In this document: positions 1 through 64,000 of the stretch, in pieces
How the letters are laid out: the number at the start of each line of letters is the position of its first letter
Position numbering within the stretch: the stretch's first letter is position 1
DNA from: Granulicella sp.
Lineage (GTDB): Bacteria > Acidobacteriota > Terriglobia > Terriglobales > Acidobacteriaceae
Direction of reading: 5' to 3'
Length of the DNA: 64,000 nt
Assembly: GCA_027452215.1 (NCBI GenBank)
Contig: DAIDGQ010000025.1
Location: 1 to 64,000, forward strand
Notes under the pieces: generated by a model
What the model was told of the DNA's origin: nothing
Database searches by the model: none
Seen by the model: the letters and a program-made list of their open reading frames with translations, nothing else
Program-made: the position numbers and the translations under genes

Positions 1-275
1 AATCATAAGTGCCGAACCTCAATTCGCGCTTGCTGCTTAATAATTAAGTAGCCGATCGCTCAAGCTTCGCCTACGGGCCTGTACCGATCGTCGCACAGTA
101 GGCTGGTCCGCGGGGTTCCGCCTGTACGCCAAGGACGAGATCAATCAGGCTGGTGGTGGATGCGTCTTCGTCCGTTGCAAGCATTCACTACGAGACAAAT
201 GCGAACGGAAAAAGCATGAAAGCTCTCTGTTGAAGGTAGTTTCGGACGCGGGTTCGACTCCCGCCGCCTCCACCA
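1..275 (+). ncRNA. ssrA: tmRNA (transfer-messenger RNA), 5' end outside window
   Basis: Rescues stalled ribosomes by acting first as tRNA-Ala and then as a short message that tags the unfinished protein for proteolysis. The tag reading frame is visible at 11-40 and ends in residues AEPQFALAA followed by TAA, the usual hydrophobic ALAA-type tag end. The 3' end has a T-arm (GGTTCGACTCCCGCC) and finishes with CCA at 273-275. The 5' half of the acceptor stem and the start of the tag lie before the window. The stretch between tag and T-arm is rich in complementary segments, as expected for the pseudoknots. Confidence 0.93.
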
Positions 276-870
276 TATTTATCTTTTTTATTTTGAATAG
301 CCTAGAGATAGGCTGCGTTCCTGAGACGTACTACCCTCGGGACAGTTGGAATTGTCTATTGAGGGCAACGCGCGACTTGTAAGGATTCGGGACGACGGAC
401 TAGGCGTTCCCGGCGGATGTGGGTACAAGGGAGTTGCGGCGCGAAAGGGTCCGGCGAACCGACTCGGCAACGTGATGGAGCGGGCCGGTGCTTCCATGAC
501 GACCTCGCCGCGGCCGCAGTCGTTGGGAACGTTGGGAACGAGCAAGCAGACGGAACTGAGTGATATTGCGGCCGGTGTGAGGTTCTATTCGGCTCCAGAC
601 GCGAACAGGGCCTAAACGATCTGGGTTCCTCCTATAAGCTCATCTTCAACCATATCGAGCCCGCCCGTGCGTTTCGCTGCTTCAAAAGTCGCGTGCGGGC
701 TCAGTCAAGCGAAGGTGAAGGCTTGGATGCGCAGCATGGATGCAGCGTGAGCTCTGCGGCAGGTTGGCCGTATCGAGATGTGTCCATGTGACAGCGGCGC
801 GAAGTTTCTGGAGACGACCCAGCATGGGTTGAGGTCTGGAATCTTCGTTCGTGCGACTAGACCGCCCTTA
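276..870. other. Intergenic stretch with no recognisable gene
   Basis: About 600 bases between tmRNA and the first protein gene. Open frames exist on both strands (for example 346-615) but none has a convincing ribosome site or a recognisable product. A small inverted repeat (AGCCTA/TAGGCT, 299-314) follows the tmRNA, and a larger one lies at 657-702. Confidence 0.6.
657..702 (-). terminator. Possible terminator of the lyase operon
   Basis: Inverted repeat with perfect 8-base arms GAGCCCGC (657-664) and GCGGGCTC (695-702) around a 30-base loop, about 170 bases beyond the stop of the minus-strand lyase gene. There is no clear T-run, so termination is only a guess. Confidence 0.3.
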
Positions 871-2265
871 CTACTTGGCCGCTGGAGCGATCTCCACGCC
901 AAACACATACGTAGGACCGAACATATTTGAGCGGAAGATGACCATCTTCTGATCGGGCGTGAAGCTCACGTTGGGTTCGAGTCTGTAGTTGTGTTTGGAC
1001 ATGTTGACAAGCTTCTCAGCGTGAAGGACGCGGGGCTGGATGAAGTCTTTCTGGTCGATGCCATCGGTCTGTCTGGGGATGTCGGGGCGAAAGAGATAGA
1101 TCCACTCGCCGTCGGGCGCATGGGCGACCTGACCGGGATCGCCACCGTCGCCGGTGAACATGGTCTTGTCAGGGCTGACGTTGAAGTGGATGGACCACTC
1201 GTTGCGGGCCATGTGACGCCAGACCTGCTCTCCGGTCTTGAGGTTCATTGATGCGAGCCAGAAGTCTTCACCCTTGGGGGTCTGGAGGTCGTAGTAGACG
1301 GTATCTCCGTCCCATCCCCAGAATTCATGACCGGCGATCTCCATGAACATGGTGCGCTTATGCATGAGTTGGTTGCCGGTGCCATCGGTGTGGATCGTCC
1401 AGATGCGATCGACTTTCTGCCAAGGACCTTCATGGCAGTACATCAGCACAGTTGGATCACTGGGGGAGAAGAGCAGATGGTTGACCCAGTCGGTGGAGTG
1501 CAGGAGCTGGGTCACTTTTCCGCTGCCGGTGAGGTCGATGGTAAAGAGCACGAGAGGGATGCGGGCGGCGAGGCGGCGCTCCATCATCTCGCCCTTGTTG
1601 GCGGGCTGGTCGAGTGGACTGGTCTGCGATGTTCCAGCGGGGGCGGGCGTCCCTGCGTTGTGGCCGTACTGATCGGCAGATCGGTCCTGCTCGTCATAGG
1701 TTCCGGCGGCGAGCGTCTCGTCAGCGTTGACGGTGACGAGGCTGGCGCGAGGAGGCACGCGGGCGAGCATCTTTGTGATGCCAGTGTCGACGTTGGTGGC
1801 GAAGATGGCCATGGGCGTTTTGCGATAGTCGGCTGGCGTGGTCGGCTCGGGAGAGCCTTCGATGGGCGCGGTGTAGAAGATGCTGGGGGTCTTGTGACCG
1901 ACGACGAGAGTATGCACGTGGCCCTTGACGACGGAGCGCGTCTTGAGGGTCTTGAGATTCAGGACGGAGATGCCTTCGGGCGTTGTGTAAACCATCTCAG
2001 TGCCGTCAGGCGTGTAAGCATTCACATTGAAGTAGAAGCTTGCGGAGTTGGGCTCATCGGTGAGCCTGACGATGCGGTGGCCCGTGTCCTTGTCAACCCA
2101 GGACCTGGGCGGGTTGCTGATCTCCGCCGCAGTTGGCATATTCGCCGGGGAGCGGGTGTCTTTCGCGGGAGGGAATCCCTGCGCGAACCCGGGGTGGGAG
2201 AGGATCGAAGCTGCCATGAAGACGAATGAAGAGCGGAGCACGGTGGTTTTCAAGGAGAGGGTCAT
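871..2265 (-). CDS. Secreted oligogalacturonate lyase (PL22 family)
   Basis: Probably splits small galacturonate oligomers from pectin by beta-elimination. After a signal peptide ending near AQG, the protein starts with the segment SWVDKDTGHRIVRLT and then carries repeated beta-propeller blades (DGTEMVYTT, DKTMFTGDGGDPGQVA, LEPNVSFTPDQKMVIFRS), the pattern of the PL22 oligogalacturonide lyase fold. The length of about 464 residues suits the family. I chose ATG 2265 because it puts the signal peptide at the N-terminus; an upstream start at 2322 would add 19 residues. Classical Ogl enzymes are cytoplasmic, so the signal peptide suggests periplasmic action. It lies downstream of a TonB receptor, with a hairpin between them. 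The product class is likely; the exact substrate is inferred. Confidence 0.82.
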   Translation of the reverse strand: MTLSLKTTVLRSSFVFMAASILSHPGFAQGFPPAKDTRSPANMPTAAEISNPPRSWVDKDTGHRIVRLTDEPNSASFYFNVNAYTPDGTEMVYTTPEGISVLNLKTLKTRSVVKGHVHTLVVGHKTPSIFYTAPIEGSPEPTTPADYRKTPMAIFATNVDTGITKMLARVPPRASLVTVNADETLAAGTYDEQDRSADQYGHNAGTPAPAGTSQTSPLDQPANKGEMMERRLAARIPLVLFTIDLTGSGKVTQLLHSTDWVNHLLFSPSDPTVLMYCHEGPWQKVDRIWTIHTDGTGNQLMHKRTMFMEIAGHEFWGWDGDTVYYDLQTPKGEDFWLASMNLKTGEQVWRHMARNEWSIHFNVSPDKTMFTGDGGDPGQVAHAPDGEWIYLFRPDIPRQTDGIDQKDFIQPRVLHAEKLVNMSKHNYRLEPNVSFTPDQKMVIFRSNMFGPTYVFGVEIAPAAK

Positions 2266-2297
2266 CCAGTCTTGGCCAGCCAGCGTAAATGGATGGA

Positions 2298-2325
2298 CTG
2301 GTGGCATGAACCTCCATGCCACCAG
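2298..2325 (-). terminator. Intercistronic hairpin between receptor and lyase
   Basis: Perfect 11-base stem CTGGTGGCATG (2298-2308) / CATGCCACCAG (2315-2325) with a 6-base loop, in the gap between receptor stop (2374) and lyase start (2265). No T-run follows on the minus strand, so it may be a partial terminator or a transcript-stabilising structure that sets the receptor-to-enzyme ratio. Similar hairpins follow the other two receptor genes. Confidence 0.65.
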
Positions 2326-2373
2326 CCAGAGTAGAACGTCTCGCAGTATGCAAACAAGTGATCGATGAAGAAG

Positions 2374-5300
2374 CTAGAACACGATCTTTGCAGAGAACTG
2401 CCAATCGCGGGCCGCATTGGTCTGGCCGCTAATGGTGCCGAAGCTGCTCTTGTTGTTGGTTCCGAGGCTGTTGACCCCGGGGGTAGAAACGGGTGCGGGC
2501 GTCACGGTGGTGCTGCCGACCCTCCAGTGGACTGCGTTGGTTACGTTGGTAGCCGTCGCCGTAAGGGTAAGAGCAAGGTTGCCATAGATTTTGAAGGTGC
2601 GATTGACTGCACTATCAATATCGAAGCCACCGGGCCCAAAGAGGTGGTAGGCTCCCGTCCTCGCGAGATTTCCAATCTGGTAGGTCTGATTGGGAATGAC
2701 GAAGGCGGTAGCGTCGATATACGGGTGAGTGCCCGCAGTAGCCGCGGTGATTCCCTTGCCCCAACCACCACCGATGCGCGGAGATTTGTTGTAGGCGGTG
2801 TTGTAGCTCGGCATGCAGGTTCCCTGCCCGATGACCTGGCAACCGCTTGCGGTGATCGCCAAGGGAGAGCCAGAGTAGTAGCTGTAGATCCAGGAGATAT
2901 TCCAGCCGTTGGTGAGACCGTTGAGGAAGGAAAGTTGACGGTGTGTTCCAGGGATGTTCCACACTCCATAGACATGAAGCATTTGGGGAATGTCGCTTGC
3001 TCCAAGGGAGCGGTCAAGTACACCTTGTTTCCGTGGAATCCCGTCGGTCATTACATTCCCGGGAATGGCCCAGCCGGAGCGGTGCGTTCCGCTGTCGTCC
3101 ATTTCCTTGCTGTATGTGTAGTTGACGGTGTAGGAGAGGCCGTGCCAGGGATGCTGCTGGAGCTGAAACTGTACGGATTCATAGACTGAATTGCCTACGT
3201 AGCCGAATGTATCTGAGATGCCGCCGTATTGGGGCATCGGCTTCAACATAGCTCCGATCGTAGCTTGAGGACCTCCGAAGTTGGCGTAAGGGAGGCCTAT
3301 GGTACCGGCACCCATGATCGCCTGGGCATCCTGCAAGTAGGTCTGACCAGTCTTTGTATCGACCGTGCCTGGCAGTTGGTTGAGGAGAGATCCGAGGATC
3401 TCATATTGTGGGTCGAGTTGATTGATGATCGCACCGCGTGAGCCTCCGTAGATGAAATGCGATTCGCTGCCAGTGAAATCGAGGCTGGCAGTGAGGGTAC
3501 TGGTGACAGCCCGCTGCACACCCAGGTTATAGGTGACGTCGTAAGGTGCTCGTCCCCCGATGATCGGGTCCGCGAAGCTGACCCCTTGCGCCGTCACGGG
3601 ACTACCCGCACTGACCTGGGGATTGATACCGCTGTTGATGTAGTTACCGGCATTGACAATGGGGTTGATGAAGGGCAGCGCACTGTATGCCGGCAGATTG
3701 ACATTTGGGATGCCCAGTGTCTGAAAGACCGGGGAGTTGTTGACATAGAAAGCCGGAATGGCTCCCCGCTGACCGGAACTTGGGAATTCGGCGCTCGCGG
3801 TGAGACCGGTTTGGCCAGTGCCATTATTGGCTCCTCCAGCGCCGCCGACTCCGCTGCCGTGGGCATAGAGTATGTCCAGCGCACCGCGAATGACGGTCTT
3901 GGTACCAGGCGAGTAGGCAAAGCCCAGGCGCGGCCCAAGGTTGCGATAAAAGGTCTTGATCGGAGTCCTGCAATTGCAACTGTCGACACCATTGCCAGCA
4001 AATTGGATCGCACCATACGTTCCCGTTGCAGGATTGACAAGCTGGGGATTCATGAAGGACCAGCGGTTCTGTACCTCCTCGTACGGCGTGTAGAGATCCC
4101 AGCGGAGGCCGATGTTCACGGTCAGCTTCGGAGAAACGCGCCAGTTGTCCTCGACATAGGGAGAGAATGCCTTATAGCGTGCACCCAAGGTGGAGAAGGG
4201 CTGGATGCTGAATCCCGTGCTGTTGACTGCTCCCAGCAGGAAGCTGGCGAAAGGGTTGCCGCTATTAGTGTTCTCGATCAGGCCGGCCGAGTTATATCCA
4301 GCCGTGTTGATGTTGCTATAGGAGAGATCCAGCGGGGCGGTCGGCGTGTAATGGCTAGACTCATTTTCATTGAGCCACTGGAAGATGGCGCCGTAGGTGA
4401 TGTTGTGATCGCCGTGAGTGGTGATGAGGTTGTCTACCGCTTCATAGGTGTTCACATTTTGCAGATATCCGACGTCGCTACTCCACTTGGTAGGATTGTC
4501 GGCGAATCCGTTGAAGTTAACCAAGGGGAAAGAATCCGCTGCCTCGCCGGGAGGCAGATTACCAAAGCCGGCGGTGCTCAATTCATACTTACTGATCCCT
4601 TCGGTGAGGGATCCAGCTCCTCCCCAACCACGGACGAAGGCGTATCTGAAGTTGTTTACCGCATTGTTGGAGATCACATAATTGTCTTCGATGATATTCG
4701 CGGTGAATTTCTCCGATACATTCTGGCCGCCGGCGTATGGGATCGGCAGTTGCGTGGTCGCACCAGTCTCAAAGGGAAGGAAGTTGCGCACACCCGTGTC
4801 GGAGATCACGGAGATTCTCTGCTTCACACTTATCTGATCGTCGACTCGGCCATCGACGATCCAGTTTGAGTTTCCTTGCGGTATGCCCGTCAGCAAATTA
4901 TTTTGCGTGACATTGTCATTGTCGGCGGGAGGAAGGAAGCTCATCAGGTATTGGGATTGGGGTGAGATCTCAGCCGCTGGAATGATGTTGCCCGGAAATG
5001 CCGTATTGGTGCAGCTTGCATCGCCAGCGGTACAGACCGTGGTGGTGGGATCGTAGATCTTGGTATTTCCACTTAGCTGAGTAAAGTTTCCGCTACGCTC
5101 CAGGGAGGTCGGAACAGAGTAGAGACTAGGGTTGACGCCCACGGTCTGGTGATAGTGCACGTACGATCCAAAGAAGAATAATTTATCTTTTCCGTTATAG
5201 AGATGAGGTATCCGAACAGGTCCTCCGACGGAGAAGCTTTCTTCGTCCTGGTGCTCGGCCGGCTTGGGGATCTGGACCTTTGTCGGCACTCCATTCACCA

Positions 5301-6192
5301 GCGTTGTCGTGGTCGCCGCCTTTGCAAAATAGCCCCATGCGTCGAATGCCGTATTGCGGAAGGCAACATAGGCCTGACCGTGGTAACTGTTTGTTCCGGA
5401 CTTTGTGGTCCAGTTCGCTGCGCCAAAGCCGTCAAACTGAACGCTCTGGCCGCTGACAGCTACCTGAAACTGATTAACGGCGTCGAGACTGACACCCAGT
5501 TGCACATTGCGATTGTCACCCTGCATGTCGATCAGCGTGAGAGGAACGCCGTCGAGATAGACTTCATCCACTCTTCCCGCGCTACCCCCTCCGCCGTTGA
5601 AGCTTCCAGATCGCCCAATCGGAGCGACGCCGTTCATCAAGGTTACGAAGGCGGTTGGATCGAGCGGGCCTGAGTTCATGATCAAAGGCAACTGCTCATA
5701 CGTTTTGTTGTCCATGACTTCGCCCAGGGTTGCGTTTGTGGTCTGCAACTCGGCGGGTGCGGTGGTGACGGTCAACGTCTCCGTCTGGCTACCGACCGTT
5801 AGCTTGAAGTCCAAGCCCACGGATTCGTTGCCATTGACTTGAATATGCTCCTGCACGGATTTTTCGAACCCGGCCGCCGTCACGGATACGGTATATTCGC
5901 CAACCGGGAGGGGTGTCAGAGAATAATTCCCCGTCGAAGTTGCGAGACGTGAGGTGCGGACATGGGTGGAGTTTTCGCTCGCCGTGACGCTCGCGCCGGG
6001 AATGACTGCGCCACTCGGATCAGTGATCCGTCCCACGATGGCACCTTCACCAGCGATTTGCGCCAGCACTGCAGGAGCAGACAGAAAGGCGGCGAAGAGC
6101 GCCAGAATGATGATCCAACCGTTGACTCGAAAGAAGCGAGAAGTGAAGGGATATTTGGGCGGGTTAAGCAAATCGACGGTTCGGGCAGTCAT
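2374..6192 (-). CDS. Oar-like TonB-dependent receptor (pectin oligosaccharide uptake, by context)
   Basis: Outer-membrane beta-barrel that would import a ligand using TonB energy. Following an N-terminal hydrophobic segment (LALFAAFLSAPAVLAQ), residues about 45-125 form a carboxypeptidase-regulatory-like beta-sandwich (GAIVGRITDPSGAVIPGASV, then YSLTPLPVGEYTVSV). A plug follows (DEVYLDGVPL, FGAANWTTKSGTNSYHGQAY), and then a barrel of roughly 900 residues ending in WQFSAKIVF with the usual terminal Phe. The total of 1272 residues is typical for acidobacterial Oar-like proteins. ATG 6192 is preceded by GGAGAG at good spacing; a longer frame begins at 6264. Downstream is an oligogalacturonate lyase, and the promoter shares an 18-bp element with the GH35 operon, so pectin fragments are the likely ligand (inference). 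Confidence 0.9.
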   Translation of the reverse strand: MTARTVDLLNPPKYPFTSRFFRVNGWIIILALFAAFLSAPAVLAQIAGEGAIVGRITDPSGAVIPGASVTASENSTHVRTSRLATSTGNYSLTPLPVGEYTVSVTAAGFEKSVQEHIQVNGNESVGLDFKLTVGSQTETLTVTTAPAELQTTNATLGEVMDNKTYEQLPLIMNSGPLDPTAFVTLMNGVAPIGRSGSFNGGGGSAGRVDEVYLDGVPLTLIDMQGDNRNVQLGVSLDAVNQFQVAVSGQSVQFDGFGAANWTTKSGTNSYHGQAYVAFRNTAFDAWGYFAKAATTTTLVNGVPTKVQIPKPAEHQDEESFSVGGPVRIPHLYNGKDKLFFFGSYVHYHQTVGVNPSLYSVPTSLERSGNFTQLSGNTKIYDPTTTVCTAGDASCTNTAFPGNIIPAAEISPQSQYLMSFLPPADNDNVTQNNLLTGIPQGNSNWIVDGRVDDQISVKQRISVISDTGVRNFLPFETGATTQLPIPYAGGQNVSEKFTANIIEDNYVISNNAVNNFRYAFVRGWGGAGSLTEGISKYELSTAGFGNLPPGEAADSFPLVNFNGFADNPTKWSSDVGYLQNVNTYEAVDNLITTHGDHNITYGAIFQWLNENESSHYTPTAPLDLSYSNINTAGYNSAGLIENTNSGNPFASFLLGAVNSTGFSIQPFSTLGARYKAFSPYVEDNWRVSPKLTVNIGLRWDLYTPYEEVQNRWSFMNPQLVNPATGTYGAIQFAGNGVDSCNCRTPIKTFYRNLGPRLGFAYSPGTKTVIRGALDILYAHGSGVGGAGGANNGTGQTGLTASAEFPSSGQRGAIPAFYVNNSPVFQTLGIPNVNLPAYSALPFINPIVNAGNYINSGINPQVSAGSPVTAQGVSFADPIIGGRAPYDVTYNLGVQRAVTSTLTASLDFTGSESHFIYGGSRGAIINQLDPQYEILGSLLNQLPGTVDTKTGQTYLQDAQAIMGAGTIGLPYANFGGPQATIGAMLKPMPQYGGISDTFGYVGNSVYESVQFQLQQHPWHGLSYTVNYTYSKEMDDSGTHRSGWAIPGNVMTDGIPRKQGVLDRSLGASDIPQMLHVYGVWNIPGTHRQLSFLNGLTNGWNISWIYSYYSGSPLAITASGCQVIGQGTCMPSYNTAYNKSPRIGGGWGKGITAATAGTHPYIDATAFVIPNQTYQIGNLARTGAYHLFGPGGFDIDSAVNRTFKIYGNLALTLTATATNVTNAVHWRVGSTTVTPAPVSTPGVNSLGTNNKSSFGTISGQTNAARDWQFSAKIVF

Positions 6193-6241
6193 GGTCTCTC
6201 CAAATAAGGAACGCATTGCTATCGTGTTTCGCAGTAGCCAA

Positions 6242-6283
6242 ACAATATGGGTACGCAAGCACAAGTGTCAATAGACAAATAAT
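6242..6283 (-). promoter_or_regulatory. Promoter with shared 18-bp element, copy 1
   Basis: TGTCAATAGACAAATAAT at 6266-6283 is identical to 18488-18505. Read on the minus strand it contains TTGACA (rc 6266-6271), a perfect -35 box, with TATTGT (rc 6242-6247) 18 bases downstream as a plausible -10. The core TGTC-AATA-GACA is an inverted repeat, so a regulator could bind over the -35. It lies about 75 bases before the receptor start. Confidence 0.65.
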
Positions 6284-7353
6284 GTTTATCAGGAACTGTG
6301 GTCTGAGGATTTGCAGGAGGCCCCGCGTTATCCAGGGTTGGCGACCATTTCACCTCGACTATTTCATTGGCCGACCTGTTGGTAGCAATGGCCAACTTGT
6401 AGTAAAGGCGCGGCCCTAAGCACGTAAGAACAACGCGTTGGCGGAATGGGGATATGGAGTGACGTTATGCTGGCTGTACAACGTCCTTGCGCCCTGGCGA
6501 GACGATAGCCCAGGCAGCCGTCTCTATTCTCATCGGGTAATATTTTTCCATTGACATTTTGATATCCCGCAGTTAGCGTATCGCGCAGGCAAATCGGGGA
6601 CCGTAATGCTCTGACGACGGGCGAGTATTTGCATCGTAGCCGGAGAACAGCGTGACAAGCAGGCATGGGAGATACAGCAGGAAGTTTGTCGTTTTCTTTT
6701 TCGTGATGGGTTGGTATTGCCTCTACTGTCCACGGCGCAATCACCCAGAGTGGCGGGGCCTTTCGACCATCAACGGACATTTCTCCTCACTGCCATTCAT
6801 GCGGGATCTGAACCAGCGCTCACCGATCAGGACCGGGTGAACGCAGATCTGCCGAACGACTGCCCGATCAATGGACCGTTCGCAGCGGCCAATCCATAGG
6901 GTGGTCCGCGCGTTGAGCACGCCCGATGCTCTGTGCCTCGGCGATAGCACTAAGCGCCGCGAACGTAAACCGGCCATCGAGACAGAGGGCCTAAGGCCGG
7001 GGGAGAGTACCTTCTCCTCATCGATCTGGTGGTAGCTGCCGCCAAGGGCCGACGATGTCCAACGGGTGTTGATGGAATTCACTTGCAGCGGCCCGGTGAT
7101 CTGGCGCGGCGGCTACAACGGCGGCCTGGTCGAATCGAATAGCCAATTTATCGAGCGTACGGAGCTCGGCATCAGCCGCATGTCCATTCGCTCGACGCTG
7201 TCGTTGAGAAGCATCTCTGTGACGGCCAGCCATCCCGGCTTGGAATCGGCAAAGCTTCAGATCGGCGGCAAGCGCGGTGGAGTTGAAGCATGACATCGCA
7301 ACCTCGATGCCGCGATGCGTGCACACGCTTTCGATGAAGTAACGCTCCGAGAC
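6284..7353. other. Long non-coding or decayed stretch
   Basis: About 1.07 kb between the sulfatase stop and the receptor promoter. Several overlapping frames of 60-140 codons exist on both strands (for example 6364-6780 and 6741-7082, minus), but none shows a start signal, a known motif or consistent codon use. It may be the worn-out remains of a gene; I cannot name it. Confidence 0.5.
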
Positions 7354-8817
7354 TTACGGATAGAGTTTTGCTGGCTTGATCTCAGCTTCCTGTTCGCCCG
7401 CGGCGACCATATGCTTCTTCAGTTCCTCTCGCAAGCGCGCAGCCTGATTGACGAACTCCTTGCGACCGGCGAGGTTGACCTGTTGCGCAGGATCGTCTGC
7501 GAGGTTGTACATCTGATACTCCTCGTAGTGCAGGCTGGCTGGCTGTTCACGGCCGGTCTTGCTGCGGTCTACAACGCAGTAACACCAATTCTTCGTGCGG
7601 ATCGCACGGGCTAACATCGATTCGCTGATTTGGATATAGGCAGTGTTATCCCAATCGCGGCGTGCCTGGGGAGAGGTGATGAGTGGTGCAAGATTCTTGC
7701 CCTTCATGGATTCGGGCACGGGAACACCGGCTGCAGCCAGGAGAGTCGGGGTCAGATCAATGAGGTTCACAACTTCCGAGAGCGTGGTTGCGTGGTCGAA
7801 GCCCGGGCCCTGAAAGACAAATGGGATTCGGATGGAACTGTCGTGCGGACTGCGCTTATATTCCGGATTGCGAGTCCTGAATTGACAGCCGTGATCGCTG
7901 ATGAACGCGACGATCGTGTTGTCGAGCAAATTCTGCTCTTCAAGTGTCTTCAGGATCGTTCCGACGGATTCGTCTATCTTCTGAATGCAGCCATAGTAAC
8001 CCGGTAACTCTTGCTGCCAGTCTCCTGGTAGTGATCTTAAGTCCGCGGGGACGAAGGGATTTTGGAAGCGCTCTGCATATCCTTTTGGGGCGACCATGCG
8101 CTTCACGTCATTTTGCTGATGCGGCTCCAACTGCGAGACATATAGCAGAAAGGGCTTCTCATGCGGCTGCCGCAGAAACTTTACAGCACGGTCAGTTAGA
8201 AAGTCGACACGGTATTCATCCTTGTAGGTGATTTCGTGTCCATCGGCGTCCCAAATCGTTCCTTCGTATGGGTGAGTTGTCCATTCAAATTCATTGGCTC
8301 CCTCCCAGAGATCGAGAAAGCCGCCCCGATTTTCGGGAGGCACGTATCCAAAGCCCTCATGCGTCACTTCATCCCGCTTCATGAGGTGCCACTTACCGAT
8401 AAAATTCGTGGTGTATCCATTCTCCCGAAGTACGGAAGCCAGTGTCGGCAGCTTCCAGTTCATTCCAATGGAGAGCTTCCACTCTTCGGTCTCCGTGGCA
8501 TAACGGCCAGTAATCATGCAGGCTCTGGCGGGCGAACAGAGGGGCTGATTCGTCATTGCATACTTGAACGATGTTCCTCGCTCTACCATGCGATCTATGT
8601 TCGGGGTAAGAGTTCTCGAGTTTTCTCCATATGCACCGATGAAGTCGGAGCGCATCTGATCGCAGCAGATCAGGACGACGTTCGGATTGCGGGATGATGG
8701 GGAGCTTGGCAACGCGCTGGAAGGTTCCGCCAATGTCGATGCGGCCGCTGAAGCTGCGCCCAACGCTAATCCGGAAAGGGCTGATGTGTGCAAAAACTTT
8801 CGCCTGCTGGTTCTCAT
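7354..8817 (-). CDS. Tat-exported sulfatase (S1/alkaline phosphatase superfamily)
   Basis: Hydrolyses a sulfate ester, probably on a polysaccharide, in the periplasm. A twin-arginine signal (SRRKFLHTSAL) is followed by the metal-binding start PNVVLICCDQMRSD and the sulfatase signature CSPARACMITGRY at about residues 94-106, whose Cys94 would become formylglycine. Later elements include GKWHLMK, FISDHGCQF and a C-terminal region suited to substrate recognition. The length of 487 residues is normal for S1 sulfatases. ATG 8817 has GAGAG at 9 bases; a TTG three codons earlier has no usable spacing. It follows the mutarotase gene by 73 bases on the same strand and is likely co-transcribed. The substrate is unknown; a sulfated rhamnose or fucose glycan fits the neighbours. 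Confidence 0.88.
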   Translation of the reverse strand: MRTSRRKFLHTSALSGLALGAASAAASTLAEPSSALPSSPSSRNPNVVLICCDQMRSDFIGAYGENSRTLTPNIDRMVERGTSFKYAMTNQPLCSPARACMITGRYATETEEWKLSIGMNWKLPTLASVLRENGYTTNFIGKWHLMKRDEVTHEGFGYVPPENRGGFLDLWEGANEFEWTTHPYEGTIWDADGHEITYKDEYRVDFLTDRAVKFLRQPHEKPFLLYVSQLEPHQQNDVKRMVAPKGYAERFQNPFVPADLRSLPGDWQQELPGYYGCIQKIDESVGTILKTLEEQNLLDNTIVAFISDHGCQFRTRNPEYKRSPHDSSIRIPFVFQGPGFDHATTLSEVVNLIDLTPTLLAAAGVPVPESMKGKNLAPLITSPQARRDWDNTAYIQISESMLARAIRTKNWCYCVVDRSKTGREQPASLHYEEYQMYNLADDPAQQVNLAGRKEFVNQAARLREELKKHMVAAGEQEAEIKPAKLYP

Positions 8818-8890
8818 GTTGCTCAACTCTCAGTCTCTCCGCCTAATTGCTATCTCTGCTGACGCAAGGATTGCGCCAATCTGCATCCCT

Positions 8891-9280
8891 TCACAATGGA
8901 TCAAGCTCCGGACCGGCAGCCTTAAATTGGTCAATCTCGGCTTGTCTTGCAGGAACAGGATCGAAGTGAAAGACCTCGCGCATTTTGCTCCACTTCTCGC
9001 CCGGCAGAGCGTCGGGCATGGTCGATTGCATAGGATCCATGATGCTCCACCAGCGCTGGGTATCAACACATGCAGACATCTTTTCCATATCGGCGATAAG
9101 GTCTGACCCCGAGTACTCAAAATACGAGAACAGGAGACCATTGCGAAGAAAGATACTGTAATTGCTAATGTTGCACGCAGCGATGGTCGCAAGCACCGTG
9201 GGCCACACCTGTTCGTGGTAACGAATGTATGCGGCCTCATCCTGCGGATTCAGCTGAATAATCTGTGCAACTCGTTGCAT
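8891..9280 (-). CDS. rhaM: L-rhamnose mutarotase family protein
   Basis: Would interconvert the alpha and beta anomers of L-rhamnose, or of the related sugar L-fucose, to speed entry into catabolism. The family pattern is clear: YIRYHEQVWP with His22, then ISNYSIFLRNGLLFSYFEY and the tryptophan pair QRWWSIMDPMQ. At 129 residues it is longer than the usual 104-110, with a C-terminal tail ending FKAAGPELDPL. GAGGAAGG just before ATG 9280 is a strong ribosome site. It leads the sulfatase gene. A dead alpha-L-fucosidase lies directly upstream, so fucose is a possible natural substrate here. The family call is firm and the sugar is not. Confidence 0.88.
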   Translation of the reverse strand: MQRVAQIIQLNPQDEAAYIRYHEQVWPTVLATIAACNISNYSIFLRNGLLFSYFEYSGSDLIADMEKMSACVDTQRWWSIMDPMQSTMPDALPGEKWSKMREVFHFDPVPARQAEIDQFKAAGPELDPL

Positions 9281-9300
9281 TCGACCTTCCTCTTTTTTTT

Positions 9301-9310
9301 TGAACGTTCA
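9301..9310 (-). promoter_or_regulatory. 10-bp palindrome before rhaM
   Basis: TGAACGTTCA is a perfect palindrome about 20 bases upstream of the rhaM start, inside its leader. It may be an operator; by chance alone such a site is not rare. Confidence 0.3.
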
Positions 9311-9344
9311 TTTCTCCCTGCACAATATTCTCTTCATATGTCAC

Positions 9345-9361
9345 AAGCAAGCGCTTTCGCC
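9345..9361 (-). promoter_or_regulatory. LacI-type operator candidate upstream of rhaM
   Basis: The sequence AAGCAAGCGCTTTCGC has the central AAGCGCTT (9349-9356) typical of LacI/CcpA-like boxes, with partial symmetry further out. It sits about 65 bases before the rhaM start. No LacI-family gene is present in the window, so the regulator would act from elsewhere. Confidence 0.45.
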
Positions 9362-9574
9362 CGGTTGTCAGTGCATCAGAGCATCTTCACTCAACGGTGA
9401 TCGCAACTCATCGCCCCCGTCATAAAAGGCTTAGCCGGCAGGCTCCCTCCGAGGCAAAGGCGTAGGACAGTCCAGAGGATGTGCGGGTGTACGGCAGAGT
9501 TACAGACAGTGCCTCCGTGGCCTGGTAAAAGTCCAGTAGCAAGTTCGACGCAAGCATCAACTCTTACTCGACCT

Positions 9575-9960
9575 TTACCTTTCCTGCTGGGAAGCACACA
9601 CGGCGAAGCCATCGTGGCGCTCAGCAACCGGAGCCACACACGTTGCTCCGGATTTGACAAGGAGCTCTGCCCACTCGTCGGGGTAATATTCTCTCGAAGT
9701 AAACCAGGAGATCAAGCACTTGTTGCCGAACCTATCTGGCGAACCATCGTGCTCCGTGTGCGACTTCGCATCTGTGGTGTACATGTGGCGCTCTTTCTAC
9801 TCATTGAGGTTTGCGGGGATTGAGTAAAGCCACCGGTGAATGAAGATTCCGAACTTCGCTTCATTGAACCAAAGCGGAACGTTGTAACGATTGCGTATCG
9901 ACTCCCAGATGGGCACGAAGGGACCTTGGATCATTGTCTTCGATTGAGCGCTCGCATAGA
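9575..9960 (-). pseudogene. Remnant of GH29 alpha-L-fucosidase
   Basis: Two minus-strand fragments carry unmistakable GH29 sequence. One includes MIQGPFVPIWESIRN and WFNEAKFGIFIHRWLYSIPA and then stops at about 9797. The other (9575-9784, different frame) includes EYYPDEWAELLVKSGA and AERHDGFAV. In living enzymes these are adjacent (GIFIHWG...HHDGF). The catalytic C-terminal two thirds are gone, there is a stop and a frame change between the pieces, and even conserved positions have decayed (HWG to HRW, HHDGF to RHDGF). It lay beside the mutarotase and sulfatase genes, suggesting the locus once processed a fucosylated glycan. Confidence 0.85.
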
Positions 9961-10130
9961 ACGCACCAGGAGGTCCACCCGTCGGTGTTCCAGTGAACGG
10001 ACATAGCGCCGAGGATAGAAGGCTAGAACCCCAAGCTGTCCGCTGCGAGCCAGAAGACAGCGGCACATGAGAACAGGAGACATTTTTGATTCCATATCGC
10101 GCTATCCGTCCTTTACTATGTGCGCGTCTG

Positions 10131-12146
10131 CTACTTCGCGCGGTAGCGGGCGATCGCCTTACCCTTTGGGGAGAAGTCTTTGGCAACGGGATCATGTCGT
10201 AGAGCCTTGAGACCTGCGACAACGCTCTCTGCGTTGATGATGGCGCCTGCGACGGTTGTATGGGTGTGCTCGTCACCGAAGAGCGACTCCACTGCGGCCT
10301 GCCCCATGGCGTCATACTTGCGAGCGGTTATCTCGTTGAGGTCGATGAAGTCGGCGTGCTGGGCGGTGGCGACCTCACGTGTCCATCCACCATAAGTGGA
10401 GGCGCCGCGAACGATTTTGCCATCCTTCCAAATCTTTCGCGGAATGAGCGAGCAGAAAATCGGTATCGCTCCTTTGTCCTTTGCGTCAACCGCATACTGC
10501 GTCATGTACCAGCCAAAGGTGTGCACCGTTTCTTCCCGCTTCATCACCGGGTTGTAAATATCCTTCGTCTCCGGTCCGGTACCGGGCAGCGAGCCGCGCG
10601 CACGCGCCGGATCATCGATGGGACCGCCATCGTTGTGACCAAACTGGATCAGTACGATGTCGCCCGGTTTGATACTCTGTAGCACTTCTGCCCAGTGTCC
10701 TTCAGTGATGTAGCTGCGCGAGCTTCTTCCGCCGATGGCGCGATTCACGACATTGACCTTATTAAGGTTGAAGTATTGCGCGAGTTCGTCGCCCCACCCC
10801 ATCTGATTATGGGCACCGTCGCCACGCCCGTTGCGGACGGTTGAATCGCCAACGAGCCAGATGGTCGGGATACCACTTTTAATGTTGACGGCGCTCGTGA
10901 GCTTTATATTCAAGCCAGGATCGGTACTGACCGCGGCAAGTTGCTCCTGCTTTAACGCCATGCGCTTCAACTCGCTGGCTGCGAGCAGGTACGCGCCGAC
11001 TCCGTAGTTATAACTCGAGCCCGGCAGATAGTATGCGGGCTCCGCTCCGGTCTGTTGAATACAGCCCAGCCTGCCATCCGCGTAGACATGCTGCAACATG
11101 CCTTGCCATGCTCTCTCGATCACGGGACGGTAGGTCTTTGCGTCGAGCACACCTTCATTCACGCCCCAGGTCATCGCATAGGTCATCAACGCCGAACCGG
11201 ATATCTCCGGCTCCGGATAATTCTGCCGATCCAGCAGCGCCGATGTCCATAGGCCATCGCTTCCCTGCAGACCGGCCACGCGTGCTGCCATCTCTTGCAA
11301 CTGCGTCACGTAAAACGTGCGATGAGGATCGTCCTGTGGCAGATAGTCGAGCGTACGCGCGATGCCAGCCATCACCCAGCCTTCGCCTCGCGACCAGAAG
11401 ACCTTTTGGCCGTTCGGCTCGCGCTTGCTCTTGTAGGACTCATCTCGTGCGTAGAGATGCTCGTCTTTGTCGTAAAGCAGGTCGGAGGTCCGCTTCCACT
11501 GGTTGTCGATGTAGTCGATATAACTGCGGTCGCCAGTTGCTGCGTACATCCTTGCCCATACGGGAGGAGCCATGAAGAGCGAATCACACCACCACCACGG
11601 CAGCCTGGGATCACCTGGCTTCAAGGTATTCAACTTCATCACTGCATCGAGATCGCTCCGCGTAGGAGCAATCTTCCTGGTATCCGTTTTTCCGTCGAGA
11701 AGGTAGAGCTCAAGATAGGTCTGGGCGACACTTTGGTCGTCAGCGTTCGGCAACCGGCTGCGCAGGGACCAGTCGAACGTTTGCGACATGGTGGTCATGG
11801 CATCGCGATACTTCGGATCTCCGGTGGACTCGGATGCGGCCATGAATCCGGAGTACAGAACGCTCCATGTCCAGATGCGATCGAAGTAGGGCTGCGCTCT
11901 GTTGAGTTCCCAATCGGCGACCTTCCGTGTGGCCTTATCGATGGCTGCGGGAGTGATTGACGGCGAGAGATCGACAGTAATTGGGCCTGGATTTGCGGGG
12001 GCATCACCGAAGTGGCGAGCCGTATCTTTGTCGATGCCCTGTTGCTGTGCAGGCGTCGGCGTGGGGAAGTTTTGGCCGCAGAGAGTTGTAGCAAAGGCGG
12101 CAAGCAGGGCCAGTGTAAAGTCACGAGTCCATCGGGTCATTTTCAT
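10131..12146 (-). CDS. Fused unsaturated rhamnogalacturonyl hydrolase (GH105) and rhamnogalacturonan acetylesterase (CE12-like)
   Basis: A two-enzyme protein for rhamnogalacturonan. After a signal peptide, residues about 65-400 form an (alpha/alpha)6 barrel of the YteR/GH105 type: WWWCDSLFMAPPVW with probable catalytic Asp188, WSRGEGWVMAG and SGSALMTYAM. These enzymes remove the unsaturated uronic acid left by lyases. Residues about 425-650 form an SGNH esterase: GDST with Ser435, GGRSSRSY, FGHND, and an EHTH block where the catalytic Asp-His pair is expected. This part would remove acetyl groups from galacturonate. Start ATG 12146 overlaps the TGA of the GH28 gene by one base (TGATG), so translation is probably coupled. 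It is last in the GH35-GH106-GH28 operon. Confidence 0.9.
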   Translation of the reverse strand: MKMTRWTRDFTLALLAAFATTLCGQNFPTPTPAQQQGIDKDTARHFGDAPANPGPITVDLSPSITPAAIDKATRKVADWELNRAQPYFDRIWTWSVLYSGFMAASESTGDPKYRDAMTTMSQTFDWSLRSRLPNADDQSVAQTYLELYLLDGKTDTRKIAPTRSDLDAVMKLNTLKPGDPRLPWWWCDSLFMAPPVWARMYAATGDRSYIDYIDNQWKRTSDLLYDKDEHLYARDESYKSKREPNGQKVFWSRGEGWVMAGIARTLDYLPQDDPHRTFYVTQLQEMAARVAGLQGSDGLWTSALLDRQNYPEPEISGSALMTYAMTWGVNEGVLDAKTYRPVIERAWQGMLQHVYADGRLGCIQQTGAEPAYYLPGSSYNYGVGAYLLAASELKRMALKQEQLAAVSTDPGLNIKLTSAVNIKSGIPTIWLVGDSTVRNGRGDGAHNQMGWGDELAQYFNLNKVNVVNRAIGGRSSRSYITEGHWAEVLQSIKPGDIVLIQFGHNDGGPIDDPARARGSLPGTGPETKDIYNPVMKREETVHTFGWYMTQYAVDAKDKGAIPIFCSLIPRKIWKDGKIVRGASTYGGWTREVATAQHADFIDLNEITARKYDAMGQAAVESLFGDEHTHTTVAGAIINAESVVAGLKALRHDPVAKDFSPKGKAIARYRAK

Positions 12147-13579
12147 CAGTTCTTATCCTGTTCGACGAAGCTATTCAGTGCGGGGTTGGGCTTGCGCTGA
12201 TGGGGTGGCGCCTGGAGTGAGGGAATCCCTTCTATGTCCGAATCGTCTGATAGTGCAACAACACTGCCGTCAGTAGTCGTCAGCGAGACATGGGAGAACT
12301 TCCAATCTTTGGCATCGGAGATATGTCCTGCGGTGATGGCTACGATGTGAAGATTCTTGAAGCTGAAGTGGTCAAGTTTCATCTCAGGAAACGCATCTAC
12401 ATCGAAGGCAGTCTTCGCGCCTATCGCCTTGATGTTAGAGATGCGTACATCGTGAACGTGGGCGCGGCCCCTGTTTTCCGGCACGGGTGTAGCGAGCACT
12501 TTCCAGTAGGAGGGGTAGCCGGTAATTCCGTCGGGGACTTTGGCATAGCTGTAGCTTGGGTTCCAGTTCATGGTGATCCGGAAGACAACGGGGACGTCGG
12601 TGAGTGTGATGTTGTGAATGCGGATGTTCTCACCCCAGCCACCGCGGGTGTGAGCGGACTTGAAAAGGATGCCGACGCCAACGTGGTCGAGCCCGGTGAG
12701 GTTGTAGGCCTCAATGTTGCGGAAGCCACCGGATGTCTCGCTGCCGATAGTGACAACGGCTGCTCCATCGCGCACGATGGAGTCGCGTAGGATGACGTCT
12801 TCGGTGGGACGATTGACGCGGAGGCCGTCGGAGTCGCGACCAGCCTTGAGACAGAGCGCATCATCGTTTACCGAGATGTCGGCATGCTGGACAAGGATGT
12901 GACGCGAGGAATCGATATCGATGCCATCAGTGGATGGCCCACGGCCTCCCTCGTTGTTACGGATGATGACGCCATCGACGGTCACGTTGGTTGAATAGCA
13001 GATGTGGAGAGTCCAAAAGCCGGAGCGCCTCAGGTGAAGGCCGCCACCAAGATGAACGTGCGTGGAGTCGAAGATTTGGACGAGGCGCGGGCGTTGGGCG
13101 TCGTAGTCGGCTGCCCAGCGCAAGCCGCGGGGCTCATAGGCTTTGCGAAGGCTCCAGTAGCTTTCCCAGAATATTTTCCCATTGCCGTCGATGGTTCCGT
13201 CTCCCTCGATGGATGCATTGGACTGCTTGTAGATATTGACGAGCGCGGCGGGCCACGACATCTCGATACCAGCGATGCGGGTGGGCATGACGGGATAATC
13301 GGAGAGTCGCTGCGAGCCGAGGAGCGTGACGCCCTTGTCGAGCTGAAGGGTGACATTGCTCTTCACGAAAATCGAACCTATGAGATAGGTTCCGGGGGCA
13401 AAGGTGACCGTGCCCTCAGTGTTAGCCACTGTATCGATGGCCTTTTGAATGGCTGCAGTGTCGAGAGTTATGCCGTCACCCCTCGCGCCAAAGTCTTTCA
13501 CGTTGAGGCTTGTTGCGCGGGCCGACGCAGTGCACGCGGCGATCGTAACCAAGGTAAATGCAAGGAAGCGTCGTCTCAT
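12146..13579 (-). CDS. Secreted GH28 polygalacturonase or rhamnogalacturonan hydrolase
   Basis: Right-handed beta-helix hydrolase cutting galacturonate linkages. A signal peptide (ending SARAT) is followed by the typical start VKDFGARGDG and then the GH28 catalytic blocks: PSTDGIDID (Asp218), VNDDALCLKAG (Asp239/Asp240) and VTIGSETSGG. At the position where many family members have Arg-Ile-Lys, this protein reads GILFKSAHTRGG: the lysine is kept and the arginine is replaced by leucine. That hints at a less usual substrate, such as rhamnogalacturonan or unsaturated ends. Start ATG 13579 overlaps the upstream GH106 stop by four bases (ATGA). Length 477 is normal. Confidence 0.9.
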   Translation of the reverse strand: MRRRFLAFTLVTIAACTASARATSLNVKDFGARGDGITLDTAAIQKAIDTVANTEGTVTFAPGTYLIGSIFVKSNVTLQLDKGVTLLGSQRLSDYPVMPTRIAGIEMSWPAALVNIYKQSNASIEGDGTIDGNGKIFWESYWSLRKAYEPRGLRWAADYDAQRPRLVQIFDSTHVHLGGGLHLRRSGFWTLHICYSTNVTVDGVIIRNNEGGRGPSTDGIDIDSSRHILVQHADISVNDDALCLKAGRDSDGLRVNRPTEDVILRDSIVRDGAAVVTIGSETSGGFRNIEAYNLTGLDHVGVGILFKSAHTRGGWGENIRIHNITLTDVPVVFRITMNWNPSYSYAKVPDGITGYPSYWKVLATPVPENRGRAHVHDVRISNIKAIGAKTAFDVDAFPEMKLDHFSFKNLHIVAITAGHISDAKDWKFSHVSLTTTDGSVVALSDDSDIEGIPSLQAPPHQRKPNPALNSFVEQDKN

Positions 13580-16443
13580 TTTGGCTCCATGGTGACGAGG
13601 TGAATGGAGCCAAGCAGACCCGACGAAATAGGTCTGACTTTATCCAGATCCTGCATCTTGAAGCGGTCGCCGTACCTGGCGATGAGGGGCCCGTAGTCGT
13701 GGGGCGGGAGAGCTGACCAGGCATTGAGTGCGGTGTTGTAGACGTGAATTTCAATGTGGTTCTGGCCGGGCTTGAGGAACTTCGAGACGTCGAGTACATA
13801 AGGCGGATGCCAAAGCGCGCCAGCCCGCTGACCGTTGATGGTAAGGAGAGCGGCTTCTCGCACTGGCGGTTCATAGTACGCATGCATGCCCGGACCCGGG
13901 CGTGTGACGAGAGGATTGACTACTGCACCCTCGGGGACATGCAAAGCTGGCTTGGGCGAAGAGTTCGGAGCGCCAGATAGCGGCTTGCCGCCGTCTACTT
14001 CCAGATAGACGGCGGCCGAAGAGTGAGAAGCGATGATGGTAAAGTCGCGCTCGTATACGACTTCCCCCGAATAATGGAGCGTGGAGGGATTAGCAATCCA
14101 ATCGGTAAGGCTGGGTTCGGTAAAAGATTTACCGGTGGAGGTGAACGTGACGCGCCAGTCACCGCTCAGGTCCGCGAGTTCGTGTGCCGAGGCGAGTGCA
14201 GGGGCGGCCTTGGATGCAAGTTGGGAGTCGGCGAAGACGAAGACGCGGGATTCGTAGGGGGCGAGATGAATAGGTTGCGAGGTTACCAAAGCTAACGTCG
14301 ATTTGGCATTGTCTGGGTCCCACTGTTCGGCGAACTTATGTGCGGTGGCGAAGGTGGCGATGGCGTCGACAATCCGGTTGCTGGTGTTGACGACGAAATA
14401 GATGTCTGCAGAGGTGAGTTTGCGACGGATGAAGCCGAGCTGGCTTCTGGTCGCATCATCCGTGCTGGCGAGTTGGAAGTCAGGTTTCGCGGCTTTTTGC
14501 AGGGCTTCGGCGAGATGGGATGCATCCGCAATGAGGATGAGCTTCGCGGGGTCGAAGAGTGGATGACAGACAGTGGCTCTCTGTGGGTCGACGCCGCGAT
14601 TACAGATGGATGGGACCTGCTGCCGTTTTCCTTCAGGAGACATCGAAGGGACACGCCCGACAGAAATGACCCTTCCCCCTTGGGCCACAAAGGTTGCAAT
14701 CTTCTCGAGCGTCTCGGCGGGTATGCGGTCGGTGGCTGGCAGGATGAGGATCTGGTGGTGGATGCCACGGCGGTTGATGGCCTCGGCGTCGATGAAGTCG
14801 AAGTTGTAGCCGGCTGAAAGAATGGCCGCCGTGAGTGCGGGGGGGACCAGCGTAGCCATGGCGGCAGTGACGCTCACCTTCCCCGGGGAGAAGCTGGCCC
14901 ACGCATCGTCGGTTGGAAGGAGAACTGCGACCTGGTTGTCCGGCTCGCCTTGGCGCATCAGGTAGCTGAGCCGTGCGATGTAGGCCGTGACCGACGGCAT
15001 GACAGGATGCCAGGGGTTGTGATCGTTGAGCGCGGCGGCGGCGTAGAGCGACCAGCCGGGCTCACCCACCTGGGGGGCCGAGTAAGGCCATCCATGGAAG
15101 ATGAACTGGTTTTCTCCCATGATGAGATCGATGTCTGCCTCAGCCTTCATATCCAGCGGAGTGGCGCGGAAGACAGGAGAGTGCAGCCACGTGAAGGTCT
15201 CGCCCGAGGTGATGTTGTGTCCGAACACGTGATTAGCAGAGGTCGCCCATCGCAGCGTGGAGAATGATCGCCATTGCGGACCCTCCCCTTCAGCAAGGCC
15301 TACCAGATTCTGGCTGGAGAAGGTCACGGCGGGAGCCCCGTAGGTCTGCGAGCGGAATCGGGTGTGGTGAGCAATGGCCCAATCGTTTATCTGCGTGAGG
15401 TAGTTCTGGTCGACAAGTTCGGTGAGCGTTCGGCCGTAGTCGTGACGGACCGTGTCGGCTGTGACAGAGCCGCCGGCGATTAGCTCCGGGAGGTGAGGGA
15501 TGAGGTCATAGCCACGTCGCTTGAGGAACTCGGCGGGCAGGTTGGGAGTCCAGTCGGCACCGTAGGCTTCGAGGGAGTCCGAAAAGATTGCGTAAGGAGG
15601 CGTGGAGCCAAAGGCGTTGACGAGCGGCTCGCCGACGTACTTGAGGTGGGTGGCAGTGGCATCGTGACTAAAGGGGTCGAGGACGTAGCCTTCGGCGCCC
15701 ACTGCGGCCCGCTTGACCTTCTGGCGAGTATGGCTAGCGATGAAGAAGAGGACGGTGCGGGGATAGTCAGCGGGAGCGATGGTAATTCCGCCAGGCGATA
15801 GATTAAGAGAGTGGGCTGAGGCTGCATCCCAGTGGTCTGACTCACCCTTTACGACATCTGCTGCGATGAGCAAATCGCCATCTGGCAGCGGTGGGATTGG
15901 AACAACATTCTCCGCTGGACGGAGCGGTACTTCGACAATGCGGAGGCGGCCGGCGGTCTCCGCCAATGTTGTGGCGGGACCGCCATACGGCCATCCGCTG
16001 CACAGCGTGATGTCGATACGAAGCCCTAGTCTTCGCCCCTCTGTCTGCGCATAATTCACATCGTCGAGCATCTCGGTCGAGAGGAAGGGAAGATTTTTGA
16101 TGCCGCGGGTCGGGTCGTCGAGGGCCTCGGGATAAACGAACGCGAGTTCCGCGCCACCGATGCCATCGGCTTTCATCTGCGCAAGTTCGTGTAGTATCTC
16201 GGGCTTCTCAACGGCGGTGCCAAACCACCACCAACGGACCATGGGACGTGCGTCATCGGGAGGCAGAATAAACTTCTGGTAAATCTCGTCGATATTGGTC
16301 GCGTCAGCAGTTGTGCGTTGCTGCGACACCGCCTTGGAGAGCGAGACGAGCAACACCGTTGCCGCCAGAAAGATTCGATATCCACTACAACCGCGCCGGG
16401 TCGTTCCGACAAGCAATCTTTGCGGCTCTTGCGTGCTACTCAT
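13576..16443 (-). CDS. Secreted GH106 alpha-L-rhamnosidase
   Basis: Releases L-rhamnose from pectic glycans. After a signal segment ending VSQQ, the N-terminal catalytic region carries the family pattern RWWWFGTAVEKPEIL, ADGIGGAELAFVYP and ITLCSGWPYGGP, with the later conserved segments LEAYGADWTPNLPAEFLKRR and MGENQFIFHGWPYS. The C-terminal quarter looks like a beta-sandwich with a galactose-binding-like fold (FTIIASHSSAAVYLEVDGG, NHIEIHVYNTALNAW). Total length 955, within the range for GH106. It lies 21 bases after the GH35 gene and overlaps the next gene by four bases, so it is a core operon member. Confidence 0.9.
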   Translation of the reverse strand: MSSTQEPQRLLVGTTRRGCSGYRIFLAATVLLVSLSKAVSQQRTTADATNIDEIYQKFILPPDDARPMVRWWWFGTAVEKPEILHELAQMKADGIGGAELAFVYPEALDDPTRGIKNLPFLSTEMLDDVNYAQTEGRRLGLRIDITLCSGWPYGGPATTLAETAGRLRIVEVPLRPAENVVPIPPLPDGDLLIAADVVKGESDHWDAASAHSLNLSPGGITIAPADYPRTVLFFIASHTRQKVKRAAVGAEGYVLDPFSHDATATHLKYVGEPLVNAFGSTPPYAIFSDSLEAYGADWTPNLPAEFLKRRGYDLIPHLPELIAGGSVTADTVRHDYGRTLTELVDQNYLTQINDWAIAHHTRFRSQTYGAPAVTFSSQNLVGLAEGEGPQWRSFSTLRWATSANHVFGHNITSGETFTWLHSPVFRATPLDMKAEADIDLIMGENQFIFHGWPYSAPQVGEPGWSLYAAAALNDHNPWHPVMPSVTAYIARLSYLMRQGEPDNQVAVLLPTDDAWASFSPGKVSVTAAMATLVPPALTAAILSAGYNFDFIDAEAINRRGIHHQILILPATDRIPAETLEKIATFVAQGGRVISVGRVPSMSPEGKRQQVPSICNRGVDPQRATVCHPLFDPAKLILIADASHLAEALQKAAKPDFQLASTDDATRSQLGFIRRKLTSADIYFVVNTSNRIVDAIATFATAHKFAEQWDPDNAKSTLALVTSQPIHLAPYESRVFVFADSQLASKAAPALASAHELADLSGDWRVTFTSTGKSFTEPSLTDWIANPSTLHYSGEVVYERDFTIIASHSSAAVYLEVDGGKPLSGAPNSSPKPALHVPEGAVVNPLVTRPGPGMHAYYEPPVREAALLTINGQRAGALWHPPYVLDVSKFLKPGQNHIEIHVYNTALNAWSALPPHDYGPLIARYGDRFKMQDLDKVRPISSGLLGSIHLVTMEPK

Positions 16444-16464
16444 GGGGACAACCTCGAGGAAATC

Positions 16465-18423
16465 CTATTTGGTCATTGGACCATTTGCCGATTTTGCAGT
16501 CTGCTCAATATTTGGGACGGACGCGTTAAGGATTGGCTGGGCAAGCCCTGCCAGCATCGGTCTTCCATTCGCGGCGTGGAACAAATCGAAGATCACAACT
16601 TCGTTATTTCCGGAATGCAACCATGGACCAGGTACAAACAAGGTCTTCTGCGGCCCCTCATTCCAAAATCGGCCGATTGCATGTCCATTGATCCAGAGTG
16701 CGCCTTTGCCGAGCGCACGCACATCCAGAAAGACATCGCCGGGTTGGGCAATCTTGACGCGCGCAAACAGGAAGTGCGGGCCGGACGCCTCCAATTTCTC
16801 TTCCCTTCCCCTGCGGGCGGATGGACGCATGCCGCCGGCATCCTCCATGGGCAAAGAATAATTCTCCCAACCTGTCAGCGGCACTCCTGCAATGCTGACG
16901 GAGTGCGTTATACCCTTCACCTCGCCGCGCATCATCTTCGTTGAGTTGATGCGACCGGAATTCTCCACGAGGATATCGAGGCGCGCACCCCGTGCAGCCT
17001 TCAAGTCAACGTGGTCCTGCTTGAGTCTTCTATCGATTGTGCCGACGAGATTTCCATCAAGATAGACAAGCGCATAGTCATGCACCTCATCCAGAACAAG
17101 GGGTCCGGCCAACGCGCCGCGGAGAATCTTCCTGTAAAGGATGTATCCATAGGATTGCCCGAGCGCTTCCATTGTGAGCGGATTTTCGGATTTGACAGGA
17201 CTCGACAGATGCTCCCACAGTGAACTCGCGCGGTCGGCTGCAAATGGCGCTATCTGGATGACCCGTGGTGTTGCGGGCACAGGAGGAAGTGGACCGTTGG
17301 CATACATCGCGAAGACTTTACGGTACGCGTAAAACTTCGGCGTCGGGTGGCCAGCCTCATCCAGTGGGGCATCATAGTCATAGCTGGTGACATCCGGCAG
17401 ATAGTCTCCGCCAGTCCAACTGGCGCCGCTCATAAACCCAAAGCTTGTGCCGCCATGAAACATGTAGATATTGACCGAGGCCTTGTGGCTGAGAATGTAA
17501 TTCAGATCTGCGACTTGCGCATCAATGGGGCGAGTCTCATGCGGATGGCCCCAATGATCAAACCAGCCCGGCCAGTACTCCGTGGCAAACAGAGGCTGAC
17601 CGGGCCGCTCTTTTGCCAGCGCTGTGAGACCCCGTTCCGCGCCTCCGGTGCCGAAGTTCACTCCCGAGAACACGCCCGGCAACTCCCCCGCAGCAAGACT
17701 CTTCGAGGGATCCACAGTGTAGAGCATCGCGCCCGTAAAGCCTGCACGCACGAAGGTTTCCTTCATGTGTTCCATGTACCTGGAATCGTTCGAAAAGTTG
17801 CCATACTCATTCTCCACCTGCACTGCGATGATCGGCCCACCACGCTCAACTTGCAGCGGCGCAACCTCCTTAGCCAGCCGATTGATCCAGCGTTCGACTG
17901 GAATCATGAAAGCGTCGTCGTTGGTACGCAGTGCCTTACTCATTTTTGGATCGGCCAACAGCCATGAAGGAAAGCCGCCGAACTCCCACTCCGCACACGA
18001 GTAAGGACCAGCACGCAGCAACACGTTGAGGTGTTCCTCCTGCGCCAACCGAATGAAGGCAGCCAGATCATAGTTGCCCGAAAAATCGTAGACGCCCGGT
18101 CGAGGCTCATGCACATTCCAGAAGACATAGGTAGCGATTGTGTTCAGACCCATTGCCTTGGCCATCTCCATGCGTGCCTTCCAATACTCACGTGGAACGC
18201 GTGCATAGTGAATCTCACCCGCAAGCACCTCAATGGGCATCCCGTTGCGTTCGAAATGGTCGCCCACAATGGCAAAGCCTGGTTTGTTCCCGCGAGATTC
18301 CTGGGCCACGGCGCTAGTGGCCGATGCCGCACCGACACACAGGCAAAGCGATGCAGCAATGATTACCGCAATGGAAAATGGTCTTCCTAGACCACTGCGA
18401 GAATTGCGGAAGTCCTGATTCAT
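16465..18423 (-). CDS. Secreted GH35 beta-galactosidase
   Basis: Removes beta-galactose from galactan or arabinogalactan side chains of rhamnogalacturonan-I. A signal peptide (residues about 15-40) is followed by a TIM barrel with the GH35 marks VPREYWKARMEMAKAMGLN, AEWEFGGFPSWL, VQVENEYGNF (acid/base Glu206) and TEYWPGWFDHWG (nucleophile Glu282). Beta-sandwich domains follow and include VYLDGNLVG and KGALWINGHAIGRFW, also typical for the family. Length 652 is standard. ATG 18423 has GAGGGG upstream. It is the first gene of the operon and is driven by the promoter with the shared 18-bp element. Confidence 0.93.
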   Translation of the reverse strand: MNQDFRNSRSGLGRPFSIAVIIAASLCLCVGAASATSAVAQESRGNKPGFAIVGDHFERNGMPIEVLAGEIHYARVPREYWKARMEMAKAMGLNTIATYVFWNVHEPRPGVYDFSGNYDLAAFIRLAQEEHLNVLLRAGPYSCAEWEFGGFPSWLLADPKMSKALRTNDDAFMIPVERWINRLAKEVAPLQVERGGPIIAVQVENEYGNFSNDSRYMEHMKETFVRAGFTGAMLYTVDPSKSLAAGELPGVFSGVNFGTGGAERGLTALAKERPGQPLFATEYWPGWFDHWGHPHETRPIDAQVADLNYILSHKASVNIYMFHGGTSFGFMSGASWTGGDYLPDVTSYDYDAPLDEAGHPTPKFYAYRKVFAMYANGPLPPVPATPRVIQIAPFAADRASSLWEHLSSPVKSENPLTMEALGQSYGYILYRKILRGALAGPLVLDEVHDYALVYLDGNLVGTIDRRLKQDHVDLKAARGARLDILVENSGRINSTKMMRGEVKGITHSVSIAGVPLTGWENYSLPMEDAGGMRPSARRGREEKLEASGPHFLFARVKIAQPGDVFLDVRALGKGALWINGHAIGRFWNEGPQKTLFVPGPWLHSGNNEVVIFDLFHAANGRPMLAGLAQPILNASVPNIEQTAKSANGPMTK

Positions 18424-18463
18424 ACGGAAAACCCCTCAAAACACCATGCTGGATCACGTGCAA

Positions 18464-18505
18464 ACTGTACGTATTTCAAGCTAATTTTGTCAATAGACAA
18501 ATAAT
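18464..18505 (-). promoter_or_regulatory. Promoter/operator with shared 18-bp element, copy 2
   Basis: TGTCAATAGACAAATAAT at 18488-18505 matches 6266-6283 base for base. Here it lies within the inverted repeat TTTGTC-AATA-GACAAA (18486-18501). On the minus strand TTGACA (rc 18488-18493) is a -35 box and TACAGT (rc 18464-18469), 18 bases on, a possible -10 for the GH35 operon. The site is also in the divergent gap before the plus-strand esterase and could control both directions. Confidence 0.68.
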
Positions 18506-18571
18506 TTCAATCTATGGATTCCAGGTTGTGTATGATCGCATCCGTCTACCTCAATTAGGGGCCTTACGCTT

Positions 18572-19954
18572 ATGAATCTCCGCCGCACAGATTTCACTCC
18601 CATTCTGAGCCTGTTTAGTGTTTCATTGCTTGGACTGCTCCAGTTAACTGTATGCGCACCCATCATCGCTCAACGCAGTTGGCGTTTTAGTTGTTCGAGC
18701 TCCACGTCAGCGGCAAGCGAGATCCATCTCACCGCTGCCTCCATCTACTACACGGCTCCGGCCCACAGCGCGGTGGCCCCGGAGTTTGGTTTCGACCTCG
18801 GTACTCTTCCATCGAGCTTCGGCGCGGGCTCCTGCAGCAGCGTTCAGCCCTTCTACTTCTCGATTGCAGGTTCGGACGGCAATTACCAAGTAACAATTGT
18901 TCTTGGCGGACCGATTGCGTCGACCACTACGGTGCGCGCCGAATCGCGTCGACTCCTCATCGACCAAATGGAAGTCAAGGCGAAACATTCACGTCGCGTG
19001 GTCTTCAATGTAAACGTCCGCACCCCGAGCATCTTTTCTTCCGGTGGAACGCATCTGGCTGATGGACCCGTTTCACAGGTGAGCCTGAAGCCACGGGAGA
19101 TAGGCGCGCTGGATTGGGACGATAAGCTTACGCTTGAATTTAACGGCAATCATCCCAGCGTGCGTTCGATCTCTATTCGACCCATCGACAACGTTCCGAC
19201 AATCTACATCGCAGGAGACTCTACCGTCGTTGATCAAACCAAGGAACCCTGGGCGGCGTGGGGTCAGATGTTGCCGCTCTTCTTCGGTTCCCAGATATCG
19301 ATTGCCAATGAAGCTGAGTCTGGCGAAACGATTCGCAGCTTCGTGACGGAACATCGCCTCGAAAAAATCATGTCCACCATTCGGCCCGGCGACTATCTCA
19401 TGATTCAGTTTGGTCATAACGATCAGAAGCTCGGCAACGGCTACGTCCCGGCACACACCGATTTCGAGACATACCTTCTGCGTTACATCACCGAGGCGCG
19501 CTCCCATGGCGCAACCCCAATCCTTGTTACACCGATGAACCGTCGCGACTTTGATGCCAATGGGAAGATCGTTCAGACTCTAGGGGATTATCCGGAAGCG
19601 ATGCGTGAAGTAGCCGAGCAGCAGAAAGTGCCCCTCATCGACTTGAACGTCTTGAGTAAAAAACTCTTTGAGGCGATGGGGGAGACTGGAACACTCCACG
19701 CGTTCGTTCACTATCCGGCTCATTCCTTTCCAAATCAGCCGGAAGAATTAGCGGATAACACGCATTTCAACGCGTATGGCGCCTATGAGTTGGCCCGTGC
19801 CATCGTGCAGAGTATGCGCGAACAGAGACTGCCTCTCGCTCGTTATCTCAAGTCGGCAGTACCACCTTTCGATCCGGAGCACCCCGACTCACTCACCGGA
19901 TGGAAGCTGCCACCCAGTCCAGACTTCTCAGCGGTGACTCCCTACGCCAGGTGA
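18572..19954 (+). CDS. Secreted rhamnogalacturonan acetylesterase (CE12-like) with N-terminal beta-sandwich
   Basis: Likely deacetylates rhamnogalacturonan so that lyases and hydrolases can act. After a signal peptide (ending near IIAQ), residues about 36-205 form a beta-rich domain also found in front of other CE12 esterases (YYTAPAHSAVAPEFGFDLG). The SGNH domain begins with PTIYIAGDSTVVD (Ser217), then AESGETIRSF, MIQFGHNDQK and ADNTHFNAYGA, the Asp-x-x-His block. Length 460. It is divergent from the GH35 operon over a 148-base gap containing the shared operator, so it is probably part of the same regulon. It complements the CE12 domain fused to GH105 in that operon. Confidence 0.88.
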   Translation: MNLRRTDFTPILSLFSVSLLGLLQLTVCAPIIAQRSWRFSCSSSTSAASEIHLTAASIYYTAPAHSAVAPEFGFDLGTLPSSFGAGSCSSVQPFYFSIAGSDGNYQVTIVLGGPIASTTTVRAESRRLLIDQMEVKAKHSRRVVFNVNVRTPSIFSSGGTHLADGPVSQVSLKPREIGALDWDDKLTLEFNGNHPSVRSISIRPIDNVPTIYIAGDSTVVDQTKEPWAAWGQMLPLFFGSQISIANEAESGETIRSFVTEHRLEKIMSTIRPGDYLMIQFGHNDQKLGNGYVPAHTDFETYLLRYITEARSHGATPILVTPMNRRDFDANGKIVQTLGDYPEAMREVAEQQKVPLIDLNVLSKKLFEAMGETGTLHAFVHYPAHSFPNQPEELADNTHFNAYGAYELARAIVQSMREQRLPLARYLKSAVPPFDPEHPDSLTGWKLPPSPDFSAVTPYAR

Positions 19955-20223
19955 AAGCCTCAAGTGTGCGGTCAACATTGAATACGACAACGGAGTGCTG
20001 GTTTGAGGCACAGGGCCCTTAGGCTGATCAAAGCGCTCGCTCGGATGGATGAAGCCCGGGATCGTACGTGAACGTATTCAAGCGGGCCGGCCACAACAAA
20101 ACGGCAGCCACGAGAGCATGCATCGCGGGCTGAAGGAAGACACGAGGCAAGTTGCCGGAGTTCAATTACCCGAGGGGTCCAACTGCGACGTAGTAGTTGT
20201 GTTGGGTCCCTGAATGAGAAAAG

Positions 20224-20251
20224 GGGTAGCCGTCGCAAGCAGTGGCTACCC
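20224..20251 (-). terminator. Rho-independent terminator of the hydrolase gene
   Basis: Perfect 8-base stem GGGTAGCC (20224-20231) / GGCTACCC (20244-20251) with a 12-base loop, followed on the minus strand by CCTTTTCTC. It lies 10 bases beyond the hydrolase stop at 20261. Confidence 0.75.
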
Positions 20252-20260
20252 TCATCGGTG

Positions 20261-21112
20261 TTATTGCTTGAGGAACTGCCGGATCCGCGTCGCAATGTGA
20301 TCGACATGGGTTTCAAGCGCGAAGTGGCCCGTATCGAGGAGTTCCACAGTGGCATCTGGGATGTCTTTTCAGAAGGCATATGCTCCTTCAGGGATAAAGA
20401 ACGGGTCGTTCCTACCCCAAATGGCAAGCAATGGAGGTTTTGCATCGCGGAAGTACCGCTGAAACTGCGGGTACAGCTTCAGGTTGTTCGCGTAGTCCTT
20501 GAACAGGTCGAGTTGGATGTCCACGTTCCCGGGGCGCTGCATCAGCGCGGCATCCAGCGTGTAACCATCCGGCACCACAGACTCGGGGTCCGCGACGCCG
20601 TGTGTGTACTGCCAACGGATGGCGTCCAGTGTTGTCGCGGCGCGCAGAGCTTCACGATTCTCTGCAGTAGGTTCGCTCCAGTAGCGGCGAATCGGATCCC
20701 ATGCATCGCCGAGCCCTTCCTCATAGGCATTGCCGTTCTGGGTGATGATGGCAGTGATGCGCTCGGGATGCGCGAGCGCCAGCCGGAAGCCCGTGGGGGC
20801 ACCATAGTCAAAGACGTACACAGCGTAGCCGTCCAGCTTGAGTTCTTCGGTGAACGCTTGAATAGTTTTGGCGATCGCATCGAAGGTATAGGAGTAGTTA
20901 CGCTCTTCAGGGACTTCGGTGTAACCAAAGCCGGGAAGATCGGGTGCAATCACACGAAAGTGGTCAGCCAGCAGAGGCATCAACTCGCGATACTGAAACG
21001 ATGACGTGGGGAAACCGTGCAATAGGAGGAGGACGGGGGCGGTTGGTGAACCCGCCTCCCGGAGGAAGATACGAACACCATCGGCGTGCACGAAGGCATG
21101 GTGAACAGGCAT
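20261..21112 (-). pseudogene. Alpha/beta hydrolase (epoxide hydrolase/dehalogenase-like) with a frameshift
   Basis: The N-terminal 247 residues are an intact-looking alpha/beta hydrolase: LLHGFPTSSFQYRELMPLL, IAPDLPGFGYTEVP, and VFDYGAPTGFRLA with Asp as nucleophile, as in haloalkane dehalogenases and epoxide hydrolases. Near 20370 the frame stops at AYAF-TGA. Restoring one base (TGG AAA instead of TGA AA) gives WKDIPDATVELLDTGHFALE and a natural end at TAA 20261-20263, just before a terminator. The catalytic histidine (TGHFALE) lies in the lost part, so the product would be inactive unless the shift is a sequencing error. Start ATG 21112. Confidence 0.78.
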
Positions 21113-21944
21113 GATGCGTTTCCTTTCAGACCGCGCTTGGCGGGTTTGTACGGACTAGACGAGAGCGGCTCAGGAGGCTCCTTCGAGGGAGAGCCAATAG
21201 CCTACTTCACAAATGATGCTTTCCTTGAGTGGCTGGATGAAATAAATCCGCGTATCGCGCCGGGACGCCTCGGAAGTAGTGCCGCTGCATCTTGAACGGG
21301 TCGGCATAGACTGTGCTCCGAAATTAGACTGAATGTGATGAAAAGCGATCTTCTTTCAGACTTCACTCGCAGTCGTCTTACGCGGCATCTGGCTACCGGA
21401 GCTCCTGTGCTTGACCAGCCCACTCGTGTCTTGGCATCCGATGGAAGCGGGATTCGGCAAGGACCTTGAATCAACTTACCTGCCTCCACCACTGGTTCTG
21501 ACTCGGCGGGATGGCGTCGATGCCGTCGGAAGCGCAACAAACCAACCAGGGAGGCCGTGTCCGTGCGCCATACGTGGGTAAACGTCTTGGGAAGGCCCAA
21601 GGATTCCCTTCTGAACCCGGGACAGGGCCGTGCCACCCTTGAAGACGAGATGGGCTCCTATTGCAAACTGGACGCTTATCGGTGGTTGAATTGTTCGCGA
21701 GGAACGGCGGCGCCGCTCACTGAAGTTGCGGTTCTGCTGCTGCTGAAGGTCGCAAACCCAATTGGTTCAATGGGCTATGAAGCATCCCAAGACAATGGCC
21801 ATAATCGCCCCAGGGTCTTGTGTGTCTATTCCGGGGCATGGACGCCTTCGCATTAGCACTTCATCGCCAATTCTGTAGAGACCGGTGAGCCCCAGTATGC
21901 TATCTTTTCATCTGCCTCTAACTAGTTCTTTCGTGTGTCACTAA
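21113..21944. other. Intergenic stretch with no recognisable gene
   Basis: 830 bases between the divergent hydrolase and the ANL gene. Small frames (21202-21636 minus, 21557-21856 plus) lack start signals and known motifs. It presumably holds the promoter of the plus-strand unit, but I see no clear boxes. Confidence 0.5.
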
Positions 21945-23339
21945 ATGATGCAACATTGCCCCGTAAGTCTATGGAATTTATTGAGCGTCGGTAATAACGG
22001 ATCCAACTCCTTTTTGGGTAGCGCGGAATCCTATGTTGCGCAGGCGGCTTTAGTGCGTGGATCAATCCTCGGGGGGCGGGGAGAGGAGTTGCGCGGACGG
22101 TCGGTAGTCATCATGACGACCGATCAGTTGTCGACAGCGTTAGCTCTGTTTGAACTCGACGGCATTGCAAGGCGCATCGTTCTATACCCGAATGAACCAA
22201 CCCTGAACTATCTACCATTTGTGATCGAGGCAACGAATGCCGATGCTGTTGTGTCGGACCGGACAGATTTGCTGACACTCTCACTGCCGATTCGACATTA
22301 TGTGCCACAGGCACACACGATTCAATCCCACAGTTACGACCGGACCTCCCAGTATGAAACAGAATGGATCACGTTCACCTCTGGGACGACCGGGCCGCCG
22401 AAGCTTGTCGTGCACACGCTGCCGACTCTGACCGGAGCCATCCTGTCCGGAGGACCTCCGACGCAGAAGATGGTGTGGGGTACGCTGTATGACATTCGTC
22501 GGTTCGGCGGACTTCAGGTATTTCTTCGGGCGGCGCTGTCTGGCTCATCGCTCATTCTTTCGGGCCCATCGGAATCCATCGCAAGTTATCTGGCGCGGGC
22601 GGGCTCGCTGGGAATCACTCATATTTCGGGGACGCCTTCACAGTGGCGTCGCGTCCTGATGAGTGGAGCGGCCTCATTGATCAAGCCGGAGTATATACGG
22701 CTGTCGGGAGAGATCGCCGATCAGCCAATACTCAATCAACTTCGCTCTGTCTATCCGCAAGCAGCGATCACGCATGCCTTTGGGTCGTCTGAAGCGGGCA
22801 CGGTATTCGAGGTGAAAGATGGTGCAGCGGGATTCTCAGCGGGGCTGATTGGATGCGGCCCAAACGTGGAGATGAAGATCGAGGATGACACTCTGCGCGT
22901 GCGATCACGCTGGGCGGCAATACGTTACCAGGGTAACGGCTCTCCCGCACTAAAGTGCGTTGATGATTTTGTTGATACGGGCGACCTTGTAGATTTGCGT
23001 AACGGGCGGTATTACTTCGTCGGTCGGCGGGATGGACGAATCAACGTGGGTGGCCTCAAGGTTCACCCAGAGGAAGTCGAGGCGGTCCTCAATCTTCACC
23101 CTGATGTGCAAATGTCGCTGGCACGGGCGAAAAAGAGTCCCGTTACAGGGTCGATTGTGATTGCCGACGTAGTATTGACCTCGTCGGCGCAGACGGGAGA
23201 TCGCGACGAAGAGACACTCCAGAATGAGATTGTTGAGTTTTGTCGAAGGGCGCTCCCATTGCATAAAGTTCCGGCATTGATCCGATTCGTTCCTACCCTA
23301 GATCTTGCTGAATCGGGCAAGATGATTCGTAGGCTCTAG
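21945..23339 (+). CDS. ANL-family adenylate-forming enzyme (acyl-CoA ligase-like)
   Basis: Activates a carboxylic acid with ATP as an acyl-adenylate and may pass it to CoA or another acceptor. The core motifs are present: WITFTSGTTGPPKLVVHT (P-loop), ITHAFGSSEAGT, DTGDLVDLRNGRYYFVGRRD, the hinge segment INVGGLKVHPEEVE, and the C-terminal lysine motif SGKMIRR. At 464 residues it is shorter than most acyl-CoA synthetases (500-650), mainly in the N-terminal domain, and lacks any carrier domain. No signal peptide, so cytoplasmic. It is followed after about 150 bases by a HemB-like gene and a UbiD-like gene on the same strand, suggesting one pathway. The substrate cannot be told from the sequence. 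Confidence 0.85.
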   Translation: MMQHCPVSLWNLLSVGNNGSNSFLGSAESYVAQAALVRGSILGGRGEELRGRSVVIMTTDQLSTALALFELDGIARRIVLYPNEPTLNYLPFVIEATNADAVVSDRTDLLTLSLPIRHYVPQAHTIQSHSYDRTSQYETEWITFTSGTTGPPKLVVHTLPTLTGAILSGGPPTQKMVWGTLYDIRRFGGLQVFLRAALSGSSLILSGPSESIASYLARAGSLGITHISGTPSQWRRVLMSGAASLIKPEYIRLSGEIADQPILNQLRSVYPQAAITHAFGSSEAGTVFEVKDGAAGFSAGLIGCGPNVEMKIEDDTLRVRSRWAAIRYQGNGSPALKCVDDFVDTGDLVDLRNGRYYFVGRRDGRINVGGLKVHPEEVEAVLNLHPDVQMSLARAKKSPVTGSIVIADVVLTSSAQTGDRDEETLQNEIVEFCRRALPLHKVPALIRFVPTLDLAESGKMIRRL

Positions 23340-23492
23340 ATGCATAGCAACTTCTCCCAGAAGCCATTTTGAGGCGTGAATCGGCTAACGTGATTTAGAT
23401 CACATACTTCTTTAGCCAAATGCGAGATTCTTCCTAATCCAACCCCTGATCGGAAACATTTGCCTTTCAGTGAGCAAAAGAAAGGACCAAAC

Positions 23493-24536
23493 GTGGCATT
23501 CCCAACGCAGAGACTCAGAAGGCTAAGGACAAGTGAAGCGATTCGCGGTTTCGTCCGAGAAAACACTCTTTCAGCAAGCAACTTCGTTCTTCCTCTGTTT
23601 GCAGTCCCGGGTATGGGGATTAAACGAGAGATCGAATCGCTTCCGGGAAACTACCAGATGTCGATTGATTGCCTAGTAGAAGAAGCTGTGGAGGCGCGGG
23701 CGCTCGGCATCCCCGCGGTGCTCTTGTTTGGTGTACCGAACGAAAAAGATGAGTTCGGATCCGGTTCGCATGCTCATGACGGAATCGTTCAGGAAGCCGT
23801 GAGAGCCCTGAAGCAGGCGGTACCCAGCATCCTGGTCATCACCGATGTTTGCGCCTGCGAGTACACCGAGAGCGGACACTGCGGAATTATTCAGGACGGA
23901 TATCTCGATAACGACTTGTCGCTCGATCTGATCGCAAAGATTGCCGTGTCTCATGCGCAGGCCGGCTGCGATATGGTGGCCCCAGCCGCTATGCTGGACG
24001 GACAAATTCAAGCTATGAGGAAGGCGCTGGACTCACATGGTTTCCAGAACCTCCCAATCATGGCGTACTCGGCTAAGTTTGCCTCAAAGCTCTACGATCC
24101 TTTCTTCAAGCATGGGACACAATCAGCAGTTTCGTTTGGAGACAAGAGGACCCATCAGATGGACTTCTTCAACTCCGACGAAGCCATGCGAGAAATTGCG
24201 CTGGACATCGAAGAAGGGGCGGACATCGTCATGGTGAAACCAGCGCTCTTTTACCTTGACATCGTGTATCGCGCAAAGCAGGAGTTCCGGATGCCCCTTG
24301 CCGTTTACGACGTGAGTGGAGAGTACGCGATGATCGATGCCGCCGCCCGAATGGGGCGTCTTGATCGAGATGCGGTGATGCTTGAGGCCCTCTCCTGCAT
24401 GAAGCGAGCGGGAGCCGACATCATCGTTACGTATTTTGCAAAGCGCGCCGCTGAACTGCTGCGCAGCAAAGAACAATACGGTCAAGCGGAGACCGACTAT
24501 GATTCGCAGGAGACGGAGGGTATGAAAATCCGATGA
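23493..24536 (+). CDS. HemB-like enzyme (porphobilinogen synthase family) with altered active site
   Basis: The fold and both Schiff-base lysines of 5-aminolevulinate dehydratase are present: MAYSAKFAS (Lys195 from the GTG start) and MVKPALFYLDIV (Lys249), plus the zinc cysteines in DVCACEYTESGHCG and YDVSGEYAMI. However, the arginines that in E. coli (Arg205, Arg216) hold the A-side substrate carboxylate read Phe (YDPFFKH instead of YGPFR) and Lys (FGDKRTHQM instead of GDRK-YQM). The usual APSDMMDGR is APAAMLDGQ. So it may condense something other than two aminolevulinates. Start GTG 23493 has AAAGGA upstream; a TTG at 23460 gives 11 more residues. Its end overlaps the UbiD-like start by four bases. 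It could still be the housekeeping hemB, but these changes argue against that. Confidence 0.82.
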   Translation: MAFPTQRLRRLRTSEAIRGFVRENTLSASNFVLPLFAVPGMGIKREIESLPGNYQMSIDCLVEEAVEARALGIPAVLLFGVPNEKDEFGSGSHAHDGIVQEAVRALKQAVPSILVITDVCACEYTESGHCGIIQDGYLDNDLSLDLIAKIAVSHAQAGCDMVAPAAMLDGQIQAMRKALDSHGFQNLPIMAYSAKFASKLYDPFFKHGTQSAVSFGDKRTHQMDFFNSDEAMREIALDIEEGADIVMVKPALFYLDIVYRAKQEFRMPLAVYDVSGEYAMIDAAARMGRLDRDAVMLEALSCMKRAGADIIVTYFAKRAAELLRSKEQYGQAETDYDSQETEGMKIR

Positions 24537-25630
24537 CGGATCCGCCTGGGGAAACTAGACGAAACTCCTCTGCCGCCGCTGAACAGCAGGAACAACCGGG
24601 GGAGCAAGCAAGTCTTCGGGGCTTCATCGAGAGGATCGCTAAGGTCGAGCGACTCGTGCGTGTCGAGGAATCCACGCACTGGAGATTCGACATTGGAAGA
24701 ATCACGAGAGACAGCAAGGAACCGCTGCTGTTTGAGAACATCGCTGATTATCCGGGGCAGCGTGTTTTCACCAACGGGCTGCGCGATATTAGATTAATCG
24801 GGCTTGCTCTAGGTATGGAGCAGGAAGCCAGCCGCGAGGAACTCATCGCAGAAGTCAGGCGGCGCGCCTCTAATCCGTTCAATCCAAAGTTTGTCGAGAC
24901 TGGCCCGGTGCTGGGTAATACCGTCGAAGGAAGCCATCTCAACCTTATGGCCCTCCCAATCCCTCATTGGAATGAGAACGACTGCGCGCGATATCTTGGG
25001 ACCTGGCACCTCAACGTGACGAAGGATCCGGAGACGGACGCGCGTAACGTTGGTGTCTATCGAATGCAACTGCTGGGTCCGAATCAGGCTTCGGTGAATA
25101 CATCACCCGAGAGCCACCTGGCTCTGCATCTCGAAAAGTCGGAGCGTGAGGGCCGTGCACTTTCCATGGCCGTTGCCATCGGTGTCGGCGAAGCGATCAT
25201 CATGGCCGCGACTGCCGCTTGCCCCTATGGAATGGACGAATATGAGTTGGCGGGCGGTCTGCAACAAAGGGCGGTCGAACTTCTCCGCTGCCCCGGGGTG
25301 AACCTCGAGGTTCCAGCCAATGCAGAGATTGTCATCGAGGGATTCATCCATCCTCATATTCGAGTACAGGACGGTCCCTACTTCGATTACACCGGAACCA
25401 CGAACACAAATCGCGGAGCATTCCTGTTCGAGGCCACGCGGCTGATGTTTCGAAATGATCCGATCTTTCGCGGCACTTCGATCGGAGTCGCCGGTGCAGA
25501 GGATCATCAAATCTTCGCTTTGCTGGCGGAACTGCAACTCCTCGACTTTCACCGCTCCAGTGTCAAGAAGCACATCCAGGACAGCGTGCTGAAACAGCGT
25601 CTCCTTCGTTGGACTCGTGCAGGCACTTAA
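24533..25630 (+). CDS. UbiD-family decarboxylase, C-terminally short
   Basis: UbiD enzymes use prenylated FMN to remove or add carboxyl groups on aromatic or unsaturated acids. Recognisable parts are FIERIAKVERLVRV, LLFENIADYPGQRVFTNG, ARNVGVYRMQLLGPNQ (Arg177 of the cofactor motif), IVIEGFIHP, and DGPYFDYTGTTNTNRG. In the last, the usual Glu-Glu pair of EGPFGE is Asp280/Asp285. The protein has 365 residues against about 450-500 for UbiD and ends abruptly after KQRLLRWTRAGT. The normal third domain is missing, either by loss or because this is a short subfamily. ATG 24533 overlaps the HemB-like stop (ATGA), so the two are translationally coupled. A prFMN synthase (UbiX) is not in the window. 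Confidence 0.8.
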   Translation: MTDPPGETRRNSSAAAEQQEQPGEQASLRGFIERIAKVERLVRVEESTHWRFDIGRITRDSKEPLLFENIADYPGQRVFTNGLRDIRLIGLALGMEQEASREELIAEVRRRASNPFNPKFVETGPVLGNTVEGSHLNLMALPIPHWNENDCARYLGTWHLNVTKDPETDARNVGVYRMQLLGPNQASVNTSPESHLALHLEKSEREGRALSMAVAIGVGEAIIMAATAACPYGMDEYELAGGLQQRAVELLRCPGVNLEVPANAEIVIEGFIHPHIRVQDGPYFDYTGTTNTNRGAFLFEATRLMFRNDPIFRGTSIGVAGAEDHQIFALLAELQLLDFHRSSVKKHIQDSVLKQRLLRWTRAGT

Positions 25631-25738
25631 TCGAGCCGAAGAAGGTACTTTCCCAAGTCCCACTGAGGGCTCATCCGATGCGTCAGTGAAGAACTGAAGA
25701 ATATCGTGAAGGCACTTGACTGCCTGGGCCGCTGATTG

Positions 25739-26917
25739 TCAACGGGGTGGAGTCGTGGCAACGGACGCGGAGGGACGACGGTCGTGGGCATCCTGCTGGA
25801 GGTACGGGGCCAGATCTTCATACTGGTCCGTGGCTATGAAGTTCACGCCTGCAGCGATGGCCGCCTTCCACCTTAGGGCGGCGGCATCGATTGAACCGAA
25901 GTTGTAGTACTGACCCCAGCCTTGATCGCTGGCTGGAGTGAAGCCGTCAAGGGTGTAGAAGCGTATCCAATAGCCGAGGTTGTGAGCGTGATCAACCAAG
26001 GCTCGGAGGCGCGTGTCGTCAGCCTGGGTCCAGTCTCCTGCGTGATTCTGCCCTCCCTCTTCGACGGGATACCACGAGCTATTGACCCAGCGTCTGTAGT
26101 TGGTGGGACGCTCATGGAGTTGGCCCTCCGGGGAGGTAACGACTGCCCAGTGCATACGTTGCTGCAGCGACATGTCCTTAGGGGGCATGGGGTCGTGCGC
26201 TGAGCCGAAGATGCGCAGTTTGGCGCCGACCGGCACTTGATCGTAAAACACTCTTTGCTGATCATCGGAGCCTTCGGTGATCGCGAGGATAGGCTTGCGC
26301 TCGATGGGCGACAAGAGGTGGGGATCCGCTGTCTTGACGGCGGTGGAGAGCCATGGCTGATATTCACCCAAGAGCTGCCATACAGCGTTTAGGATCGCTG
26401 GCTGGTTGTCTTTGAAATCGAAGTGGAGGACGATGAGCGGCCACTCATTTTGTTTGTTCTGTGCGATGGCCTTGTCAATGACTGGCCTCACCTGTTCGAA
26501 GAAATAGTCTTGCAGAGTTGGCTCTTTGCCAGTGGGATTGGGGGTATGCGAGACAACGACGCGTCCCTTCCCTGTTGTCGGGTCAAGATACCAGGCAAGA
26601 TCCTGCTCGATCGAAACGGGAAACCCTGATCGCAGAGCCCGCTGGACTCGGTCGTTCCAACGGCCGTCGTAGGGATAACAGTTGTGCGCGTCCAGTATGG
26701 ACTGATTGTGATTGAGGAAATCGAGATCTGGAGCTTGCGCGGATGCAATCGATAGCGCCGCGGCAAGGAGCATACCTGCAATGAACGAGACGTACTTTTT
26801 AGATAACGCGGTGAGACGCGTTTGCTGACATCGGCTGGAGATAGAAAGCGCCGAAGAGTCGGCTTCTTTTTGACGATCGTCTGGTGGCTGGCAACGATGG
26901 CGGGTGATGAAAAACAT
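25739..26917 (-). CDS. Secreted PLC/GDPD-like TIM-barrel phosphodiesterase
   Basis: Probably splits a phosphodiester. After a long basic leader and a hydrophobic segment (FIAGMLLAAALSIASA, about 46-60), the mature part opens with ILDAHNCYPYDGRW (His78) and GFPVSIEQDLAWY (Glu104 and Asp106, the E-x-D metal pair), then VVVSHTPNP and WPLIVLHFDFKDN. It ends with the glycerophosphodiesterase-like GVNFIATDQYEDLAPYL. This is the PI-PLC/GDPD superfamily, in a branch often labelled only as phosphatidylinositol-specific PLC-like. AGGAG before ATG 26917 overlaps the stop of the PHP gene, eight bases away, so it is in one operon with the PHP phosphoesterase and TonB receptor. The substrate is unknown. 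Confidence 0.8.
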   Translation of the reverse strand: MFFITRHRCQPPDDRQKEADSSALSISSRCQQTRLTALSKKYVSFIAGMLLAAALSIASAQAPDLDFLNHNQSILDAHNCYPYDGRWNDRVQRALRSGFPVSIEQDLAWYLDPTTGKGRVVVSHTPNPTGKEPTLQDYFFEQVRPVIDKAIAQNKQNEWPLIVLHFDFKDNQPAILNAVWQLLGEYQPWLSTAVKTADPHLLSPIERKPILAITEGSDDQQRVFYDQVPVGAKLRIFGSAHDPMPPKDMSLQQRMHWAVVTSPEGQLHERPTNYRRWVNSSWYPVEEGGQNHAGDWTQADDTRLRALVDHAHNLGYWIRFYTLDGFTPASDQGWGQYYNFGSIDAAALRWKAAIAAGVNFIATDQYEDLAPYLQQDAHDRRPSASVATTPPR

Positions 26918-26925
26918 GGGGTCTC

Positions 26926-28395
26926 CTAGCGTGCGGGAAAGTTGATATAGATGGGATTGCCGAGCATAAGCAGTGTGCCTTGGGCGTCGCGGACCTCAGC
27001 ACGCAGCCAGTGGCGTCCGCTACTCGCGGTCCAATGAGCATGCAGGTTCTCATCGTTGCTTGAGATGCCCAGTGGAACTAGTGCTGGAGACTCGTGTCCA
27101 TCGACCAGCAGGTGAAGCTGATCGCCTGCACACGCGACAACATGGATGTTCAACGAGACGGGCATACCGTCAGTAGCGGTGAGGTCTTCGCCCATATTTG
27201 CGTGGCTTGAGCCTGCGGTGGAAGTCAGGTCAAGCAGCTTGTCTTGCGAGGAGGTTAGATCGATGAAGACGTGGCCATGGCGGATGCCGGCGAGAATGGC
27301 GGACACGGATAGTTCGCTTGCAGCGACGACCGTCGTTGGCCTGCCGATCGCGCCGGCCCCTCCTGCAGGCGTCAGCGCGTCGTGATTGTCACTGCCTCCG
27401 ATGGCGGTGAGGCGATGGCCTGCTGCAATTTCTTTATCCCAGAGATCAGCGCTTGAGAACATGATGACGCCGCCATTGATTACCTCTATACCGGTGAAGA
27501 GGCTCATGTCCACGGGCGTCGGCGGCGTCCAGCCACAACCCATACAGCCCTCGCCAGTGGGTGCGTCTGCGTGATTGATGGAGGCGATGGCACCTTTGGC
27601 GCGGACGTCCCGTAGGATTGCGTTGATGTCGTGCCCATCGTGGTCGATAGCGCGATAGTCGATGAACTGGGTTGTGCCGAAGACATTAAGGTGACCCCAG
27701 AAGGTCGTGATTTCGCGGGCTGGGATGAGAAGCACTGTGTCGAAGTAAGGCTGCAGTTCTCGCATGGCATCGAACTGCGAAACGGTGTTGTGATCTGAAA
27801 TGGCGATGAAGTCAAGATTGCGCGAGGCCGCTGCCTGCACCGTAAGAAAAACAGGGCAAGGAACTCGGCGACCAGCTTGGCTCTTACAACTTCCGTCGCT
27901 ATGCGCGGTATGCATATGTAGGTCACCACGATACCAACGCGGCCCGGGAGTGAGCGGTTCGGACGCAAAGCTGCTGTCCTCCTCCTGGGGGTTGAAGCGA
28001 ATCTGTGCACGGTAGTGTGATACAACTCCGGCGCGAATGTTAGGCACAGAGAGGATTAGCTTCCAACGACCCGCCGAGATTTCTCCCGGCAGATACGACG
28101 GCGTCGCATCTGTTTCGCTGAGGGTGAAATGGGTCTTATTGCCTCCGCTGGCGCCGCGAAAACGGTATGGGTCGGCGATACCTAGATCGATCGTTGTGTG
28201 TTGCTCATGACCGGTGTAACTGAAGTCGACACTGAGGCGATGCACGTCCTCTGGTACCTGGAAAGGAACGTCGATGTAGGTTTTGTTCTGCGCGCCCGTT
28301 ACAGTGCCCTCGAGAAACAGCGAGGGTTGAGTCGACTGGGCGCTGAGGATCGGCGCAAGGAATAGCCACAACAGGAACCAAGCACCGGACTTCAT
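26926..28395 (-). CDS. Secreted PHP-domain phosphoesterase (CehA/McbA family)
   Basis: Metal-dependent phosphoesterase. A signal peptide (to about residue 20) is followed by an N-terminal beta-sandwich (residues 25-135, VPFQVPEDVHRLSVDFSYTG) and then the PHP domain: WYRGDLHMHTAHSDGS (His160, His162, Asp167), DFIAISDHNTVSQ, AREITTFWGHLNVFG, ASINHADAP and AIGGSDNHDALT. A C-terminal beta-rich part follows (HLLVDGHESP, GRHWLRAEVRD). This matches CehA/McbA-type hydrolases that act on varied organic phosphate esters. It lies between the receptor and PLC-like genes in one operon. A pathway for scavenging an organophosphate outside the cell is the simplest reading. Confidence 0.85.
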   Translation of the reverse strand: MKSGAWFLLWLFLAPILSAQSTQPSLFLEGTVTGAQNKTYIDVPFQVPEDVHRLSVDFSYTGHEQHTTIDLGIADPYRFRGASGGNKTHFTLSETDATPSYLPGEISAGRWKLILSVPNIRAGVVSHYRAQIRFNPQEEDSSFASEPLTPGPRWYRGDLHMHTAHSDGSCKSQAGRRVPCPVFLTVQAAASRNLDFIAISDHNTVSQFDAMRELQPYFDTVLLIPAREITTFWGHLNVFGTTQFIDYRAIDHDGHDINAILRDVRAKGAIASINHADAPTGEGCMGCGWTPPTPVDMSLFTGIEVINGGVIMFSSADLWDKEIAAGHRLTAIGGSDNHDALTPAGGAGAIGRPTTVVAASELSVSAILAGIRHGHVFIDLTSSQDKLLDLTSTAGSSHANMGEDLTATDGMPVSLNIHVVACAGDQLHLLVDGHESPALVPLGISSNDENLHAHWTASSGRHWLRAEVRDAQGTLLMLGNPIYINFPAR

Positions 28396-28422
28396 AAGAA
28401 GCGATCCTCTGAGAAAGGTCGA

Positions 28423-28452
28423 CCCGGAAGACTTGTCGAAATTGCTTCCGGG
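28423..28452 (-). terminator. Intercistronic hairpin between receptor and PHP gene
   Basis: Perfect 8-base stem CCCGGAAG (28423-28430) / CTTCCGGG (28445-28452), 14-base loop, in the 75-base gap between receptor stop and PHP start. On the minus strand it is followed by TCGACCTTTCTC. It may partly terminate transcription or protect the receptor message. Confidence 0.62.
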
Positions 28453-28470
28453 CCGTTGTTTGTGACGTTG

Positions 28471-31400
28471 CTACCAGTTGATGCGAATCGCAAATTGCAT
28501 GACACGTGGATCAGCCGAAAGCGAGGTAATGGCACCGACACCACCATTGCTGGCGTTGCCGCTGGGCTGGCCGAAAACGGGATGGTTGGCGACATTGAAG
28601 ACTTCCCAACGTAGCTCGGCGTTGAAACTCTTGGTGAACAGGATATTCCTGTAAAGTGCGAAATCGAAGAGTTGTGTCCGTGGTCCAAGCAGCGTGTTGC
28701 GGCCCACGTTGCCGATAGTATATTGACCGGGATCAGCAAACGGCGTGATGAGACCCGAGGAGGCTCCTCCGCAATTGGGGTTGCTTGCGTCATAGAACCA
28801 GCAACTCGTCTTCTTGAGGTAATGGACAGGGGCCACTTGATTTGGGGGAGCCACGGCGAATCCGTAGGCATCCAGCAAGGGGCTTTCGCTGGACCAGGCT
28901 GCCTGGAACGGGTGGCCGGAGTAGAAGGTGTAGACACCGGAAGTGGTCCAGTTGCTAAGCAGCCAGGAAGCAGGTCCGGACTGAAGCATGGCCTTGCCGG
29001 GACCGAAGGGGAGTTGGTAGACATAGTTTGCAGAGATGCGATGGCGGACGTCGAAGTCGCTGTTGCCATACCATGCGGCGGGGTTGCGGCCGTTCGGCGC
29101 GCCACCGGAGTTGCTTTCCAGTTCTTCGGGAGCATTGTCTAGCGAGTGCGAGTAGGTGTACGCCGCGCTGACGCTCAGGCCGTTGTGTAATGCGCGAGTG
29201 AGGCTGGCCTGGAGACCGTGATAGTTGCTGAAGCCGACAGCATCGAGGTACTCGATCTGACCGAAGTTGGCATAGGGTTTGGTTCCGCTGGGAGCAGAGG
29301 GGCTGGTGACGACCTGATTGCCCGAGATGAGAACCTGGTTGTAGTCGCGGAGTACGTCGAGGTTGGTGGAGGGGGTTCCGACGTAATCCAACTCGGCGAG
29401 CCAGGCCGACGTGAGCTGACGCTGGACTCCAATGCTCCACTGCTGAACGGTCGGAGCACCGATATTGGGATTGACGGCACGGATGTGAAAGTTTTGCAAT
29501 TGGTTGAGATTAATCGTGCTGGAATCAAGAAAATTTGAGGGGAATCCAACAGCAGGTGTGAGTACAGGAGCAACGTTGCTTGCGATTGTTTTGTTGATCA
29601 GGTTCGGCGGATTGAGTGCGAGTTGGTTTTCGCTACCGATGCGCTCGAGAGAGGTGTAGTAGATGCCGTATCCACCATGCAGTACCGTCCTTTCATTCAG
29701 GCTATAGGAGATACCAAAGCGTGGTGCGAAGTTGGTGGTATTGGGATTGACGAGAGCGCGGTCGGCAAGTGAGCCTGCTTTTGCGAGGACCAGCGATCCG
29801 GCTCCGGAGGGATTGAAGTTCGCCATGCGGTTTTGCCCTTCGACAGCGGGCGCTGCAAAGTCATAGCGAAGCCCGAGGTTTAGGGTCACTTTTGGACTCA
29901 CCTTCCAATCGTCTTCAATAAATCCCGAAGCCATCCAGAGGCGTTGGTCGACAAAGAATACGTTGGTCAGCTGAGTGTACTGTGGAGCGCCGAGCAAACC
30001 GTCCGCGTAGGAGAGCCCTCCCGTAAAGATGCCCGTAAAGTTTAGATCGCCGCGGGTACCTGGTTCGTCCTGAAAGATGTTGCGCATGGGGAAAAAGACG
30101 GTTGCGCCGAATTTCAGATTATGATTTCCGCGCGTCCAAGAGAGCGTGTCGTCGTACTGATAGAGCATGGGGACTTGCTTCTTGGGAAGATAGTCGGGCG
30201 AACCGAGAAAGGTCTTATTACTGAATTGCGTGAGAGGGACGCCACCGCCGATGGCTGGATTGTTGGGGATTCCAGGAATGAAAGTGCCGGCAAGTTGCGG
30301 CAGGCTGAAGGACTGTTGCTGCGCGTACGAGTAGTCACGCACCCAACCGAAGCGGAAGTCATTCACCATGGTCGGCTTGACGATGTGGGTCCATCCAATG
30401 ACGACGCTGGCACCTTTGAGGATCTGGTTACCCCACGCAGATGTCGCTGTGCCGTCCGCGAGCCCACCAAAGTAGCCGGGGATATCGCGGGTGCGATTGA
30501 AGTAGTTGAAGCGCGTAAAGATCGTGTCGGCTGACGAGGGCGTCCAATCGACGCGTGCGTCGTAGCTGCTGTTGAAGTCAGTCAAGGCTCCGGTGCGCGA
30601 GTAGTTGTTCAGCTCCGGGAAGGTAGCACCACCGCTTTTGAAATTTGGTTCCGGGAAGAGTGCCATCAACTTGCTGACTGCTGTATCGATTCGATCTGTG
30701 GGGATCTGGTTGTTTGCGAAGGCGGTGCAGCCACTCTTCACGTTGTACGGCGTGGCGCAGGTCAGCGGATCGTAGACAGTTGGATAAGGAGAGATGCCAT
30801 CGATCGCCGCGGCCGCAGGGCTGAAGTCGCCGATGCGCTCATTGTCCAAGGGTACTGTGAATATACGTGATACGCCCTGCTTGACTCGAGTGGCTTCGTA
30901 GTTGAAGAAGAAGAAGAGATGGTCATGCAGGATGGGGCCTCCGATGCTACCGCCGAACTGGTTCTGATTGTCCTCCGCCTTCTTTGCCTGAGTCTGCTTT
31001 GAGAAGTAGTCGAAGGCATCGAAATACTGGTTGCGAACAAACTCGTACGCCGTGCCGTGAAATTGATTAGTTCCACTGCGTGTGTTGACCGAGACTACGG
31101 CTCCGGGAGCTCGTCCGTACTCTGCGGAGTACGGGTTGGTGATGACGTTGAACTCGGCGATGACGTCGACCGATGGATGAGCAGCCTCGGTGCTCAACTC
31201 CTGAACATTCTCAGAGAACGTGTTGTTGTCGATGCCATCGAGAATGAAGTTGTTCTGCAAGGAGTGAACGCCGTTCACATTGAAGTCCCCGGTACGACCC
31301 GCCGAAGTGGAACCGCTCTGATTGGTATACCGGTTGATCTGAACGCCGGGAACGGTGCGGAGGAGATCATCCCAGTTGCGGAGGAAGAGCGGCGTGCTCG

Positions 31401-31899
31401 CAATGATGTCGGATGTTATGACGGTGCTGATAGAAGCGTCGTCGCGTGACAGACCGGGGCCAGGCCCAACGACCTCAACTGTGTCACTGGCCGATCCTAC
31501 CTTCACGTGGAAGTCGCGGCGCAGATGAGTTCCGACGTTGATGGTCGCCGGCTCCTTGATCGTAGAGAATCCATTGGCCGAAACGGTCACCGTGTACTCG
31601 CCAATTGGAAGATCGGGGAAGATATAGTCACCATCGGTTCCACTCTGCACGGTCCGCGTGTAGCCTGTACTCGCAGAGGTAACAGTAAGGGTTGCGCTGC
31701 GCACGACGGCTCCGGACGGATCGGTCACAAGACCACTCAAGTTTCCTGTGTTCACCTGCGCGAAGCTGCCTAGGGGAACAAGAAAACACAGCGCGAAGAT
31801 GAAGCCGATGCACCAGTAGGAATAGATAGTATTTGCGCAGCCTGTTGCGGCTTTTCGCTTGTCGAGAAGGCTTCGCATTGCTAATGGACCAGATTGCAT
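28471..31899 (-). CDS. Oar-like TonB-dependent receptor (PHP/PLC operon)
   Basis: Outer-membrane importer. After a hydrophobic N-terminal segment (IGFIFALCFLVPLGSFAQ), residues about 45-125 carry the carboxypeptidase-regulatory-like domain (NLSGLVTDPSGAVVRSATL, YIFPDLPIGEYTVTV). Then come the plug (FILDGIDNNTF, GRAPGAVVSVNTRSGTNQF) and a barrel ending FAIRINW. It has 1142 residues. ATG 31899 has AGGAG at 8 bases; a longer frame starts at 31971. The gene is divergent from a membrane-bound winged-helix regulator across 328 bases and is followed by two phosphoesterase-type genes. That suggests the ligand is a phosphorylated or phosphodiester compound too large for porins (inference). Confidence 0.9.
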   Translation of the reverse strand: MQSGPLAMRSLLDKRKAATGCANTIYSYWCIGFIFALCFLVPLGSFAQVNTGNLSGLVTDPSGAVVRSATLTVTSASTGYTRTVQSGTDGDYIFPDLPIGEYTVTVSANGFSTIKEPATINVGTHLRRDFHVKVGSASDTVEVVGPGPGLSRDDASISTVITSDIIASTPLFLRNWDDLLRTVPGVQINRYTNQSGSTSAGRTGDFNVNGVHSLQNNFILDGIDNNTFSENVQELSTEAAHPSVDVIAEFNVITNPYSAEYGRAPGAVVSVNTRSGTNQFHGTAYEFVRNQYFDAFDYFSKQTQAKKAEDNQNQFGGSIGGPILHDHLFFFFNYEATRVKQGVSRIFTVPLDNERIGDFSPAAAAIDGISPYPTVYDPLTCATPYNVKSGCTAFANNQIPTDRIDTAVSKLMALFPEPNFKSGGATFPELNNYSRTGALTDFNSSYDARVDWTPSSADTIFTRFNYFNRTRDIPGYFGGLADGTATSAWGNQILKGASVVIGWTHIVKPTMVNDFRFGWVRDYSYAQQQSFSLPQLAGTFIPGIPNNPAIGGGVPLTQFSNKTFLGSPDYLPKKQVPMLYQYDDTLSWTRGNHNLKFGATVFFPMRNIFQDEPGTRGDLNFTGIFTGGLSYADGLLGAPQYTQLTNVFFVDQRLWMASGFIEDDWKVSPKVTLNLGLRYDFAAPAVEGQNRMANFNPSGAGSLVLAKAGSLADRALVNPNTTNFAPRFGISYSLNERTVLHGGYGIYYTSLERIGSENQLALNPPNLINKTIASNVAPVLTPAVGFPSNFLDSSTINLNQLQNFHIRAVNPNIGAPTVQQWSIGVQRQLTSAWLAELDYVGTPSTNLDVLRDYNQVLISGNQVVTSPSAPSGTKPYANFGQIEYLDAVGFSNYHGLQASLTRALHNGLSVSAAYTYSHSLDNAPEELESNSGGAPNGRNPAAWYGNSDFDVRHRISANYVYQLPFGPGKAMLQSGPASWLLSNWTTSGVYTFYSGHPFQAAWSSESPLLDAYGFAVAPPNQVAPVHYLKKTSCWFYDASNPNCGGASSGLITPFADPGQYTIGNVGRNTLLGPRTQLFDFALYRNILFTKSFNAELRWEVFNVANHPVFGQPSGNASNGGVGAITSLSADPRVMQFAIRINW

Positions 31900-32227
31900 G
31901 ATGGCGCTCCTGCTGAGCATCCTCGAGGACGCTTCGCTAGGCATACGGTCAACTTTCTCGAGAGATGGCAACAGGGTTTACCTGGCCTCAACCGGTGTAT
32001 ACCCCTGTGTATAGAGAGCACATAACTGCAGATTCCATGATAGATAGGCACATTGTGAAATGTTGGTAAAACGGCCTCAACAAGGCTTGTATTGAATCCG
32101 TATTCATCCAGCATTTATATGTGAAAGTTACCCTCGGATCACAAATAACTGATCGCACGAATCACCGACAAAGTGTTTCCGACAGTACGAGCCTCTGAGA
32201 CCTCAACTTCAACTCATGGAGTTTTGA
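31900..32227. promoter_or_regulatory. Divergent promoter region, receptor versus regulator
   Basis: 328 bases that must hold both promoters. A direct repeat GTGTATA occurs at about 31996 and 32004 (GGTGTATACCCCTGTGTATA), a candidate regulator site. I see no certain -35/-10 pair. The plus-strand leader ends with GGAG before ATG 32228. Confidence 0.4.
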
Positions 32228-33643
32228 ATGATCAACGGACGATTTGAGCTTTCGTCCTTGGAATCACCAGCACTACTGATCGAGGACGACGAGCGTTGGC
32301 AACTGGTGCAGCGTATCGTTGCGAGTCGGCGATTTCTGAGGGCTCCCCTGCTTTCGAGATTCCTCATGCACGTTTGCTCGCAGGCGCTCCTAGGTCGCCC
32401 TCATGAGATCACGGAATACCGGATTGGCGTTCACGTTTTCGATCGACCACGGAACTATCGGACGGTGGAGGACAACATTGTCCGTAACTATGCAAGGCAG
32501 TTGCGTAGACGGCTTGCCGAGTACTCCGCGGATGAGGGCAAGAATGAGCCGTATCGTATTGAAATACCGCTGGGTGGCTACGTCCCGGTATTTTCAGCTC
32601 AGCCTACACATTCCCGAGAAGATGAAGCCAAGCATGAGATTCATACATTGCCGCAACCAGTGATCGAAGCTAGCACTATTCCAAAGATGTCTGTTGAATC
32701 TTCGAACGAGACACCGGAGGCGCACTCACCGCAACGCTCAATCAAAATTGGCCGGCCCGCACAGATTGCGCTGCTGCTCATGTATTCCGCTGTGCTTGTG
32801 GGAATCACTGCGACCGTCCTGGCACACGTTCAAGCGACATCACGCGCACTGCAACCGACATCGTTATTATGGGCGGCTCTTTTCCGAGCACCGATGAGCA
32901 CCTTTGTGGTGCCAGCCGATAGTGGCTTCAACCTCATCGAGGACCTTTCAAGGAGGCAGGTTGCGCTTGGCAGCTATCTAAACGGAGATTATGTTGCGCT
33001 GCCGCTGCCTGCGATGGATGAGCATAGTCAGGCCGACTTGAGGACGCAGCAGTTCACAAGCTTCGTTGATCTGCAAGTAGTCTCTGAGATATCGCGGCTG
33101 CCTGAGGTAGATCCGCAGCGCCTTTTTGTGCGCTTTCCGCGAGATCTCCGCATGGACGATTTGAAGACAGCGAACGCCATTCTGATCGGATCAATCGGCA
33201 GCAATCCATGGGCAGAACTTGCGCAACGTAATCTCAACTTTCGGATTGCATACAGCAACGAGATGCAAGAGGCGTGGGTGGAAAATACTCATCCCAGGCC
33301 CGGCGAGGCGAAGCGCTACGAGAGCCTGTGGACGGAGCCCGCGCATCCTACCTATGCAGTCATCGCTTACCAGCCCAACCTTGCGGGGACAGGCCATATC
33401 CTTCTGATTGTGGGCTTGGACGTCGCAGGAACCCAGGCTGCTGCTGACGCGCTTTTGCGTGGTGAAACGCTTATCCCTGTGATGCACGCAGCCATGCGAC
33501 CCAATGGCGAACTGGGCCCCTTTGAGGTACTGCTGCAATCCGCAAGCATCGGTCCCAACGCTGTAACTACACAAGTTATCGCATATCGCATCGCAGACTC
33601 AGCGAAGCCTGTGAACTCCACGATTGCTCAGTTGAATCCATGA
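32228..33643 (+). CDS. Membrane-anchored winged-helix-like regulator with periplasmic sensor domain
   Basis: Likely a one-component transmembrane transcription regulator. Residues about 25-122 (RFLRAPLLSRFLMHVCSQAL, EITEYRIGVHVFDR, TVEDNIVRNYARQLRRRLAEY, RIEIPLGGYVPVF) form a domain common in acidobacterial genomes and reminiscent of the OmpR/CadC winged helix, with its closing G-Y-x-P-V-F strand. A linker follows, a single membrane helix spans about 178-200 (IALLLMYSAVLVGITATVLA), and residues 201-471 would lie in the periplasm. That part has no motif I can name (DSGFNLIEDLSRRQVALGSYL, ANAILIGSIGSNPWAEL). GGAG precedes ATG 32228. Divergent position next to a TonB receptor suggests it senses the imported compound. 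DNA binding is inferred. Confidence 0.72.
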   Translation: MINGRFELSSLESPALLIEDDERWQLVQRIVASRRFLRAPLLSRFLMHVCSQALLGRPHEITEYRIGVHVFDRPRNYRTVEDNIVRNYARQLRRRLAEYSADEGKNEPYRIEIPLGGYVPVFSAQPTHSREDEAKHEIHTLPQPVIEASTIPKMSVESSNETPEAHSPQRSIKIGRPAQIALLLMYSAVLVGITATVLAHVQATSRALQPTSLLWAALFRAPMSTFVVPADSGFNLIEDLSRRQVALGSYLNGDYVALPLPAMDEHSQADLRTQQFTSFVDLQVVSEISRLPEVDPQRLFVRFPRDLRMDDLKTANAILIGSIGSNPWAELAQRNLNFRIAYSNEMQEAWVENTHPRPGEAKRYESLWTEPAHPTYAVIAYQPNLAGTGHILLIVGLDVAGTQAAADALLRGETLIPVMHAAMRPNGELGPFEVLLQSASIGPNAVTTQVIAYRIADSAKPVNSTIAQLNP

Positions 33644-33695
33644 TCGACATCGACTTCACTCACCCGCTGCGCTGAAGAGCCGCTGATGATTCCGG

Positions 33696-35240
33696 TCAAT
33701 TGCAGGCGGGGTTGTTGGCTCCTGCAAACGCAAGGAAGGTGATGCTGGCGGCGGGGAGGTGGACTTCACCTTCGGGCGCTGCCACGCCGGTGAGGGTCGG
33801 GACGTCGCCGCTTGACGAGAGCGTCAGGTCGACACCATTGAGTTGTACAGTGTGGCTCATCAGATCGCGGGCTGTCATGGTGTATCGGATCGCCTTCTCA
33901 GGGATGCGTAGAGACTGCATGTTGGTTCGGTTGAGATTGAGAGCGAGCATCGTGACACCGCCCGGCCGGTCCTTCATGCATTGAGCATAGAGATGAATGG
34001 AGCTCGATGGTGCAGAGCCTGCATCGAGCACGGTGGTACCCATGGTGTTGTGCCAGAGGAGCGCCGCCCAGTAGTTGGGGCGCGGAGCCAGCGTCTTCTC
34101 GTCGAGAAGCCCGTAGTCGCTGGCTGCAAGCGTATTGTGCATCACCACCTTCACACTGCGGCGTGCGAGCTGGCCGAGTTGGTCAAGGTAGCGGAAGCTG
34201 TCAAGATAGGCTGAAGCCCAGCGGTCACCGCCGCAAGCAGCCTCACCCGTTTCAGTGACCCACATCGGTTTGCCCGGAGCGTACGTGTCACGCAGACCAG
34301 CGTAGAAAGCTTCCACTCTACCGGTCCGGGACAACCAGTCTTCGGAGAGCTCTGCTTCTGGGCTGGTGGTGCTCTTCGATCCCATGGCAGCGCCACAACG
34401 CTCAGAGATTGCTCCATAAAAGTGATAGGAGAAGACGTCGACAGCATTCGGGCCCATGCTCTGCAGAAGCTCCTTCGATGGAAGAAGTTTGACCGGAATG
34501 AAGTCAATGCCTTCGCCGACGGAGCCGGGACCAAGAAGCAGGGCATGAGGCTCAGCCTTGCGAAAGAACGGAGCGAAGACCGCAAAATCTCGGCCGTAGG
34601 CGGCTGCGTCATAGCCCTTGGGCACGCCTGCGGCAGTGGCGAAGGTGGGTTCGTTCATGAACTCCGCGGCAGCAATGGAGCCACCGATGGAGCTTGTGTA
34701 GTCAAGGAACTTTCGGGCCTCCACGGGCGTCCAAGTACCGGCAGCATCGCGCGTACCTGCGCTGGTGGAGAAGGAGGTTACGATCTTCGCATCGGTAGCC
34801 TTGGCGAATTCGACAACGCCGTTCCATTCCGCACGCGTGAGTACGCCTCCGAAGCCCACTGGAGGATTCGCCGGAGCGGCTGCATCGGAGTCTTGAAAGT
34901 ACACGGTATTGGCCCATGTACCCGAGACGCGTAGGTAGGCCGGAGCGAGGGCGGCGGCAAGTTTGCGAAGGCGAGGGTCTGAGAGGTCGATCGGAGTGCG
35001 TTGCTCAAAGAGTGCAGGATCGATGCCTCCCGGGGTGCCGGAGAGGCTGGGGGTCGCGGCCGGCCTGTTGGCGTACGGCCTCCAAAAGCGACCGCCGATG
35101 ACTTCAACCATCTCCACGTTGTAGGACTGGAAGCGAGGATCTACGCTTCCAATTTTCGGCATCGTTGCGGGGCTTTGCTGAGCGACGGCGGGGATCGCGA
35201 CGGTGGTCAAGAAAAGAGCTAGTGCAAGCGTTGCCTTCAT
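33696..35240 (-). CDS. Secreted GH79-like beta-glucuronidase/heparanase-family hydrolase
   Basis: Retaining glycosidase probably removing glucuronic acid or a related uronate. Signal peptide ends near AVAQ. The TIM barrel shows LAPAYLRVSGTWAN, the acid/base block AAEFMNEPTF and the nucleophile block MWVTETGEAACGGDRW, and the barrel later reads VVMHNTLAASDYGLLD. A C-terminal beta-sandwich follows (TMTARDLMSHTVQLNGV, LPAASITFLAF). This order matches GH79 and the related heparanase group. Length 514. I chose ATG 35240 (MKATLALALF) as it begins a clean signal peptide; a longer frame starts at 35279. It lies downstream of a TonB receptor with a strong hairpin between, and converges on the regulator gene. 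Confidence 0.85.
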   Translation of the reverse strand: MKATLALALFLTTVAIPAVAQQSPATMPKIGSVDPRFQSYNVEMVEVIGGRFWRPYANRPAATPSLSGTPGGIDPALFEQRTPIDLSDPRLRKLAAALAPAYLRVSGTWANTVYFQDSDAAAPANPPVGFGGVLTRAEWNGVVEFAKATDAKIVTSFSTSAGTRDAAGTWTPVEARKFLDYTSSIGGSIAAAEFMNEPTFATAAGVPKGYDAAAYGRDFAVFAPFFRKAEPHALLLGPGSVGEGIDFIPVKLLPSKELLQSMGPNAVDVFSYHFYGAISERCGAAMGSKSTTSPEAELSEDWLSRTGRVEAFYAGLRDTYAPGKPMWVTETGEAACGGDRWASAYLDSFRYLDQLGQLARRSVKVVMHNTLAASDYGLLDEKTLAPRPNYWAALLWHNTMGTTVLDAGSAPSSSIHLYAQCMKDRPGGVTMLALNLNRTNMQSLRIPEKAIRYTMTARDLMSHTVQLNGVDLTLSSSGDVPTLTGVAAPEGEVHLPAASITFLAFAGANNPACN

Positions 35241-35301
35241 TATCGGCCCTGACTGAGAGGAGAGGAGTGCTGGACCCACCTCAATTGTGTGCTATGAAAG
35301 A

Positions 35302-35335
35302 GGCCTGTTTCTACACGCGCAGTGAGAAACAGGCC
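35302..35335 (-). terminator. Intercistronic hairpin between receptor and GH79 gene
   Basis: Perfect 11-base stem GGCCTGTTTCT (35302-35312) / AGAAACAGGCC (35325-35335) with a 12-base loop, in the 126-base gap between receptor and hydrolase. On the minus strand TCTTTCAT follows. It could be a leaky terminator or a message-stabilising end. Confidence 0.68.
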
Positions 35336-35366
35336 CTGAGTACGGGATTGAATCAGTTTGGTTGAG

Positions 35367-38300
35367 CTAGAAGTTGAGCGTCGCGGACAATTGCAAAGCA
35401 CGCGATGCGCCGGCGCCGGTCACCTTGCCGAAGGTGGAGTCCGTCAGGTTGGTGTCAGGATTGTTGAACACCGGATGGTTCAACACGTCGAATGCATCGA
35501 CCCTGAATTGCAGGTCTACCGACTTATACAGTCGGAACGTCCGGGACATTGCTGCGTCGAAGGTTGCCGAGCCGGGTCCGGCATAGACATTTTTCCCCAT
35601 ATTGCCGAGCGCCGGTCCGGACGGCTGAGAAAATTTCGAGGTATCAAACCACAGGCTGTGGGTACCGATACCCTTCAACTTTACAAAGGGTCCATTTTGG
35701 TTTGGGACCTGGGTTGTCCCTGGAGCGTTCAACTGGCTACCACTCGCCGTAAAGAGCAGCGGCGTCCCGGTTTGGAAGAAAACGAGTCCGCTCACCTGCC
35801 ATCCTCCAGCCACTACACCGGCGATCCCATTCTGCAGGAAGGTTGATCCCTTGCCGAATGGAAGCGCATAGATGAAGCTGTTCGAAGACGTGATCGTGTG
35901 GTTGAAAGCGAGAGGAGAATAGTCGCGGTGGGGGTCAATATAGAAGTTGAATCCAGCAAGGCCGCCTCCGCTTGAGAGGTACCCCATTGCCTTCTGATAG
36001 GTGAAGGCAGAGGTGAACTCGAGCCCCTTATCAAATCGATGCGTCAACCTGGCTTGGAGAGAGTTGTAATTCGACGTGGTCTCCTTCGGCAGCAACTCGA
36101 TCGTGGCCGTCGTTCCATAGAGGTTGTAGTACGGTTGTCCCTTCGCACCCGCTCCAGCGACGAAACCAGCATTCAAGTTATAATTGCCGGGAATGAACCT
36201 GCCCTCGTTGCCAACGTAGGAGACGTCGAGCACCCAGGACCCGCCGAACTGCTGCTCGACTGTCACGTTATAGGACATGACCTCCGGATCCCGGTAGTTC
36301 AAGTTCACTGAAGTATAGTTCTGATTTTTCGTCCCAGGGATGATCCCGTCAGACGGGATCTGAGTCGGGGGAATGGTGGGGAAGCCCTTCGACAGCGTCG
36401 CTGGCGTACCATCAGGCAGAAGCGCGGGAGTATAGCTGCTCAGAGGCTCGAACGCCGCATTCTGGCGGACCGGAAAGTTGTACGCATAGTTGTTGTCCTG
36501 GAAGGGCGTTCGGCTGATACCAAACCCTCCTCGCACCACAGTTTTATCGGTGGCTCTAAAGGCGAAGCCGAGACGTGGTTCGAAGTCCGTCCCATTGAAC
36601 CGCATGCCAAGGTTATTCGGCACGTTACCGTAGCCCGAGACGTTTAGAGTGTTCGTTGCGGGATCGTACTGCGAGAAGCCGCCCTTAGCTGAGGGTACCG
36701 CCGGAGGATAAAGCTCCCAACGAATACCGTAGGTCAGGGTAAGCTTCTGCGTCGCGACCCAGGTGTCCTGGATGAATCCGAAGTACAGTGTTTGCCTCCA
36801 CGACGCAGAGTGGACGTTCAGATCGCGCCCGACTTCGCTAGGGAGATCCAGGAGGAAACTGGCAAAGTCGTTCGAGAAGCTCGTCTTGTTGCCAGACTTG
36901 TTGAGGCCCGTCTGACCATCGCGATAACGGAAGACGCCGCGTGGGCTGAAGGTCTGACCTTGCGTCAGGTCATCGCGCACACGTCTCAACTCTCCACCAA
37001 ATTTGATCGAGTGATTGCCCAGGATCTTGGTCCAGTTATTCACTACATCGATGTTGGTCTCTGCACGTATCCATGGGAGACTGGCGCTATATCCCACCAG
37101 CGGAGAAGCGAACCCCGCAATATCCATCCCTACCAGGCCGCTTGTGAACTGATCAAGATTGACTCCGGGAATCCCAAGTGTCGTTGAATCGCTCTTTCCA
37201 TAGTCCGCGGGTGACGCGGTATTTCTGTAGTGGTCGACACCGCCCCGCAGCTCGGTGAAGAGTTTTGAGGTGAAGATATGCGTGTACTCCAGCGCGCCGG
37301 TATAGACCGTATTAACGCCGTTTCCTTCGAAGCCTCCCGCAACCGGTCCGCCGGCCTGGCCAAAGATAGGGGCCTGTAAGGTGTTCGCCCTTTGCCAACT
37401 GAAGCGTCCCGTTAACCGATCTTCCCCGCGCAATTGCTGATCGACTTTTGCGTCGTAGCTGGTCACGTCGGTTTGGAAACCGGTGTTGGCTTGGTAGTTA
37501 TTATTGAGGGTCGCACCCGGAACATTTGGGAGAGGCACAAGCGCCAGGATCTTCTGCGCAGTAGGACTCAACCGGCTAGCCGGAATTACATTTGCCACTC
37601 CATTCGTCACAAACGGCGATCTTCCAGAGCCATCTGGAGCGCCGGTGTTGGGGTCGTAGATAGTAGTCGGACCTGCACTCAAGTCGCCGCTTCGGAAAGC
37701 CGCGGTGGGCACGGTCCAAATGGAGAACTGGCTGGCGTGGTTGCTGTAACGTAGAAAATCGCCAAAAAAGAAGGTCCGGTTTTTAACGATAGGACCGCCC
37801 AGCGTGGCTCCGTAGTAATTATTGGTCGACCGCGGAAAAGCGCCTGTGTTGTTGAAGTAAGTCCGAGCTGCCAGAGCGCTTATCTGGTTGAACTCATAGA
37901 CTGACCCATGAAAGTTATTCGTGCCTGACTTCAAGGTAACGTTGGTCACAGCGCCAGCCGACCTGCCAAACTCAGGCGCGTAGTTGCTGGTTTCCACGTC
38001 AACCGTCGCGATCGCTGCAGCCGGAGGGATATACACCTGCAGCAGTCCGGTGCGCTCATTGTCGTCAATACCTTCAAATTGCATATTGTTCGAAAGCTCT
38101 GACTGACCATTGACCTGAAACGACTGCGAGTTCTGTGCGTCGAAGAAGGAAGAGTGGTCATATATAGGCTTGCTTACACCCGGAACCAGAGACTCCAAGG
38201 CTTGAAAATTCCGTTGCGCGCCAACTGGAAGATCTTCGACCTGCTTCTGATCGATCTGCGCCGTAACATCCGCGCGGTCCGTTTGTAGCAATGCGACATC

Positions 38301-38729
38301 GCTACTCACCGTCACCGTCTGCGACGCGGTCCCAAGTTGTAAGGATAGGTCAACGCGAGTCGTCGTATTCACCGGGACGGTAATATCGCGCTGCTGCTCC
38401 GTCTTAAAACCGTTGCTGACTGCGGTCAGAGTATAGGTGCCCGGCTGTACCAGCGTGAATTCGAAGTTACCGCTACCATTGGTTATGCCGCTGGTTGAGG
38501 TGTTGGTACCTTGATTTGTAAGAGTAAGCGCCACATTCGGGATGGCTCTGCCAGCCGGATCGTTGATGGTACCTACAACCGTGGCGGTAACGGCCTGCCC
38601 GATAAGAGTGGGTGGGCGAACGAGTAGAAGAATTACCGCCAATGCGAAGACGATCATCCTGCACGAAACAAGCAGGATAGATCTGAGGTCTCGGGCTTTG
38701 CGTTGTGATGGGCAGATAACTATCGGCAT
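35367..38729 (-). CDS. Oar-like TonB-dependent receptor (GH79 operon)
   Basis: Outer-membrane importer with the same plan as the other two. A hydrophobic N-terminal segment (MIVFALAVILLLV) is followed by a carboxypeptidase-regulatory-like domain (TATVVGTINDPAGRAIPNVA, NFEFTLVQPGTYTLTAV), a plug (MQFEGIDDNERTG, GRSAGAVTNVTLKSGTNNF) and a barrel ending ALQLSATLNF. It has 1120 residues from ATG 38729, which has GAGG about 11 bases upstream; a longer frame begins at 38777. Its partner gene encodes a GH79 uronidase, so a uronic-acid-containing glycan is the likely ligand (inference). It lacks the 18-bp element found at the first receptor. Confidence 0.9.
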   Translation of the reverse strand: MPIVICPSQRKARDLRSILLVSCRMIVFALAVILLLVRPPTLIGQAVTATVVGTINDPAGRAIPNVALTLTNQGTNTSTSGITNGSGNFEFTLVQPGTYTLTAVSNGFKTEQQRDITVPVNTTTRVDLSLQLGTASQTVTVSSDVALLQTDRADVTAQIDQKQVEDLPVGAQRNFQALESLVPGVSKPIYDHSSFFDAQNSQSFQVNGQSELSNNMQFEGIDDNERTGLLQVYIPPAAAIATVDVETSNYAPEFGRSAGAVTNVTLKSGTNNFHGSVYEFNQISALAARTYFNNTGAFPRSTNNYYGATLGGPIVKNRTFFFGDFLRYSNHASQFSIWTVPTAAFRSGDLSAGPTTIYDPNTGAPDGSGRSPFVTNGVANVIPASRLSPTAQKILALVPLPNVPGATLNNNYQANTGFQTDVTSYDAKVDQQLRGEDRLTGRFSWQRANTLQAPIFGQAGGPVAGGFEGNGVNTVYTGALEYTHIFTSKLFTELRGGVDHYRNTASPADYGKSDSTTLGIPGVNLDQFTSGLVGMDIAGFASPLVGYSASLPWIRAETNIDVVNNWTKILGNHSIKFGGELRRVRDDLTQGQTFSPRGVFRYRDGQTGLNKSGNKTSFSNDFASFLLDLPSEVGRDLNVHSASWRQTLYFGFIQDTWVATQKLTLTYGIRWELYPPAVPSAKGGFSQYDPATNTLNVSGYGNVPNNLGMRFNGTDFEPRLGFAFRATDKTVVRGGFGISRTPFQDNNYAYNFPVRQNAAFEPLSSYTPALLPDGTPATLSKGFPTIPPTQIPSDGIIPGTKNQNYTSVNLNYRDPEVMSYNVTVEQQFGGSWVLDVSYVGNEGRFIPGNYNLNAGFVAGAGAKGQPYYNLYGTTATIELLPKETTSNYNSLQARLTHRFDKGLEFTSAFTYQKAMGYLSSGGGLAGFNFYIDPHRDYSPLAFNHTITSSNSFIYALPFGKGSTFLQNGIAGVVAGGWQVSGLVFFQTGTPLLFTASGSQLNAPGTTQVPNQNGPFVKLKGIGTHSLWFDTSKFSQPSGPALGNMGKNVYAGPGSATFDAAMSRTFRLYKSVDLQFRVDAFDVLNHPVFNNPDTNLTDSTFGKVTGAGASRALQLSATLNF

Positions 38730-39128
38730 TTTATATGGCCTCGAACGGAAGGTAGTCTCCCTACTCGATTGCCGCATTCCGGAGCTTCAACGGAGATGCA
38801 GCGAGGAGGTCGGGGTGCAATGACACGCAACAACAATCGCGACAGGTGAATGCGAGGAGAGTGCAAATACAGCCCCGCATTGTCCTGCTATCAAGAACGG
38901 TGGCGAATATACGGAAGGAATTGGACAGGTGTCAAGCCCATAAAACAATGAGTCTGAGTCCCGCAGACTATTTTGTTGTCACTTGCTAGGAAGTGCCCTA
39001 AACGAGCTCCAAGACAAGTGTGGATTTATGTCGGAGATGGCCGATCATGTTGACCATTGGAACCTAAATCAAAAGGTTTAGAGAGGGTGCTCGCCGAACA
39101 TAGTGAAATAGTGCTATGCTTCCCCCCC
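38730..39128. promoter_or_regulatory. Divergent intergenic region, receptor versus beta-propeller gene
   Basis: About 400 bases holding both promoters. An inverted repeat AGTCTG (38951-38956) / CAGACT (38963-38968) is followed by ATTTTGTTGT on the plus strand and looks like a small terminator or attenuator hairpin. No gene is visible. Confidence 0.4.
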
Positions 39129-40136
39129 ATGAAGAGAACGTTCGCTCTCCGAACAAGTGTGCTGATGTTGCTTGCCCTCAGCTCAGTAGTGCATGCAAAG
39201 GAAAAAGTGGCGTCACCAACACTGATCGTGGTGAATCAAGGTGACCACGATATCAGTGTGATTGATCCTGCGGCAGGGCGTCAGATTGCGACTGTGGACG
39301 TCGGCGGCATTACCGGACACGAAGCTGTTGTGTCACCCGATGGCCGGACCGTCTATGTGCCAGTCTATGGAGACTCCGGCGTTGGACGAGCAGGTACAGA
39401 CGGGAACAGAATGGTGGCCATCGATCTGGCTTCCCGCAAGATCACCGGGACGCTGCAGTTTGATCACGGAGTGCGGCCGCACTGTGTGCGTTATAACTCC
39501 CACGATGGGCTCCTGTATCTGACAACAGAGTTGGATCAGACCATCACTCTGGTCGATCCACACACGCTGAAGATTGTCGGCACCATCCCTACCGGCCAGC
39601 CACAATCGCACATGTTTGTGCTCTCCCCCGATGGTCGGTTTGGCTACACAGCAAACGTCGGTGCGGGAACGGTATCCGTGTTGGATATCGTAGCGCGTAA
39701 TAAGCTCGCGATCATTCCGATCTCTACGAATACACAACGCATCTCGATTTCCAATGATGGCCGGATGGTGTTTACGGCGGACCAGACTAAACCGCGCCTA
39801 GCTGTCATCGACTCCACTAACAACGGAATCAAGACATGGATTGCATTACCCAGCATCGGCTATGGCACCACACCAACGCCTGACGGCCGCTGGTTGCTGG
39901 TCGCCCTACGAACGAATCACCAGATCGCAGTGGTAAATCTGAAGACACTGAGCGTGGCACGAACGCTGGACGTACCCGCAATACCGACAGAGATACTTGT
40001 TCGTCCTGATGGTCGCGTAGCCTACATATCTTGCAGCGGCAAGGCACAGGTGGCAGTTATCGATTTGAACTCCTGGAAGCTGGAAGACTTGATTGACGTC
40101 GGCAAGGGCGCCGACGGACTCGCCTGGGGCTATTAG
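39129..40136 (+). CDS. Secreted YncE-like seven-bladed beta-propeller protein
   Basis: A periplasmic beta-propeller of the YVTN/YncE type, function not known. After a signal peptide (residues 1-22, ending VHAK) come repeated blades: LIVVNQGDHDISVIDPAAG, VVSPDGRTVYVPVYG, TLVDPHTLKIVGTIPTGQ, LSPDGRFGYTANVGAGTVSV, TPDGRWLLVALRTN and RPDGRVAYISCSGKAQVAVI. Length 335. ATG 39129 begins the signal peptide; it is preceded by CCCCCCC rather than a ribosome site, which suggests weak or leaderless translation. A TTG start at 39057 is possible but adds a non-signal extension. It is followed after 80 bases by the Tat oxidoreductase gene, which has its own operator, so it may be a separate unit. Confidence 0.8.
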   Translation: MKRTFALRTSVLMLLALSSVVHAKEKVASPTLIVVNQGDHDISVIDPAAGRQIATVDVGGITGHEAVVSPDGRTVYVPVYGDSGVGRAGTDGNRMVAIDLASRKITGTLQFDHGVRPHCVRYNSHDGLLYLTTELDQTITLVDPHTLKIVGTIPTGQPQSHMFVLSPDGRFGYTANVGAGTVSVLDIVARNKLAIIPISTNTQRISISNDGRMVFTADQTKPRLAVIDSTNNGIKTWIALPSIGYGTTPTPDGRWLLVALRTNHQIAVVNLKTLSVARTLDVPAIPTEILVRPDGRVAYISCSGKAQVAVIDLNSWKLEDLIDVGKGADGLAWGY

Positions 40137-40158
40137 TTCCCAGATATTTCTAAACTTA

Positions 40159-40194
40159 CGGTAATTCCAATTACCGAAACAAACCGGATATAGT
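40159..40194 (+). promoter_or_regulatory. Operator palindrome and promoter before the Tat oxidoreductase
   Basis: CGGTAATTCCAATTACCG (40159-40176) has perfect 8-base arms around two bases, too tight for a hairpin but ideal for a dimeric repressor. TATAGT (40189-40194) is a likely -10, placing the palindrome over the -35 region. It is about 40 bases before the start codon. I did not see a second copy in the window. Confidence 0.62.
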
Positions 40195-40216
40195 TTCAAC
40201 TCACAACGGAGATAAT

Positions 40217-41539
<1,323 letters not shown>

Positions 41540-41624
41540 AGACAACGCTTCCCTGCGCAGCAATTGGGTTGCTAAGCGATACAGAACGATCTAAACAAAC
41601 ACTAAGCGTAATGAGAGGCCTTTG

Positions 41625-42509
41625 ATGAACAACGATATATCCCGCCGGAACTTTCTTCGCAGCAGTGCACTTGTCGCGACTTCCCTTTCCACGGGCAGTG
41701 CGATCACGGCGATGGCACAGAAACACGAAGCAGTGCAGACGTCTTCACCGGTTAAGCTCGGGCTTGCCAGCTACACCTTTCGCAACTTCAGCCGTACGCA
41801 GATGATCGGATACATGAAGCAATTGAATCTGAACGCCCTGAATGCGAAGGACATTAAGGACCACCTGCCCATGGATCCAACGCTGGAGGCTGGCGCGCTG
41901 GCAGATTATGCTGAAGCTGGAATTAGTCTGCATGCAATCGGAACAGTCTATTTCCCGAAAGATGAGGACGATGACATTCGCAGCAAGTTTGAGTACTGCA
42001 GGCGGGCAGGCGCCAAGGTTATCGTCGCGGGAGATCCCGCGCCCGGTACGCTGCCACGCATCGAGAAATTTGTAAAGGAATATGACATCCGTCTGGCAAT
42101 TCACAACCACGGCCCGGAGGACAAGATCTGGCATTCACCGTTGGACATCCTGAAGGTGGTGCATACGATGGATCCGCGCATCGGATGCTGCATCGATGTG
42201 GGCCACACGATGCGAGCAGGCGTCGACCCGGTGCAGGCGATCCGTGCGGTCGGGCCAAGGCTTTTCAACATTCACATGAAGGATCTTACGAACGCAACGG
42301 CGAAGGAAAGTCAGGTCGCAGTCGGTGATGGACTGATGCCGGTGCGAGGAATCTTTCAGGCTCTCATCGCCATGCAATACAAAGGCTTCGTCGACCTCGA
42401 ATACGAAGTTCACGGCGACGATCCCATGCCTGGAGTAGCCACCAGCTTTGCGTATATGCGAGGTGTTCTGGCAGGGATGGGCTACAAAGAAATCCCCAGC
42501 GCGACCTAA
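41625..42509 (+). CDS. Tat-exported xylose-isomerase-like TIM-barrel protein
   Basis: Sugar phosphate isomerase/epimerase superfamily, acting on a sugar or keto-sugar in the periplasm. Tat signal SRRNFLRSSAL, then the barrel start KLGLASYTFRNF, and metal-site segments LAIHNHGPEDK, CIDVGHTMRAG, FNIHMKDLTNA and GFVDLEYEVHGDDP. Length 294. ATG 41625 follows GAGAGG at 7 bases; the TTG just before it is less likely. It lies 85 bases after the oxidoreductase gene and 26 before the cupin gene. Members of this superfamily next to Gfo/Idh/MocA genes can act as keto-glycoside lyases or isomerases; I cannot tell which. Confidence 0.85.
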   Translation: MNNDISRRNFLRSSALVATSLSTGSAITAMAQKHEAVQTSSPVKLGLASYTFRNFSRTQMIGYMKQLNLNALNAKDIKDHLPMDPTLEAGALADYAEAGISLHAIGTVYFPKDEDDDIRSKFEYCRRAGAKVIVAGDPAPGTLPRIEKFVKEYDIRLAIHNHGPEDKIWHSPLDILKVVHTMDPRIGCCIDVGHTMRAGVDPVQAIRAVGPRLFNIHMKDLTNATAKESQVAVGDGLMPVRGIFQALIAMQYKGFVDLEYEVHGDDPMPGVATSFAYMRGVLAGMGYKEIPSAT

Positions 42510-42535
42510 CGTTGAACATGGAAAGGAAGTTGCCT

Positions 42536-43003
42536 ATGAAAGAGATGAATCGTCGAGAGTTAGGTCTTGCGCTATCGGCGTTCGCAGCCCTTGGAGACTT
42601 TTCGGCTGAGGCTCAGAGCGAGGGACTCACTGAAGACGGCCCAAGACTCGTGCACTCGGCGCTGTTTCCCTTTGACAAGCTGCCAGTCAAGACCTCTTCC
42701 AGTGGCATGGAGTCGCGGGCTGTGCTGCGGGGAACATTAGCTACGGGGGAGTACCTCGAGGTGCATGAGACCCTGTTGCCGGCCGGCCAGATGCCACACC
42801 CGCCTCATCGCCATACGCACTCAGAGGTTCTACTTATTCGCGAAGGCGAGCTCGAGGTTGACAGCGATGGGCGGCGAGGCATTGTGACTCCTGGGAGCGT
42901 GATCTTCACGGCGTCGGGAGTGTTGCATAGCTTGAAGAACGTAGGCGAGGGGCCTGCCACCTACTTCGTGGTTGCAGTCGGAATACAAAAGGCGATCACG
43001 TAA
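42536..43003 (+). CDS. Exported cupin-fold protein
   Basis: Small single-domain cupin, possibly a metal-dependent isomerase or an epimerase-type helper. The N-terminus (NRRELGLALSAFAAL) resembles a degenerate Tat signal. The cupin core has HPPHRHTHSEVLLIREGELEV, with His residues placed for metal binding, then GSVIFTASGVLHSLKNVGEGPATYFVV. Length 155 from ATG 42536, which has AAGGAAG at 8 bases; in-frame starts at 42512 and 42518 lie upstream. It is packed between two xylose-isomerase-like genes and so is probably part of the same sugar pathway. Confidence 0.8.
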   Translation: MKEMNRRELGLALSAFAALGDFSAEAQSEGLTEDGPRLVHSALFPFDKLPVKTSSSGMESRAVLRGTLATGEYLEVHETLLPAGQMPHPPHRHTHSEVLLIREGELEVDSDGRRGIVTPGSVIFTASGVLHSLKNVGEGPATYFVVAVGIQKAIT

Positions 43004-43159
43004 ACTTTGGATAGTTTACAGGGTCTGCTAGCCTCTCACATTGATTCGTAAAGATCGACAGTGTCAGGAGAATATTCCTTCGAATCATTCAATCTCGTTG
43101 CCGCAGACTTCCGAAAGGCAGTCAAATTCAATCATCTTGAACGACCAAGGAGTCGCATT

Positions 43160-44125
43160 ATGAATCATCTTTCCAGACGCCAATTTGCAGGGCTCGCCGC
43201 CGCTGCCGCCACCTCAACCATTTTGCCCCGTCGTGCGCATGCAACTGGATCCAAGTTTAAGGTCGGCGTAATCTCAGACGAGATTTCGCAAGATTTCGAT
43301 CACGCGTGTTACGTCATCAGCAAACAGTTTGGACTGCACTGGGTCGAACTGCGCGAGATGTGGGGGAAGAATCTGCAGGTGAGTTCCGATGCAGAGATCG
43401 CACAGGCACAGAAGATTCTCGCCAAGTACAACTTGCAAGTCACGGACATCGGCAGCCCTCTTTACAAGGTCAACTGGCCAGGAGCACCGCTCTCGCAATA
43501 CAGCTCAAAGGCAGATTTGCATGGAGCGAGCGAGACGACACTTCAGAAGCAGCAGGACGTGCTGGTAAGGTCAATCTCGCTCGCTAAGCAGTTTAAAACC
43601 AACAAGGTTCGCTGCTTCGATTTCTGGCGTATCGACGACGTTAAGCCCTATCGCGCGGCCATCAATGCGAAACTGCAGGAGGCTGCGGAGTTCTGCGCGA
43701 AACAAGACATCCTCCTGGTCCTCGAGAACGAATATGCCTGCAATACGGCTACTGGTCGGGAGGCGGGCGCAACCCTTGCGGGCATTCCATCGAAAAACCT
43801 CGCGCTCAACTGGGACCCGGGCAATGCAGTGATGCGTGGCGAGTTGGACGCCTACCCCGGCGGCTGGGATGCGCTGCCGAAAGATCGCATCCATCACTGC
43901 CACGTGAAGAACGCGGTCAAGGACGCAAGCGGCAAAGTCGTCTGGTCGCCGGTCGATATCGGGTACGTTGATTGGACTGCACAGTTCAAGGCACTCGAAG
44001 GCATCGGTTACTCGAACGCTGTTAATCTTGAGACTCACTGGAAGGGTGGAGGAACACCTGAGGCCTCAACGATTCGAAGCTGGGAGGGCATGAAAAAGGA
44101 CCTGCAACAGGCTGGAGCAATCTAG
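43160..44125 (+). CDS. Tat-exported xylose-isomerase-like TIM-barrel protein
   Basis: Second barrel of the sugar phosphate isomerase/epimerase superfamily in this set. Tat signal LSRRQFAGLAAAAATST; metal-site segments ILLVLENEYACNT, LNWDPGNAVMRG, HHCHVKNAVKD and AVNLETHWKGGG. Length 321. AAGGAG lies 8 bases before ATG 43160; a longer frame from 43061 has no ribosome site. The 157-base gap after the cupin gene may contain its own promoter (AAACTTTGGATAGTTTACA near 43000 is suggestive). Substrate unknown. Confidence 0.85.
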   Translation: MNHLSRRQFAGLAAAAATSTILPRRAHATGSKFKVGVISDEISQDFDHACYVISKQFGLHWVELREMWGKNLQVSSDAEIAQAQKILAKYNLQVTDIGSPLYKVNWPGAPLSQYSSKADLHGASETTLQKQQDVLVRSISLAKQFKTNKVRCFDFWRIDDVKPYRAAINAKLQEAAEFCAKQDILLVLENEYACNTATGREAGATLAGIPSKNLALNWDPGNAVMRGELDAYPGGWDALPKDRIHHCHVKNAVKDASGKVVWSPVDIGYVDWTAQFKALEGIGYSNAVNLETHWKGGGTPEASTIRSWEGMKKDLQQAGAI

Positions 44126-44405
44126 CAACTTCTCCGCTCTGCGTAGCACCACGCGTCGAGTGCGGCACCAAGGTCAACAACTAATTGCTCGAGACTTTCC
44201 GTCGTCGGTCTTCGTACTTCGGATATGTGGTTCAGCCCACTATTTCTGCCACCGCGCGCTGGTGCCAGACTCAACCGATCGTTGCTTTTCGGCTTGTCCG
44301 ATTAGGAGTAGACGCTGTGTTTGCGAGGCTCTCCACGGTGAGCCTTCGAATTTGCCTTCGATCTTTTAGACGCAGCGGAATATTCAACTACCGAAGAGAG
44401 CTCCT

Positions 44406-45575
44406 ATGAACCGCAAGCCCTCGACTCATTTTGCGTTCACCGGCCGCAAGAGCGCATCGAACAAGATGCCGCGTGAGATCAACCGCAATCTCGTCTTCAA
44501 TCTCATCCGGATTCACCAGCCGCTTTCTCGAGCCGACCTAGCCCGGATCTCAGGACTACAGCGCAGTACGATCTCCCTCATCGTCGACGTTCTCATCCGT
44601 GAGCGTTGGATATCGGAGGGTTCAACGGTGAGTCTTCCTCGTGGTAGAAGCCCGACCGTTCTTCACCTGAACAATCAGCGTGCAGTAATTGCTCTTGACA
44701 TTCAACCGTCGGAGATCAGCGTGGCGGCCATCGATCTGGGCGGCATGATCATCGCTCAGAATAAGGTCCCTCTTCCGGCAGATCCCACGAAGGTCATCCA
44801 GACGATCGTTCGCGAGGTAAAGAAGATTCTTGCGATCAATGGCCGCTCCTTCGATGGTATCGGCATTAGTATTCCCGGGCGTCCCGAAACCAGTCCGGAG
44901 AATCCTGTATTTACTCCTAGAATCTTATGGCCAGTTCTTGAGTTGAAAAGGAAGCTTCAGCGCACCACGAGTCTGCGCGTGAAGATGGACAACGTAGCCA
45001 ACGCCTGCGTGCTCTCAGAGGTATGGTTCGGTGAAAGCGATGGGCTTCATGACCTAGTCGTCGTAAATGTGTCTGAAGGGATCGGCGCCGGCATCTTTGT
45101 CAACGGTCGCATTCTCCGCGGCAGGGACGGCATGGCCGGTGAGTTCGGTCATGTTCAGATTGAAAGCGATGGCCCGCTGTGCCCTTGCGGTGGCACAGGC
45201 TGCTGGGAGAGTTTCGCATCCAATCGTGCAGCCCTCCGCTACTTCCAGGAGATCACTGGCAAGCCCAGTCCCCCTAGCTTTGAGGCATTGCTGCGTCTGG
45301 CACAGAACGGCAATGACTTCGCCGTTCAGGCTATCAACAAAATGTCGTTGTCGCTCGGACGCGGCCTCCGCATGATCGCTTCCGCACTAGCTCCCACAGA
45401 GATTGTAGTGGTCGGCGAGATCACCAATGCCTGGTATCTCTTTGGCCCGAAGATAGAAGCCGAGATGAAGCACAATTCCCTGCCTAACCCTCCCAGGCTG
45501 CGACCTTCCGTTGAGGCCAATACGGCTCGCCTGCGCAGCGCGGTTGCACTGGTAATGAGTGAAGTCGCGCTCTGA
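44406..45575 (+). CDS. ROK-family transcription regulator (NagC/XylR type)
   Basis: Sugar-responsive repressor, cytoplasmic. Residues about 25-80 form a MarR-like winged helix (NLVFNLIRIHQPLSRADLAR, ISGLQRSTISLIVDVLI), followed by the ROK fold with EGIGAGIFVNGRILRG, GEFGHVQIESDGPLC and the zinc motif CPCGGTGCWE. The kinase phosphate loop D-x-G-G-T is not intact (ALDIQPSEISVAAIDLGG), so this is a regulator and not a sugar kinase. Length 389. GAGAG precedes ATG 44406. It lies in front of GH31 and transporter genes and behind the Tat set; it may control either. Palindromes at 40159 and in the 18-bp element are possible targets. Confidence 0.88.
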   Translation: MNRKPSTHFAFTGRKSASNKMPREINRNLVFNLIRIHQPLSRADLARISGLQRSTISLIVDVLIRERWISEGSTVSLPRGRSPTVLHLNNQRAVIALDIQPSEISVAAIDLGGMIIAQNKVPLPADPTKVIQTIVREVKKILAINGRSFDGIGISIPGRPETSPENPVFTPRILWPVLELKRKLQRTTSLRVKMDNVANACVLSEVWFGESDGLHDLVVVNVSEGIGAGIFVNGRILRGRDGMAGEFGHVQIESDGPLCPCGGTGCWESFASNRAALRYFQEITGKPSPPSFEALLRLAQNGNDFAVQAINKMSLSLGRGLRMIASALAPTEIVVVGEITNAWYLFGPKIEAEMKHNSLPNPPRLRPSVEANTARLRSAVALVMSEVAL

Positions 45576-45942
45576 AGAGTTCGACAGACAACAGCATTTT
45601 CTTGGCTCTCTTCTCGGGGATTGCTGGCAAATTTCTGCCCATATCGTGGGTAATTTCACCGATTCGATCCTGGCGCAGCTCCGATGTAGAACTCTACTAG
45701 ACCAGAGATGCCTTTTAATTTTACGAGTCAGCGTTGCCCATAACCACCATCGCTGAGACATCCAACTATTATTGAAGCAGCAGGCCGGACTAAAGAGAGC
45801 ATCTAGGACAGGACAAATCACGAAATCGCTTCGTTATGAGCCTCAATCAGGGCTGACACGACGCGCAGATAACACCTATGGTCTGGTTGCCAATCGCAGT
45901 CTGGATAGTTCTAAGTCCGATATCAAGTTAGGTAAATGCGGA

Positions 45943-48435
45943 ATGCTAATACTCAATCAAGTGCTATCAGCGTCCTACCATCATCCAGCGACTTCCCATT
46001 ACGGTACTCGTCTTACGAAGGCCGTTGTCCTGGTACATACCTCAGTATTGCTTGTCCTCTGGGTCGTCTCTGCACAAGGCATCCAGCTTCAGGCGCAGGA
46101 GACTCGATTCATACTGAATCGTGATGGGAGAACGATCGTGATGGAGCCCTATGCCCCCAACATTCTGCGGATCTCGATGAGCAAGACGAAAGAGATGGCT
46201 GAGGCGGCACCGGGGTATGGATTTGTGGGAACGCCTTCGATGACGGGCTGGAAGCATGTGCAGGGTGCCGATGGAAGCGATGTTTTTCGCTCGAGCAGGA
46301 TGGTGCTTCATCTCTTCCCGGCCAATCTACCGGAGTCGCTCGAACCGCATCGCATGCCACTTGATGAAGTGAATCAATCATTGCGGGATCACTATTTTGG
46401 CACAAGCGGAAGGGTACTCAGCGATGATTCTCTTTCCGTGATGACGACATCTGGACAGACGCTGTTGACGATGCGGAAGTGGTCGATGATGGCCAATAGG
46501 CCGGACGCTAACGCAACGAAGCTAGAGAAGGGTGATTCTGGCTATCGCGTTGGCGCTACGTTCGACTCGCCGGCTGGAGAACACTACTACGGCCTTGGGC
46601 AACAGCAGAAGGGCTTTCTCGACCTACGAGATCATCACATTAATTGTTGGCATGATTACTCCGCAATCGGCGGAGAGAATGTGTGCGTTCCTTTCATGAT
46701 TTCGAGTGGAGGTTATGGCTTAATCTGGGATAACCCTTCAAAGACCACGATTGATCTTGGGTTCAATCAGCAGAATGTGTGGTCATCACAGATTGGGGAC
46801 CGAGTTTCATTTTTTGTCATTGCGGGCAATACGACCGATGAGATTTATGAGGGCTATCGGCAACTTACGGGTGTGACGCACATGCTGCCAAAGGCGACGT
46901 ATGGTTACATCCAGAGCAAGGCGATCTATCCGACGCAGGAGCAGGCTCTCGCCGTTGCACAGGGATATCGCGATCGGCAATTGCCACTGGATGTTCTGGT
47001 GGTGGATTTTCTGAACATGACAAAGCAGGGCGAGATGGATCTTGACCCCACACGATGGCCTGATCCGGCTGCGTTGAATGATCAACTGCATGCCATGGGT
47101 ATCAAGACGCTGCTGAGCGTGTGGCCACATTTCGCTGCGGGAACGCGCTACTATGACATGCTTCGAGACAAGGGATGGCTGGTCCATAATGCAGCGGGTA
47201 TCCCGGATCCGGGTGGCTTCAAGGATGTGATCGGGCCTAACATCGATACGACAAACCCGGAGGCCGCGAAGTGGTTCTGGGAGAGCATACGGGACCGCTA
47301 CATCAAGCCGGATCATTTCGATTACATCTGGCTCGATGAGACAGAACCGGATATCGATCCGGCGAAGGACTTCTTCGCGATTGGTTCGGGCGCACGCTAT
47401 TACAACGTGTATCCGCTGTTCCACACTGCATCTGTGTATGAAGGCTTCAGGCGCGACTTTGGAGATGGGCGCAGGGTGATGATTCTCGCGCGCGCGGCGT
47501 ATCTGGGAGCACAACGGAACGGTACGGTGTTCTGGTCGAGTGACATTACGTCGACGTGGGACATGCTGAAGCGTTCCATTCCAGCTGGTTTGAATTTTAC
47601 GGCGACGGGGATGCCCTATTGGGACACGGATATCGCTGGCTTCTTTTCACCGTCGATCCCCGCAGACTATCACGCGCAACGCAAGCCGCTGATCGATGCG
47701 TCGGACGCGCGTGAGAATGTCGGCAACTACGAAGACTATCCCGAACTATTTGTGCGATGGTTCGAGTGGGGCGCTTTCCAGCCCGTGATGCGAGCCCACG
47801 GAGAGAGGGAGCACAATGAGGTTTGGGCCTATGGCAAGGAGGCTGAGCCGATCCTAGCGAAGTATCTGCGGTTGCGTTATCAACTATTGCCGTATACATA
47901 CTCTCTTGCCTATCGCAGCTATCAAACGGGAGCTCCGTTTATGCGGGCGCTGTTTATGGATTTTCCGAAGGATCCGAAGGTCGCAGATATTGCAGACGAG
48001 TACATGTATGGGCCGGCATTCCTTGTCGCTCCCGTTACGGAGCAGGGAGCCACGGAACGTAGGGTATATTTGCCGGCGGGTTGCGATTGGTATAACTACT
48101 GGACGAACGAACGAATCAAGGGCGGGGAGACTATCACTGCAAAGGCTCCGATCGATACACTTCCGTTGTTTGTGAAGGCGGGCTCGATCATACCTCTTGG
48201 ATCTGCAGTTGAGAGTACGAAGGATAAGCAGACGATCACTTCGGTAAGGGTTTATCCGGGAGCGAATGCGAGCTTTAGCTTGTTCAATGATGATGGATAT
48301 TCGTACTCGTATGAGAAGGGAGCTAGCTCAATCACAAAGCTCTCCTGGGATGAAGCGACGCACAAATTCAAACATGAAGGTGCTAGCGCATGGAACTCGC
48401 CAGATAAGACTGTCTTAGAGATTGAAAGCCCTTGA
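45943..48435 (+). CDS. Secreted GH31 alpha-glycosidase (alpha-xylosidase/alpha-glucosidase type)
   Basis: Retaining alpha-glycosidase acting outside the cytoplasm. A signal segment (AVVLVHTSVLLVLWVVSAQG) precedes the N-terminal beta-sandwich, then the barrel with YGYIQSKAIYPTQEQ, the nucleophile block YIWLDETEPDID, the acid/base block FWSSDITSTW, MRAHGEREHNEVW, and a C-terminal DUF5110-like region (GAFQ, IPLGSAVES, FSLFNDDGYSYSYEKG). About 830 residues. The frame is open from 45772; I prefer ATG 45943 because the signal then lies near the N-terminus, but the start is uncertain. The pattern is closest to alpha-xylosidase-like GH31. Next to a ROK regulator and a transporter it forms a small sugar-use unit. 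Confidence 0.85.
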   Translation: MLILNQVLSASYHHPATSHYGTRLTKAVVLVHTSVLLVLWVVSAQGIQLQAQETRFILNRDGRTIVMEPYAPNILRISMSKTKEMAEAAPGYGFVGTPSMTGWKHVQGADGSDVFRSSRMVLHLFPANLPESLEPHRMPLDEVNQSLRDHYFGTSGRVLSDDSLSVMTTSGQTLLTMRKWSMMANRPDANATKLEKGDSGYRVGATFDSPAGEHYYGLGQQQKGFLDLRDHHINCWHDYSAIGGENVCVPFMISSGGYGLIWDNPSKTTIDLGFNQQNVWSSQIGDRVSFFVIAGNTTDEIYEGYRQLTGVTHMLPKATYGYIQSKAIYPTQEQALAVAQGYRDRQLPLDVLVVDFLNMTKQGEMDLDPTRWPDPAALNDQLHAMGIKTLLSVWPHFAAGTRYYDMLRDKGWLVHNAAGIPDPGGFKDVIGPNIDTTNPEAAKWFWESIRDRYIKPDHFDYIWLDETEPDIDPAKDFFAIGSGARYYNVYPLFHTASVYEGFRRDFGDGRRVMILARAAYLGAQRNGTVFWSSDITSTWDMLKRSIPAGLNFTATGMPYWDTDIAGFFSPSIPADYHAQRKPLIDASDARENVGNYEDYPELFVRWFEWGAFQPVMRAHGEREHNEVWAYGKEAEPILAKYLRLRYQLLPYTYSLAYRSYQTGAPFMRALFMDFPKDPKVADIADEYMYGPAFLVAPVTEQGATERRVYLPAGCDWYNYWTNERIKGGETITAKAPIDTLPLFVKAGSIIPLGSAVESTKDKQTITSVRVYPGANASFSLFNDDGYSYSYEKGASSITKLSWDEATHKFKHEGASAWNSPDKTVLEIESP

Positions 48436-48668
48436 TGAGGCCGAGACTGCGTCGAGTCTGAACGCCATATGCAGTGAAGAGAGAGAGCGATAGCATGACG
48501 CAATACTTAACCACTGCACTCGGATAGCACGAACTAGCGCTCGACTCCGATCTCATCACAATACAATTCTCCACAGTTTAGGAATGAGTAGTTCAGATCT
48601 CGGAATCTTGATTCGAGCGTTCTCAGATATAAAGGAACAATGCAAATGTCATCACGCAGGAGCTATTG

Positions 48669-50078
48669 TTGAACGTACCCGAACGGTTCTACGAGATCCG
48701 CACAGGCTTTGAAAGCCCCTTCTGGATTGCCAATCTCAGCGAAATTTTCGAACGTCTTGCATATTATGGAGCATTCGCGTCGCTCGCGCTCTACCTGCAG
48801 AGTCAACTTAATTTCTCGACTCAGGAGACAGGGGCGCTCACGGGCATATTTGGCGGTATGGTTTGGTTTCTTGCAATTTTTGGAGGAGCCACGGCCGATC
48901 GGCTAGGCTTCCGCCGCTCTCTTTCGATTGCTTACCTGACTCTTAGCGCCGCTTATTTTCTCGTTGGCTCTATCGGAGCTCCTTGGCTTTCACCCATTCG
49001 CAACTCAATGCCCTTGGGACTATTCGTCGGCGGCATTCTTATTCTTCCGGCTCTTGGCATTTCGCTCGTCAAGCCATGCGTCGTTGGTACAACAGCACGA
49101 GCATCCAAGGAAAACGTTCGCTCCATCGGCTACTCAATCTATTACACGATGGTCAATATTGGAGGAGCGGCCGGACCTTATTTTGCATCGTGGAGCCACC
49201 GGCATCTGGGGATTGGAAACATCTACCGACTAGCCGCCCTCAGTGTATTTGCGATGTTCTTTCTGATTCTATTTTTCTTCAGAGAACCGAGGAAGGCACG
49301 AAACGAGCCCACTCCCTCGATCTCAACAGTGATTCGAAACTTCTGCACGGTTGTGGGAAATTACAAGCTGGTTTTACCTGTATTTCTAGTTGCATTGATC
49401 TTGAGAATCACCCTGTGGGCATATCCCACCCTCAGCGTTTCCTGGTGGGTCTGGGGTGCACTCCTAACACTCATGCTCGCAGGTCTGAGTCGATTCATGT
49501 GGTTTCTGATGCTCTTTAGCGGTTACTACATCGTCTACTGGCAGATGTATATAAGCCTGCCAGTCTATATCCACAACTATGTCGATCAGGCTGCAGATGT
49601 TGAGATGATCCTGGTCACCGTTGGTGTTACCGTCATTTGTCTTACGCTCGTCATTAACTATCTGACACGGAAGATTCCTGCATTCCAGGCCGTCATTCTT
49701 GGTACCGTTGTCAGCGCTGCAGCCTGGCTGATACTTGCGTTTTCTCCGACGGTACGCGGCGCAGTACTATCCCTGTTGGTCCTCGCGTTAGGAGAGATCA
49801 TTCAGGCTCCGCGTTATTACGAATACATCTCGGAACTCGCGCCATCGGGACAGCATGGAATCTATATGGGATTCGCCTTTTTGCCCATCGGGATTGGGTC
49901 GCTCATTGGCGGTTGGTTTGGGGGCACATTGCTACACCATTTCGGCGAGGTCACGCATCACCCATCTCATATTTGGTGGAGCATCACTGCGCTCGGACTC
50001 GCAACGGCTTTCATGCTGTGGATCTATAACGCAATCGTTAGAGCAAGCACGCGAGTACCCATGATCTCAGAGATCTAG
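48669..50078 (+). CDS. POT/MFS-type transporter
   Basis: Integral membrane carrier with about 12-14 hydrophobic helices. The N-terminal segment IFERLAYYGAFASLALYL matches the E-R-x-x-Y-Y-G mark of proton-dependent oligopeptide transporters, and helix 4-5 follows the family (YYTMVNIGGAAGPYFASW). The insert between helices 6 and 7 is present. Known POT proteins carry di/tripeptides or other small solutes with protons; given the GH31 and ROK neighbours a glycoside is also possible. AGGAG lies 6 bases before TTG 48669 (another TTG at 48666), so translation would start at TTG. Length about 469. Confidence 0.82.
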   Translation: MNVPERFYEIRTGFESPFWIANLSEIFERLAYYGAFASLALYLQSQLNFSTQETGALTGIFGGMVWFLAIFGGATADRLGFRRSLSIAYLTLSAAYFLVGSIGAPWLSPIRNSMPLGLFVGGILILPALGISLVKPCVVGTTARASKENVRSIGYSIYYTMVNIGGAAGPYFASWSHRHLGIGNIYRLAALSVFAMFFLILFFFREPRKARNEPTPSISTVIRNFCTVVGNYKLVLPVFLVALILRITLWAYPTLSVSWWVWGALLTLMLAGLSRFMWFLMLFSGYYIVYWQMYISLPVYIHNYVDQAADVEMILVTVGVTVICLTLVINYLTRKIPAFQAVILGTVVSAAAWLILAFSPTVRGAVLSLLVLALGEIIQAPRYYEYISELAPSGQHGIYMGFAFLPIGIGSLIGGWFGGTLLHHFGEVTHHPSHIWWSITALGLATAFMLWIYNAIVRASTRVPMISEI

Positions 50079-50424
50079 GTATGGTCATGAACTCACTCCA
50101 TACTTAGATCAACGAACTTCAACAGCTCGCATGTGCAATGATATCGATGTCGCGATTCATCAATATTCTTGCGTATGTTCCATAGTTCATGTTCTGGAAC
50201 TAGCCTCAAGCAATTGGTGCCAGTTCTTCTACACAGATATCCTTCGAAACATATGCTTCCACAGATTCAACTGCGACACCAAGCACTGTAATCACTCGAC
50301 TCCCAGCGCCTATCCATGACATCGTCCGCTTCCTGGCAACGGAGCAAAGCATGATCACGATTGTGAACGCTGGGACCCCGCAAGCAATAAAGTCGATGCG
50401 ATACGAACCAGCGTGCTGCTATGA
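50079..50424. other. Gap without a gene
   Basis: About 350 bases with no supported frame, start of a decayed stretch that runs to about 51.1 kb. Confidence 0.5.
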
Positions 50425-50690
50425 CTAACCCAATACAATTGGCAGAATCGAATCTCCCAGTGCACCAATCTCACCAATCATCCCTCCTGCAATTGTCGTC
50501 GTGCGCAGCCAGCAGAGAGAAAACATCTGAAAGATAGCACCATTACCCTCAACAAGTGCGGCGAAACAGAGAAGGAAGAGTCCTACAGTTACTTCAACCA
50601 ACGGTGTAGCTGTAAGACTGAAGAGCCTCACTATGACAGTGATCCCTCCGATCATGCCCGGAAACAATCGCCCAGAGCACACATGGCGCT
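50425..50690 (-). pseudogene. Fragment of a NarK-like (nitrate/nitrite) MFS transporter
   Basis: An 85-codon minus-strand frame reads as transmembrane helices: VTVGLFLLCFAALVEGNGAI and GGMIGEIGALGDSILPIVLG. The second resembles the helix-11 region of nitrate porters (G-x-x-G-A-x-G-G-x-G-G-F-x-L-P). Neither end of a full carrier is present and the motif has lost glycines. This is a leftover piece of a deleted gene, not a working transporter. Confidence 0.55.
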
Positions 50691-51116
50691 ACCCACAATG
50701 CAGCATCGACTTCCCTATCCCCATACCAGCGTCAAGATAAAGTTACTCTCGACAATTAGTTATCTGGTCGGCGCGGAATTGGAGAGAGACAGCATCGAGA
50801 CGGAGAACTTGCAGATCTCCGATCGTCCGGAGACACAAAAGCTTCTGGACCGTGCCAAGAGCGTATTGCAGCGTGCCTTTCAACTGTACGAAGAAGAGGC
50901 CTATCGCCACATGCGACGCGAAAGCCGTCAGCACCGGAAGGCCATGCGGGAAGTCAGCACCGGAAAACCATGCGGGAAGTCGCTGCGGCCTTCGGACTAG
51001 AGCACCCCGCACATAACCCAAATTGGGCTATGCTCGCGAGAGCGAAGTCGTCCACGCGCGTATGCGGCCACTCCTTCGTGTGGGACCTGAAGAATTTACT
51101 ACGCGAGACGCGTTAA
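50683..51116 (+). pseudogene. Unknown small gene broken by a 26-bp tandem duplication
   Basis: The frame from 50683 reads as a helical protein (ETQKLLDRAKSVLQRAFQLY, EEEAYRHMRRESRQHRKAMR) and then changes to out-of-character sequence and stops at 51000. Removing one copy of the 26-base repeat at 50927-50978 keeps the frame open: KTMREVAAAFGLEHPAH, then WAMLARAKSSTRVCGH, SFVWDLKNLLRETR and TAA at 51114-51116. So the gene probably encoded about 135 residues before the duplication. I do not recognise the protein. The start codon is uncertain. Confidence 0.55.
50927..50978 (+). repeat. 26-bp imperfect tandem duplication
   Basis: Two adjoining 26-base units (50927-50952 and 50953-50978), both starting GTCAGCACCGGAA, differ at two positions (GG versus AA). 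The unit length is not a multiple of three, so the duplication shifts the reading frame. Confidence 0.9.
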
Positions 51117-51252
51117 GGCACCCTCCAGGCCAGTCGTTTTGTTGACACCCCGGTGGCGGCGACTGGACAGCCACGCGCCATTCCCGTACCTTTCTACCGA
51201 AGTAGTGGAACAGATTCTTGACGTATCCAAACCAGACTTGAGGCGACCCACT

Positions 51253-52599
51253 ATGTTGAACCGCAGGACGTTTTTGAACTCCGCCGCTATGACTACGATG
51301 GCGGTCGCAACGGGAAGTGTACGACCTCTATTTGCTGAACAAACCGCCTCTGGACAAAGCTCATCGGGCGACGATATCCGGCTCGCACTGATTGGTGCCG
51401 GCATCCAGGGCCAGGGCGACACGAAGACCGCGCTACAAGTTCCCGGAGTCAAGCTAGTCGCCGTCGCCGACTGCTATGACGGACGTCTCGCGCATGCCAA
51501 AGAACTCTGGGGAGCCGACCTCTTCACTACCCGCGATTATCGCGAAATCTTGAGCCGCAAAGACGTGGACGCGGTCCTCATCGCCACGCCCGACCACTGG
51601 CACAAGCAGGCCGCGGTCGACAGCCTGCGTGCCGGCAAAGATGTGTACCTCGAGAAGCCGATGATCCACCTCTACAGCGATGGCCCGGAGATTATCGCAG
51701 CGGCAAACGCCTCGAATCGCATCCTCCAGGTCGGCAGTCAACGTGTCAGTTCGATCTTGTACGCGAAGGCAAAAGAGCTACTGGCGTCCGGAGCCATCGG
51801 TAAGCTGAACATGGTGACCGCTCGCTGGGACAGAAACTCCTCCATCGGCGCGTGGAACTACTCAGTGCCACTGGACGCCTCTACCGAGACGTGCGACTGG
51901 CCGCGTTTTCTCGGCTCCGCGCCCAAGATCCCCTTCTCCGCAGAGCGCTTTTTTCAGTGGCGCAAATGGAAAGACTACGGCTCAGGAGTTGCCGGAGATC
52001 TGTTTGTGCATCTCTTCAGCGGCACGCACTTCATCACCGGAGCGCACGGCCCCACGCGCGCCATGGCCACCGGAGGTATCCGTTACTGGAAGGATGGCCG
52101 CGACGCCGACGATGTCCTGCTCGCGCTCTTCGATTATCCCGAAGGCTTCAACCTCAGCCTGCATGTGAACTTCGTCGACGGAGGAGAGGAGAGCGAAGGC
52201 TTCCTCTTCACAGGATCCGAAGGCCTCATGGAGATCGATGGCAGAACAAACACCGTGACTGTGACGCGCACGCCACCGGCGTCCGAGCCCGGCTATACCG
52301 TCTCCACCTTCACCGATGCGATGCAGAAGGCCTATATCGAGCAGTACCGCACCAAGTATCCGATCCCGCATCCAGACGGCCCACCGTCGCGCGATGTCGA
52401 ACGCTTCGCCGCGCCCCCGGGCTACTCCGATAGCTACGACCACTTCCACAACTTCTTCAATTCGGTTCGCAGTCGCAAGCCAGTTGTCGAGGATGCGACC
52501 TTCGGCTTCCGCGCCGCCGGCGCCGCGTTGCTCAGCAACCTCAGCGTCGAGCGAGACAGCGTTGTGCACTGGAATCCCGAGACCATGAAGCTGGTATAA
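51253..52599 (+). CDS. Tat-exported Gfo/Idh/MocA-family oxidoreductase (second)
   Basis: Another exported sugar oxidoreductase. Tat signal NRRTFLNSAAMTTMAVATG; Rossmann start IRLALIGAGIQGQGD; IATPDHWHKQAAVDSLRAGK; family mark DVYLEKPMIHLYSD; C-terminal sheet with GSGVAGDLFVHLFSGTHFITG. Length 448 from ATG 51253, which begins the Tat signal; the frame is open from 51139. It is followed closely by an FG-GAP protein gene. It differs clearly from the oxidoreductase at 40217, so the two are separate paralogues and not a recent duplication. Confidence 0.87.
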   Translation: MLNRRTFLNSAAMTTMAVATGSVRPLFAEQTASGQSSSGDDIRLALIGAGIQGQGDTKTALQVPGVKLVAVADCYDGRLAHAKELWGADLFTTRDYREILSRKDVDAVLIATPDHWHKQAAVDSLRAGKDVYLEKPMIHLYSDGPEIIAAANASNRILQVGSQRVSSILYAKAKELLASGAIGKLNMVTARWDRNSSIGAWNYSVPLDASTETCDWPRFLGSAPKIPFSAERFFQWRKWKDYGSGVAGDLFVHLFSGTHFITGAHGPTRAMATGGIRYWKDGRDADDVLLALFDYPEGFNLSLHVNFVDGGEESEGFLFTGSEGLMEIDGRTNTVTVTRTPPASEPGYTVSTFTDAMQKAYIEQYRTKYPIPHPDGPPSRDVERFAAPPGYSDSYDHFHNFFNSVRSRKPVVEDATFGFRAAGAALLSNLSVERDSVVHWNPETMKLV

Positions 52600-52652
52600 A
52601 TCAACACGCTGCGTCCGTGCTCTCGACCGCCGGCGCAAAGGAGTCGCCCGCA

Positions 52653-54074
52653 ATGAATCGTTCAATGCACCTGCTTATGTCCCTGTGTTTGGTGATGGCT
52701 GCAGCGGTCGCGACGTACGCTCAAGATCCCGAGCACGCCACCGAGCTACGGATGCAGCATCCCGGCCCCGGCCCTGACGGCAAGCCACGCACCGCCTTCC
52801 TCACCCACCGCCTCGGCAGCGATCACGCCGAAGGCATCTCCCTACTGGACATGGATGGGGATGGTTTCGCCGACCTCCTCAGCGGAGCCTACTGGTATCG
52901 CAATCCTGGTGCCGGAGGTGGTGAATGGACTCGTCATCAGTTCCGCACCGTCGGCATCCACAACGAGTTCGTTTCCGACTGCGGAGAGTGGATTGTCGAT
53001 GTCGACCATGACGGTTTGCCCGACCTCGTGACCACCGGCTGGATTGCCAACGGCCTCTGGTGGTATCGCAACCCCGGAACGGCCGCCACCACGGCGGGCA
53101 CGCAGTGGAAGGCCGAAAAGATCACTGACAGCTTCGACACCGAAGGAGGAGCCTTCGCCGACATCAATGGCGACGGCAAGCCGGACATCGCACTCGCTCA
53201 TTACAACCACTCCGGAATTATCTGGGTCGACTTCAGTCACGACAAGCCGCGCATTCATCACCTCGGAGGCAGCGAACAGGATGGCCACGGCATCGGCATT
53301 GCCGACATCAACGGCGACGGCAAGGCCGACGTCCTCACGCCCCACGGCTGGTTCCAGCAGATTGATGCCGATACAGATAAGTGGCTCTGGCATCCCGATT
53401 GGGACCTCGGCGACACCGGCTTTCCCATCCTCGCCTACGACGTTAACCACGACGGCAAGATGGATCTCGTCTACGGTCAGGGGCATGGCTACGGTCTTTA
53501 TTGGCTTGAGCAAGCAGGCACAACACAGCATCCCCGCTGGATACGCCACACCATCGACGAGTCGTTCTCGCAGTCGCACGCCCTCGCGATGATGGACCTC
53601 GACGGCGACGGCAATCAGGAACTCGTCACAGGCAAACGCTACCGTGGCCATTCCGGAAGCGATCCCGGCTCGTACGACCCGATCGTCGTCTACGCCTATC
53701 GCCTGCCCACAGCTGCCGCCCTCAAACAGGCAAAATTGGCCTCGGGCAAAGTGCATCCTACCGTTGCGGCCCGAGCTCCCGTCAGCATGGTCGTCGCGGA
53801 TCCAGCAGCTGACGCTCCTTTCGAGCGCATCGCGCTATCGGTTAATGGAACAGCCAGCATTGGTACGCAAATCGTCGCGGCCGATCTCGACCACGATGGC
53901 GACCTTGACCTCGCAACCGCTGGCAAGCTCGGCGTGCACGTCTTCGAAAATCTCAGGATCGACCACGTCTCAAAGTCCGTCCGCGAGCAGTCGCAGCCTC
54001 TTAATCGCGACTGGCCCTTCCCCGGAGAAGGCAAGGAGATCGACCAGGAGGACGGCCCGTCCGTACCGAGATAG
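52653..54074 (+). CDS. Secreted FG-GAP/VCBS-repeat beta-propeller protein
   Basis: Calcium-binding propeller, secreted (signal peptide ending ATYAQ). Repeats of the D-x-D-x-D-G type recur about every 50 residues: DMDGDGFADLL, DVDHDGLPDLV, DINGDGKPDIAL, DINGDGKADVL, DVNHDGKMDLV, DLDGDGNQELV and DLDHDGDLDLA. These loops bind calcium as in integrin-type propellers. Length 473. AAGGAG precedes ATG 52653, 53 bases after the oxidoreductase stop, so the two are likely co-transcribed. Its role may be binding or presenting a ligand; no catalytic motif is seen. Confidence 0.85.
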   Translation: MNRSMHLLMSLCLVMAAAVATYAQDPEHATELRMQHPGPGPDGKPRTAFLTHRLGSDHAEGISLLDMDGDGFADLLSGAYWYRNPGAGGGEWTRHQFRTVGIHNEFVSDCGEWIVDVDHDGLPDLVTTGWIANGLWWYRNPGTAATTAGTQWKAEKITDSFDTEGGAFADINGDGKPDIALAHYNHSGIIWVDFSHDKPRIHHLGGSEQDGHGIGIADINGDGKADVLTPHGWFQQIDADTDKWLWHPDWDLGDTGFPILAYDVNHDGKMDLVYGQGHGYGLYWLEQAGTTQHPRWIRHTIDESFSQSHALAMMDLDGDGNQELVTGKRYRGHSGSDPGSYDPIVVYAYRLPTAAALKQAKLASGKVHPTVAARAPVSMVVADPAADAPFERIALSVNGTASIGTQIVAADLDHDGDLDLATAGKLGVHVFENLRIDHVSKSVREQSQPLNRDWPFPGEGKEIDQEDGPSVPR

Positions 54075-54100
54075 CCTGCAACTGCTGGTTGCTGGCAGGC
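54074..54100 (+). terminator. Weak hairpin after the FG-GAP gene
   Basis: GCCTGC (54074-54079) / GCAGGC (54095-54100) with an AAC/GTT pair inside, followed by CTCTCTC. It begins at the stop codon and may end the oxidoreductase/FG-GAP transcript. Confidence 0.4.
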
Positions 54101-54364
54101 CTCTCTCGCACCTTCGAGCCGCATAAACCGAACGTGAGAACTGCTGTGATGACCTTGCCGTCAGGATGAGTGGCGATTTGCTTGCCTACGCGAGGGCGCG
54201 ATGCTTGTAGCTGCGGAAGCCTTCGGCTTCAGTCCTCTCAGAAGCTAACGCTGAACCCGTGACCCGCCTCCGCAGCCACGTGGCTCAGTTGATTTTCTAA
54301 AGTTGCAGTAAAGCCCGGAGCAATTGTCTGGGCCACTCAGTGTGAAACATCCGGTATAGAGCCA

Positions 54365-55441
54365 TTAGACCAGTGTGAGTTCGGCTACATGTGCAGTCGA
54401 GGTCGAGGAGTGTGTTCCCGTGATGTCCAGAACAATGCGCCCGTCGATCGTACCGGCGTGCATGCGCTTGAAGATATCGTTGATATCTTCAAGTTTCTCA
54501 GGCTTGGTGTGAGCATGGACCAGCCCCTCTCCAGCGAACGACAATGCCTCCGCCAGATCCAGACGAGTACCCACGATCGAGCCGCGAATAGTGAGAGCCT
54601 TCAGTACGACTTCAAAGATCGGTAACGGAAAGGAGCCGGGAGGCAAGCCGTTAAGCGCGATGGTTCCGCGCGGTCGGGTCATACCGATGGCCTGTGCGAA
54701 CGCCGGCGTAGAGGGAGCCGTCACCAGCACTGCATGCGCTCCGCCAATCTCCTTCTGGAAGAACGCAGCAGGATCCTCTGTCTTTGCGTTGACCGTGAGC
54801 TTCGCACCGATCGACCGCGCCAGTGCGAGCTTCTCGTCAGACACATCGACCGCCGCGACATGGAAGCCCATCGCTTTGGCATACTGCACCGCAAGGTGGC
54901 CAAGGCCTCCGATACCGGAGATCACAACCCATTCACCCGGCTTCGCGTTGGTAGACTTGAGGCCCTTATACACCGTAACGCCGGCGCAGATGATGGGCGC
55001 GACTTCCACAAACCCGACGTTCTTCGGGAGATGAGCGACATAGTTGGGATCGGCCACCGCGTACTCTGCATAGCCGCCGTTCTTTGTGTAGCCGCCGAAC
55101 TCAGCCTTGGAGCAGCAGGACTCTTGCCCTGCGAGGCAGTCAACGCACTGACCGCACGCGGAGTATAGCCAGACGATCCCAACGCGGTCGCCTTCCTTGA
55201 CTGTCTTGACGTTTTTGCCAACGCCCGACACAAAGCCCACGCCCTCGTGTCCAGGGATAAACGGCGGTGTGGGCTTGATCGGCCAGTCCCCTTCTGCAGC
55301 GTGCAGGTCCGTATGACAGACCCCGCAGGCTTCCATCTTGATCTGGATTTCTTCAGGGCCCGGCTCCGGGATGGCCATCTCCTCGATGACGAGCGGTTTG
55401 CCAAACTCACGGACGACTGCGGCCTTCATAGTCTTTGCCAT
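54365..55441 (-). CDS. adhP: Zinc-dependent alcohol dehydrogenase (AdhP type)
   Basis: NAD-dependent oxidation of primary alcohols such as ethanol, cytoplasmic. Catalytic zinc segment ACGVCHTDLHAAEGDWP, then PFIPGHEGVGFV; structural zinc cysteines in ACGQCVDCLAGQESCC; nucleotide loop ISGIGGLGHLAVQYAKAMG. A short tail rich in Ser/Thr (GTHSSTSTAHVAEL) is unusual. Length 358. Start ATG 55441. It follows the aldehyde dehydrogenase gene by about 100 bases on the same strand, so alcohol and aldehyde oxidation are encoded together. Confidence 0.92.
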   Translation of the reverse strand: MAKTMKAAVVREFGKPLVIEEMAIPEPGPEEIQIKMEACGVCHTDLHAAEGDWPIKPTPPFIPGHEGVGFVSGVGKNVKTVKEGDRVGIVWLYSACGQCVDCLAGQESCCSKAEFGGYTKNGGYAEYAVADPNYVAHLPKNVGFVEVAPIICAGVTVYKGLKSTNAKPGEWVVISGIGGLGHLAVQYAKAMGFHVAAVDVSDEKLALARSIGAKLTVNAKTEDPAAFFQKEIGGAHAVLVTAPSTPAFAQAIGMTRPRGTIALNGLPPGSFPLPIFEVVLKALTIRGSIVGTRLDLAEALSFAGEGLVHAHTKPEKLEDINDIFKRMHAGTIDGRIVLDITGTHSSTSTAHVAELTLV

Positions 55442-55543
55442 TTCAGGTTCCTCTCTTTTATAGGTGGTGGATAGTTGGGAGAGCGTTCGCGGATCCCTGC
55501 GAGGCCGGGGCTGTCTTCGAGCCCAGGCACCCTGCCAGAGATC

Positions 55544-57094
55544 CTAGAAGAGGCCCAGGGCCTTAGGGCTATAGCTCACTAGCAGGTTCTTGGTCTGGCG
55601 ATAGTGATCAAGGATCATCTTGTGAGTCTCGCGGCCGAAACCCGACTCCTTGTAGCCGCCGAAGGCCGCACCCGCGGGATAGAGGTGATAGCAATTGGTC
55701 CAGACGCGGCCTGCCTTGATTCCGCGACCCAGACGATAGGCGTTCGTACCGTTGCGCGACCAAACCCCAGAGCCGAGACCATAAGGAGTGTCGTTCGCGA
55801 TCTCAAGTGCCTCTTCAATGTTCTTGAACTTGGTCACTGAAAGGACGGGCCCAAAGATCTCCTCTTGGAAAATGCGCATCTTGTTATGACCAACGAAGAC
55901 CGTCGGCTGCACATAGAAGCCATTCTCCAGATCACCGCCAAGATGGGCCTGCTCGCCGCCCGTCATGCACTGAGCGCCCTCCTCTTTGCCGATCTTGATA
56001 TACGAGAGAATCTTCTCCAGTTGGTCCTTCGAAGCTTGTGGCCCCATCTGTGTCGCCGCATCGAGCGGGTTACCCACCTTGATCTTCGCCACACGAGCGA
56101 CAGCGCGTTTGACGAACTCGTCAAAAATGGACTCGTGCACCAGCGCGCGGGACGGGCACGTGCAAACCTCTCCCTTGTTGAAGGCAAACAGAGCAAAGCC
56201 TTCAAGAGCCTTGTCGAGGAAGTCATCGTCCTCATCCATCACATCGGCCATAAAGATGTTCGGCGACTTGCCACCCAACTCCAGGGTCTGCGGAATGATT
56301 GGCCCGGAAGCGTACTGCATGATCAGGCGGCCAGTCGTGGTCTCTCCTGTGAAAGAGATCTTTGCTATGCGCGGATTCCCTGCCAGCGCCTTGCCAATCT
56401 CACCGCCCGGCCCCGTCACAACATTAATCACGCCCGGAGGTACGATATCGCCGATCAGGCTCATTAGGGTCATCAGGCTCAGCGGCGTATTCGACGCCGG
56501 TTTGATGACCGTACAATTCCCCGCAGCAATGGCTGGCGCGATCTTCCATGCTGCCATCAGCAATGGAAAGTTCCATGGAATGATCTGTCCGACAACACCC
56601 ATCGGTTCCTTGAAGTGATACGCGACGGTGTCTTTGTCCAGCTCGCCAGCCGAGCCCTCCTCCGCACGAATGCAGCTCGCAAAATAACGGAAGTGATCGA
56701 TCGACAGAGGAACATCCGCGTTCATGGTCTCGCGAATGGGCTTGCCGTTATCAAGCGTCTCGCATTTGGCCAGCAGTTCGAGATTCTCTTCCATGACGCT
56801 GGCGATCCGGTTGAGCACGGCAGCGCGAGCAGCAGGCGACGTACTGCCCCACTCTTCGCGGATGGCGTGCGCTGCGTCGAGCGCCGTCTCCACATCCTCT
56901 GCGGAAGACTTCGCAAACTCCGCGAGCAATCCACCGTTGATCGGACTGTGGTCGGCAAAGTACCGGCCCTTGAGAGGGGCCACCCATTTGCCGCCAATGA
57001 AATTGTCATAACGGGCGCGAACGCCATTCTCATGGATGGAGGCAATTGCCTCCTCAAAAACTGCATCCTGAATCTCGAGGGTTGCGGACAACAT
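55544..57094 (-). CDS. NAD-dependent aldehyde dehydrogenase (AldB/ExaC type)
   Basis: Oxidises acetaldehyde or similar aldehydes to acids. Visible marks: [19 protein letters not shown], the general base block LELGGKSPN, catalytic cysteine in [21 protein letters not shown] and [15 protein letters not shown]. Length 516. ATG 57094 has GGAGAAGG at 7 bases; the frame is open to 57157. First gene of a two-gene unit with the alcohol dehydrogenase. The CTCPSR form of the active site matches the acetaldehyde dehydrogenase group linked to ethanol oxidation. Confidence 0.92.
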
Positions 57095-57526
57095 AAGATT
57101 ACCTTCTCCAGTGAAGTGCGGATCTATCAGCAGGACGATTCTGGCCTCCGTAATCAACGAGTGGCTGTGACGGCTGTCACGCCGGTCGGTACCTTCGAAG
57201 GAGTAGCTTCAGAGGATCTGTTGAGAGTCGCACGCTTACTGGCGAACATTCCCCAGCAGGGTTCAAACCGCAAGTTAGTCATCGAGGAGCTACACCGATG
57301 ATCTCCGCAAGCTATCCGTTTCTAAACTGCATGATTGAACGGACAACAGACAGAGCGCTGTGGAACGCTATGATTTGCAGATCTTGCTCTTGCTTGCCCG
57401 ACGCTAAGCCACACCAGTTTCTGTTTATATCCTGACATTGTCTTCATTCCAGACCTCAAAACAACGCCGTACCGGAAGGTTAGAACATATCAGTAAAGCA
57501 AATGGCAGCTGTAGATCTATATCAGG
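57095..57526. other. Gap without a gene
   Basis: About 430 bases upstream of the aldehyde dehydrogenase, presumably including its promoter. A plus-strand frame runs through the gene and into this gap to 57301, but it is antisense to a certain gene and has no known motif. Confidence 0.5.
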
Positions 57527-57602
57527 ATGACGCTGGACTACCGCACACCCAATGAGTTCCGCAAAATGTTCAAAGTGAGAGGGGCTAGGGCCCCTCTCAC
57601 TT
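57527..57602 (+). mobile_element. Possible IS3-type transposase tail with terminator hairpin
   Basis: The codons from 57530 read TLDYRTPNEFRKMF, like the last residues of IS3-family transposases (Y-R-T-P-x-E-F). Directly after it is a perfect 13-base stem AAGTGAGAGGGGC (57573-57585) / GCCCCTCTCACTT (57590-57602) with a 4-base loop. Nothing else of the element is readable and no terminal repeats are seen, so it is at best a scar. Confidence 0.35.
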
Positions 57603-57887
57603 CACAAACTATAACCATCTATGAAACGGAAAAAGCTTCAGTTATGAACGGGGTGGAAAAGGGGCGCGCCATCTCGAAGCACGGAGTGAACGGGCATCGG
57701 CTTGTGCGGGACGTTGGGTTGAGTCATACAGCGGCGCTCATGATCGCCAAGCATGCTGGAGATCAAGGCATAGTCGGTCTTGGGATAGGGGCAACTTCCT
57801 GGACCTATGTCATCGCAGTACGAGATTGAAGTTGTTGCGGATTTTCACTGCGACCAAATATGAGCACGACGCGATCTGCGACAAGCG
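57603..57887. other. Gap without a supported gene
   Basis: A plus-strand frame continues to 57829 (MNGVEKGRAISKHGVNGHRL and onward) but I see no start signal and do not recognise the product. Confidence 0.4.
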
Positions 57888-58238
57888 TCACGCTAGTACA
57901 GAGTTTAGATTGCTAATTGTTTCATGAATCTCTTGTGTATTCTTGAAACTAACCGTCACAGCGTCTACACCGACGTGACGGAAGGCAAACCGCATAGCTT
58001 CCTGGCGGTCCGCATGACGAGTAAAGGCTGCTGCTCCTGCCAGCTTCATGCTGATCACGCTCAGGCCGTGGCGGTGCACATTCTTGATGTGCTCGACTAC
58101 CTCGGACACGTCGTTTGGATTATTGTCATACGTGTAGGTGGGCCCGTCCATAAGGGTCCACTTATGGTTCATCCAAATCATCGCGACTTCAAGCCAATTG
58201 TAATTTGGCATCCGGCGCAGTACAGGGAGACCGTGCAC
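57888..58238 (-). pseudogene. C-terminal fragment of an aldo/keto reductase-like protein
   Basis: A 116-codon minus-strand frame reads MPNYNWLEVAMIWMNHKWTL, EVVEHIKNVHRHGLSVISMK, FAFRHVGVDAVTVSFKNTQE and EIHETISNLNSVLA. The last parts match the end of aldo/keto reductases (M-K, then G-x-D-A-x-T-x-G-F and E-I). The N-terminal two thirds with the catalytic Tyr/Lys are missing, and no upstream frame supplies them, so it is a truncated remnant. Confidence 0.6.
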
Positions 58239-58889
58239 TGAGGCTCCGCGCGCAGTAATTATCTTGTTCGATTGAGCCTGTTGGACGCCATCCTAACAGC
58301 GCTTCGTCGCACATACCCAGGCCGCCGTGCGTTGCCTCGCGTTATCATGGCGCATTTATTCCTGGCAGGCAATAAGATACCTCTTCACAAAGAGAGCAGT
58401 ATGACTGTGCTCGAGGTGCCAACGATCAATCGCCATCCTGACCAGGCCAGTTCGCACGCGCACAGCCACCGGAACGTACATATTGAGATTGAGTTGGTCG
58501 TCACCGAGCACGACACCGTCGCCAGCATGCAGAGTATGATCTTCAAAGCATGACCGAGGACAAGGCAAGATGAATATCAACTCCTAGATGCCAGACTGCA
58601 ATCGTTTCATGTACGGCAACTATGACCAGCTATTATGGCGAAGAAGAGCGCGGCACAGTAGGATGAATCCGTTGCGATGGGGTCCTTCACACGTATGGCA
58701 CGAAGTTGAAGCAGAAGTTTGAGTACATAGAACGGAGGGACCTTCTACATGACACTGAGAGGAACAGCTCTGACCAACTTCGTCAGCCTCGGTTGGTTGA
58801 AACGGACTATGACAATCCTGGCGCTCTCGTGACGCACCTCCGAGCATTTGGCCGACGTAAAGCACCGTAGGAATCTATAGGAGAAGAAC
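58239..58889. other. Gap, mostly without a recognisable gene
   Basis: About 650 bases. A plus-strand frame at 58272-58553 contains SHAHSHRNVHIEIELVVTEH, which recalls a cupin-like histidine strand but is too short to call. The leader of the next gene ends in AGGAGA. Confidence 0.45.
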
Positions 58890-59786
58890 ATGATGACGAT
58901 CTCTCGCAGAGGCTTTGTAGGCGGTATGATGGCGATTGGAGCACTCAGCTTAGCCGACCGTTTTGCACGTGCCAATCCCTTGGGCCTGCCACTCGGCCTG
59001 CAACTCTATTCGGTCCGGCAGCAGATGGCAGAAGACCTTGGAGGCACCCTGGACGCGGTCAGTAAGGCCGGTTACACCGAGGTTGAAGCCGCTGCTCTGC
59101 CGAAGTTGAGAGCAACAGAGATTCGCGCCATGCTGGATCACGCGGGGCTCCGCTGCGTCAGCGCCCACCATCCCTTTTCGGATCTTCAGGCTCGATTCGA
59201 TGAGATTGTCACTTACGACAAACAACTCGGTGTGGAGTTCATCATCTGCGCGAGTCCGGGCCACCGCAGTCCCGCAGCCTCGGCAACTAGCGGCTCTATG
59301 CCGTTCACGATCGATGACTGGCACTTCAACGCCGATCAGTTTAATTCGATGGGGGAACGCACGGAGGCACAGGGCATCCGCTTTGGTTATCACAATCACA
59401 TCCCTGAGTTCGCCGAGACCGACGGCAAGTTACCCTACACGGAGTTGCTGCGCTTGACCGATCCGAAGAAGGTCACATTCGAACTCGACTGCGGATGGGC
59501 TATGGTCGCAGGCATGAATCCTGTCGATCTCATGAAGAACCATCCCCACCGCATTTCAATGCTCCACGTGAAGGACTTTCAGCTCCCGAGCACTCCGTTG
59601 ACTGATCTGCATGCAGCCAAGGTAACCGAACTCGGCATGGGTAGTATTGACTATCATCCCATCTTCGCTGAGGCGGGGCGCTCGCAGCACATTGAGCATG
59701 CCTTCGTGGAGCAGGAGGCCTATGACATGGCATGGCAACAAGCGCTACGGCTGGATTCTGACTATCTCCGCAAATTCCACTCGTAG
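58890..59786 (+). CDS. Tat-exported xylose-isomerase-like TIM-barrel protein (third)
   Basis: Sugar phosphate isomerase/epimerase superfamily, exported. Tat signal SRRGFVGGMMAIGALS; barrel segments LGLQLYSVRQQMAEDLGGTL, CVSAHHPFSD, FGYHNHIPEFAETDG, FELDCGWAMVAG and SMLHVKDFQLPS, which together supply the usual metal ligands (Glu, Asp, His). Near the end, IEHAFVEQEAYD gives the expected Glu. Length 298. AGGAGA before ATG 58890. It stands alone between decayed sequence and dnaE2, and may work with the other exported sugar enzymes of the window. Confidence 0.85.
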   Translation: MMTISRRGFVGGMMAIGALSLADRFARANPLGLPLGLQLYSVRQQMAEDLGGTLDAVSKAGYTEVEAAALPKLRATEIRAMLDHAGLRCVSAHHPFSDLQARFDEIVTYDKQLGVEFIICASPGHRSPAASATSGSMPFTIDDWHFNADQFNSMGERTEAQGIRFGYHNHIPEFAETDGKLPYTELLRLTDPKKVTFELDCGWAMVAGMNPVDLMKNHPHRISMLHVKDFQLPSTPLTDLHAAKVTELGMGSIDYHPIFAEAGRSQHIEHAFVEQEAYDMAWQQALRLDSDYLRKFHS

Positions 59787-60066
59787 CAACCATTTTGGCT
59801 AAGGTGCGTTTGATTCCCGGCGCCTATCGTTATAGGACGAACAACGAATCTTATGTGAAGTGCGGCGTCGCGGAAGCTGTCGCTCAGGCAGAGCCAACGC
59901 TCCATCGTAGTTCACGAAATAGAGATCCCATGCAAAGAGCTGGTAGTAGCTGCGCCATCGACTGACGTTAGATCCAGAATGAATTTGACAAGGTCTTCAC
60001 TCAGCGAACTTCCTCTTCCAGGTTTTCGCAGAATCCTAGAAAACTGTGTACTCCTCGCGCCCATTC

Positions 60067-63000
60067 TCAATGAAAGTCATGGGAACGCAGCTCCATCGCA
60101 CTATCGACCAACGCTGTGAGTCGAGTCGCCTTTATGTGAATCACGCCATCCTGATATTGCAGAATGCCTTCGGCCAATAGAAATTTACTGCGAACCACAG
60201 TCAACCGCTCCCTCTCGTAGAGGTCGGGGGGGACGATGACGTTCGTGATTCCAGTTTCATCTTCCATCGAGATAAAGATGAAGCCCTTGGCTGTGCCGGG
60301 GCGTTGGCGGGCGATGACACAACCCGCCGCTTTCACGAACGCACCATCACGGCAGCGGCGAAGTTCCACGGCCGAGAGGACATTTCTCGACTGCAATTCC
60401 TGCCGTCGATAGTGCATGGGGTGTTTCCCAACGGTGAGGCCGGTCCCGGCGTAATCGGCAACCAGGCGCTCCTCCGTATTCATCTGAGCTAGTGTCAGAG
60501 AATCGGAGGCCTCCCGGAGCCAATCGCTATTTTGCCGGAATAGCGGCCCTTCCAGTTTGCCGGCGCGTTCCACCTGCCACAGAGCATCACGGCGATGCTG
60601 GATTCCATCGAGCTTATTAAGCGCACCCACACGCGCGAGCAAGGTTAGCTCTTTGCGGTTGAGCAAGGGTACGCGCAACGCGAGGTCTTCCGCAGAGCGG
60701 AAGAGGCCGTCTTGCGAACGGGTCGCGACGACGGCCTCTGCGGACTGCCTCCGCAATCCCTTCGCATAGCCTAGACCCATCCGCAATGAGATCGCACCAT
60801 CGAGCTCATGCTCTAGAGAGCAAGCCCAATCGGACACCTGAATATCGATTGGCTTAACACGCAGTCCGTGACGTTGTGCGTCTTTCACGAGCACGGCTGG
60901 CATATAGAATCCCATCGGCTGATTGTTCAGGATCGCGCAGGTGAACGCGGCGAGATACTTCACTTTGAGATAGGCCGAGGCATAAGCGATGAGCGCGAAG
61001 CTGGCCGCGTGGGACTCAGGAAAGCCATAGAGAGCGAATGAACTGATGTTCTGAATGATGGTCTCTTGTGTGGCAGCATCAAGGCCGTTGGTCGTCATAC
61101 CCGCACGGAGTTTGCCTTCGAGATTTTTCATCCTCTCCCAAGATCTTCGCATTCCGACGGCGCGACGCAACTCTTCCGCTTCTGCGCCGGAAAAGTTGGC
61201 AACGGTCATCGCTATGCGTAACAGTTGCTCCTGGAAGAGTGGAACGCCAAGCGTTCGTTTGAGTACGGGTTCGAGCGATGGGTGCGGATAGGTCACGGCC
61301 TCCTTCTTCTGACGACGCCGCATGTAGGGGTGCATCATTTGACCGACGATGGGGCCGGGGCGAATGATGGCGACTTGTACGACGAGATCGTAGAAGCGTG
61401 TCGGACAGTTTCTAGGCAGGGACGCCATTTGGGCGCGACTCTCCACCTGGAACATGCCTACGGTATCGGCCTGTTGTAAGACTTTATAAACCTCTTCATC
61501 CTCCGGCAATTGCGCCAGGTCTATGGACTCTCCATAGTGTCGAGGTATCAGTTCGATGCAGTCCTTCAGGACAGCCATCATGCCGAGGCCGAGCAGGTCT
61601 ACTTTGATGATTCCGAGGTCGGCGCAGTCTTCCTTGTCCCACTGGACAACGGTGCGACCGGGCATGGACGCACGTTCGAGTGGGACGACGCAGTTTAGCT
61701 GGCCCTGGCAGATGACCATGCCTCCTGAATGCTGACCGAGATGTCGCGGCAGGCCTTGCAAGCGCATACAGAGTTCGAGGTACTTGGCGATGCGCGGATG
61801 CTTGAGATCGAAGCCAGCATTTTGAAAGGAGTGCGCCATCGTATCAGTTTTGCCGCGCCACTCCCACTGACTGACGAGGCTGGACAAGCGGCCCAGTGAT
61901 TCCGGATCGAAGCCGAGGACTTTGCCGACTTCGCGCGCGGCCGACTTCCCCCGATAGGTGATGACGTTCGCTGTCATGGCTGCACCGAGTTCGCCATAGC
62001 GTTGGTAGACGTATTGGATGGCCTGCTCTCGTTTGTCTTCGGATGGGAGGTCGAGGTCGATGTCCGGCCACTCGCCCCGGCTCTCACTGAGGAAACGCTC
62101 AAAGAGTAGTTCCATCCCTACCGGGTCGATAGCTGTGATTTCAAGCGCATAGCAGACGACAGAGTTTGCTGCACTACCGCGGCCTTGAATCAGGATGTCG
62201 TGCTTTTTGCAAAAACAGACGATGTCCCAAACGATGAGGAAGTATCCGGCGAAGCCGAGCCTCGCAATTAGATCGAGCTCGTGATCGACCTGCTTCTTTG
62301 CTCGCTGCAGAAGGACGGAGTCATTCTTCGACCCATACCGCAGCATGACTCCTTCGGTGACTCTCTGTTTGAGAAAGCTGTCCATCGTCTCGCCGTCGGG
62401 CACGTGGTAGCGCGGAAACTCATAGCCAAGATCATCGAGATGGAAACTCAGACGAGCGGAAAGTTCGAGAGTTAGGTCGACGGCTTCGGGCATATCGCGG
62501 AAGAGCGCGGCCATCTCTCGCGCGGGACGCAGATGCCGCCGATTATTGAGAGCCAGTAGCCGACCTGCATGGTCGAGATCGGTGTGATGGCGCACCGCAG
62601 TAAAGACATCGAGCACCTCGCGGTCGTATGCTGTGGCGTAGCGGACTCCATTCGTGGCGAGGATCGGCAATTTCAGAGACTTTGCGATGCGGATTGCCGC
62701 TTGGTTGCGCCATTCCTCCTCGCGTTCACGATGGCGCTGGACTTCGATGTAGACGCTGTTTCTTCCGAAGATTCTTACCAGCCGTTCGATGATGTTACGG
62801 CCTGCTTCCTCCCCGCCGCTTATGAGAGCTGCAGCTAGTGGCCCCTCGTCGCCGCCAGTAAGACAGACGAGGCCACTGGAATATTGTTGTAAATCGTCGA
62901 TAGTTGCAGCGCCCTCGCACTTATTCTTCTCGCGCATTTTGAAGCGGGTGATGAGCTGACAAAGATTCTGGTAGCCGAGACGCGACTCGCACAACAGAGT

Positions 63001-63285
63001 CAGGCGGGCCGGTTCTACTAGATGCTGATGTGGGAGCCACGCAGGAGGGATCAGACGACTTCCGAAGCTCGATACGGCGATCTCCGCTCCGACATGAGCG
63101 TGAACACCGTTGCGCTTCGCGCTGGTGTGGAATCGAGCCGACCCGTACACGCCGTTGCGATCGAGCAATGCCATCGCGGGCATCTGTAGTTCGACGGCGC
63201 GCTTGATAAGTTCCTCAGGCTGCGAGGCACCTTCAAGGAAACTGAAGGCGCTTGCAGAATGAAGTTCGATGTAGCGTTCAGTCAT
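60067..63285 (-). CDS. dnaE2: Error-prone DNA polymerase III alpha subunit (DnaE2/ImuC)
   Basis: Translesion polymerase of the ImuA-ImuB-DnaE2 mutasome, used after DNA damage. It begins with a PHP domain (ELHSASAFSFLEGASQPEEL), the catalytic palm carries GRGSAANSVVCYALEITAI and the acidic triad block WPDIDLDLPSEDKRE, then QHSGGMVICQGQLN, and the OB-fold end shows GFIFISMEDETGITNVIVPP. It ends ELRSHDFH, the usual DnaE2 finish. Length 1072, right for DnaE2 and shorter than DnaE1. ATG 63285 overlaps the end of the ImuB gene by eight bases, so the pair is co-transcribed and probably translationally coupled. Regulation by LexA is known for such cassettes; its promoter is outside the window. Confidence 0.95.
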   Translation of the reverse strand: MTERYIELHSASAFSFLEGASQPEELIKRAVELQMPAMALLDRNGVYGSARFHTSAKRNGVHAHVGAEIAVSSFGSRLIPPAWLPHQHLVEPARLTLLCESRLGYQNLCQLITRFKMREKNKCEGAATIDDLQQYSSGLVCLTGGDEGPLAAALISGGEEAGRNIIERLVRIFGRNSVYIEVQRHREREEEWRNQAAIRIAKSLKLPILATNGVRYATAYDREVLDVFTAVRHHTDLDHAGRLLALNNRRHLRPAREMAALFRDMPEAVDLTLELSARLSFHLDDLGYEFPRYHVPDGETMDSFLKQRVTEGVMLRYGSKNDSVLLQRAKKQVDHELDLIARLGFAGYFLIVWDIVCFCKKHDILIQGRGSAANSVVCYALEITAIDPVGMELLFERFLSESRGEWPDIDLDLPSEDKREQAIQYVYQRYGELGAAMTANVITYRGKSAAREVGKVLGFDPESLGRLSSLVSQWEWRGKTDTMAHSFQNAGFDLKHPRIAKYLELCMRLQGLPRHLGQHSGGMVICQGQLNCVVPLERASMPGRTVVQWDKEDCADLGIIKVDLLGLGMMAVLKDCIELIPRHYGESIDLAQLPEDEEVYKVLQQADTVGMFQVESRAQMASLPRNCPTRFYDLVVQVAIIRPGPIVGQMMHPYMRRRQKKEAVTYPHPSLEPVLKRTLGVPLFQEQLLRIAMTVANFSGAEAEELRRAVGMRRSWERMKNLEGKLRAGMTTNGLDAATQETIIQNISSFALYGFPESHAASFALIAYASAYLKVKYLAAFTCAILNNQPMGFYMPAVLVKDAQRHGLRVKPIDIQVSDWACSLEHELDGAISLRMGLGYAKGLRRQSAEAVVATRSQDGLFRSAEDLALRVPLLNRKELTLLARVGALNKLDGIQHRRDALWQVERAGKLEGPLFRQNSDWLREASDSLTLAQMNTEERLVADYAGTGLTVGKHPMHYRRQELQSRNVLSAVELRRCRDGAFVKAAGCVIARQRPGTAKGFIFISMEDETGITNVIVPPDLYERERLTVVRSKFLLAEGILQYQDGVIHIKATRLTALVDSAMELRSHDFH

Positions 63286-64000
63286 AGAGCGTTACCACCT
63301 GCCATGACTGGTCTTTCAGATCGCGCACAAGGCAGCAATACAGCGCAGCGCTGGCGCCGGAAGAGACACTTGGATGAGCGATCAAGTCCCATTGTTCGAG
63401 TGCCCATATATCACTACTCCACCAATCGCCTTCAGCCAGCCACGGGCCGTAAGCGTGGATAACTTCATACCTGCACTGTCGAAAGACAAAGGATGCGGGC
63501 TGCCGGTCGCGCAGTGTGACCGACGCTCTCTCCGGCGGACGGAGTTGCCGCATAGCTACAGAAGAGTTGCCAGTCGCGGACGAGGAGATGTGGGACGACG
63601 GTACTCTGAATGGCTCGAGACGAAAGCTGTCCGGCTGATTCGTATCTCGGAGCACAGGACTGCCGACGCACTCATCCCCCACCAGAGCGCGGATACGGGC
63701 AAGCGTTACGTCGAGACGCATTGGTTCCGGAAGTTGCGGAGAGAACAAGCCGAGCTGCACCTTGCTGGCGCTGCCGGGTTCAGCGATAAGTGTGACCGTA
63801 ACAATCGCGGCCAGGGGAGGATGCGCCTCGAGATCCAGATGTAGGAGCTTGATCCAAAGGGGTCGATCATTCGTTGGTAGGGCTGGCCGCACTGTTCGGA
63901 CATGCGTGGTACCGCCCTCTAAAAGCAATGTGATCGTGACCGATGCGAGCGCAAGGACGCGTGCCGTTGCCCGAAGGATTAGCTGTTCAAGCATGTGTCC
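63278..64000 (-). CDS. imuB: ImuB (Y-family polymerase-like mutasome protein), C-terminal part
   Basis: Non-catalytic Y-family polymerase relative that links the beta clamp, ImuA and DnaE2. Only the C-terminal portion lies in the window; the gene continues beyond 64000. Visible are the little-finger and C-terminal region (HLDLEAHPPLAAIVTVTLIA, KVQLGLFSPQLPEPMRLDVT) and the characteristic tail VAMRQLRPPERASVTLRDRQ, GPWLAEGDWW, and the final YCCLVRDLKDQSWQVVTLYD. The catalytic half cannot be judged. It overlaps dnaE2 by eight bases. An imuA gene is expected upstream. Confidence 0.88.
   Translation of the reverse strand, partial: GHMLEQLILRATARVLALASVTITLLLEGGTTHVRTVRPALPTNDRPLWIKLLHLDLEAHPPLAAIVTVTLIAEPGSASKVQLGLFSPQLPEPMRLDVTLARIRALVGDECVGSPVLRDTNQPDSFRLEPFRVPSSHISSSATGNSSVAMRQLRPPERASVTLRDRQPASFVFRQCRYEVIHAYGPWLAEGDWWSSDIWALEQWDLIAHPSVSSGASAALYCCLVRDLKDQSWQVVTLYD

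Follow-up and report, generated by a model that had tools for sequence, protein, structure and literature searches.

When the gene of a TonB-dependent receptor (TBDR) lies in one operon with the genes of two probably exported enzymes and faces the gene of a single-pass membrane protein, does that membrane protein control the operon, and what does the receptor bring in? This question is raised by a locus of Granulicella sp. (contig DAIDGQ010000025.1), located in the 64,000-nucleotide stretch of DNA that we analysed, referred to below as the window. ORF calls bore out the layout described in the initial annotation: a three-gene operon for the TBDR, a PHP protein and a PLC-like protein is encoded on the minus strand, with the gene of the presumed regulator opposite on the plus strand, and the regulator, PHP and PLC-like ORFs have the coordinates given there (Table 1). 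The PHP ORF follows the receptor ORF after 75 bp and is itself followed by the PLC-like ORF after 8 bp. The receptor ORF spans 28471-31971, but translation probably begins at the ATG at 31899, which is preceded by AGGAG, and this pair is common to the close orthologues. With this start the divergent region has exactly the size annotated before. The locus had also been called a complete sense-import-cleave system. Completeness is unsupported, since the called operon consists of only three genes and includes no inner-membrane transporter.

Table 1. Position and basis of assignment of the features of the locus
Feature	Coordinates	Strand	Size	Basis
PI-PLC/GDPD-fold protein, probably exported	25739..26917	-		AlphaFold2 fold; signal-like stretch by eye
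PHP-domain protein, CehA/McbA family, probably exported	26926..28395	-		NF038032; signal-like N-terminus by eye
TonB-dependent receptor	28471..31899	-	about 1142 aa from ATG at 31899	CarboxypepD_reg, Plug, OMP_b-brl_4
Divergent regulatory region	31900..32227	.	328 bp	between TBDR ATG and regulator start
Putative operator: GGGTTTAC (31974), CCGGTGTATA (31992), CCTGTGTATA (32004)	31974..32013	.		half-site pattern
Regulator: winged helix, transmembrane helix, periplasmic sensor	32228..33643	+	471 aa	ORF call, AlphaFold2, structure alignment, homologues
OmpR-type winged-helix domain	32285..32602	+	residues 20-125	AlphaFold2, SaeR DBD match, PF00486 in relatives
Predicted recognition helix alpha3, IVRNYARQLRRRLAEYSA	32477..32530	+	residues 84-101	AlphaFold2 helix
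Transmembrane helix	32753..32842	+	residues 176-205	predicted from a hydrophobic helix in model and sequence
Periplasmic sensor domain	32849..33607	+	about residues 208-460	structure alignment; periplasmic side inferred

In Pfam searches the receptor matched OMP_b-brl_4 with 777 bits, as well as CarboxypepD_reg and Plug. An STN domain, the N-terminal feature of FecA-type transducing TonB receptors, was not among the matches listed at E-values up to 1. TonB receptors are numerous in this Acidobacteriota family: each of the 8 family genomes searched has between 23 and 51 OMP_b-brl_4 matches, and in the literature searched we found no account of their regulation. Pfam scans of nine proteins from the region 21945 to 38777 identified no sigma factor, anti-sigma factor or kinase, and scans for promoters and terminators yielded signals at the level of shuffled DNA. 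A second TBDR with a GH79-type neighbour (Pfam) is located farther along in the window, which also has a run of genes that we take to be sugar genes.

The AlphaFold2 model of the regulator, built with 49 sequences, reached a pLDDT of 85.8 and a pTM of 0.61. Block means of 94-97 were obtained over residues 21-120, followed by a helix at 176-205 and a confident separate domain at about 208-460. Residues 22-123 could be aligned with the SaeR DBD (4u88; VIA-align, Z 6.9, rmsd 3.2, 80 residues, 20% identity), at a Z for which the alignment tool gives a warning. The regulator had no Pfam or NCBIfam match, and a PF00486 (OmpR-type winged helix) profile search of its own genome did not pick it up. Across 38 family members (alignment A1, the window protein and 37 of 60 other sensor-type regulators), PF00486 matched weakly in 13 (E up to 1, best 1.2e-4) and PF05124 (S-layer) weakly in 5 (best 0.03). 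When compared by hhalign with 14 OmpR-type domains of related genomes (PF00486 domains from 14 of 30 loci), the family gave a local E of 3.6e-4 for one comparison with a probability of 36.7%, and a probability of 0.7% in global mode; a first profile, from 6 sequences of the 30 loci, gave 0.4%. The local alignment places alpha3 and the C-terminal hairpin in register with the OmpR-type domains, and by this analogy alpha3 is the predicted recognition helix. Around it D82, V85, R86, A89, L92, R93 and R95 are invariant in 49 sequences (alignment A3, the window protein and 48 of 60 regulators of the named set described below). Foldseek alone was weak, with no E under 0.001, and the family profile retrieved nothing usable from PDB sequences, the best match noted being an RpaA fragment (E 0.44). 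Taken together, the fold evidence for an OmpR-type winged helix is fair to good and the homology evidence moderate, and to this moderate degree the winged-helix-like N-terminus proposed initially is supported by the model, the SaeR match, PF00486 in the relatives and the local hhalign alignment.

The structure prediction suggested for the periplasmic part gave several matches. Residues 208-459 resemble BcsB (6yg8_B; VIA-align, Z 10.9, rmsd 3.4, 169 residues, 10% identity), the N-terminal parts of GH67, GH115 and GH84 enzymes (Z 7.3-8.6) and a Methanococcus S-layer anchor (9fsa, Z 8.3). ToxR-like receptors combine a cytoplasmic OmpR-type winged helix, one transmembrane helix and a periplasmic sensor in one polypeptide (PMC5430869). 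The window protein has all three: the N-terminal winged helix with moderate support, a single helix between the domains with a topology predicted from sequence, and a confident separate sensor domain, presumably on the periplasmic side.

How widespread is this protein? Within the window's own family, 37 of 60 genomes contain homologues (E up to 1e-8), and across the phylum Acidobacteriota at least 26 of 199 do, a lower bound because at most 8 candidates were scored per genome. The type had been described as frequent in Acidobacteriota, which holds for the family, while the frequency across the phylum is lower. The winged helix was identified in 95 ORFs, of which 61 carry the sensor domain of the window protein, ten of them in a single genome (G035), and 34 carry another; at 5 of the 95 family-set loci (L032, L076, L081, L085 and L093) our simple ORF caller returned no regulator ORF. 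Ten of the 34 other-sensor regulators were scanned, revealing malectin, a carbohydrate-binding type domain, in 4, beta-propeller repeats in 2 and TPR in 4. The winged helix is therefore a module with exchangeable sensors. Two peptide patterns from the clade of the window protein were searched in genome contigs and returned a named set of 62 loci, titled Acidobacteriaceae, other Acidobacteriota/Terriglobia, or bacterium (no regulator ORF was called at L149, L161 and L187). Family set and named set are not independent, because loci overlap (L031 and L131, for instance, are one gene). L131 belongs to Paracidobacterium acidisoli, a culturable relative, and combines regulator, TBDR and PHP genes. 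In searches of the open-licence literature on the family, its setting and its sensor fold we found no description of these regulators, in line with the statement that they are uncharacterised. Apparently, this is a large Acidobacteriota family that is new as a family and known as a kind.

We then counted receptors next to these genes, as had been proposed, and the pairing is conserved. Among the 61 regulators with the window's sensor, which were found irrespective of receptors, 34 have a divergent TBDR within 1 kb, compared to 5 of the 34 other-sensor regulators (22 of which have no TBDR in the fetched stretch) and 2 of 286 random genes (from 20 arbitrary 20-kb regions of three genomes). Five more of the 61 have a divergent TBDR at 1-3 kb, and 7, tallied separately, have a codirectional TBDR downstream within 1 kb; the nearest TBDR lies elsewhere in 7, and 8 have none within the fetched stretch. 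In the named set the rate is higher (49 of 60 within 1 kb, and 54 of 60 once the 5 at 1-3 kb are included), and it is biased because these loci were picked by similarity to the window's clade. A held-out set from new genomes, from which 7 of 48 unique regulators were excluded because they share 90% identity or more with the discovery set, gave 21 of 41 regulators divergent to a TBDR within 1 kb and 2 at 1-3 kb. In 4 of the 41 the TBDR is codirectional and downstream, and 10 lack one in the fetched stretches, which extend only about 6 kb on the upstream and 1.5 kb on the downstream side.

Across 61 regulator-receptor pairs, sensor distances correlate with receptor distances (r 0.59; the maximum of 2000 within-genome shuffles was 0.457), and therefore the pairs travel together. 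This test covered the loci of a hand-made genome list, with only part of the held-out loci. A within-genome mirror-tree test showed no signal of regulator-receptor coevolution (p 0.36). Thus regulator and receptor are inherited together, and fine coevolution is not supported by within-genome distances.

The divergent region was examined for a shared element. Aligning it with those of seven close orthologues revealed a conserved GTTTAC...GTATACCCCTGTGTA block, and GTGTATAC occurs in 26 of 84 divergent regions, compared to 0.3 in shuffles. The derived half-site pattern G[GT]GT[AT][AT]AC (GKGTWWAC) is present in 28 of 66 non-redundant divergent regions (1.35 sites per kb), with a mean of 4.2 and a maximum of 10 of 66 for shuffled regions. 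Elsewhere it is less frequent: 4 of 36 regions upstream of other TBDRs (0.33 per kb), 4 of 35 upstream of other-sensor regulators (0.29 per kb) and 11 of 384 remaining intergenic regions (0.15 per kb) contain it, and coding DNA has 0.07 sites per kb. Counted over all 64,000 nucleotides, the 8-letter pattern is about as frequent as expected by chance (6 sites, 5.2 expected), and three of the six sites lie in the divergent region. Half-sites phased with the DNA helix are usual for OmpR-type proteins; here the commonest core spacings are 21-23 bp, and in the window a 12-bp tandem of CCGGTGTATA and CCTGTGTATA follows the first site. The first core is located 79 bp from the TBDR ATG (median of 86 bp over the 19 loci where this is measurable), a distance compatible with activation or repression. 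These tandem half-sites look like the operator of the regulator.

In the discovery set, the presence of the half-site covaries with the sequence class of alpha3. When split by RNY the numbers are 25 of 33 and 3 of 33, and when split by R[NTS]YAR, a grouping drawn after seeing the data, 28 of 36 and 0 of 30 others; the motif was derived from the same 84 regions, and both motif and grouping follow phylogeny. Leaving out the aligned orthologues, the RNY split remains at 21 of 29 and 3 of 33, which is not an independent result because those regions had entered the k-mer count. In the small held-out set, the R[NTS]YAR split was 2 of 5 and 4 of 36 (p 0.15, or 0.042 with 3 duplicates included). For the other recognition-helix classes only weak k-mers were obtained.

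Which substrate the operon handles was approached through its enzymes. The PHP protein scored 251.9 bits against NCBIfam NF038032 (cut-off 80), which places it in the CehA/McbA family. PADLOC gave a single weak Ppl match for the same protein. The PLC-like protein, which probably starts downstream of its ORF start, had no match in Pfam, NCBIfam or PDB sequences, and its name is upheld by the AlphaFold2 fold (pLDDT 81.9). The best structural match was a Ca-dependent PI-PLC (3h4w, Z 16.2, rmsd 3.8, 243 residues, 15% identity), with GDPD and PLD enzymes scoring about equally well (Z 15-15.6); Foldseek alone returned uninformative, mixed TIM barrels. H78, E104, D106 and H124 are invariant in 13 sequences (alignment A4, the window protein and 12 of 15 PLC-like ORFs) and form an H, E-x-D, H set, which we take to be the motif of the PI-PLC/GDPD superfamily. 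With both this set and the TIM-barrel fold, the protein is, as modelled, a PI-PLC/GDPD-type barrel with a putative phosphodiesterase activity.

At the 62 named loci, phmmer detected 20 PHP ORFs and, at 14 loci, 15 PLC-like ORFs, several of these genes being located directly 3′ of the receptor gene. Of 80 further downstream proteins with 250 aa or more and no class assigned, 74 were scanned; among the first 25 of 119 families listed were 11-12 GH92, 9 TPR, 5 MGH1-like GH and 3 PAP2 proteins. The cehA gene has been published as encoding a hydrolase of the carbamate oxamyl (PMC4850150). Together with the GH92 and other enzymes at other pairs, this speaks against the unusual phosphate ester named initially as substrate. 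For the window locus a phosphodiester is possible, because the PLC-like enzyme, as modelled, keeps a phosphodiesterase-type fold. We judge a free phosphate ester to be no more likely as the substrate than a glycan or glycan conjugate.

On these data, the protein probably acts as a one-component transmembrane transcription regulator of the ToxR/CadC kind, and its dedicated target would be the TonB-receptor operon that it faces. Its periplasmic domain could instead contact the plug or CarboxypepD_reg of the receptor and report occupancy rather than bind a free ligand. FecA/FecR is a precedent for such reporting, and it would agree with the joint inheritance of the pairs and with a pairing that is predicted by the sensor domain and not by the winged helix alone. 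However, the receptor has no listed STN signalling domain, CarboxypepD_reg is also carried by the second TBDR of the window, beside which no such regulator was found, and within-genome distances lack a coevolution signal, so that we regard an occupancy sensor as unlikely. It is also conceivable, and very unlikely in our view, that the winged-helix domain has a function unrelated to DNA and that a different regulator of receptor promoters uses the half-sites. The window protein indeed lacks a Pfam-level winged-helix match, and the half-site split in the small held-out set is indistinct, but half-sites are rarer upstream of TBDRs without the regulator and, in the discovery set, go with the class of the recognition helix.

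A further alternative leaves the control by the regulator in place and concerns the cargo: the operon might be a cassette for scavenging phosphodiesters of inositol or glycerol. The fold of the PLC-like protein and the recurrence of PHP and PLC-like genes at the named loci point in this direction, whereas the carbamate hydrolase gene cehA and the GH92 and other cargo of other pairs do not, and we consider such a cassette rather doubtful. If the regulator is a dedicated ToxR/CadC-like protein, its cytoplasmic winged helix would bind the tandem GTGTATAC-like half-sites at 31974-32013, while its BcsB/GH115-N-like domain would sense the incoming substrate or a breakdown product. The signal would cross the membrane via one transmembrane helix, without phosphorelay or sigma/anti-sigma proteins, and alter how strongly the receptor, PHP and PLC-like genes, and perhaps the regulator gene itself, are transcribed; activation is the favoured direction. 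The PHP and PLC-like enzymes may then act on the substrate imported by the receptor.

Compared to the ToxR-like regulators CadC, ToxR and TcpP, the window protein has the same succession of winged helix, one transmembrane helix and periplasmic sensor, but its winged helix is divergent and its gene adjoins that of a TonB receptor. To our knowledge, its sensor fold differs from any in the ToxR-like group, and the family would enlarge the repertoire of sensor folds used in membrane-tethered one-component regulation. This fold is shared with the flavodoxin-like domain of BcsB, the N-terminal domains of GH67, GH115 and GH84 enzymes and the Methanococcus S-layer anchor, at 8-20% identity over the aligned parts, and no catalytic role is expected for the sensor. 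BcsB pairs flavodoxin-like with carbohydrate-binding-like domains (PMC11379886). In a Pfam-based survey of transmembrane regulators, Acidobacteriae have more than most (PMC10269533). The present family was probably missed in it, because PF00486 does not find the window protein in its own genome, which suggests that surveys by Pfam profiles undercount such membrane-tethered regulators.

An ordinary-looking operon has thus revealed a widespread family of receptor-paired regulators, and together with its predicted operator the family gives a starting point for working out which receptor takes which substrate. TonB-receptor loci are known to be regulated by FecI/FecR sigma/anti-sigma pairs and by HTCS/SusR. 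The window locus resembles these systems in having one regulator per receptor locus and in the presumed sensing of the imported substrate. In contrast to them its regulator is a single polypeptide, with no sigma factor, anti-sigma factor or kinase among the nine neighbouring proteins scanned, and, unlike in FecI/FecR systems, the receptor carries no listed STN domain. Tentatively, we suggest that Acidobacteriota may have a third route for controlling TonB receptors beside sigma/anti-sigma pairs and regulators of the kinase type: one-component membrane proteins, each private to its receptor, whose exchangeable sensors (BcsB/GH115-N-like, malectin and others) would fit the glycan or conjugate of the neighbouring receptor and whose recognition helices would be matched, clade by clade, to tandem operators.

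The same winged helix as in the regulator, the one-pass membrane protein facing the TonB receptor operon, was also found joined to other sensors at other loci. It is fused to malectin domains at loci L062, L063, L065 and L111, and the malectin-fused regulators of L065 and L111 face a divergent TonB receptor. At two further loci it is fused to PD40 beta-propeller repeats, and at L040 a sensor-type regulator (winged helix plus the sensor domain of the window's regulator) is encoded on the same strand, about 1.3 kb from the fusion gene.

Features of the window and PD40 fusions at other loci
Feature	Location	Coordinates	Strand
UbiD-family ORF (365 aa)	window	24533-25630	+
OMP_b-brl_4 TonB receptor (second), then GH79N-type protein	window	33696-38777	-
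Gene run resembling a sugar-utilisation island	window	39057-48435	+
Winged helix + PD40 repeats	L040	4426-6636	
Winged helix + PD40 repeats	L077	7881-10145	

In the window, the second receptor/GH79N-type pair is convergent with the regulator gene, and the regulator-family profile found no second regulator there. The genes of the sugar run are presumably beta-propeller, Gfo/Idh-like, sugar-isomerase-like, ROK-like and GH31-like. To the left of the operon, the UbiD-family ORF has UbiD_N and Rift-domain matches in Pfam. Proteins of this family usually have a C-terminal UbiD domain, which is absent from its Pfam list; its 3′ end is possibly truncated.

Two sensor-type regulators (L191 and L206) lie only a few kb apart in one genome, which suggests a local duplication.
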